In this document: piece by piece, positions 1 through 64,000 of the stretch
Numbering within the stretch: the stretch's first letter is position 1
How the letters are laid out: each line of letters begins with the position of its first letter
From: Chionis minor
Taxonomy: Eukaryota > Chordata > Aves > Charadriiformes > Chionididae
Length of the DNA stretch: 64,000 bases
Direction of reading: 5' to 3'
Assembly: GCA_013398295.1 (NCBI GenBank)
Contig: VZSF01008752.1
Span: forward strand, 62,001 to 126,000
Position numbers and translations under genes: made by a program
Notes under the pieces: model-generated
The model's input: the letters and a program-made list of their open reading frames with translations, nothing else
What the model was told of the DNA's origin: nothing
The model's database searches: none

Positions 1-3000
1 CCGCCGCAGCCAGAGTCACCCCTCTGCCTGCAAAATGATACTTGACGGGCACAATCTTTGTAATATCACCTACACATCACCATCTGGAAGAAACGTGCAC
101 AAATGACTAAGCAGCCTGTTGAGAGCTGCTGATGCAGCGGAGGGCAGAATGACCAGGAGACTAAGGAAGGAGCGCCGTCTGAAGCTGAATCATAGCAACC
201 AGCAACAGGCAAAATTGGGTTTGTCACCTCTTAAAAAGAGAGAGGGATTGACCTGATGAGTGGAAATGCAAAGCAGTTTGAAGTATCAGCCAGGCGACCT
301 CCTAAACAAGATGTAGCAAGACCAGCAGAAATTGTTGAGGCTCAGGGAGAAGTGGTAAAGAAAACCCAATAGCTTCGCGTGATGCTGGGGTACTTCCTGA
401 ATGGTACAGAAATGCTTAGAGGAGCTGATCCATGTGGGCCATATTGCATCTTGTCAGTGCCTGCAGAAGTAAGGCAAATAAATTTAAATCATGATCTAAA
501 GACGCAACAGCAGTTGAAATGCCAGAACATGAATAATAAATTTCCTGCAGATCAGACATTCAGGAAAGGAAAAAAATAATTATAATGAAGACTGAAGTGA
601 CCTGGAAAGTGGTAAAATGGTAACTCTGAAAGAAACGCATCTGTAGAGTCTGAAAAATTTGGAAAGGACATCTCAGTACGATACGATGCAACAAGCATTC
701 AGAGATCCGCTTCACCGGTTCTGTTGGTACATAGCAGAAATGGTGATGGGTGCGTTTTTCCAAAAGACTGAGAATTTAATGGGAAGATACCTGTGATAAT
801 TTATGTTTTACTCACAGGAGGTTGTAATAGGTACTTGTTCAGATGCAGAGAAAAAGCTATTAGCTATTGAGCGAGGGTTATCAGACCTGTCACCTTTTCC
901 CCATGGGAGTTCAGCTAAGCAGCGTAGCAGCCGACACAGCAACAAATCACAGCAAGACATCAAGTGGGAAGAAAAGAGCAGCAGCTTAATCACATTCGCC
1001 CCTCTCTCTGGAAAACAATACTTCATGATCTTTGTTATGTCTTCTGCATGTGCCTTAATCCAGATGAAAAGTATGAGCTACTATAAATGCGGCGTTTGTG
1101 CATCCTATTTGTGGTGGCACCAGTTTTGACCTACAGGCCACATTGCACGCCTTACAGACTCTGAAACTTTGCAGGGTTGAGTTTCCCATGTAAATGACCA
1201 TATCTCCTTAAGAAACGATGAAGGAGCTAAAGCCATGGCCAGAAAACCAAGGGGGCAATAGCCTTTCCAGATGAAGATGAGTAACACCCATGAATCAACT
1301 TACAAAATAACCTCGGTGGACTTCCCTGTGAAATACTCGTGACTGATGGATGTAAGTGAGCAGCACCCATGTGCAAGCATGCACCAACCTGAGCTGAAAG
1401 GACAACCAAAGACAGCAAGTTATGAAAGAATCAACCCCAAATGCCATAGCTTTTCACCAAGGACTTGAGCAGGACATGGTAACAACCCAGAAAATAAAGT
1501 TTCTTACTTGTCACATAATTAATTTATCTATCAGAGAATGAACAGTTCTGCTCTTCCCAAGATACTTTTATTTTTCTTTTATTTTTACAGTATCTTCCAG
1601 GTAGAGTGGTTGTTCCTCTCAGATTTTATTTTCCTTCTGAGGACACAGCGAGCCAGACAACTGCATTTCATAGCAAGTTGCAGTTCAAATTCTAGCAAGA
1701 GGTCAGGTAGACCACGGGTTATGAAAGTCTGCAAATCGTTGCCTCAGAAGTAAACTATTCTCCCTTTTTCGCAGGACTTTAGTGTTTATGTGTATTTATT
1801 TTCCTAGAAAGAAACTGTATTTTATATTAAAGCTATTTTTCAGTTATTCTGTAGGCTGGGGCACCATGCACGTTTTTAATACCCATGGGTTAGGAAAGCA
1901 GATACATACTAGCTATTATCAAAAGTACAACACTGCACTAAGTTCCAGCTAGAACCTGGGGTGTTTTTTTTGAAGTATATACTCAGATGTCTGTATGTCT
2001 GAGTGTTGGTTTTAAGTGCCAAACTATACACTGGGCCATTTAGAGACTTCTTTTCAATCCCAGTTGCCTGGGAACCTTTGTGTTTGTCTCCGCTTACCGT
2101 GGCAAACAACCTTCATATCCATTAGTCATGAAAAGTAAATAACTAACTTAACTCAGGCAATAAATCCAAATAATCAGTAACGACAGCAGGTGATAAATGT
2201 CAGCAAAACCGATATTATATTAGATCTGAGTTACTGAGTAACACTAATGTGCGATGAATAAGGTCCAGAGGTCTGATGAGAACAGCTGACATGAGACAAA
2301 TATGTAAGCACTGATATTTATCTCTTGTTTTTTAAAAGATCTAGAAATGAGGAAAAGTGCATTGCCTGACTCAAACACTGGATATCACTGAACGAGTTGT
2401 GAAACTGTGGTTTGTACCCCAGAAGCCATTAATCCATGAAGCACGTCTATGCCGTTTCCATACCAGGCTCTACTGAGCCCCTGCACCTCGCAGGGTTCCT
2501 AGTTAACCATGGTGCTGCTGGTCTACCCTGAGTCCACCTCTTCAGATGCACGCAACAAGGATTTAGGCTCCAGTACACCTGAAAGTCTATTGGGCTTTTG
2601 CGTCTGGGTTGTTTGCTTTCAAAAATGCAACCCCAACTCATATCACTGCCTTAAATTAGCAGAAGAAAAATGCAACCACGTTATCCGCTGGCGTAACTGC
2701 TCTCTCTTCATGGTAGTCCTCATGATGCACTCAAGCTCTTCCAACGCCACCTTTCTGGGATAAATGATTCACAAACCCCACGGCACTTTGTTACTGAGTC
2801 CATCCTGCTGTTGAGCTCCCTGAACCCTTTGTTAAGATCCAGCGACCAAACACTGGCTGCACATCCATACATTGACGTTTGTTCACCGCTGTCTTCTGCT
2901 GCTGTTTGTAGTGAGGCCAAGTAACTATATGCCACTCAGTAGTCTGCTAGCTATTTTCTTTTGATTTTTCACTGGCAAAATTACAACTCATGATGCAAGA

Positions 3001-5344
3001 GAATAACTCAATATTTGTCTCTGCGGCATTTTCCTGTTTTTATTACCTTTAAGCCTGCTCTAAGACCTGTCTTTTTTTTTGTCCTTAGCAGCTCCTGTGG
3101 GACATAGCAGTGCTCAGAAGCTGGATGCACAGACTTTCTGAGCACTGTGTGGTCTGGAAGACAGGTCACCGTGGGTCTCCTTGAACTCGGACTCACGCTT
3201 TTCCTGAAGTGGTGGAAGCCTGTAGGGCAGGGTTGCAGGGAGGGTCTGGAGAGGAGGGATGGAGGGAAGACATCAAACCTTGGTAGGAGGAGAATGTTGG
3301 TGGTCTTCTGAAGTGAGGCTGGGATCTCCGAAGAGGTTGAAAAACAGCTGGCCGTAGCTAGACCCCTGCCTCCAGTACTGAGAAGCAACCCTTGGTGGCG
3401 TTTTTTGCCGGTAGTAGAACAATATTTCATCTTCTGCAATAGAGATTTGCACAAAACCCTGAAGCACAAAGTTCCTGCAGCCTTACACAGTTGGTGGCTC
3501 CAGAAGCAACTCTAATGAGATGTGTGGAGGAGCTGTGCCTTGTCTGTTATCTTCAAACTTTCAACAGGACACAGTGTGTTAATTGATCATTGCATTACAA
3601 AAATATTACATTATTTTAGTTTTATTATGTTGTTTGCTAATACTGAATACTTGTTCCCTTGCTCCAAGATAGAAGGCCACATGAGATGCTGTAGAGTATT
3701 TGACCTACAGCTCCTGCTCCAGGAGAATATCTTCCTCGCAGGCCCCATGCCATTTCTGCTATGGGGATGTCTCTCTAAAGGTGTTTATGATGTCTCATTA
3801 GTGCATGTATCATTAGCTGAAGTGACAGGCTTTTCCCAGCCATTCCCATGGGCAAACGCAGAGAAACAGTGTGCTTGTACCTATGACTTTCTGACCACCC
3901 AGTTACGACACTCATCTGAGAGAGTTTCACTGGGTTTCACATCTTGCAAATAAATAATCAAAAATGTTAAGTCCCCTGGGAGGAATCTAATTTACTGCTG
4001 CTTCTCTTTTTTTATTTGAATTTGTGTAATTGTGTCTTCCCACTGTTTCATGGTCAGCAATAAAGAGTGTCCTGCCACCAAAATAATTTCCATTTACTTT
4101 TTTGTGAACTATGATAAACACACTCTTTCATTTTAAATTTGATGAGCAAAATAGATTGAATTCTTGTGTCATTCCTTGTCCCGTAAGTTTCTCAAACCTT
4201 GAATAATTGTGGGGGCATTTCTGCATTTTGTCTAATTTTTCAAGCGGACTGGGAAAGGTGGACTTTCAGAAGACGTCAGAAGTTCAGAAGTTGCCTTAGT
4301 ATCGGTAGCAATATCTCCACCTACTTCGTAATGCTCTGTTTATATATGCCAAGATTTTTTTTGGTGTTACAACCTGCCGTATCTCAATCATTCAGCTACT
4401 TACCAGAGTCCCTAAGAGTCTACTTCTTTCTAAAACACCTCCTTCCCTTGAAGGCAGCATCCATTCCTTAGTTGATTGAAATATATGTAGTCCATCAAAT
4501 AATACAGATACCTTGGTAGAACAATCTTGGATTTAATAATCTTTTCTGTCATTTGACAGTTTCTCCAGGTCTGATTTTTCTGTTTTTCCAGTTAATTGAA
4601 AGATAATGAGTAATACTGGGCTGAAACAATTTGCCGTCTCACTCTGCTTTAGACAGCTGACCATGGTAGATCTCAAAAGCTACTGTGAATGATGAGTTAT
4701 CAAGTACTCTTTTCTGATCCATTTATATTTACTAAATTGGATGCCTCTAAAGCAATTGTTTGTGGGAATGGTGCCCATGGACAGGCTTGGGCAGCTGTCT
4801 GCCATACCTGGCAGGCTCCTCTTGGTGGTCTACCAGCTGAGCATTTTAAACAGCCTCACAGATATCGAAAAGCGCAATTTAGTTTTGTGCAGGGGCAGTT
4901 CCTGATGATGAGGTACCTCCTAAGCGCATCAGAGAAGGAAGGGGAACAACTCGCTCACCTTCCCAAAGGAAAGTGCAGCGACCATCTGTCTGGGAGCCAG
5001 TTCACTCAGGCCTCCCCAGGACTTCTCGCTTTTCCTTAAGATGAAGAGCTGCAGGATCAGGTCCTGCTCCCATTGGGACTGTAGCAGCAATGTAAGAACT
5101 TTAACATCGGTTTTGCTGAGAGTTAGCATCAGTCTGGTCTTATTTCCTAAACAAACACATAATTTTAAAATGAAATATGCTCCTATAGAACAAAACTAAT
5201 CTAATGGGTGCAAAACATTCATGAGAATTAGATAGTTTAAAAAAAAAGTGATGCGAATATATAACTCCCGTGCCCACCATAAGTTAGTATAATTATATTA
5301 GAGCTGTAATTTAATATGTCAGCAAAGTCCCATTTAGATCTTAC
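1..5344 (-). other. SLC6A18: SLC6A18 intron 1 (partial)
   Basis: This stretch lies downstream (minus strand) of the SLC6A18 first-exon donor at 5343-5344. Exon 2 of this family encodes the segment beginning with Gly-Ala-Phe-Met-Ile-Pro-Phe. I looked for it on the minus strand here and did not find it, so the whole stretch is read as intron 1 continuing off the left edge. Open frames here are short and match no family I recognise. A pyrimidine/purine-biased stretch at about 3.0-3.48 kb carries the longest one (153 codons, minus), but it has no recognisable domain. No RNA gene or clear repeat was identified. Confidence 0.6.
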
Positions 5345-5501
5345 CGCCTCCATGTATCTGACACAAGTATGGAAATCGCCACACGTTCCCCAGACCGACA
5401 GCAAATCCGATACAGCTTAAAATATACTGGAACTTATTGTCCCACTTGGGTCTGCCATCTTCTTTAGGGATTTCAGGTGGCACTGATAAATCTTTTGACA
5501 T
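5345..5501 (-). CDS. SLC6A18: SLC6A18 coding exon 1 (5' part of gene only)
   Basis: First coding exon of a neurotransmitter-symporter-family transporter, 157 nt, ending in a clean donor (GGAGGCG then GTAAGA). It encodes 52 residues plus one base. A short acidic N-terminus is followed by [14 protein letters not shown] and the TM1 sodium-site segment [17 protein letters not shown], then HGGG. The exon ends at the same codon and phase as exon 1 of the neighbouring SLC6A19 gene, so the two are tandem paralogues. In mammals SLC6A18 (B0AT3/XT3, a kidney brush-border neutral amino acid transporter) lies directly downstream of SLC6A19 in the same direction, as here, which supports the symbol. The start is the only in-frame ATG before RPKWDNK. 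All later exons lie outside the window. A different SLC6A18/19/20-group member cannot be fully excluded from one exon. Confidence 0.8.
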
Positions 5502-5699
5502 TTTAATGAAATATCCTTGGCTCCTTAGCCCTTTTCCCTATAAATGGGAAGATGCTTCAAAACCTGCCTCTCCTACAGGTTTTATGTGGGATGACTGGAG
5601 GATCCTGGAAAGAGAGGTGGAGCTTTCCTTTTTATGTGATTCAAAGAAACGCATCATTGCCAAAGCCGCAGTTTAAAGACAAAACCAGGAATTTTATTA

Positions 5700-5706
5700 T
5701 TATATA
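5700..5706 (-). promoter_or_regulatory. SLC6A18: candidate TATA box of SLC6A18
   Basis: On the minus strand this reads TATATAA, about 200 nt upstream of the SLC6A18 start codon, which would give a 5' UTR of about 170 nt. A weaker TTTATAG lies nearer the start (about 5538-5545). Both are inferences from sequence alone. The region is AT-rich, so chance occurrence is likely. Confidence 0.2.
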
Positions 5707-7460
5707 GAGGGTTACCACTCTTTGGCTTTTTTGCAGCTCCTTCCATAGTTAGAGAACTTGGGAATATGTTGTTAATGGGTAACTCAGGATCAAAAAGGTT
5801 TCTATTTTCTTTTCTCCTTCTGTTCTCAAATACTTTCAGAGAAGTGTGACACTGAATATAATTAAAAAGAAACTTTTACAGCAGACTTATTAAAATTGTA
5901 AAATACTTGGAAAAATCTGTGAATAAAGTAAATGTTGCCATTTTCTTTCTTAGTTTGTTAATAGAGGTAAATGAATGAAGACACCTTTTGCAAGTACAAA
6001 AGGTAAATTAAAAAACCAAAAAAACCAAACAAGAAAAATTGGACTGTATATGATCAGACATCAGAATTTGGTCTGTTTTCACCATAGCTGCTAGATGTTA
6101 ATCACTTCCCACCTGTCAATGAATCCCAAGTGACTATTTTTATCATTCATTAAATAGTTACTGAAGAATGCAAGAGCTGGGTGCTTTCCTCCAATTGCAA
6201 GCGTGTGAGAACATTTTTCTGTTGTCTTTCAGTTACACCAGGGTATTGCTATTTTGCACTCCAAATCAGTCCACTCCACACTAAACAGATCAGCCAGTCA
6301 GCTTGCTAGCTTCACTAAATCAGTACTTTATGCCTGGATTCCCCTTTTCGAAATGGGAAGCATCTTTAAGTGAAGAAGATGGATTTTTTTTTTCCCCCCG
6401 AATACTTAGAAGTAAAAGCCATGCTTTGCAGCTAAGCAGGCAAATATGGTCAGGTGGCAGATCATACAACCAGAAGCCAGTTTCACACCTAGGCTACACA
6501 ATCTCCCCAGGCACGCACAGTTCATCTGCTTGCAGCTCTGCAAACATCCAGATCCGTAAGTGGAGCAACTCGACTTCCCATTCCCTTATCAGGATGGCTC
6601 ACAGGGCACGCATGAGTCGGCGCGCGCAACGTGGTTTGGGAGCACTCGCAGAGCATCGCTGCTGCCGGGGCACCCACCACCATCCCCGCTGCTGCAGCTG
6701 CGCTTCGGGCTGGGAGGTGCCTTGTGCTGTGCTGGGGCTGTTCTAGCAACACACTCGTTTCCACACCTGCCACCCGCAGCCGGCCGCTTCCAACTTGGTT
6801 GTGCTCATTCTCGGTGGCTGAGCTTTTTCTCAGTGGGAAAATCTGCCAAAAGTCGGTTTTCCCACTAGAGAATAACATCTTCAAATAGCGGAAATAAACA
6901 AGCACATTTAAATAATCTAAAAAAACTTTGAAACTGGAATGCAGATTAATTTAATCATTCAAATACACTTGCGACGCCTGGTACTTTACTCTCTGTTTAC
7001 AGCAGATACACTACCCTAAGGATATCCTCTAGATTAGATATACCCTAAATATCTCTATTTCTTGTAAGAGAGTATTTTCATTATAAGGGAGTGTCAGGTT
7101 GTCAATTGAATCAATTCTTGTCTTAAAAAGTGTGTATAGAAAGAGGTGCAAAGTGATACAAATGTGCTTCCTATGTGCAGGGACAGTTGGATGAAAGAAG
7201 CCACCTATCTGGAGGGGACATTTACACTGTCTGCTTCTGGCGTTCAGCCTGGGTCCTCTAATGGTGCCTCTTTCTCTCTCCAGTGACCACATAAGGAATG
7301 GGGCTTCTCCAGGTAATGACTCCTCTGGGTCACACGAAAATTAGAAATTAGAATGCCTAAAGCAGGTAAGTGGTGCTCTGCTTGCTCATGGGTGCCAGAG
7401 AAGGCAAATTTTGCCATTTCCCGAACTATTGTCGCCCCATTGCAAGATTCTCTCACCAGG
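5707..7460. other. intergenic, SLC6A18 to CR1
   Basis: No gene was recognised. A moderately GC-rich patch at about 6.48-6.85 kb supports overlapping open frames on both strands, none with a recognisable domain. The rest is AT-rich. It probably holds upstream control sequence of SLC6A18. Confidence 0.4.
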
Positions 7461-7469
7461 AAAAGCAGC

Positions 7470-8415
7470 GCTACCTGCTGGGAACTTGGAAGTACTAGGC
7501 AATCATGGAGATGAGCCAGGGACTCCTGAGGTAATAGGTGCCAAGAGGGATACACCAGTGAAATACTTCAAAGGAATTAAGGGGTGTTCCTCTAAGAAGG
7601 TGACATGGCGAAGAGCCCACCTGAAGCTCCTCCACACCAATGCATCCACCATGGGCAAAAAAGAGGAGGAGCTGGAAGCCACTGTGCTGCTAGAAAGCTA
7701 TGGCCTAGTTGCCATTACTGAAACTTGGTGGGATGAATCCCATGACTGGAGTGTGGCTATCGATGCCTACAGGCTGGTCGGAAGGGACAGGCGAGGAAGG
7801 AGGGGCGGAGGCGTTACCCTCTACATCAAAAAATGGATGGAGTGTGAAGAGCTGTCTCTGAAGGATAGCCAGGTTGAAAACCTATGGGTAAGAATAAGAG
7901 ACTGAGACATCAAAGGGAATCTTGTGGTTGGTATCTACTAAAGGCCACTCAATCAAGATGAGCCTATTGAAGAAGCCCTCTTGCTCCAGCTACGGGAAGC
8001 ATCGCAGGGCCTTTTCCTGCTGGGACTTCAACCACCCTGCCACCTGCTGGAAAAGTAGCACAGCGAGCTGTAGGCAATCCAGGAGATTCCTGGAGTGCAT
8101 CAAAGATAACTTCTTAAGCCAGGCAATAGGCAGCCCCACCAGAAGGGATGCGATACTGGACCTGCTGGTCACCAACACAAGTGAGCTAACTGGTGATGTC
8201 AAGCCAGGAGGCAGCCTGGGCTACAGTGATCATGCACTGGTGGAGTTTGCAGTCCTGAGGGATATAGGGCAGGTGAAGAGTAACATCAAGACCCTGAATT
8301 TTAGGGCTCTGAGCAACCCCATCTAGTGGAAGATGTCCCTGCTCATTGTAGGGGAGGTTAGACTAGATGACCTTTAAGGGTGCCTTCCAACCCAAAGCAT
8401 TCTATGAGTCTATGA
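7470..8415 (+). mobile_element. CR1 LINE, internally deleted (endonuclease plus 3' end)
   Basis: Plus-strand CR1 non-LTR retrotransposon. From about 7620 it encodes the start of ORF2, the apurinic-type endonuclease. Visible motifs are AITETWWDES (about 7712-7741), GRRGGGVTLYIKKW, a DFNHP segment near 8027, and GYSDHALVEFAVLRD near 8220-8265. The frame is broken by a stop at 7903-7905 and shifts after it. At about 8318 the endonuclease coding sequence joins directly to the CR1 3' terminus (AGGTTAGACTAGATGACC, then TTCCAACCC and a degenerate ATTCTATG tail). The reverse transcriptase domain of about 2 kb is therefore missing. It is non-functional and sits just downstream of the SLC6A19 3' end. 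Confidence 0.9.
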
Positions 8416-8476
8416 ATTAGTAAAAGAAAAAGAATTATAAATGAATCAAAATGTCATTCTCATACTTAGAAATTTT

Positions 8477-8482
8477 TTTATT
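8477..8482 (-). terminator. SLC6A19: candidate poly(A) signal of SLC6A19
   Basis: This is the first AATAAA on the minus strand after the SLC6A19 stop codon, about 470 nt downstream of it and just before the CR1 tail. It would give a 3' UTR of roughly 490 nt. The hexamer is seen directly; its use is inferred. Confidence 0.4.
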
Positions 8483-8953
8483 AAATATTTTAAACTTCTA
8501 CATGAGACAAATAATATTGGTGGCTTTGTGCAACACAGTGGCATGTAAAATAAAACAATTTAATGTGCAAGAGAAGTCAGTACTAAATTATCCTTCATAT
8601 TGGCCAACCAACCAGAATGATTGGACATGGAAGAGTCACTTATGGCACATAAGGCGCAGTGCTTTCCCAAACAGAGAATTGCGAGCCAGTTTCAAACAAG
8701 CTGGCTTCAAAACCAGATAGAGGACAAATAATTTGGCCTGGTCCCCCCAGTCACTTGCAAATGTGACTGTTTTGCTTCCAGGATCCAAGCCACTAACTCT
8801 TCACAGCGCATTGCGTTGTTAAGTAAACAAGTGTTTACCTGGAAATAACACATAGTTATCCTTTTATGAAAATAAAATTAACTCTGGGTTCTTTAAATAG
8901 AATATTTTTACTTTTCTCACAGACAAAACATTCTTCCACATTTTTAAATGGTT

Positions 8954-11900
8954 TTATGCTGAATTCTTTAAGTTTCCATTGACAGAAGTCTCAGATATGG
9001 AAGTCATAAGGCTCGTACGATCATTTCTTTTCTGACAGCAGTTTCTGATGGCTTTGTAGATGGCAAAGACAGGGATGGCCAAACTAGGTACTCCAGCAAG
9101 GATTACAATAATAGCATAGACCCAGCTGGGATATTCAACCTTCTGTGTTTTGGGGAAATCCTCCTGAAAGAGCAAACAATCAAGTTGTAGGTAGTCATGA
9201 GGAGCAAATACCTGGGAACATGCACGTGTTCAATAATTCAACAGATCAAAAATGTAATCAGAGCAGTAGCTAGTCATAATGGCACAATAATTTACCAGTT
9301 CCACAGTAGTTTCCAGCCCAAGAGTTTCCAGTCTCTGTTATTTTGGGCTTATTTTTATTTAATAGTGATGGAGAGAATATGGTGTGAAAGAAGCACGAGC
9401 CAGGAAGGTAGATTGGTGGGACTGCTCCTGCCACGAAGCCCCTTCCAAGCATGGGGCTGTGGAGGACTTACAGACCACAAGGGCTTGGTGGCCAAACAGC
9501 CTTTGGGTAGGAAGGCTGAAATCAAAGGGTGCGGAAGGAATTGAGGTTGCCAAAGAGACGAGAAGAAAGCAGTCTCATTTCCCAATCTTCCTTTCTCTCC
9601 CCTCCTGTCTTTGTCTTATGAAAATAAAAATTAATCTTTACAAAACAAGTATGCTACATGACTGTTTCTGCTTTAAGGATGGCAGTTGGTGTAAGAGAGA
9701 ACAAAGAGCAGAGCAAGACAGGCAGGGAAGAGGTGGGGTGATGGAGAAAATACGGGACCCACATCTTTTCTAATATGCCCTTCTTTGTACCACATACCAC
9801 TTTTTATTCTGCAAGGGGAGGGAAGGAAAAATAGGTAACTTATTGCCGCAATTATAATTTAAATCATACCAACATATTTGCAAGAGGAAAGGAGAAATCT
9901 GAATATTAATACTAGTTAGTATTAATTTCTCCTGTTGGTGATGAGTAACCAGCATGACTGCAGTGCCGTGATTTTAAATGCACACAGAAAGAAGTGCAAT
10001 ATCAAAATGGTTTCACAGATTTAGTCCTTTGTCAACATAGAAAGGTTGTGACATTTCCTGCTTACCTATACTCCCTACTGGGGAACTGACATCTGTTTCA
10101 GACTTGCCCGACACCTGGACTAATGTTTTGGTTTTGTCCACTTTGGAAAAGCTATTCAGGTGTGACTATATACCAGTTGCAGGCATCACAGCTGAATTTA
10201 GGAGTTATTTTTCTAAGTGTTACTTCTTATTATTACTTTATGTCTTGTAGTAAATTTTTTACCAGAAAACTGTTTCACATGGGAGAAGAATAGAATTGAC
10301 TATGACTCTAACATTAAAGAAGAAAACATAAAATAATTCTAAATAAATATTTTGGGTTTATATACTTACATAGCTAGGATCCCAAATGCTGTAGAGCAGT
10401 TCTTCGTTGACTTTCACCACAAAATAAAAGAAGAAGATAACTAACATAATGAGAGGGCTGATAACTCTCCAGGTAACCTGCCAGAAAATATTGGGCTTGT
10501 GTCCAATCATGAACTCAATATCCTTGTTAAACCTAGAAACAAAAACAGAAAGTTCAGGACAGTAAAAACTGGTCAGGATCAAAGGGTGCCCGCCTGTAAA
10601 CAGGAAAGTTCAACCTGCACCTCACTGTGCTTCCCTTTGCTAATGTGAATGTGAAACGAGGATCGACAATAACACCAGGAGTTAGACCTAAGTAGTTCAA
10701 ATTAAGGTAGATACCACTGTAACCATGCTAGAACTCACAGTTCTCAAAAATAAGGCAGGAAAATTATTTTCTGAAATGTATTTTGTTCAAGAAGTATGTG
10801 AAGCATGTGCGAAATAGTTTCAGCACAAAAGCTCAATGCATATGGGCTTTCCCTGTAACATATTGCAGTATTGGTTTAGAATTTCTGGTATGAATCTCAG
10901 AGCTGCATAAATTAAAAGGAATGACACAATGTTAAAAGCGAGCAAAAGCAAACTGGAGTAATTTAAAAATTGGATTCTATGCATAATGTTTACTTAATTT
11001 GTATTTCTATCAGTTTTCTCAGGCTGAATACTGAAACGATATTTAAATTTACACATTATTAAGAACACCTACAAATGTGTTATTTGGGTTATCCATAGAG
11101 CACACAATGGGCAATGGGATGAAAATGTCTCTACAAGAAGAAACAACCCCTGCATTCAGAGTCATACTGTTTGCATCAACCAATTTGTGACCTCTGTATA
11201 TGATGCAGCACCATGTGCACACACTTCTTCAGAAACAGTTATTTTGGAAGTTTGGGGCTTCTATTGTTAGTCCTTTTATGTGGTTTTCCTGCGTATCCTA
11301 TGGGGATAAGTCTGAGGAGACTATTCAGTTGGTCCTACAGCTGTGAACAACATGCAGAATTCAGTTGAGTATCAGTTGCTACGTAAATTTATTTTACCTT
11401 TTCATCTCTAAGATCTAGGTATTGTTCTGAAAACGATATGGAACCCTGTGTCCCGACTGCAGTGTGCTTCCAGGTGTAGTTCATGTGAGTGTTATGGATA
11501 ACACACAGGAGACCCATCTTTTTACCAATGGCCCTTTTTCAGAAAAAGGTCACAGAAACTCATCTGGAGCAGATAACACCACCTTTGGGCAGCCCTGAAA
11601 AGCCCCATACTCAAAGAGGGCTACAGCGATGTGTACTGGCCGGGAATATGAAAGTTTGGCATGAAGCACTTTTCTGAATCAATTCCCACCCCTCTATGGC
11701 CTCAGCCCACGTTTGAGTTCCGGGAATCATTTTAATTTGACTTTGTAAGGTGTTCTGAGATTTTAAAGGGAAGGAAAAGTGATCAGCACGGACTTTGCTG
11801 TGCTTAACAAATTAAAATAAGCCTTCTTTCTCTACGGTGCTCCCTCTGCTCGCCTGATTTCCCTGTCGGTTCATGCCTCCTCCAGTAACATAAAACACTA

Positions 11901-14900
11901 AGCACGGGAAGACGGGCCACAAGGGCATTCACCCCATCGCCAGCAGCAGCAGAGCCGGAGGACCTGGCACAGGCTCAAGCAAAACCGACGGGTGATTGAA
12001 GTCCCGATGCCTCTTCCATATTTCTTACATACTAATTATGAATGGAAAGATGGTGAATTTTATTACATCTCTAGAAAGCTGATAGGATAATTACTCACTG
12101 CTGCAATTGATAAAGCCCTGAAGCTGCCAGCTAGGGAAGATTCTTGGTAGCCTTGGATTTGCATCCCGCTGTAAAACGATACCTGCAACCTGCCTGGAGA
12201 TCCCTGCCTCCGACCGTATCCTTTAGCATTTGCTTTAAGCACTCCCGGGATATACCTCTGTTTCAAACATTCCTCTCAGTGCCAACGCGCTTGCATTTTG
12301 CTTCTGCTAATTAAATATTTAATGCAATTATACTGAAGAAGATTTATTGTAAATGTCACTGTATTTAACGTGTAAATGAGCTATAGTGGCACTTCGGTAA
12401 CTGTTGCAAATACATACATTCTGATGCCTGCTTTAAAAATAAATTATTTACACTCATATTATTATACTCCAGGGCATTTGTTAATGCTTAATATCTTCTT
12501 GCAATATCTTACAGATGTGTTTATTTCAGCCTGTTGTTACAGAGCATTATCTATTGTCATATATTAATAAGGTGGAAAGCTTTCATGTACAAGTAAAAAT
12601 CCCCACTGCACTCTTAAAAAAGCATTTTTCCTTTTTGCCAAGAGATATTGTAGAAACCTAAATTGTATAAGCAACCTGAAACTGCAGTTGCATAATTTCA
12701 GTGATTTCTAGAACAGGAATTCTCTGCACTGAGACGCAGCAAGATTGCAGCTGTACAACTAATCAATTTATGCACTGGTTTCTAGCAAAGTTTAACTTGT
12801 ATTTCTTACCTGTCTATTCCATAAATGTAGACGACTGAAAACATCTCACAAAATGCAATTATTAGCAAGGGAATAGAGCCAGCAAAACTGTCGAATAGAG
12901 CCAGCCAGTAGTTACCAGAGTTCAGCACAAAAATAAAAGCCAGCAAGTAAGACCCCAAACAAATGAGACCTGTGAAAAAACCAAAACAACAGCACATTTA
13001 GGTAAAGAAAACTTAAGAAAAAAAATTAAGATATTTTCCCTGTATCTAGAAAGCTCTATAAGTAACTGTTATTTCAGTTGCAGCCTGAAGGTAAACCACT
13101 TTCTTTTTTAATGGTACTCTTTCCTTTTTAATGGAGAAGGCCAGCTTCTGTGCAGGTAAAATGGCAAAACTCTCCGATCATTGCACAGGTGGGAGATGCT
13201 GCAAACAAAACGGGAGAAGGCTGAGGAGACAAAACAGGTCCTCTTCCTCCTAGGTGGTGGGACAGTGATGCACTGAAAGAAATCCTGCGTGGGTGAAGGA
13301 CCCGGGTCCTCCAGCTTCCTCATGGAGGAGATGACAATCATCCTGAGCAGGCTGAAGGGCAAGCCATGGGGGGAGCAGCTGTCTGCAGGCTCAGAAGGAA
13401 CCTCACAGGAGTTACCCCCTTGGAGGCCGGAAGAAAACCTTCAGTAAGTTATCTAGGAGTCTTAGGACCATGCCAGATTGTAAAGTAGATGGCCGGTGGC
13501 TTGATTTTTAGGCATACAAGCTATTCGCTGGGGATGGAGGAGGTCACTGGTCTCTAAAAAAACACTTACCAGTAACAAGTTCCTTAGGCACTTTGGGAGG
13601 TATAATCTTAAGATCTTGTAACGGTACAAGCACACCTTCCATGTTTCCAAACATAGATGACAAACCCAGGCAGAAGAGCATGATGAAGAAGAGAATGGAC
13701 CACAAAGGTGAGACAGGCATTTTGGTGATAGCTTCAGTGAAGACAATAAAGGCCAGGCCAGTTCCTTCAACTCCCTGTGGAAGATTTCAGAAGCTCCAAA
13801 ACTAGGCTCATTAACACCGCGCAGCACTTAGATTTACATTGGTATTCACTAGACGTGGTGCATGCTACGCCATACCGCAATACTTTTGTTTCCACAAAGA
13901 CCTCCTAATGCAGCAATATACTTGCTGTAATTATATTACAAATTCTATTCCGTGGACACCTATTTCCATCTGTAATTCATGACCTTTTCAACAACAACAA
14001 CAACAACAAAAAGTGCACCCTTTTCATTCTTCCTGGAACTTTTTTCACCCCAGTGCCAAGGTCCATACTTTGTTGTGACACACTCGTACTGATCGGGACA
14101 GGGCTTGCTCCAGCTGGTTCCTCGCTCTGGGAATCTCTTCCCTAGTCATCTTTGTCCCACCAGGGCTGCAACCAGCTAGTTCCAGAGAAATACCTGCAGC
14201 TATTTTGCCAGTTACATGAGGTCAGCCTAGAACACTTATGGGTTTAGTTACTAGTCTGACAGTTTGCCAATACTTTTCAGAGGAATTAAACAGTTTATCT
14301 CTACAAAAGCAAGACGGAGTAAACAAAAGGGATTCTTCAGTCCAAAAGCAACCCAAGCCAATTGCAATCAATCCGTGGAAACATATATACAACCTCAGAA
14401 GAAAGAGCACTAGGCAATTAATAAATTGCTCTGCATTCCTACCATATTTACGGTAGTGATAGGAGTCAGGGTGTTAAACTTACGTCATTCAGGAAGCTTT
14501 CCAGATTACAAGTTTCAAACTTCAGGGTTGCAAAAGTCATTGGATCAGTCATGTTACATAGATGCTGCATTTGTTCAAAGTTATCTTGGGTTACATTACC
14601 TTCTGGCAAATCAAATGCATTCATCAGAGTAAGAATATTTCTGAAAAAGTGAAATAAAAGTAATTTGAAATTGTTTATTTGTAAGCATCCGTAGGATTCA
14701 TTTTCATCAGCAAGAAACTTATTAAGAGCACGATGCCTTTTATAAAGATACAAAGGAAGCAATGCTTTTGTTGCTTAGGATCAGATTTTGAAATCGGGAA
14801 GTCCAGCAGTTTTGTGCATGTGCAATTCTTTCTTTCTTCTTCCAAGGCGAGTCTGATACTGCAGAAATGACAGCTATTTAGGGCACGAAATGACAGCTAT

Positions 14901-17900
14901 TTAGGATGGGCACTCTAGGGACGGCTGCAGGAGCTGAGTGCCCATCTTTGCAGTGCAGAGTGGGCAGCAGTTCCCAGACTGAGCAGCTCCCGGGAATGCG
15001 TAAGGTGTCTGCAGTTAGGTATCATGCACCGCCACAGCTGATGTGGAGGAACCTGACTGGAACCCGCTGGATCTGGCAGCCCCGGTTAGAAGCGAGTCTG
15101 AATTGCTCTGGTAAAACTAGGTACCTCTGATGAGACCTAAGCATTGAAGCTCTGCAGGAAGCAACCTAAATACAGAGCTGACACAAGGACCAGGATGTGT
15201 TACACTTGTGCTCAGCAGGCACTGATTATTGTGGATTCTGTTTTTCTTTCTTCCCACACCCCCCCTCCCCACCCCCCCCTGCCCAGAGCTTCTAGGCAAT
15301 TTTCCAGTGGTCAGTAGAGCTTCATCTAGTGAATTAAAATGGGAAGAATGTCACTAATTAGTCTGAGTAATTTCCCAGTGTAGTATGCAGAGTCACTATC
15401 AGTACCTGAGGAGCCTACGCTGTGACCCAGCAGTGACCAGGACTCCAGAGGACTGTCAGAACAGCCTGGTCATGGGCAGCTTTCTTAAAACTACTATCCT
15501 TTGTTTGTTTGTTTTTGACGTATGTAACGTAAAATCCAATTTTTCACAGCACCACTTGTATTGAAACTTGCCTTATCCAGCTAAGTAAATACATTCCTTC
15601 AGAAGACGTTTCATATCCATTGCTGCAAATGATCAATTTTTCATATTTACCTCTAAAACTATAGACACTCTAGTATATTTTAGTGAAATAATGTATCACG
15701 AGCTGAATCTACCTGTATGTAAGTAGAAATTGTTGCATAAACTGCAGTTATATTTGAAAGAACTATTTCAAAAAAACACATTACAATATGGAATATCCTC
15801 CTCCTCCCTTGTTACTTTTCAGAAACATCAGGGAATAATGTAAAATATGGTTGCTTACGCAATATTTATCTAGGAAATAAGGTGGCTCAAGTAATTATCA
15901 CTCCCTATGGGCTTGATAGCACATAATTTAAATATTTTGAAGTAATAAGTTGTCTGATACCATATGGGTCAGGAGCTGCAATGGTACAGAAATAATAAAT
16001 CCGTTATCATCAGGCTAACAGAGCTGCCTCAGCCAAACACACCCCTGTATATTCTGGTTTTGGGTATTTTTTCCCCCCCATAACTTACCTGTCGAAACAG
16101 TCATCATATCTTTCTGTGGCTCTGAATCCAATGATGGAGTATATGACTGTTGCTGCATAGACGGATGTGAAACCATTGATGACTGAGATAATCAGGGCAT
16201 CTTTCTCACAGTTATTGCTGCAATTCAAGGAGAAAAAAAGAATGGATTTCAAACACATTCCCAAAATGAATACTAAAACCTGGCTGCTAACAAAAAATAG
16301 TTTACAGATGCATAGGTATCAGTATGCTCCCTAAGAATATACAAGTACGGCTGTTAAAGATAGATTTAGTGAATTAAAACTTGGGGCCTTAAGCAGTTTA
16401 ATAGCTATGCTGGTTTTCCTTCTCAAATAATCCCGTTCATAAGGAATAACTGCCTGAGTGTTTCCACATCTGGCTCATGGAAAATAAAACATGAAGGGCA
16501 AAAAAGTATGTCTCCTCCATATGCAGACACACATTGGCATAAGCTGTATCTTAGCTGATGGGGTGTTCTGCTGCAGGGGGAAAGATTTGGGTTTGGATTC
16601 GGACAGTCGATAGGGAAAAGTGACCAAAAATTTCCATAGCACTTTGATATGGCAAAGTTACAGTGGCCCAGCACACTTGGGAACAGTTTTGCTTGATTGT
16701 TGGACAGAAGATGGTTCAAAGTATCCTCAAGTTTTGGAAATATGGCGGAACATTGTGCTGCTAAGGTTGGACAGACAAGCTATTACACTGTGAAAGTTAA
16801 ACTGCTTTGTAGAGACTTCTGTGTGCGGGCACTTGCCAATGTATCTGTGCTAAGATGAAAAAATTGCAGAGCCAGAAAGAGACTTTCATCTGAGAGAGAA
16901 GATAAAGAATCAATATTAAATTAGTTAATGGTTTTATGAGAAGGCTGTAAACCTCTGGATATTGTATTTCTCTTGGGCAAGAGAGGACTATTGAGATTAA
17001 CTTGATGTTGTCATATTTAATTTTCTGATCATCTTCAAGAGGAGAGACAAGCCTGTTCAGACAAGACCTGTGATACTGTGACCTTTTCCCATTTATAGGG
17101 TTGCAAATAAGTCTCTATTGGGCAGAAAGCATTGGATTGAAATTCCTTCCTGTACTCTCATGTCAGTTTTTTCACTGTAACATGAGATTCTCAATGGCAG
17201 GCTTGATGAAAATGTTTCTTCCCTTCCGAGAAAGTAAGATGCTCAAGCCCCTCCTGGTTATGAATGAGTGAATCCCTGATGGCATTGAAACCTCACGGTG
17301 TTTCCTGGGGCATTTATACTCGCAAACCGTCTGGGAACAGGGTCACTCACACCTGGTTCAGCTGATGCGGCACTGCAGGTGGCCCAACACCACAGTGTAA
17401 CATTATGGTATTTGCATCTTTTTTTCTTGTATCTCCACAGGAATTTCATTACTTTTTGCAGTCTCCTCCTTAAATTGTGAATGATTGAGAACTGAAGAAA
17501 CGTGACCTGGTACCACAGCCTCGTGTGTTGGGAATGCAGGAGGACACTGCTCCTTTTCTTTAGGTCTTTCGGAAAGATGCAGAACATTCTCAGCCCTGCT
17601 CCTCACAGTTGGGGGAACATTGACTTAGACCTGAAGCAGGGCTTGCCACCTCCCACTGGGACTGGCAGGCACCAAAAGTTCCAGACGTAATTTTGAAAAA
17701 CATCTGAAGTCAAGAGTGGTGGCAGGGAATTATACTAGTGACTGAAATGTTGTTGTCGTGTCATCAAGCCTGAGCCAAAGCTGAAACACAGACTTCTGAA
17801 TGCGTGACCAAACCAGATATCCGAAATGTAATCCAGAGACATTTATCAAAAATGTTAGGTTGAGAGAATGCTGCACAGTTTGTCTTTCAAGAGGACAGTG

Positions 17901-20900
17901 CTGAAGGGATGGAAAGCACCAAGAGGCACTGGTGGTTGCTCCAATATTTTGGGAGGGTGAGTGTAGAATAACACCATGTTGTAATTTGGTGACTGGGTCG
18001 TTTCCAAGGTGATGGGAGTTTGCACGCCATCTCTTCCCTGGCCCCGTCGCATATACAAAGGAAGAAATTGAGTTTGAATTTTGGAATTCCTAGTTACATC
18101 TTCTAATCGCTAAGCTAAAGATTTAAACTGTGATTTGTAAATTGCTTTGAAATGTTTGTACCATCACCCAGCTCTGACAGTGTGGAGACAAAGGGCAACG
18201 CCGTGCATTGAGCGTTCCTGCAAAGGAAGCTCCTGCCCATCAGCTAGTGGTGGCCAGCCAGTCCTCTCCTTTCCAGCCTGCACCACCACATCTTCCTGCA
18301 GGAAATCAGCCAGCACTGGGACCTGAAATCTTGGCTCGAGAGAGCTAGGATCAGTCAGATATGTGCCTTACGTGGCTGAGGGGATGGTGTCCCGGTCCCA
18401 AATAATTACTGTGTAACGATAGGCATAAGTGAACGTGCTTCATTTGAAAGAATGAAATATTCATATAAAATTTGTCTTTTGCCTGGCTACTTACTGGACA
18501 GAGTTGTAACTGGAGAATGAAATGAGTCCTCCAAAGGCCAGGGAGAAAGAGTAAAACACCTGAGCACCCGCATCCAGCCATGTCACTGGGTTAGCCAGCT
18601 CGGTAACCTGAGGCATCAGACATACAGCTTTAAGCACATGCAACATTGCTCTTTAGACTGAATATGAGGGATTTAAAACAATAATTAAAACAAGAACATT
18701 ACCATGCAGAACTTACTATTTTTAAAGAATGATAGCAACTATGTCAACATTTCTGTCAAACTTACTTTTTTTTCAAAAAGAGAACCTATCTGTAGGTTTT
18801 CTACAAGTATTACAAAAATTGATAAACAAAGTTATTTCCATAGCTTACAGCTGCCATGCCTGTTTCCAGAAAAGATGTTTATGCTTTAGCATTTATAATG
18901 ACCATTCAGAAGTCTTCTCATGGGAAATGAAACCCCTTTTAATTGTATTAAAAAAACTGTTGTACACTTATAGAATCATAGAATGACTTGGGTTGGAAGA
19001 GACCTTCAAGATCATCAAGTCCAACAATAAACCTATGCCAAAACCCACCCCTAAACCATGTCCCTCAGCACCATGTCTACCCGTCTTTTAAATACCTCTT
19101 AAACCATTCTGTCAGGTCTTTTGTCCATATAGCCATGCTGGTTAGATGGGTTCTATTCCCAGCTGGACTATTTGTGCTTTAAAGTTAGACTCATCCTTAA
19201 CTAGAATACAGGAAAAGAAGGCAAGTCCCCCTGTGGCAACCCCACTATATTGCTCTGTGATGATCCTTCAATTTTTTATAACAGACTTTGATGGGGGGTG
19301 GAGAGAGAGAATGTGTGTGTATGTGTATATTTTACATCCAATGCAAAGGATTCACCTCCCAGTATCAAGACTTTAAAGCTGATCGGTAGTTAGAAAAGCA
19401 CCCATGGGAGAGATTAATTTTCAACTGGTTGTTAAATACATTGGGTTTCACTAAGGGACAAACCGTGCAATGACTTACATTAGGGGTGAAGAGATACACA
19501 ATGCCATTGGTTGATCCTTTCAGCGTCAAGCCACGGATTAGAAAAATGGTGAGCACAAGGTAGGGAAGAGTTGATGTTACGTACACAGCCTGCAGAAGCA
19601 GCATGTAAACGAAACAAATAAAACAGAAGACTTGAATAAAAATAGCACTGCAAGGACAAAAAGAGGGGAAAAAGGTACTGTGACTAATAACAACGGCAAG
19701 TTTCAAGCAAGTCACAATTAACATACTACGGAAAACGATGTTCAGGAGAAACAGTATGTGCAGTGCATTTGATAATAAACATTTTTGCAGTGATAGTACT
19801 CTATTTAAGACAAATTCACATTATTGAAATTCAACTCTTTCTAAAACAGCATGAAAAGTAACCTACTCCTGAGGCCAGGTTGATGCTGCCAATGCAAGGA
19901 TGGGCTCTTAGGGCTTGCTGGGCAGCAGAACATTGGTCACTCTTTCAGAGAGATAACATTAAGGACTAGCAAAAACACAAATAAATCTGTACATGTGTGT
20001 TTTGAAGAGAATGGCCATAGCAAAAAGACAGAGTCCCCTGATCCTGCATTGAAGGTTAATATTAACGTTGAGGTGGTAATACCTAAAGAATGTTTTACTA
20101 GGACCTATAAGGACAAGGAAGCCGAATTGCTCACAAAAATGTCCACATAAATCAAATCAAACCAAAACAAATTCCATTTCATTCAGCTTCCTTCTTCAAA
20201 AAGCAACCTCAGTGATGACAAACATGAAGTTTTAGACAAGAAATAGCCAGTTTTTATAGTATTATTAAGTCTGTATGAATATGGAATCACAATGTCATAA
20301 TGAATATCACTCATAAAAAAACCCCAAAATACAGTACCTTTCCTGTTGTTTCGATGCCTCTGATTGTGCACACATACAGTACACCCCATGCGCATGTTAA
20401 ACATAACAAAAGCCACCACTGTATAGTGCCTGAATTGTCGATGGAAGTGGAGATGTTTAATGTTTCTCTGTACCAGAAATAATCTACAGGAGAGCTCTTG
20501 GCACACTCTTCTATGTAACCTGTAACCACAAAATCGTTGTCATCCTGTATGCCTTTTATTCACTTGGAAAAAAAATTGAAATAATAAACATGTGTTCTAA
20601 ATTATACCACCTAATGCCAATGAATTCATTGTTGACAAATTTCAGATTCTTAGAGGCTGATTTTGTCAGAAAATGAGACATTTAAAACAGAATTGTTTAA
20701 CAAAGATTTTAATACAGATTTTATTGCTATTTCTATTAATTCAACCATGCAGATAAAATCTTTCCTCTTTATAATTTTTTCTTTTTTTTCTTACAAAAAT
20801 GTGAGATGAGAAGCCTCATGTGTCACAGAAAGTGTGGAGAGGATTTCTGAGCATAAAAGTATGTATATTGCATGGAATATTTTTTTTAGTAGATGAAAAA

Positions 20901-23900
20901 GAGTTAGGCAGATGTTTTTCAATGATTGTAGACATCCTACCTCATCTTATAAAAAACCCCAAAACTTTGGGCTTTCCATACGTATCCTGCTTTTCCTTGC
21001 CTGATGGATTGCTCAGCTCCCTGCAACGTGCTGACCTGTGCAGTATTCTGCCCTGGCCTGCCTTTATATGAGGCTTTTTATACTTATTCCATGAGGAGAG
21101 GAACAAAACTCTCTGAAAAGCTATTTACTGACCCACGAGAAAAACCTGCTTTGTACAGTTTCATGTGGGACTGACTACGGAAAGCAAAGCTGCTGTTACC
21201 AGGCAGTCTCCAAGGAGCTATTGACTGTTGTCATACTGAGAGATGCTGCTGTTTCATACGGATTATGCATCTCTTTTTTTTTTTTTTTTCCCTTTTCAAT
21301 ATACTAACAGAGTGCTGTTGGGGCTGTTGGTGAAGAGGTGGATGAAACACATTGTCTAAATCAGGAAAATGTTAATATTTTTGCTAGACTTTCACTTAAT
21401 GAATATTGTCGATGTGAACACATCTGCCAAAATCAGTCCTGAAATTTCATATAAAAAGTCAAAGTTTGTCTCAAGTATTAAGCATTGATAACATTTTACA
21501 GAACATGATTTTTCATGAAATGCACATATTAAAATAGCACAATGTTCTTGACAGGACTGCCTTGCTGGTGTTTTATAGAAAGAGGTTCAGTTAGGCTAAT
21601 TGCTAGAAACAGAAAGATGTACTGTGTAACAAAATACAATATTTCATTGAATATACCTGTTCTGTTGTCACTGAGAGGACAGCTACTCCAGGGCAGGGGC
21701 TCTTGGAAGGAGTTGAAGAAATACCACATTACCCAGGCAATAATAGTATTGTAATATAAACCCACCAGGAAGGATACGAACATTGCCGCTATGCCTAAAA
21801 AAAAAAAAATCAGAACACAATGTAAATTTCCAGTCTTGTCTTCAAGTTGTATCAAAATACATGGTATGAGCCTCAGCCTTTCTCTACTCTTCTCCCCACC
21901 CAAATTCCATGGTTTATGGCCTTTCACCCTCCTCTCTTTGCTTTGGATGTAGGTTTAATCACTGTGAATTTGTTATGTAAAGTTTGGACAGCTGAGTCCT
22001 ACATAGAGGTATGGCCCAAAACTACTTTGGGACTGAAGCTGACACCCACTTAGAAGCCAACATCATGGGTGAACTAATTCCTGACAGACACTCCACAATC
22101 CTCCTCACAGTCTTGCCTGCTGATATCTATGGAGTTTGGGATCCTGGGTACATGTAAATCTCAACTCACTTGGGATTTTGCCTAAATGAGACCCAGATTG
22201 TCTTTCCCTTCCACAATGGCACTGCAGAGGTCAGCAGATGTGTTTGGCTAATCTTTGTTGTACAGGATGGACAGCTGCCAGGAGGCACAGCCGTGAAAAG
22301 GTGAGGGATTCAAGCTGGTAACTCTCCTTCTCCACTTGCTCCCAAGAAACTAACCTCTGGTGACTTCTCTGGCAGGCAGTAAACGCTAATGATTAGCTCC
22401 TGAGGACTCTTAGGTTCTGAAGAAGTTTGAAAAGTTCCAGATGCAATGAACAAATAACTTTTGTAACTGATTTACAGATGCAGTCGGTCCCAACAACAGT
22501 CTTGACTGGCTGCTTTTCTTCCTTTTCAAGTGTGTGGTAACCACAGAATCACAGAACAGCTGAGGTGGGAAGGGACATCTGGAGGTCACCTTGTCCAACC
22601 CTTGCTCAAGCAGGGCCACCTACAGCCAGTTGCCCAGGACCATGTCCAGGCAGATTTTTAATATCTCTAAGGATGGAGACTCCACAACCTCTCTGGGCAA
22701 CCTGTGCCAGTACTTGGTCACCCTCACAGTGTTTCCTAATGTTCAGATGGCACCTCCTGTGTTTCCTGTGTAATGAGGTATCTGTGGCGTTTCTAATGCT
22801 GTATGCATCATGCTGCTTTTACTACTTTGTCAGATAGAGTGTTTGAATACTTAGAAGTCTAATACAGATGTGAAGAAGTATTTTCTGCAAAATACTGTCT
22901 CCATGGCTTTTAGCGTGATACCTCTCTCAGATATAAGAAAGTAATATTGTACGGAGCTGAAGTCTGGCAGACCAGCTTAGAGAAAGATTCAACTATTACT
23001 TGTCCACTGAACAGTTGCGGAACAAATTTTTTGTTCATCTTAATGGTAAAAACAGCCAATATCATAATACATAAAATATCGCTGAAGCCTGAAAGTGACC
23101 TCAAATTAAAGAAAGGTTTTAAGCGGACCCACAGTCCCTGGGAAGGTAGACACTAAGTTGTCATAGTGCCTTGTCATGATTAATGTGACCTATCAATGGA
23201 GACTTAGTGAGAAGCGAAAGAGGATAGATCCTGGAATGTCTTATGACACACTAGAATAAAATCCTGAAACTTTGCTCTTAAGGTTATCAGTTCAGAGACT
23301 TGTGCTTTCTCCGGTGGCTTTTCGTATCCTCTTCAGACTTACCAACCCCTTTCAGGGTAGGGTGGATAGAGCTCCAGACACCCACACTGCCTTTCCTCAG
23401 CCTTTGGCCAATGGCAAACTCAAGATGAAGCAGGGGGATGCCCTCCAGGACGAGCAAAATCAGGAAAGGGATCATGAAGGCTCCTGAAATGGATAAGGGA
23501 AAAAAAAAAAAAAAAGATGTTTCCCATCAGTAAAGTACTAAAATAAAGCACAAACTTTAGTTCTGAGGGCCTTTGAAACCGCAAGAGGGTTGTAAGCATA
23601 TTTGTGGAAACCCTCTCCCAGGTTCTGAACAAAGTTTTTGCTTGATTCACCAAGCAGGGGACTTCTTTACACAAGTGGTTTCAAGTAGGGATTCTTATTC
23701 TTCCCAAGTGACAAACGTAAACAGAAGTTACACACTCCCAAGGTTAAACTTTGAAGAAACCACCTTCGGATTGCAAGTGGAGGAAAGGTAGCTGCTTTTT
23801 TGGAATGACTTCCTTTTTTTTTTTTTTTTTTTCTGTAAGAGGTTATCATTTTATAATTGTGAATCATGCAAATTGTATGAAGTACCTGGATGAACTAAGC

Positions 23901-26900
23901 AAGATGCCTCAAAAGGTCAGGCAGCAGCCTGGAGCCGTCTACATAAAATAGCCAAAAACTTCCTGGCAGCTGTATTCAATGGCTTTCACATTTGAATAGA
24001 AAAGATCTGAAGTCCAGGGTTCAAACCTTATTAATTATGACAAGGCTGGTTATTATAGGACAGGCTTGTAAAGTTATTTTTTTCCTGAATAAAGTGTACC
24101 TCAGACATGGGAGGTAACATATGACACCACGTCATATAATACCAAAGTGCAGACTCAAATGTTTGAATATTGCTGCATATTAGAATTATGGTTATCTGTC
24201 ATTACAAAAAGTCTTTAAACACCTAATTATAGGCAGAAAATAATCTAAGTGCATAGAAAAAATGCAAACCAGTATGTGAACTGTTCAGGTTTGGGTATTT
24301 GCTGACTTTTTCCTCAGGTAAGCAATGAAAATCAGTTAGCAAGTGAAAGAGGAAATTTGAAGAATGGAAACTACAGTTTTGAATTCAAGATAGTTAAATA
24401 TTTTTTGGAACAGCTAAACTGCAGGCCTGTCCACTCCATGGGTTGTCTTCTTAATGTTGTCTACACCACAGTTTTAGAAATGATTGTTACTGCAAAGTCT
24501 TAATTTTCTGTGTACTTCAATAAAGTCTGCTAAAAACAATATTGTTGTATCAAGTGGCCACTATTGTAATGAAATCAGCCAACTAGACTTTTCGCTTTCC
24601 ACTCCTATGGAATTCAAGTAACACTAGTAATTCACCTGTCTTTCATTGACATTTTTAAGATTTCTTAATCAAAATCAGCAGTTTTGAATCTATAAAATGC
24701 TCGTGAAATATTCAAAATGCTGAACACTTTGAAAATGCGCATGCCACACATCCGATTCAATGGCTAATCACTGATGTACCAGAAAATATTTCTTTTGCTG
24801 AAGCCAGTTGCCAAAGGTGGCTGTATAGACATTACATTCTCAGGCTTCTGCAAAGCACATCATTTAGCAATGCAAAAACTTCTTACTAAAAATGTAGCAC
24901 TTTTCAAAATCAGTGTAGCTCATCTTGCATGCATTAAAAACTATGACTGTAAAAATGGAGACTGACAAACTGAAGAGGTTTCAAAGGAGAGAGAGAAGAA
25001 TAACTGACTTGGGACATATCTTTTGTTAGTGAAAAACTGAAGGCCTCATTATGACTTATTTGTGCGGAGGTTTGCTAAACTTCTAACTCTGCTGACTCTT
25101 CCTCTCTTTCTTCTGTGTTGGGCTATCACCTTGGGAAATGGATAATATGGGCCTTCTCACTAATGAGGAGATTATCCCATTTGTTTTCTTCCCCACTTCT
25201 CACATCTCAGCTACATTTTCTTTTCCAGAGACCGTGTTGTCCTTGCAACAACAAAAGCCTTGCATTAGTGGGGAGCAGTTACCTGTTAGAAATCACTTCC
25301 AAAACAAGGTTCTTCCACCCTGTCTTCCCACCACTCCAGGGACCTCTGCAAAATTACTGGCAGCAGGAGCTGCTAATGCCAGATGTAACGGGGCAGTCCT
25401 CCCCATGCCTTGTTGACTGGCTGCTGACAGGCAACTACGCCAGAAATGGTGATATGGTCTTCAGCTGCCTGTGCTCCGAAGTCATTGTTGGTGATGCGAA
25501 ATTCCTACCCAACACTGGCAGAGGTTCTGGGATTCGTTGAAACTGTGTCAGACTCGGTCACTGCAAGGAACTGCCTCCCCCGTCCTTTCAGACAGTTTCT
25601 GGCATTTCTAAAAATTTGTCCCATTTTTTCTGTACGGACTTGCTTAGCCGTGCTGGAACATGCACTGGTGTGCGCACAAGAGCCCCTCTTCATCTGATTA
25701 GACATGCAGCGCTTGCAGATTTGTCTTCAAACAGTTTGTCATCTACTGATACCCCACCCTATTTCTGTCAGTAGCACTCCTCCCAACTGTTTCATAGAAA
25801 ACAGGGTTTTCGCAGTGTATGCGATGAGTGCCCTCTCACTGTTGAGATCCATCCCCCTACATCCCAATGGCTTCCTTCCTACATGGGAGGGTCACTGGGA
25901 CAACCTCCACACCCAGAGCCTCTGGCCTTTCACGGACACAGTTACTTATCAATGCATGGAGCTGCAAGTAGCCAGAAATATGTTGTGTGTTCCAAACTCA
26001 TGTCAGGTTGGCACACGCTTTCCCTCCCGTCACACTCTGTTGAGGAGGTCTCATGAGAGTAAGATGAGATAAGGATAAGATAATTGTGTTTATACCGGCA
26101 GTTTTTAGTTCCAGAGCATTCTCTCTGTTTTAAGCCCAAGACACCTCCCAAGAGTCTGAAACCTGACCCTACAGAGTTTGCGTGGCTGCTCCATCTGGGT
26201 ATCTTATTTTTACCTCCTCTTTCAGATGCAGGATAGGTCTCCGCTGTACTGCAATCACACTTCTCTCTGGTAAAGCCCTTCCTCAGCAGTAGTAGTAATT
26301 AAATCCAGAAGGTGGATTTGTACAGCTACCTAATCCAAATATTCCTCATTTGCACTCAGGGTAAGTCCCTGTCACGCTTTGAAACTCAACTTGCAGTCAT
26401 TTTAGATCATCTCTTGAAACTTAAGAAAGGACTGGCAGTTAGTTCTGCTAAGGTGCATTGCTTAACCATCTTTGCTCCTAGTGCAGACACATCACTTTTT
26501 TTCATCAGGTCACCATGAGGTCACTTAAGGACTTGGTTAGAAATTCTCCCCCTGGTCAAAGTTCTTGTTGTGTAAGGAAATACACAGCTTTTATAGTCCT
26601 TTCAATCTATGGCCACTTGTTTCTTGTCATACCTGTCAAAGATAATACTTTTTTGGTAGTTACCATCTCTGTTAGTGGAAGGGAGGGAAGATCAGGCCAT
26701 TTCCTACGAAGCATTAGAAGCGTTTCCTATAGAAAGCATTCAAAGCTAGTCTCAACTTTTCACTTTCACTAGAAAGTAGGCTGACTGATACTCTGATTTG
26801 GGCTCCATTTGTTTCATGTTTGAGATGTTCTTGCAAACCTTACAAGCAATATGCACCTCCACTCACGGGGCTCTAGCAGTCTGTGTAGACATCATGCCTC

Positions 26901-29900
26901 ACCCTCCAAGACAGCAAGATTCAGCAAGAACACTGTCCCTACCCTGTTGCTCTCCCTGTGGACACACAGTGCATCAAATTTGCTGCAAGAGTCTCAGAAT
27001 TGAACCATCTTCTGTGGTGGACGTGCCACAAGCACTCTATCAGAGGACTTCCTGAGGTCTTGAGATTCTTACAGGCTGACCTTTATTAAGATGTCATAAA
27101 AGAAGTCTTGAAGCATGACACATCTTTGACAGCGCAGTCAGATAAACCTTCCTTGTGCGGTCACAGAAAGGGCAAAGGCTGCCTTTTGTGAAGCCATCTA
27201 TCATGTGAAAAAGTTGACCTGTCCAACTGTGTGCTCACAGCTCCCTAGCTTCCTCATTACCGTGGAGTCACTGGGAAATAAATTTTGGGTTCTGGGGTGG
27301 ACACAAATGAAGTAGGTGGGGCTCTGTCCGCTCCTTTAATTATCAGGGACATAAAACACACTGTGTGTGTATGCACCTGCAGTGCAGAATTTATATCCCT
27401 ATGAAACCAAATACAACTAAAACAGCTCTACCTTGAAGGGCTAGCCATGTGTAGCACGGTAGCTTGATGATTTAAAAATGCAGAGTGTGATGTGTTAGAA
27501 CTGGACAATTAAGTAACACCACCTATATTTAGGTGCAGAAACATTTGTAAATTTTCAAGAGAAATAAAATGGCAGATCTCAATTATGTACGCCACTTTTT
27601 TTCTCTTTCTTGGGCTTTTCTATTTATTGTTCCAGGGTTCAATTCTAACAGCAAGCTCAGAAATCCTATTCTGCTGTATTTTTCATTTTCCTCATTTTCT
27701 CCCCAACCTTTCTGAAAGAAGTTAAATTGGGGGTAAAAAAAGTGACGATGACTCTGCAAAGCTGCTATATGGGACTTAAAAACAAACCCAATGCTTTTAG
27801 AGTTGTCAGTTTTATGAACCTCACAAATAAACCAAAGATCTGAAAATAAAAGCTGTATATATGTATGTATATATAAATGAGTAATCTTTCCAGTCTGAAA
27901 ACCTTAGAGATGAGATATTAGATTCTCCTCCAGTTTCAGTACTGTATTTCAAAACACAAAATATTTGGTTTGAATGTCTGTATAGCTATTACTCTCTCTT
28001 GAATCTAAGAGTTTCTAATGTGAAATTGAAAAAATTATTACTGCTTTCACACAGTTCCTCATAAAGGGAAGACAGGTAGACTTCAGGTGGAGAAGCTTTT
28101 CTGTGCTACCATATTCTTAGACCTCAGCTGCAGTAAGGGTACTCCAGCGAGAAACTGACAATGTCATTACTGTCACTTGTTCTGTGTGGCACGCACAGAG
28201 ATTAAATACTTTTCTCTCATGCAGTGGCAAGGTTTACTGCAGACATATGCGAGCTGTAGGCTTAAAGACCTTTTTTCTGTATTGATGGTTTAAACATTAA
28301 ATATGCATACTCATCAGGGCTGAAATAAAAATGTTTAACAGTTGATTAAATGACATGTTGCTCAATAAAGATTAAACAAAAGCTATGTGTAATGTCAGAG
28401 CTATCAAATGAAAAGGGAATTTCAATATCATTAAGCTGGTGAAAGCACTGAGGCAAACACTGTAGCTTTTACATTGTGTGCATATTGAAACCTAGTTTGT
28501 CTGTGGTAATGATGCATTTTACAACTTTTAAGATGTGAAAAGGATAAAATATGCTTTACTCTGCTAAATTTTACTGGCATAGAAATTAGGGTTTTTTTTA
28601 AATGTAAGCTCATTATCTATGACAACAAAAGTAAGTAAATTATGTAACCACCAATTTACTTCTGTATATTTGGGTATCATGACGTTAAAACACTATCATA
28701 GTGTGTGTAGGAAGAAGCAGCCCTCAAATAATTCTAGATTTAAGTTCCAACTTTTGAAAATAAGGGTTATCTGCACAACTCAGTGTTCCTAACTGCCTTC
28801 ACTACAGTCAATTTGCAGAGAAAAAAATCCACCTTCCTTGAAGTCAAGAGCTACAAGGGCAAATTTCTTACTTCACTGTAGTCCATTTATGTTTCATGAG
28901 GGATATAAAATGTGCAAACACTGATTCACAAAGTAGGTGGACATCCAGCCCCGTTTGGGAGTGTCCTTGCTGAAATCCTGACTATCTACACCCTTGCTAC
29001 CAGACCTCATCTGTGCTAAATGACTCCAAAAGTTCATCCATGTAGCTCAGATTTCAAAAAGAAACAAGTTAAGATAGCAAAGCCAACCCTCAGGAACTGG
29101 AAACAGTTTTCTTGAGGTAGTCTATGCTACCTTGATTCTCTCTGCGCTGTATGAGACAACATCTAATTATGTGATCAGATAGGACTTATTCTCTGCGTAT
29201 ATTTACTGTGTGGTAATTAGCTGCATTTATTCCTATCTCTTAATGCACGTCCATAATCCGCCATCATATCCAAAGTGAGGTTTAGGACGCTATAAAATAA
29301 TCATGCTGGAGGTAGCTGAAGCCAGACTTAAGAGCATCTGTGCAATCAAAGACTGTGTTTGCTGTACTGTGAACGTGGCTGGATGGGAGTTAGGGATGCA
29401 GGAGCCAGAAAATCTCAAGAGTCAGAAAATGTCTCAACACCAAAATATCTTCAGAAATAAGAACTTCAAGATCTGGTTTTACAATATGGATAGTCATATC
29501 TCCAAATTCAAAGCCATTCAGCCAAAGCACAGCAAGAGTCTTTTTTTTTTTTTTTTTTCCTGATTGAAAGGAGAAGATGGAGAACAGGCGCTGTAATGAG
29601 AGGATGGCAGTGGTGGCAGGAGTTGGATTTAGACCCCCCAGAAGAGGCTGAGGTGCACTGTAGAGCAGGGACGGAGGAGGGATTGCGCAACAGCTCTTCA
29701 CCCTCATCCACACGTGATGAAGATAAGGAGTCCTTTCGAGGAATCCACGGGAAGGCATTACTGCTCACTGTTATGTACTGATAAGAGTCACAGCATTTGG
29801 GGTTATGCAGAAGAATTGATAAAGTAGCAAGTCTGGCTACAGGGACTCATATTGGTATTGTAGCTCTAAGCCCAGAGCCAGCTACGTCATTTCTTTGTTA

Positions 29901-31489
29901 TGCGCTGCCTTTCAACTTCTGCCTAAAATTTGAGTGAGAGAGTCCCAGGGAAGCAAGAAGCCAGGGATAACTGTTGTTAATGTTCCCGAGCAAGGGCAAG
30001 CCACAGGACGATGAGAAAGAAAAACAATTGCTGCCAAAAGATAAATTAAAACACAGCACTGACAGACACACACAAGCAATTCATGAATCTTCACTGGCAT
30101 GAGTCAGAAAACTATGATTGATGACAAGTGCTTTGCATTTGTCAGATATTCATTTTTTCAGCTGCATTTCATATGGCTAGAACCATATGGGGTTTTTGAG
30201 TGTCTTGTTACTTTTTTGTTATCAGAGTTGGTTGTGCTGCAAATGACCTCCAGTTTGCCCTGCAAATCCTAAACCACAGCCGATGTCAGAAAAATCTCAA
30301 TGTTAAAAGCATCTCTTCTTGCAACTGAGTCATCTGTTGTTAAACGTCTCTGAGTTTGTACCAGCAGCTCCCCACACAGCCCTCCTTGGTCCCCACTCTG
30401 ACTAGGAAGAGCAGCTTTGAAACACCTCACTGTGTATATTTAATGAAAATTACTTTGAAATACTCTTCCTTAAGCCAAAAGTTTTCTTTCAAGATCAGAC
30501 ACCACAAAAGAACAAATAGTTTTTACACATATCCCAGGGTGAAATGCAGATAACAGGTAGATAGTGGGCAGAAAAGGCTGATGCAAAATGAGAAATTTAT
30601 GCTGTCTTATAATATTTAAGCAATGGTTCAGCTCAAGATCACCTTTAAAACCAAAGAGCAAAACAGTGAAATAAAATTTTAATATGGTCCTTCAGTCCTA
30701 ACCTGAACCCTAAGGAGTCACCGTAAATTACATGGTAAATAGGATACATGTGGATTTTAAATGACTTAGTAACACCAGCTACTAAAAACATATTCTTAAC
30801 GTTAATTGCTTTCATACAGTTATTCCTATCATAAATTACACACATGCTGACCCTACAGCCAATGCACAGACAAGTCCAAAACCAATGAAAACCCTATTAT
30901 GAAAAGAGCATTTGGGACCATGATCAGAATCATACTTCCAAGTAGTTCATTAATATTTTTAAGTGTACGTTATATGTGTATGTATGAAATAACTTTAGTT
31001 TTAGATTGAGAAAACGTACTATGCATATGGCAGTGCAAAACTGATTTGATCATTCGTCTGTCCTAAAATAAAAACAACCCCTTCCTCTTCTTCCATCACT
31101 AACATGACTTCAGTGGGTGTTCATAACCTGTGAAATAACCTTCTCCATTAGACAGTCTTCTAGAGATGAACATCACTGTTCTTACAGGAACTGAACAGTT
31201 CTAAACATACTCCATTATTCTTTTCCCAAAAAAAGAGATGAAACATAGTTTATAGCAAAAGTTAGTTAAGATATATTAAAGACATACCTCCTCCGTGGCT
31301 CTGACAGAGATACGGAAACCGCCACACGTTTCCTAAGCCCACACAAAAGCCTACGCACGTCAGCATATACTGAGCCTTGTTGTCCCATTTTGGTCTGGAG
31401 TCTGCTTCTTCTTTCTCAAGGACCTCAAGTTCTGTGTGGGAAGGTATCCTGTCCTCCAGGCCAGGATTAGGCAACTGGAGCTTCACCAT
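8954..31489 (-). CDS. SLC6A19: SLC6A19, sodium-dependent neutral amino acid transporter B0AT1 (complete, 12 exons)
   Basis: Coding exons, in transcription order: 31288-31489, 23343-23483, 21657-21794, 20338-20519, 19479-19589, 18495-18607, 16089-16217, 14484-14640, 13570-13774, 12810-12969, 10370-10532, 8954-9163. All introns are GT-AG and all phases join, giving 1911 nt and 636 residues (human B0AT1 has 634). The product is a 12-helix LeuT-fold symporter that takes up neutral amino acids with sodium in intestinal and renal brush border. It needs collectrin or ACE2 as partner in mammals. Exon 1 holds [14 protein letters not shown] and the TM1 sodium-site [11 protein letters not shown], with Arg57 at the position mutated in Hartnup disorder. 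Other landmarks are VGLYYNTII (exon 3), [11 protein letters not shown] (exon 4), [18 protein letters not shown] (exon 6), NVTQDN (exon 8) and [12 protein letters not shown] (exon 11). N-glycosylation sequons occur in the large loop after TM3. No disabling change was seen. The sequence is close to mammalian B0AT1 throughout, so the assignment is firm. Confidence 0.97.
18970..19098 (-). mobile_element. CR1 3'-end fragment in SLC6A19 intron 5
   Basis: Begins with TATAGAATCATAGAATGACT, the reverse complement of the CR1 terminal repeat. It continues with GGTTGGAAGAGACC and the segment up to the ACCCGTCTTTTAAATACCTC stretch, then loses similarity. It is a 5'-truncated copy oriented with the host gene. 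It is very similar to the copy at 45329. Confidence 0.9.
22541..22772 (-). mobile_element. CR1 3'-end fragment in SLC6A19 intron 2
   Basis: Starts at CCACAGAATCACAGAACAGC and runs through GGAAGGGACATCTGGAGGTC to the GACTCCACAACCTCTCTGGG and TTCAGATGGCACCTCCTGTG landmarks of the CR1 3' region, reversed. It belongs to a different CR1 subfamily from the 18970 and 45329 copies and is more diverged. Confidence 0.85.
25200..27060 (+). mobile_element. decayed DIRS-like (tyrosine-recombinase) retroelement
   Basis: Plus-strand fossil in SLC6A19 intron 1, antisense to the gene. The order is reverse transcriptase, RNase H, recombinase. Reverse transcriptase: [11 protein letters not shown] (25306-25338) matches the family's [19 protein letters not shown] (from 25406) stands where YLDDWL is expected. 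[18 protein letters not shown] and [16 protein letters not shown] (about 25524-25680) match the conserved segment after the catalytic box. RNase [13 protein letters not shown] and MELQVARN (about 25890-25980) resemble the LELRAVRNA block. Recombinase: [20 protein letters not shown] (about 26410-26470) and a following [10 protein letters not shown] segment resemble the N-terminal part of DIRS-type integrases. Several stops and frameshifts make it inactive. Similarity past about 26.75 kb is weak. The match is from memory of family patterns, so a different Pol-bearing element is possible, but a recombinase after RNase H favours DIRS. Confidence 0.6.
27830..27880. repeat. TA-rich microsatellite
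   Basis: Imperfect TATATG/TATA run within SLC6A19 intron 1. Confidence 0.6.
29541..29559. repeat. poly(T) run in SLC6A19 intron 1
   Basis: A homopolymer of about 18-19 T. Similar runs lie near 21272-21290, 23815-23833 and 56618-56643. There is no associated element on either side that I can identify. Confidence 0.7.
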
Positions 31490-31595
31490 GTTCTAAATTT
31501 CCTGACTGAAAACGCTGCCCCAGAGAGGAGATGATGAAACAGGCAGCTAGTTAGAAACCAGTGCAAAAAGAGAACATCTATCTGCTGTCTTCAGC

Positions 31596-31603
31596 TATAT
31601 ATA
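31596..31603 (-). promoter_or_regulatory. SLC6A19: candidate TATA box of SLC6A19
   Basis: TATATATA, centred in the palindrome GCTATATATAGC, lies about 107 nt upstream of the start codon on the minus strand. It would place transcription start near 31570 and give an 80-nt leader. Just upstream (31605-31619, minus) is TAGTGCCAAAGGTTT, which loosely resembles a DR1 site such as HNF4 binds. SLC6A19 is known to depend on HNF-family factors, but the link here is inference. Confidence 0.45.
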
Positions 31604-31609
31604 GCAAAC

Positions 31610-34600
31610 CTTTGGCACTAAACTTGAAAGTGCAGGCTTGTGGTAACAAGAAGCGTCAGCAAATCATTCGATTGACCAAGTCAGCTCTGACACTTATTAA
31701 TGCTTTATCTGTCAAGGTTTTATGGAACAGTCTGTTCATCTAGTAGAAGACATTGATTTCAGCTAATGTAATTCAGGAGATAATTTGGCTATAAACTGTA
31801 ATCGCCTATAATGTTATGAAACACCCCTTGCCACTCCCCTGTTTAAACTCACTTAAATACACATATAGCCCTAGCAAATACGGAGTAAAAAGATTCCACT
31901 GGCCTCAGACTCAATATAGAGGTTCCATACCAGTTTTTATCAGGAAGCTAAACTGCTTGTGAATCGCCATCACATTCAGTTTCCCATAGTTTATGCTTAC
32001 AAAACTGTGTCTTGTGATAATTACCCAAACGTGTTCTTCCTTCTCTGAAGAGATGTCATTCTACTAAATGCTCTGACAAAAAGGATGAAGAATGAAAAGG
32101 ATTATAAAATTTGACCTTTAAAATCATAAGCATAATTTGCTTACCCTAACGCTTCTAATCATTATAGAACAAGGTCTCAAGAACGTAACATCTTTCTTGC
32201 AAATGGACTTGAAATCAAAGGTCCCTTCATCTTCTCGTGACCCTGTGATTCACTGGTCAAAAATAAAAGAGACACTGGAAAACAAACATCACAGATACTA
32301 CTCACATCCTCATTCTTTCAGGGCAAGACTGTTCTATTTGTACCTCAGTGTTATCAAAAGGTAAGTACTTGCCTCTGAAGACTGTATATAAAATCTAACA
32401 CAGTATATGTCGTAAGAAACAATTTTGTCAGCTAAGCCTTACAGGCTCATTGGATACAACGATACCGCGTGGTTAAAATAAAGAACTAGAAGAGATCTTG
32501 TATGTCCACTCTCTGTCAAAGAAGGTGAACACATCACAGCATCCCTTTGTAACCTTATCATGTCATTTCAAAACTGACTTTTGTACTCCCTGTTTCTAAA
32601 AGGCTGGTCTAGAATTTCAGCCCTCTTATGTCCCAAGAAGGATGTTGATTACCTCTTGAACAGAAAAGTTACAAGAAAAGTCTTCATCCTTGACATGGAC
32701 AACTGTCTACAGTAGCCCAGATGGATTTTCCCCGTGCCTTGTAAGCAGGTATTAATATTTCCCTAACGTTACTTAAAATATCTAGCAATCTGCCTAATAA
32801 TAGCACTTGCCTTTTCCATGACCCCGTCAGCTCTGTGATTGAGCTGCCTCCTGATTAACCACTGGATCAAAGTCTTTCTTCTCCTTTGGCTTCCAGCTAA
32901 TATTTCCTAGCTTGCATCAGAGTTTCTTTTTCTAAGTTACCAAAAGCATGTTTTAAATTTCACCCGGTTACCGCTACTGCAGCACATTGAGCTACTCACT
33001 TCATCCTGAATGATACTTTTTCAGCATTCTGAGCACTTCTGAGTTGTGGCATCAGTATTTGACCAACGTGCTACTACTTTTTGTCCTTAGTCATTAGTGA
33101 AAGAATGACAAAAGACTGTTCCTAAACTGATCCTTGAGGAACTGCATTAGTAACCTTTTATTAGACCATCGTTTCTGCTTTCAGCACAGCTTTCCATCAT
33201 CATCAGATCTTTACCTAGCTCTTTGTTTACTTTATATCTCCTGTTTAGCTCACCCAATACATCCAGTTCTGGTCAAGTAACAATTGCTTTACCGAAGTCC
33301 AAAAAGATTACATTTAGAGTTCTTGCCTTATCTAGAAAAATCAGTTTTCATTTATAAGTGGCAGTAGAGAACTTTCAAATTGCAGCTCTTCAACTTCCAG
33401 TTTTGGAGAAAGACATTGACCTATTGGCCCATAGCAAGAAACTGCACGGTCCAGGAGCTCACAACTCATCTTTTTATTATTCAGGTTTATTATTCTGCCT
33501 CCTGAATCACTGGAGGATAATCTTTGTATTTGTGCTGTCGGGAACATGAGGCAGTAATAAAGAGTCAACAGAGGACAACTAGGAAAAAACATCCTATTTT
33601 GTAGTATTTCTACATTTCCTGACTTGTAGGCTTTAGTTCCACAGCTTTGCAAAGTTGTGTTGTAGACCCTCTTTCAATAACTGAATCAAATCATGATGAC
33701 ATGATGTCCAGGCAACATACCTTACAACTACAACTTAGTGACTCTATGTAATCAGAAATCTTTCACAATCAAAATTCTGTATAGAATTTATTGAACCTAG
33801 AATAGTATGTTTCTTCTTAAGCACAATGTAAGCTGACCTGGAAGGAATTAACGTAGTTTCCTTTGGGAATCAAATAATATGAGGACAAATCAATAAGATA
33901 TGAAATAAATTCACATTTGTGTTAGTATAATCTGAAAATTTCTCCCCGCTAAGTTTCATGTACAAGCAACTTCCACCAGGATCCAAAAATACATTCCAGA
34001 TTGCATTCTCCTGATTTAATCTTTCTGGAGAAGTTTATCTTGCTTCAGTAATGCCAGGTTCCAGCGGCTGTTAGTTATCTACCAGTTGTTAAATATTTGC
34101 AGAAACAAATATGCTGGTATAGCATCTAGCTCAAATTTCTTTATCAGTGTAATTGCACGGCTAATGATCTTGGAAGGCACAGCGCTTTTTCCTGAAGGAC
34201 CTGCGGTACCAATGACATCAGCTCGAACATGACCACAATTGCACGGAGGGGTTGTCTATATTGCCACCCTGTGGACTTGAGCAAACAAGTTGGGGATGCT
34301 CTGCGGTAGTCACAGCCACTTGCTTATTTGCCAGAGCCCTTTCCTCTGCTCTGCAGTAAACTTCTCCTTCAAGTAACACAAAGCTTCAGTTTGGCACATC
34401 CCACAGGGCTTGTTATGGCTAATAAACAGCTAGGAAATGAATCCTTTCACAATATAGGCTGCTAAACAAGACATGCTTTGCAAATTGCTAATTATAAATG
34501 CTGGAGAAAACGGGTCTTACATTTAGATTGGATTACCTGTGTTAAAACATTTCTAATGACACATTTATCTTTTTGTCAACTACCACCCACATATTTTTAA

Positions 34601-34850
34601 TGCACTATTTTTTTCAAAAGTGTGTAGAAAAGTAAGCCAACTTGTGCATAAGTAACTTACAAGTTTACAAAAACTTGATTAAAAAGGAAATATCCCCTTT
34701 CTAAAAGTCCTATATTTTACAGGAATATACACATATATACATTTGTGGAAGAATATAGGTGTATTCCTTGTATTAGATGAAAATGTTTTTCATCTCACAG
34801 GATGATGATGTTAGGAAAGAGAAAGAGCACGAAAGGGGGTAGCAGTAAAG
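31610..34850. other. intergenic, upstream of SLC6A19
   Basis: No gene was recognised. The stretch is AT-rich, apart from the possible diverged LINE entered separately. It probably includes distal control sequence of SLC6A19. Confidence 0.4.
32490..33345 (-). mobile_element. possible ancient CR1/L3-like fragment
   Basis: The reading reversed resembles old CR1-group sequence. Phrases such as CTGATCCTTGAGGAACTGCA, the later CCGAAGTCCAAAAAGATTAC, and the CATTCTGAGCACTTCTGAG stretch occur in the same order as in diverged amniote LINE copies I know. There is no open frame. The call rests on pattern memory only. Confidence 0.3.
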
Positions 34851-35330
34851 AAAAGAAATGGCAGTAGAAGGATATCGGGGGGTAAGTCAAGACAACAGCT
34901 AGGATGGAGCTGCTCGCTTCCCTCTGCGGGGCCAGATCCGGGCATGGTGCGGTACCATGAGTACTGTCCCTGGCTGGGAGACAAGTCCTTTTCTCCCTTG
35001 AGGTGCAGGTGCGTCCCCTCCCAGGCTGACCACCTAGTAGCTGCTCCTGCTTCTGACCTTGAGGGGGTCTCTCTTCGTGCTGGCATGGGGACTTCTGGGC
35101 CAGCACAGCTCACTCGCTCTGCAGGAAGCCATCCCCACATGGAGAAGGGCAGGTTCTTCTCTCCCATGAACCAGTTGATTTGACTGAAGGACCTGGCTGA
35201 AGAGCCTGACATTTTCTGCCCTCCACCATGGGTTGGAGGGGACTGAACTGGCGGAACCTCTTCTGGCTGGATCTTATGAAGGGGAGGACAAGGAGCAGCC
35301 AGAAAGACAGAGCAGGGTCCTGTTCTTTAA
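34850..35330. other. GC-rich unassigned island
   Basis: A GC-rich patch in an AT-rich neighbourhood, with open frames of about 75-135 codons on both strands (for example 34944-35183 plus, 34811-35212 minus). The frames are rich in Ser, Pro and Arg with no domain I recognise. It could be an old retroelement gag-like piece or simply a GC-rich relic. Confidence 0.3.
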
Positions 35331-35659
35331 GAAATACAATTCCTTTCATTTTGCCTTACAATGTTCTATACTATTAGCATTAAGTACATTATTTTCTGAC
35401 CCTTTTTGGTACCATAGCAGATACTGGTGTGAAATCTCTTATACTAGTGATTCTATAGCAATATATCACCAGCATTAATCGTATTTTTTTTTCAGTCAGC
35501 TTCTACTTTGTAATCAAAGCAACATATACAGCAATTACAATTACTCTTGGTTGTGTGATGAGCCTAAAACAGGAAAAGGTGGAAATGTAAAGAAAGTGGT
35601 AACTATACAGCTAAATGTCTAAAGCACAGGATTCTCATTTGGAAACATAAAGTGGTAAA

Positions 35660-35745
35660 GATGTGATGAAAGTGAAGGAGGAAAAGGAGGAGGAGGAAAA
35701 GGAGGAGGAGGAGGAAGAGGAGGAGGAGAAGAAGACAACAATTCA
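35660..35745. repeat. (GGA)n purine-rich microsatellite
   Basis: GGAGGA/GGAAAA repeats. On the plus strand they give a Glu/Lys-rich artificial reading frame. Simple-sequence DNA, not coding. Confidence 0.9.
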
Positions 35746-37689
35746 GAGGTTAAATGAAATGGTGTCTCTGACAGCCTGTCCCTGGCAAATTCTGCTTGGA
35801 TCATCTTTTAAAATATGTGCAGAAAATACAAATTCCTCTTATGAGCTGCCAATCAGTAAAATCCTTCACCGGCTATGCAAAGAGGGAGCACTGAACCCAA
35901 GGTTCAGGAAGAGACTCAAAATTGTCGGCCTGGGGGACACTAATGATCATATTAGAACAGGAGATATGCAGGTAAAATGTCTCGGAGTTGCTTAGTTCTA
36001 AGGCTAATAATCAACAGCAGGTGGTTATGGAGTTTACCTTGCCAAGAAATGTTCTGTAGATCTTTAACTTGATCTAAGTTTTATGCTTTGTTGTTCTCAA
36101 ACTCTACCTGATAAGTAACCAAAAGACACAGCTCCTCAGCTGGCATGATTTGATTTGCCATGTGTGTGCTTCAAGGCTGCTGCTGTCAGCCCACAGCAGT
36201 TCAAGCAGGAATACTGTGAGGGCTTTGGAGAAGTTCAATGAGCTTTGGAGGCTAAATCTCTTTCTATGCGATTGTAAAGTTCTCCAGATGGGAGGGAAGA
36301 CCTTTAGTGGCAGCAAGGATGACTGCAGAGGAGAAACTCCCACAAGCATCCTGTTCTGGAATGTTTTTCTGGTGTCAGGGAATTTCCTTCACCAATCTGA
36401 CGTGCCTGGAAATTGCCAGTCCATGTTTATTGTGGAAGCAGCAGTGTCCTTAGCCACAGAAGAATTAAAGGGAACTAGCTATGAACATCATGTCTGCTGC
36501 AGTTCATCCAGAACTGAGCTGACACTGACGCCCATATGGCACTTTTCTCCTTGTTTATCTTCCAGAAATACACGTGATCTTTATTTTTGTGCATACCGGT
36601 AGTCTGCATAATACTTACTTCAGCTTTGTATATAAATATTTCACTGAAGTAACATCAGCTCCAGCAGCATCATCCTTCTCCTTTGTTTTGTTCTTCTGGT
36701 TGACACCAGGGAGGGAGACGTGCTGTCCCTAATGTTGCACTGCATACGTTCAGAGGATCCCCGAAATACTGCTTTTGACTTTGAAGAATATATTTCACCC
36801 TTGGGATCTCTTTTGGGGGAAAGTACAGGTGAGGTGGATAGGTGTAGAGATGCCTCTGTGGACAGTACCAAATTGATCTCATGATGGCTAGCATTGCCCT
36901 AAATTTCTTAGCTAGTAAAGTGCTATTGCTTGGATCTTTCTCACCACGTGCATCTCTAACAGGTAACAGAACATGTAGATAATTGTAAGTTGTTGCTTGC
37001 CATGTTCATTAAGCAATGAACAGTGTTCTTTAATCAAGGTTGTTACTGTTTTCTTTTCCGGTGCTGTAGCATACAATGAGATGCTAACGGGTTGCTGAAC
37101 TACATCCAAATCCTGCATGCCACCTTTGCATAAAGCTCTACCGCAATACCCACTTTATTGGAGACAAGTTCATTCTGTCTCGTTCACCAAACACTGCAGT
37201 TTTTTATCATCTTTCTTGTTATTATGCTGCGATCGTGTTTGGACCAGCGAGGTCTGACCACGGAGCATGGGAGTTGTGCTCCAGAGGAGCTCAAGGCGAC
37301 AGAAGGTGCTGCTGAGGCTGCTGGCTGGAAGAGCCATTAGCCACAAGGGGGAGGTAGTATTTAATAACACGAAGCACCAACCGTTTTCGCTGAGGATTTT
37401 GTTCTGATTGTGTAAACTGAGTTCAGAAGTGAGGGGGTCTGAGACATACAAACCCGCAGGAGCAGTTTGGAAAAGATGAAGAGGTGTTTCTCCAGCAGCC
37501 GGACGGCTGGAGCACAGGGCTGTTGGGGGTGCACAACAGCGAATGGCCATCACAGCAGGTCTCACAATCCCTCTGCACTCTTCAAACTCTTCCACGGACT
37601 CTTTGTTTCCAGAGGCACCATTTACTTTCAGTTGTTTGGTTGTTGCCATCAGTGTTATAAATCGTAGCTAGCACTTTCAGGTCTATTTT

Positions 37690-38750
37690 ACAGGTAATGT
37701 TTCATCTTTTCACTTTCTCTGGTGGCTATTCATAATCTGTAATTAGTCTTTTTGCACAACTCCTTCCAGAGTAATTTCTCAGACAGTGGTACCTTGTGAG
37801 TAGGATTATATGCTATGACTGCGCTTGTCCTTTTGGAATAAAGTTTGCCACACAGGTGGCTTGTCGGCCACCACCCTTAGTGCTGTTGTACAGTGGGAAA
37901 TCACATGTACAAGCTGGGAGGTGTGACCATTTTTTAACAGCCCTTCTGATGTTAAGGTCCAGACTTCACATCCTCTGTGTCTGCATGGCTCACCAAGTAT
38001 GTGAGTCTTGGTACTGCGTAGGTCTTCAGAGTTGCCAGCATTCTATAAGAGTTTTGAAAGAGCTTTTCCCATGTTAGAAAACCAAGAATCAATATTCAGA
38101 TTTAGATGTCCCTTTCCAAAGGTCAATTTTCAACCCAGGGTATTTTTCAGTGTCCTAGAGCAACTGTGTTTGGCTTATGTTGAACACCTTCCAGTGCCTG
38201 CAGGCATGGATCGTTTAAGAGTCCTGGGCAGGTTTGATGAAAAAGCCATGACATTTCTCCCTCCTGGCTTTTTCGGTCAGTGCACTCACAGGAAGGTTTC
38301 TACAGGAGAGACATGTTTTGCATCCTCTCCCATTTGTTGCTTGGCAGGACCAAGCCATCAGCAAAGGCAAAGGTGGTAACCTGTCCTTGCCACATTGCGG
38401 CATTTGCTCTGGCGGAATCCATAGCCATCTTTTTCTAGGTTGCAGAGTAATGGATTGATTGGGTGACATTGGATCCCCTTTTCTGACGTTGACCTTGGTG
38501 GCAATTGGCTCAGCACGACCCTTTTTCAATTTCAGATGAGTGGAGGCACTTCCAGATCAATTTGCATCTGACTACATGCTCAGATAGTTCTTTTTACTTC
38601 AGAACCATAGGGTATGTTCATGTGTCCCTGAGTAGGCGGCCTTGGCCAGTTCTGTGAATACCGCCCAGAAGGGTAATGTTTTTTCCTAGTATATCAATGA
38701 CCAGTTGGAGTGATTTTACACTCTCAGAGCACCCAGGTTCAGCTGTAAGG
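37690..38750 (-). mobile_element. decayed R2-clade non-LTR retrotransposon (reverse transcriptase part)
   Basis: Minus-strand fossil read from high to low coordinates. Landmarks in R2 order: EPGCSES and SEHVVRCKLIWK; VNVRKGDPMSP (KGDPMSP 38461-38481); NPLLCNLEKDGYGF; FAFADGLVLP (38342-38371), where active elements have FADD; KCHGFFIKP (38230-38256); EKYPGLKIDLW (38116-38148); LKTYAVPRLTYL (37994-38029); IRRAVKKWSHLP (37915-37950) followed by ACTCDFPLYNSTKGGG. The last two blocks are typical of the segment after the reverse transcriptase in R2-type proteins. At least four frameshifts and several stops interrupt it, so it is dead. The N-terminal zinc fingers and the C-terminal restriction-like endonuclease are not recognisable, and no 28S rRNA sequence flanks it. 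The clade call is from motif pattern; a near relative of R2 is possible. Confidence 0.75.
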
Positions 38751-39633
38751 GCTCTTTGTCACCCTTTAATAGGCCCAGCTTTTGTATCCTAGTTGTCAGA
38801 ATCCATGAACAGAGTATTAAGATGGTTGATCAGATTGTGATAGGTCTCTCAGTTTTGCCACCTAGGTTGAATTCCACATCAAAATAGTTCTGTGTTCCTT
38901 GATACTACCCAGTAAACATGTTGCCAGCCATCAGTTCAAGTTCTGCTGCTGACGCTGATGTTGTGAACATCCCTCAATGGTGTCTTCAGCTAGATGGACT
39001 GAGACTTCTTAAACTGTTGTTTGGGTGGATTCTTATAATCCAGTCGGCCTGTGGACCTATGTGACCACCACAGTGTGTGCATGATCGGCTTTTGTTGATT
39101 ATCTTAAACCTTGTAAGATTTTGCTCATTTTAACGATGAGCAAAAGGCAGCCCCGCATACCCATTCTTGCATAGGCAGGAGCAATTTCTGCTACCTATAA
39201 AAAGTTATGGATGGTTCAGTCAATTCCTAAATTGACAACCGGAACCTCCTGGGGAAATCCCTGCCTGTGCACTGCCTCTTTCACCCCAAGTGGTTAAGCA
39301 ACATATCTAAACACACGGCAGGCCTCTGTTAGCTTACATGCGGCAGGACCTCCTGGGGAAAACCTCTGGCATGGCCCCAGCTGGTGGGAGAGCTCCTGCA
39401 GCGGTCAACTGTTTGGTTGGGAAATGGCTGGCATATGAGCCCATCTCCTCGTTGCCAAGCTAGCCTAAATGTGAGTGAGTTACTTCTTTGCAGATCTGTC
39501 TGTTGTCACAGCTATGCAGTGATTAGCTAGAGAGCTCCTGGAATTAATGACTATACGCCCGTGGCACGCACACAGGCAAAGCCTTCATATCCACCTGCCC
39601 CACCACTGTGACTGTAGAGTAAACTTGAATTTC

Positions 39634-39750
39634 ATGGAATCAATGAATCACCGAATCACCAGGGTTGGAAGGGACCTCTGGAGATCATCTAGTCTAACCC
39701 TCCTGCCAGAGCAGACTCACCTAGAGCAGGTTGCACAGGACGGCATCCAC
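39634..39750 (-). mobile_element. CR1 3'-end fragment
   Basis: Begins with degenerate AATCA repeats (GAATCAATGAATCACCGAAT), then AGGGTTGGAAGGGACCTCTG and GAGATCATCTAGTCTAACCC, ending around GCACAGGACGGCATCCAC. It is the reversed 3' end of a CR1 copy, 5'-truncated. Confidence 0.85.
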
Positions 39751-39759
39751 AGCTGTAAC

Positions 39760-42700
39760 TAAAATTCCATTTATTTTGCCACAATACCCGAACCGCTGAC
39801 CGCTGTTTCAACCTTGCATCCTGCACAGAGGGGCTCTCGCTATTTTCTCAGCCTTATTCAGGAGAACTCAAAAGTGTAAGGAAGAGGTAAAAGTGGGGCT
39901 TGAACGGAGCTGTCACTTCCAGAGTTCAGCATCCCTTTGAGCGAGACATGCCATGTTGGTGGTCTCCCGGCATCTCCTATCTAGGCAAAATGAGCAAGAG
40001 AAGAGCAGGCCCTCTGGTCTGCTCCTCTTCACCCGCCCCCTCCTCCAAGAGCATTTTCTGAGGAAGTTTTCCCTTTCCTAGCACTCAGGCCAAGTTCCAT
40101 GACGTCCAGAGTGTGTCTTGTGTTTCTCGTTGCGTTGCACACACCCAGCACAGCAGCTGTATTGCACAACAGACACACCAAACAGAACTTTTTTGCTTTT
40201 ATTAAAAGAACGGGATGTCTCAGGGCATTTCCCTGGCTGTGTCTAAATGCGGGAAGCCCTATTGACACAGCCACTGCCCAGCGGGGTACAGACTGGGGAC
40301 AAGTTAGCTGTGAAGCCCATGTGTGTAGGTACTCTCAGCATACAGCCCACCAGGACTCAGACAAGGCTGAAGACTTCCCTGAGGGACGTTTCCTTCTTGG
40401 ATGCCTGTGAGGCAGACACCCGGAGCGGAGCCCATCCACCAAACGCAGCACCCCTATCAGGAGTTGAGCTGACCCCATCAGTTGAGGACTTGAGCGAGTT
40501 TCCTTCTGGAAAGGAACCCGCAGACTTCCATCCCGTAGCAGCCCTAGGACACCTCTTCCAACCTGCACAATACTAACTTTCAGGAAAGGCTGTGACCTGC
40601 AGACGTGCGACCCACCTGAAAAATACGTGCATTAAAAAGATACCCCAAACTCCAAGGCTTGAACAGCGTGGTAATTTAAAATTGAAGTTATAATAACAAA
40701 TAATAAGTTATAATAACAAATCTAATACCAGCTTTTACTCTCAGTTTGATAACAAGCCTCTTTTCGTTTCCAGTATTTCACAAGGATGGCATTCTCCATG
40801 TGAAGGTGAGGGATGGGTAATGGCAAAGGATTGTGTCAAATACAAAGAGATTAAGGATCTTTTACAAAGGCAACAAGGAGTGTCTAAACACTGTCCTAGA
40901 GCAGCTGGATTGTAGTTCTTCACAGAGAGCAGGAAAATAAGAAAGTTCTTACAGGGAAACAAAAAGCAGCTGATGTGCAGAATGAGACATGCGAGGGATT
41001 CTGGAGGAAGGCAGAATACCCTACGCTAACAGACAGACAGAAGGAATTACCTCAGTCTTTCAGTGGGAACGTCATCTTTAATTGCTCATTAAAGCTGGTG
41101 CATTTATCTGTTTAACAATGCTGTTCTTTCCTAAGAAAGAAAAAAACCTTTCCAATATATTCTCTTCTCACCATAAAGAGCAAAACTTTTTACATGCCCA
41201 TTTAAAAACTGTCCAATTTGTAAAACCTAAAAATTGTGCAATTTGCTCAGAAAGTTGGAATAAACCAGCAAATTCCACTCCTCCCACCCACCTTGCCCAA
41301 GTTACAAAACAACGCAGAAATATGTAAGTGCTTTTATTAATTGTTACTGTTTGTTTAACAAGTGAGTGACCTTTTTCAGAACCAAAAAAAGTTAATGAAA
41401 TATTTTGGAGACACATTATTCTTGCATTCTACAGATATATGGGCATTTCCAAACAAATAACCAATCTAGAACAATAGCTGTTGGGCAAGTTAAAGCACAC
41501 AACAGAACTTTCAACATAACAACCTACAAAGGGGGGATGTTTCAAAAATATGTAACATACCAACAGACACGAGTTTTGGTAGAAACTAATAGGAACGGTG
41601 CTTCTAAACCAGTTAAAACACTGTTAAAAATCCTCCCCAAATAACTCTTCAGTCTTAATATACTGATCTGCAAAGTGCCCCTGAACAGCAGTTCAACAAT
41701 TCTTTGTACAAATAATTGACACTTCTCAAGAAGTGAAAGCAAGTATCAAACATTTATTAACATTACATCCAACCCTGTGCAGTCGAGCATATGATGCTTC
41801 AACTTACATATTTATACTGAAAAAAGTATTTTACCCCCTTGATTACATTTTCTTTAAACATTTAGTGATGTGACAATCTATGAAAAAAAATGAAAAAGCA
41901 TAAAATACATGATCTTGCAATACTAAGAACTCCAGAGTATGTACAAAGTCAAGGCATGTGTCTTAAATACACAGGCGTTGATTCACTGTTTGTCAGCCGA
42001 GTTGTTTAACTGCCTGTACGTACATATGAAATGTGCCACAGCTGTGTGGTCAGACACCCTCCACATCCTGGGGGAATTACATGCAGGGTAATTAGTTGTT
42101 CAATCTAATTTGTTCTACCGGGCAATTATGGCACATACATGTGGCCAGCTACAGCAGCTCGGCTCAGGCTGTCACACATGAGGAGTAACTCAATTGCGTT
42201 CTCATCTCCCAACCCGCACATCTTGGCATCCAGACAAATTTTGGCCTTTCTGGTGCTTGTGAAGGCATCTCTCTTCCCCCCCCCTCCACCCCCCCAGTCT
42301 GTCTGTCTACTAGAATTTTATTTTAAAAAATAAGAAAAATAAAATCAGTATATAAGAGACTAATAAATCAATACAACAGTATAATTAACACCACCAAGGT
42401 GAGCAAAATCACAACTGGAAAACCGAGTAGTTGGAAAACATATATTCTGTTTAAGAATTTTCTTTCACGTTAAGGTATTTTTGCTGAGTAACTGGATTAG
42501 GTTGCACACACTGCTTCAAAAGATTTATCTGTTGTCTTCTGTGCCTAGCCAGAAATGAAACCAGGAGGAAATAACAAGAGAAAAACCCACATTGCTGGAG
42601 TTCTTCGTTAAACTTGGATGGGCACTCACTGAGCTGGATTGCTTCTGAGCCATGCAGTAGCTGACTGCCTGCCTAGAGCAAACATGCCTGTCAAGTCTAG

Positions 42701-42950
42701 CCCTCAGTAAATAAAGAATGGCTAATTAAAGAACTGACAACCTACCAACACTAATCAAAGTCAAGCAACAGAGAAGATCAGACGTTAGAAACAAAAGGGC
42801 AAACATTGCCCCTTTGAGGTTTAAGGCTGGATTAGAAAGGAAAAAGAAAAAAAGTTATCCTCCAAAATACGTGGCACATTTGAAAAAGGAGGTGGTGCCT
42901 ACCGCTACAAGGATCTGAAGGATACACAGTTTTAAGGGGTTTCAAGCATG
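39760..42950. other. intergenic, 3' of CCDC127
   Basis: No gene was recognised. At 40.0-40.6 kb a GC-richer patch has open frames on both strands with no known domain. Beyond about 40.6 kb the DNA is AT-rich, with a short pyrimidine tract at 42270-42300. Part of it may be an extended CCDC127 3' UTR. Confidence 0.35.
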
Positions 42951-42975
42951 GAAATGCATGGGGGTAATTTTTTAA

Positions 42976-43005
42976 TTTATTTTTAAATATCTAGATCTGT
43001 TTATT
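42976..43005 (-). terminator. CCDC127: candidate poly(A) signals of CCDC127
   Basis: Two AATAAA hexamers on the minus strand (43000-43005 and 42976-42981) are the first after the CCDC127 stop. They would give a 3' UTR of about 1.25 kb. Later candidates at about 41.75 and 41.33 kb cannot be excluded. Confidence 0.35.
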
Positions 43006-43649
43006 TTACTGCACTAACTAAAGTAAAAAGCTCCCTTTCTTACAAATTTGCAACGCTTGTACAGCTGTAGGCTTTCGTAGTCGTGTGTATGTGAAGTGGT
43101 GAACCATAAGCTCAAAATTTAAAGCCATGGAAAAGCATCCGTCGGTTCTGGGAGAACTGCGGCAGGTTGGGAAGGGAGGTAGTGGCTACCAGCGCAGGCT
43201 GTATTTAGGTTCCTCTCTGTGAGTAACAAACTGGGCCTGTCCAAGGGCCAGAGCCAAGCCCAACGGCTCTAACGCAGGGAGGTTCCTGCACGCTAACCAG
43301 GCTCCAGGCAGCGCACTGGGACACAGAGGCAGCAGCACGCTGATGTCGGCAATGGAGGCACACTGTTGGGTTACAACTCAAACCTTGGCTAAGAGAAAAA
43401 TGTGAGTATTCTTAACGTATCTCCAGTGTGATGAGAATGTAACTTTGAGTTTATACGCTCTCTGGCATTCAAACACGGATTTCTAGTTCCAATGAGACTT
43501 TCATTAATCTGTGTCTTTATGTATTATTTTAGTTAGCATCTTTTGGATATTTCCTTCATAAAGCACTATTTGTATGTTAAGCTGGAAAAGAATGGAAGAC
43601 CGATTAATCTGAAACATGATCATACCATTTCCCCCTTCTGAATACTAAC

Positions 43650-43710
43650 ACATACATTTATATATATACACACACGTATATAGAAATGTACATATATATA
43701 CATTTATGTG
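43650..43710. repeat. TATACA/TATA microsatellite in the CCDC127 3' UTR region
   Basis: Alternating TATATA, CACACGTATA and CATATATACA units. Simple-sequence DNA. Confidence 0.7.
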
Positions 43711-44224
43711 ACATGCTCAAACACTGCCTCTTCCAAACATCTGCCTCAATATCAGTCTTGCTTAAACAAACAAAAGGACAAAAAAAGAATAATAATGAAA
43801 AAAAAAAGATAGCTTTGAGACATCACGTAAAACATCAGGGATAAGGAGTACAATGTGCTACTCCACTTAGGGGAGACAAATCACATCTTTCTGTTGATGG
43901 AGTATGACCTTCAACCAGATAAATCACTCTAAACAGAGTTCTGTTTTGCTGCTTCTGGTACCTATGGAAGCTGGCATCTCTCTATACTACACTGCAGTCT
44001 GCAATACAAACACACTCACAGAGTTTAAGAGCATGCATAGCTCACTGGAGCATCTGTCGTTAGTGAAAGGAAAGGCACCAACACTGCACATGTCCCATGC
44101 AAACACAAGTGCAACGAGGAGGAAAAACGGAAACATAGTAGGAGAATTTAACAGCTTCAGACTACAACTGCGATTGTCCCTACTATGCACGGTGGATCAC
44201 ATGAAATGCCATTAGTTCCCCCAC

Positions 44225-45988
44225 TTATCGTTTTCCTAACATGGCCTTTTCTGCCCTCTTGAACTTCTGTAGTTCAATAGCTAGTTCCCAATATCTCAGA
44301 TACAGCCACATAAGTCTTCCATTTTGACTTTTGTTTCTGTTCAGCAGATTGCTACAGTAATTATCATGCCTGAAAATATCTTTTAAGCCACTTTCCATAT
44401 GTAGAGTCATAGCAACAGGATCAGTTGCTGCTTTAACTAGCAGATTTTTCTCTATTTCTAGTCTCTGGCTTCTGGGTACAACAAGACTGCAGTAGATGTC
44501 CTGTCTTTCTTTAAGTCCCTCTTCAAATTCTTTTAGTAAAATATTGGCTCTCTTTTGCCACTCTTCTTCCTTTGCCAGACAACTTTGGTACAAGTTACCT
44601 GCCGCTCCTGAGTGCAAAAGGACTTGTTTTTCTCGCTCTAACTTCTCCTGCTCCTGCTCTAGGATCCTTCTTTCTTCTACTAGTTTGCGACTCTGGGACA
44701 CGAGGGCTTCACGGTAACTCAGGGTTCTGTTGCGTTCCTTTTCAAGCTCCAACTCCAAGTGAGCAACTGTGCGACGACTTTCTGTGATTGTATCTCTGTA
44801 TTTGGCTTCCAGGTCTTTTTGTAAAGATGAATGTTTTTTATAATATTCCTTTTTTTCCCTTTCTATTTCTTTTTGACATTCTCTGGTCCAGATCCAACCT
44901 ATCATATATAAATGAGACTTCAGACACGAGTATAACACATATAACATTGTTGGGTATGATTAATTAACTATGTCTCTAAAGAAGCTATTGAATGGCAAAA
45001 AACTTTCTTTCCTGCCCTCCCCAGTGATATTCACTCCTATTCACATGTCCCACAAAATGTATTTCTGTGGGTCACGTGAAATGATCATACTTTCTTTGAA
45101 GTAAAACCTCCCTTAGTCTTTTATTGCTAATGCATACATTTCTGGGATTCAAGAATGAAAATAAAGTTACGGGGAAGCAAACTGGAGGTTTCCAATGCGG
45201 GAACTGCCCTGAGAACTTTTCAGGCCTGGTAAATAAATATATATCAGCAGCTCCTTGGGTTGTTACCTCTGGGCTGTCTAGCACATCATGCCTCCGCTCT
45301 TCTGAAAGAGCTTTGTAAACTGCAGCTTATAGAATCATAGAATGACTTGGGCTGGAAGAGACCTTCAAGATCATCGAGTCCAACCATAAACCTATGCCAA
45401 AACCACCCCTAAACCATGTCCCTCAGCACCACGTCTACCCGTCTTTTAAATACCTCCAGGGACGGTGATTCCACCACCTCCCTGGGCAGCCTGTTCCAAT
45501 GCTTGATAACCCTTTCGGTAAGGAAGTTTTCTCTAATATCCAACCTAAACCTCCCCTGGCACAACTTGAGGCCATTTCCTCTTGTCCTGTCGCTTGTTAC
45601 TTGGGAGAAGAGATTGACCCCCACCTCGCTATAACCTCCTTTCAGCTTAGTAAACACAGAGTCAGTTCCATGCGTGAAAAACGGCAGTTGCCTTAATGCT
45701 ATAAACAAAGCTGACTGTTTATAACACGAGAAACCAGCAGACCAGCGGGAATCCCTAGGTGGGGCGCCACGACACTGCTGCAGAGCCTCCCCTCTGGCCG
45801 GCGGGGGAGAGGCCCGAGCGCAGCCGCCCCCTCCAGCCCCCCGCAGACGGGCCTGGCCGCTACTTACGGAAGGCGGCCAAGCCCAGCATGGGGACCAGCA
45901 AGGCGTAGTTCCATCTGCTGCCTTCATCCCCGGGCTCCCGTCGGTTTGGCAGGATGTTCCAGTTGGGAGGGTCATTTAAGTTATTCAT
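44225..45988 (-). CDS. CCDC127: CCDC127, coiled-coil domain-containing protein 127 (complete)
   Basis: Two coding exons: 45868-45988 (121 nt) and 44225-44898 (674 nt). They are joined across a GT-AG intron of 969 nt at a split Arg codon, giving 264 residues (human has 260). The N-terminus [12 protein letters not shown] and the hydrophobic [20 protein letters not shown] (one likely membrane or signal-anchor segment, about residues 26-44) are followed by a long charged helical coiled coil (about residues 48-135: [47 protein letters not shown]). A conserved C-terminal part includes [13 protein letters not shown] and [21 protein letters not shown]. The function of the family is poorly known, and I assign none beyond a probable membrane-anchored coiled-coil protein. 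It stands head to head with SDHA, as in mammals. Confidence 0.96.
45329..45645 (-). mobile_element. CR1 3'-end fragment in the CCDC127 intron
   Basis: Longest short CR1 piece of the window. It starts at TATAGAATCATAGAATGACT and runs through GACGGTGATTCCACCACCTC, the AAGGAAGTTTTCTCTAATATC block and GAGAAGAGATTGACCCCCAC to ATAACCTCCTTTCAG. Similarity stops there, giving a 5'-truncated copy of about 317 bp oriented with the host gene. It is well preserved, hence fairly young. Confidence 0.95.
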
Positions 45989-46686
45989 GAAGGCACCTGA
46001 GACACGGGGGAGAGAAACCCGGCGTTACCCGCGCGGGAAGGCACGGGGCCGCGCCCACAGGCTACCCCGCCAGCTGCGGGGCAGCCATTTCTGCCCCAGG
46101 CCCTCGAACACCGCCCCCCGTCACCGGGGAACTCGGGCCCAGCGAGAGGCTCCGCTCCCCGCCCCGCTCCCTAACAACCGCACCGCACGCCGCCGCCGCT
46201 ACCACCCACCCCTTTCCCCGGGCCCGGGGGCACGTTAGCTGATGTCGCCGCCCCCGAGGCCTTCAAGTCTCTCCGTGCCGCAGGGCCCGGCCCGGCCCGC
46301 CGCGGGACCGACACCCACCGCCGCCGCCGCTGTCACCTACCTGCCGCCCCCGCCCCCCTCGGGCCGGCCCATTGGCCTAGAGAAAGCGGGGGAGAGGCCG
46401 GGGGGGGGGCGGGGAGAGCAACAAACGGGCTCGCCCAAGTCCTAAGGGCTCCCGGTCGTCTGTCCCCGTCCCAGGTGGCGGGGCGGAGGGAGGTTTGGCG
46501 GGGGGGACACCCCGCACACAAGCACCCACGCGCTCATCCCGCAACTCCCCCCCCGCACAATTGGTCTCTCCCGCCGAGCCTTGCGGGTAGCGGCGCCGTT
46601 AGCGGCGGTCTCGCGCGTGCGCTGTCGCTCCCTCCCTCCCTCCTTCCTTCCCCCCCAACCCTCCCGCCCCCCCGGGTCCCAGCGAA

Positions 46687-61506
<14,820 letters not shown>

Positions 61507-61739
61507 GAACTTACATTTAACTTGCAGTCTGCTCCCTGAGGGGGTTAGTGTACATAAGCATAGCACGAGCAAATCAAAATGGTATTGTCACCGTCAATTA
61601 ATGGGAAATGCTAACTAAACTCTTCTCCGTCTTGTATTCTGCTGTGGCTTACTGTACAATTATGGTAATGGAATGCGGGACAGCTTATGTTCTTCCACCC
61701 ATCTGTCAAAACTGACAGGAAAAACACAAAATGTGTCTA

Positions 61740-61745
61740 AATAAA
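61740..61745 (+). terminator. SDHA: SDHA poly(A) signal
   Basis: AATAAA, 234 nt after the SDHA stop codon and the first canonical hexamer downstream. A short 3' UTR of about 250 nt follows from its use. Confidence 0.7.
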
Positions 61746-61764
61746 GTAATTAGAAGTCTTGTAT

Positions 61765-62550
61765 TTGTATTTGTTTGAATATGCTATTATGTATATAATT
61801 ACAGTGCTTTTTGTTTTGGATGTATAGTTCCATACTTTAAGAACAAGAAATGCATTGCAATGCTTTTAGACAAGATTGAGATGCTGAATTTTATGATAAC
61901 AGGTCGTGAAATCAATGAAGTAACGTGAAAGAAAAAATGATGCACTAGTAATTACGACTTCTTTTTCTCAAGCTGAAGTTGTAAAAACTCTAATACTGTT
62001 GTTGTATTGAAGGAAACAAGATACTTCCACTCCAGTTACTTTCTCTATAATATACCGTGAATAGCCATTAAGATTATATTCTGATCTCTACTGTCCCTGG
62101 AACTTCTGAAGCCACTTGAGTGGCATGTCCTCTGTGCGTGTATTTCATAGACTGTCTCTTCTCTCAGAGGAACCAAGGGGCAATTTTGCAGGCAACTTCC
62201 TTTTAATATTAAAGCTTAGCTTTAACTTGTAAGGCAGCAAGAGCTCAGTTTCTAGCAGCATTTCCCTGAATCACTCCTGGTTCTTGGAGGACTGAAGTGT
62301 AACTTGACACATTGCAATTAAATGGAGAGTTTCTTAAGTTTTGTCCTTTTTTTTTGTTGTTGTTGTTTGTTTTCTCAACTGCTGGATGGTGGCTGTTGGA
62401 AAAAAATGTATGTTGGAAAAACCGGAATGGTGCTGGTGATGGTTGGAAAACTTCACTCTGGTGGCGTTTCTGTACCTAGAAATGCACTGCCCTTGCGTGG
62501 GCAGGAAGGGGAGAGGCTTTTTGGATAGAGCGAGCCCTGGCTGTTGTTAA
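61765..62550. other. intergenic, 3' of SDHA
   Basis: AT-rich, no gene recognised. A short T/G microsatellite-like run lies at about 62340-62370. CpG content rises from about 62.55 kb. Confidence 0.5.
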
Positions 62551-62599
62551 GGAGGGAGGAAATAACGCTTCGCCCATCTTTAGAGGTTACACTAAAGCG

Positions 62600-63555
62600 G
62601 AACGAGCTGATCCTTCCCTCCCATCCTCTGGGAAGGGCTGTTCCGCGGCTCCGCCGCTGCCCTTGGCAGAGGGGAGGTGGTTTTTCCTCAGGCCGGGGGG
62701 GGGCGGGCCCTGGGCCCTGCGCTGAGGCGCTTCTCCCGCCGCCGCCGGCCCCCCGCTCCCCGCCCCGCCCGCCGCAACCCATTGGGCGCGGCGGAACCTC
62801 GGCGGAGATGGACGGCCCTGACGCTCGTCCGGGGCGGGCCCCGTCTGTCTCCCCTCCCCTCCCGGCGGCCGGCCCCCCGCGGTGCTCCCCGCCGCCCTCG
62901 CCATGCACCGCTCACTCCGCGCCTGCCGCCGCCTCGGCTGNNNNNNNNNNNNNNNNNNNNNNNNNNNNNNNNNNNNNNNNNNNNNNNNNNNNNNNNNNNN
63001 NNNNNNNNNNNNNNNNNNNNNNNNNNNNNNNNNNNNNNNNNNNNNNNNNNNNNNNNNNNNNNNNNNNNNNNNNNNNNNNNNNNNNNNNNNNNNNNNNNNN
63101 NNNNNNNNNNNNNNNNNGGGGGTGGCACAGGGACAGCGGTGACCTCTAACTGCCGCCGCCGCCGGGGCTCCTCCCACCGCACCTCGCGACACCCCCGCCC
63201 CCCCGTTAACCGGCCGGAGGGAAGGGCGGGCAGCGGCAGGGCGGCAGTCCGCTCCGCTCCCCCGCGGGGAGGGCGCCGGCACCGGCAAGGCCTTCCCGGC
63301 CGTCCCCAGCCGTTCACCCGCTTCCGCCGGTGGAGGCTGCGGGGCCTTGTCCCCGCCCCGGGCGCAGCCGGAGTTGCAGCCGGGATTTGTCCGGGTGCTC
63401 CACCCGCGGGGCTGGGGGCGGCGGGGGTGAGGGCTGCGGCGCGGCAGGGTGGTGTCGGCCGGGTAACCGGGAAAGGTGGGACCTGCCGCCGCAGAGCCGT
63501 GGCGTGCGGGGCTTCCTCCGCGGGAACGGCGGGGCCTGCCTTCGGGCGCTGAGGC
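62600..63555. promoter_or_regulatory. second CpG island, probable promoter/first exon of the next gene
   Basis: Extremely GC- and CpG-rich DNA with GC boxes (GGGCGGGG) and an inverted CCAAT box (ATTGG at 62781-62785). It is interrupted by the assembly gap. Very long open frames on both strands result from the composition and the Ns, and none has a recognisable domain. By position next to SDHA this could be the PDCD6 promoter, since PDCD6 follows SDHA in human. No PDCD6 coding sequence is visible, and the first exon may lie inside the gap. Confidence 0.55.
62941..63117. other. assembly gap (177 N)
   Basis: An unresolved run inside a CpG island, typical of GC-rich sequence lost in sequencing. 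Its stated length may or may not be real. Confidence 1.
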
Positions 63556-63560
63556 GCTGC

Positions 63561-64000
63561 TGCGGGCTGAAGAACCCACGGCAATTGATCGGCGTTAAAA
63601 CAATTATTCTCTCACCTGATGGCCCCTCCCCACCCGGGAAGGGGGATCGGGGAAAAAACAAGGAAACCCAAGGGTTAAAATGTAAGAAGATTTAATAGGA
63701 TAAGACTAAATAATTAACATTAATTGTACTAAAGAACCAGTATTGGTCCCGATGCCAATATAGAATATACAAGGGTTACACTTAGCCAATTCTATCAGTA
63801 GGAAGCCGTGCGTTCCCAGCAGCGGACAGCAAATGTGGGGTACTGCGAGCGCTATGGCTTTGGTAGGAAGGGAAGGCATCAGGGGCCTGGCACCGGGGCA
63901 AGGAGTTCTCAGGATCACAGCCATCATCGAAGAGAGAAACTCCTCAGCAAACTTCCTAGTTTATACTGAACCAAACATTCATGGTATGAAATAATCCTGT
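63561..64000 (-). mobile_element. LTR of an avian endogenous retrovirus (partial, runs off window)
   Basis: Minus-strand LTR-like sequence. Reading leftward, the order is a TATAAA (63960-63965), an ATTAAA poly(A)-type hexamer (63691-63696), the block TTTTAACCCTTGGGTTTCCT, a GC-rich CCCGGGTGGGGAGGGGCC stretch, and a terminal region ending near 63561 with TG/CA orientation. This order (TATA, poly(A), U5-like end) and the block around TTTTAACCCTTGGGTTTCCT resemble LTRs I know from many birds. No internal retroviral gene is in the window, so solo LTR versus provirus cannot be decided. The left end is approximate. Confidence 0.5.
63691..63696 (-). terminator. candidate LTR poly(A) signal
   Basis: ATTAAA on the minus strand, about 270 nt past the TATAAA at 63960-63965, as expected for an R region in an LTR. 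Inference. Confidence 0.35.

Follow-up and report, generated by a model that had tools for sequence, protein, structure and literature searches.

The genome of Chionis minor contains, between SLC6A19 and CCDC127, a long-dead fragment of an avian R2 retrotransposon, which lies within the 64,000-nucleotide stretch of DNA analysed here (the window). The best explanation, to which we give a probability of roughly three in four, is that this fragment stems from an off-target insertion primed by about four nucleotides, TAGC, and then decayed. R2 normally lives only inside ribosomal RNA genes and is a textbook case of strict target choice; the element is now being built into gene-insertion tools. On its own, the window fossil is an ordinary dead fragment and, as an object, one more dead bird R2 outside rDNA; the part worth following is the signature found genome-wide at the ends of its sister copies. 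Fossil ends with four-nucleotide TAGC priming would document, from nature and in the germ line, where R2 misses, and would let the biochemical rules established in cell culture be checked against evolution.

The fossil is made up of the following parts of the window:

37819 to 38847, minus strand: R2 reverse-transcriptase fossil, from RPITI to IPKGQAQ, model columns 549-901 of 1225 (frameshift-aware alignment and PDB matches)

38321 to 38383, minus strand: block with FAFADGLVLPSNKWERM, in which the catalytic FADD reads FADG (alignment and translation)

37819 to 37965, minus strand: longest single-frame run, SLDLNIRRAVKKWSHLPACTCDFPLYNSTKGGGRQATCVANFIPKGQAQ, of 49 codons (inside the query that matches an R2 chain at E 2.9e-16)

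38848 to 38960, minus strand: candidate weak upstream continuation, columns 505-546 (collinear HMM piece of -3.3 bits, alone not significant)

37771 to 37818, minus strand: candidate weak downstream continuation, to column 917 (tail of the HMM match)

When the fossil is aligned, with frameshifts allowed, to the consensus of 17 intact vertebrate R2 proteins, 333 residues are covered at 45% identity, and 15 inactivating changes emerge (4 stops and 11 frameshifts). This alignment scores 498; the opposite strand reaches 39, and 20 shuffles give 34-49. These values were obtained with stiff frameshift penalties; looser ones were dropped because they gave noise at both ends, with six shuffles scoring 149-217. 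An HMM of 17 vertebrate R2 proteins, searched against window 35000-42000, matches in collinear pieces from 38847 to 37771. The first-pass annotation of this DNA had listed seven motif blocks in R2 order on the minus strand and across frameshifts, and all seven are present (KGDPMSP, FADG, KCHGFFIKP, EKYPGLKI, LKTYAVPRL, IRRAVKKWSHLP and TCD..YNSTKGGG). The FADG that it read in place of FADD is real, both in translation and in the HMM alignment. Its extent of 37690-38750 was about right, with a core that starts ~100 bases further upstream and ends ~130 bases earlier.

Solved structures point to the same family. The block from LKTYAVPRL to IPKGQAQS retrieves three chains up to E=10, all of them R2 (9nl3 at 2.9e-16, R2Tg 9dou at 4e-16 and 9nl2 at 2.5e-12), and the upstream single-frame fragment matches 9nl3, 9dou and 9nl2 weakly (E 0.007-0.01), together with one unrelated chain at E 0.92. 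Within window 35000-42000, there is no significant HMM match for the N-terminal zinc fingers or Myb domain, and no HMM match past column 917 of 1225 for the C-terminal restriction-like endonuclease; a covariance model (R1, from five own-genome 3' ends) finds no avian R2 3' UTR in the window at E 1. Lacking zinc fingers, endonuclease and 3' UTR, the fossil therefore consists of the reverse-transcriptase core only, an internal fragment from which both element ends are gone.

Alignment scores separate R2 from other reverse transcriptases in a comparison set of nine R2 proteins and seven own-genome reverse-transcriptase ORFs. The window fossil scores 478-527 with three bird-group proteins and one turtle protein, 371-384 with two fish proteins and 92-145 with three more distant R2 proteins. 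Scores with the longest ORFs of seven own-genome loci that match other reverse transcriptases are 36-44, inside the shuffle range of 34-49. We presume these seven ORFs to be CR1, and CR1 is rejected as the identity of the fossil given their shuffle-level scores. That CR1 or another LINE was mistaken for R2 has a negligible probability when the own-genome ORFs are set against the 92-527 of the nine R2 proteins, among which the bird-group and turtle rows score highest. The earlier assignment to the R2 clade rather than CR1 is thus borne out by the R2-only structure matches, the alignment score, the tree and the low scores of other reverse transcriptases.

In that tree of 32 rows, which the first-pass annotation had proposed as a check, the window fossil falls inside a 14-row bird R2 group with support of 100/100, and within this group it joins cuckoo, swift, condor and own-genome fossils (96/94). 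It has a long terminal branch of 2.1, and the own-genome fossils included are the window copy and three others that were long enough. Constrained trees do not reject the fossil as sister of the other bird-group rows (p 0.33) and are borderline for a position outside birds plus turtles (p 0.078). By sequence ancestry, the window fossil is a bird-lineage R2.

The location between two genes that was noted at first pass holds, as indicated by the flanking exons:

13562 to 13768, minus strand: SLC6A19 (B0AT1) exon (E 4.6e-35 to B(0)AT1 vs 1.6e-19 to SIT1/XTRP3; SNF family match)

44228 to 44881, minus strand: CCDC127 exon, its 3' side facing the fossil (96% to CCDC127 of Leptosomus and Mesitornis)

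Contamination or a misjoin in the assembly is very improbable as the source of the fossil, which carries 15 inactivating changes, sits within a 327,692-base contig between two genes, and shares the assembly with at least 20 other contigs that have R2 remnants.

The window copy does not sit in the 28S target site and so is not a resident, site-specific R2; insertion in that site is part of the R2 definition used in PMC13188248. A search for 28S sequence at both ends had been suggested earlier, and none was found in the window by Rfam, by a short 28S core or by BLAST with 28S stretches. The 28S stretches of 2.0-3.0 kb gave no match at E 0.01 in the window or in eight R2 loci. Eight Rfam matches in window 33000-44000 (E 0.04-5) were dismissed as chance, none being near its gathering score, as was a 17-base exact 28S match in locus L057 (6776-6760, E 0.001), which lies on the opposite strand and ~130 bases inside the 3' end of the element (6903). 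The first-pass annotation had treated the missing 28S flank as evidence of how the copy arrived, a reading that is not supported: the fossil is internal and lacks both element ends, so an absent 28S flank says nothing on arrival. The mode of arrival must therefore be inferred from sister copies, in which ends are preserved.

R2 remnants occur on at least 21 contigs of the assembly, nine found by protein, seven more by the 3' end and five more by the 5' part. A genome search in which a bird R2 protein (P0001) served as the query returned 45 matches, drawn from 42 scored candidates out of 4898, which makes the contig count a lower bound. Fourteen of these rows on nine contigs were taken as R2 (C1633, C1263, C3472, C3334, C3517, C3226, C3043, C677 and C932), and the other 31, at 23-29% identity, as other reverse transcriptases. 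R2 3' ends added C2549, C1117, C3554, C3885, C2883, C919 and C2953, and R2 5' parts added C414, C2565, C2567, C3183 and C3207, with C2567 and C3207 counted by match alone, their sequence unread. For the DNA search with the 3' end, the count excludes 36 of 40 rows, whose match is confined to the repeat lying past the end of R2. Weak protein matches on C2939, C2785 and C1664 (E 0.39-9.3) were set aside, the two that were read (C2939 and C1664) having no R2 motifs, and so was a 42-base row on C2613 in the 5'-part search. No second copy of the window fossil emerged when the genome was searched against itself at the DNA level, and pairwise BLAST of the window against the fetched loci gave a single match in the R2 region, of 110 bases at 73.6%, to C1633.

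Several sister copies show further features. One is located within an intron of a myosin heavy chain gene (L058, C1263:331600-341500, R2 at ~4655-5191; best match Myosin-10) and has the highest identity to the R2 model, 61%, of ten stretches aligned. Another locus (L053, C3472:67600-77500, 3853-6548) holds two R2 copies head to tail, the second 5'-truncated, an arrangement expected from template jumping or from a second insertion; this second copy and L055 begin at the same R2 residue, ~661 of P0001. On C3885, C2953 and C2883, the 5' part and 3' end of R2 are only ~0.6-0.9 kb apart, so that these copies look internally deleted and are apparently non-autonomous R2 forms. An internally deleted R2 copy has been described in the budgerigar (PMC5035012).

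The 3' ends of these sister copies share a short signature. Eight of 11 have an exact TAGC after the last AAA of the element (L053, L054, L055, L059, L060, L061, L064 and L066), and the other three read TAGT (L065), TGGT (L057) and TCAG (L063). TAGC is the sequence of the first four 28S bases past the R2 site. The DNA beyond it differs from copy to copy and is not 28S: the 28S continuation would read TAGCCAAATGCC, with which L053 and L061 agree for two further bases, L054 and L060 for one, and the four others for none. With equal base frequencies (1/256 each), the chance of at least eight exact TAGC among 11 ends is 9e-18. One of the eight, L053, enters a second R2 copy after ~15 bases and may therefore be a tandem junction rather than a genomic flank; leaving it out gives 7 of 10. 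L065 (TAGTCAAAAATG) agrees with 28S at seven of its first eight bases, and a longer 28S match may be present at that end.

The way in which these ends were collected bears on the count. The element end was placed before TAGC on the basis of published work and the known 28S site. The DNA query for 3' ends contained TAGC, and L054 was first picked by a regular expression containing it; when TAGC was left out of a covariance model based on five other 3' ends, L054 and L057 were recovered, and the pattern that yielded L063-L066 ends short of TAGC. A match of L052 to the 3'-end covariance model at E 0.78 was rejected as chance. One copy (L055) sits in a dispersed repeat. A paralogue of this repeat (L062) shows no R2 over the 251 bases that were read and carries TAGC at the corresponding position. 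In this comparison, the 3' flank alone scores 221, and the 5' flank alone scores 37, which is not above the maximum of 41 in 300 shuffles. Comparison of the two loci suggests that TAGC was part of the target before insertion.

The 5' ends retain a different piece of 28S. Four of six (L068, L069, L070 and L072) carry a 21-27-nucleotide stretch like 28S from -28 to -2, a likeness reached by none of 500 shuffles in each case, and the leader of L072 matches 28S at 24 of 24 positions. These leaders directly abut the R2 start, and the DNA further upstream is unlike 28S. The leaders of L057 and L067 are not significant, being reached by 112 and 29 of 500 shuffles, respectively. Local alignment with shuffles replaced an ungapped comparison in which L057 matched at 7 of 24, L067 at 10 of 24 and the others at 18-24 of 24 positions. 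The leader length fits self-cleavage of R2 RNA at -28, which has been predicted for zebra finch R2, among others (PMC3774820). Rfam identified no ribozyme in seven R2 loci. As a separate observation, three of the six 5' flanks (L057, L069 and L072) end in GTT just before the 28S-like leader, which may be chance.

These ends suggest a course of events. An R2 resident in 28S would be transcribed together with the rRNA, and an HDV-like ribozyme would cut the R2 RNA 28 nucleotides upstream of the element, a step that we infer from the leader length and published work. The R2 protein would then nick a wrong site at which TAGC happens to form the downstream bases; such a site would be usable because avian R2 needs only ~4 nucleotides of 3' pairing to prime. 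The inserted copy would subsequently decay. An rRNA 3' tail of 4 nucleotides is sufficient in vitro for avian R2 proteins (PMC11371274), off-target sites in human cells have a 4-5-nucleotide match downstream (PMC12222951), and avian R2 off-target sites in human cells have little in common with rDNA beyond the primer-complementary bases (PMC11371274). By analogy with its sisters, the window copy probably arrived in the same way. No 28S target was found in the assembly, which precludes comparison with a resident R2.

Two other origins must be weighed against off-target insertion. A piece of rDNA containing R2 could have been moved here by segmental duplication or repair, its 28S flanks later decaying or being lost, and this is an unlikely but not trivial alternative. 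It gains from the window copy lacking both ends, so that its flank is unreadable, from published bird R2 remnants with fragmented 28S flanks (PMC5035012), and from the 28S agreement at the 3' end of L065. The 28S part of sister copies with readable ends, however, extends only to about -28 on the 5' side and, in 8 of 11, to +4 to +6 on the 3' side, and does so at different sites, and the 2.0-3.0 kb 28S stretches match nothing in the window or in the eight loci. A separate R2-like lineage with another target or no target specificity, like the flatworm R2NS, is less probable still. Many dispersed copies might be expected to reflect such a lineage, but the window copy and three other own-genome fossils fall inside bird R2 in the tree, and sister copies retain two marks of a parent carried in 28S, the leader and TAGC. 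No young, near-identical pair was seen among the ten copies compared, with distances of 0.25-0.85 for pairs with enough shared codons. A fossil that groups with ordinary bird R2, together with the leader and TAGC of its sisters, makes a separate lineage unnecessary. Of the three origins originally offered for the fossil, off-target insertion is thus the best supported, through the sister copies rather than the window copy, and the related lineage is needless.

Comparison with known systems places the fossil in context. Bird R2 elements belong to the A3 lineage (PMC5035012). The window copy resembles R2Tg of zebra finch (9dou) and other avian A3 elements in that its best structure matches are R2 chains, R2Tg among them, and in its position inside bird R2. 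The window copy differs from these elements in being only a reverse-transcriptase fragment with 4 stops, 11 frameshifts and FADG, outside 28S. R2 occurs in 25 bird orders, Galloanseres excepted (PMC5035012), so the initial description of R2 as patchily distributed in birds was too strong. Remnants of bird R2 bordered by fragmented 28S or by non-rRNA DNA have been on record since 2016 (PMC5035012), and those in non-rRNA DNA are of the same kind as the window fossil: dead bird R2 outside intact rDNA. In the available text of that study, these remnants are not explained by off-target priming, whereas TAGC and 28S leader ends are counted here. Off-target insertions of avian R2 in human cells have primer-complementary bases just downstream (PMC11371274, PMC12222951), as at 8 of 11 3' ends here; they were engineered in culture, whereas the present copies are old and germline. 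Our literature searches found no description of natural off-target bird R2 scars with TAGC and a -28 leader, which is weak evidence of novelty.

Non-specific R2 families occur in flatworms (PMC5035012). R2NS-1_SMed and R2NS-1_CSi share with the window copy that they are R2-clade elements outside 28S, but they are lost-specificity families in R2D and R2C with some copies >98% identical to consensus (PMC5035012), and no young family of that kind turned up here. ANKRD55-like gene models of California condor and king vulture (P0002 and P0003) offer another parallel, an R2 reverse transcriptase in a single-copy bird gene model; the gene is a different one, and the R2 part is open in models that the source marks as low quality. 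The R2 stretch in these models indicates an R2 fossil in or next to the ANKRD55-like gene in those birds.

Among the comparable copies, the window copy has diverged furthest, at 0.57-0.85 to the others vs 0.25-0.56 among the rest over well-aligned codons. C932 was left out of this filtered comparison because it has too few well-aligned codons; in the unfiltered comparison, its single pair (with C1633) lies at 1.09, above any window pair there, and C932 may be as diverged as the window copy. Three-point arithmetic gives the window branch a length of ~0.50-0.54 substitutions per site vs 0.02-0.07 for C1263. Birds evolve at 2-4 substitutions per site per billion years. At these rates, the window branch would span 125-270 million years, a value that is inflated by misaligned codons, uncalibrated and not relied on. 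The window copy may predate crown birds, although it is nested within birds in the best tree. More tentatively, and with real doubt on our part, the copy might have been inserted in the stem-bird lineage before the living-bird split, in which case every bird, chickens and ducks among them, would carry it between CCDC127 and SLC6A19; avian R2 would since have gone off target repeatedly in the germ line by four-nucleotide TAGC priming. Orthology at this locus is a simple way to test whether the fowl lineage, from which R2 is reported to be absent, formerly had it. Among the best 120 of 237 matches, the CCDC127 exon is 95% identical to hoatzin, 92-93% to duck and swan, 91-92% to cassowary and emu, and 89% to quail, and it is 85% identical to the first passerine row among the matches listed. 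Judged by this one protein, the host would probably be a non-passerine member of Neoaves.

Two further features lie between the flanking exons and the fossil or close to it:

39637 to 39749, strand unassigned: dispersed repeat ~0.8 kb from the fossil (76-86% matches in L057, L053, L055 and L017)

31217 to 31396 (C3043:93217-93396), minus strand: first-exon-like SNF family match, the SLC6 exon nearest the fossil (two TAA within its span)

We take the dispersed repeat to be a CR1 3' end, and ORFs at 7345-7905 (plus strand) and 45409-45975 (minus strand) presumably represent CR1 pieces, which they resemble. Positions ~62900-63100 of the window consist of unknown bases (X in translation). SNF-family exons extend across 5340-31396 on the minus strand and include two first-exon-like matches, at 31217-31396 and 5340-5453, an arrangement that suggests two SLC6 genes in tandem.
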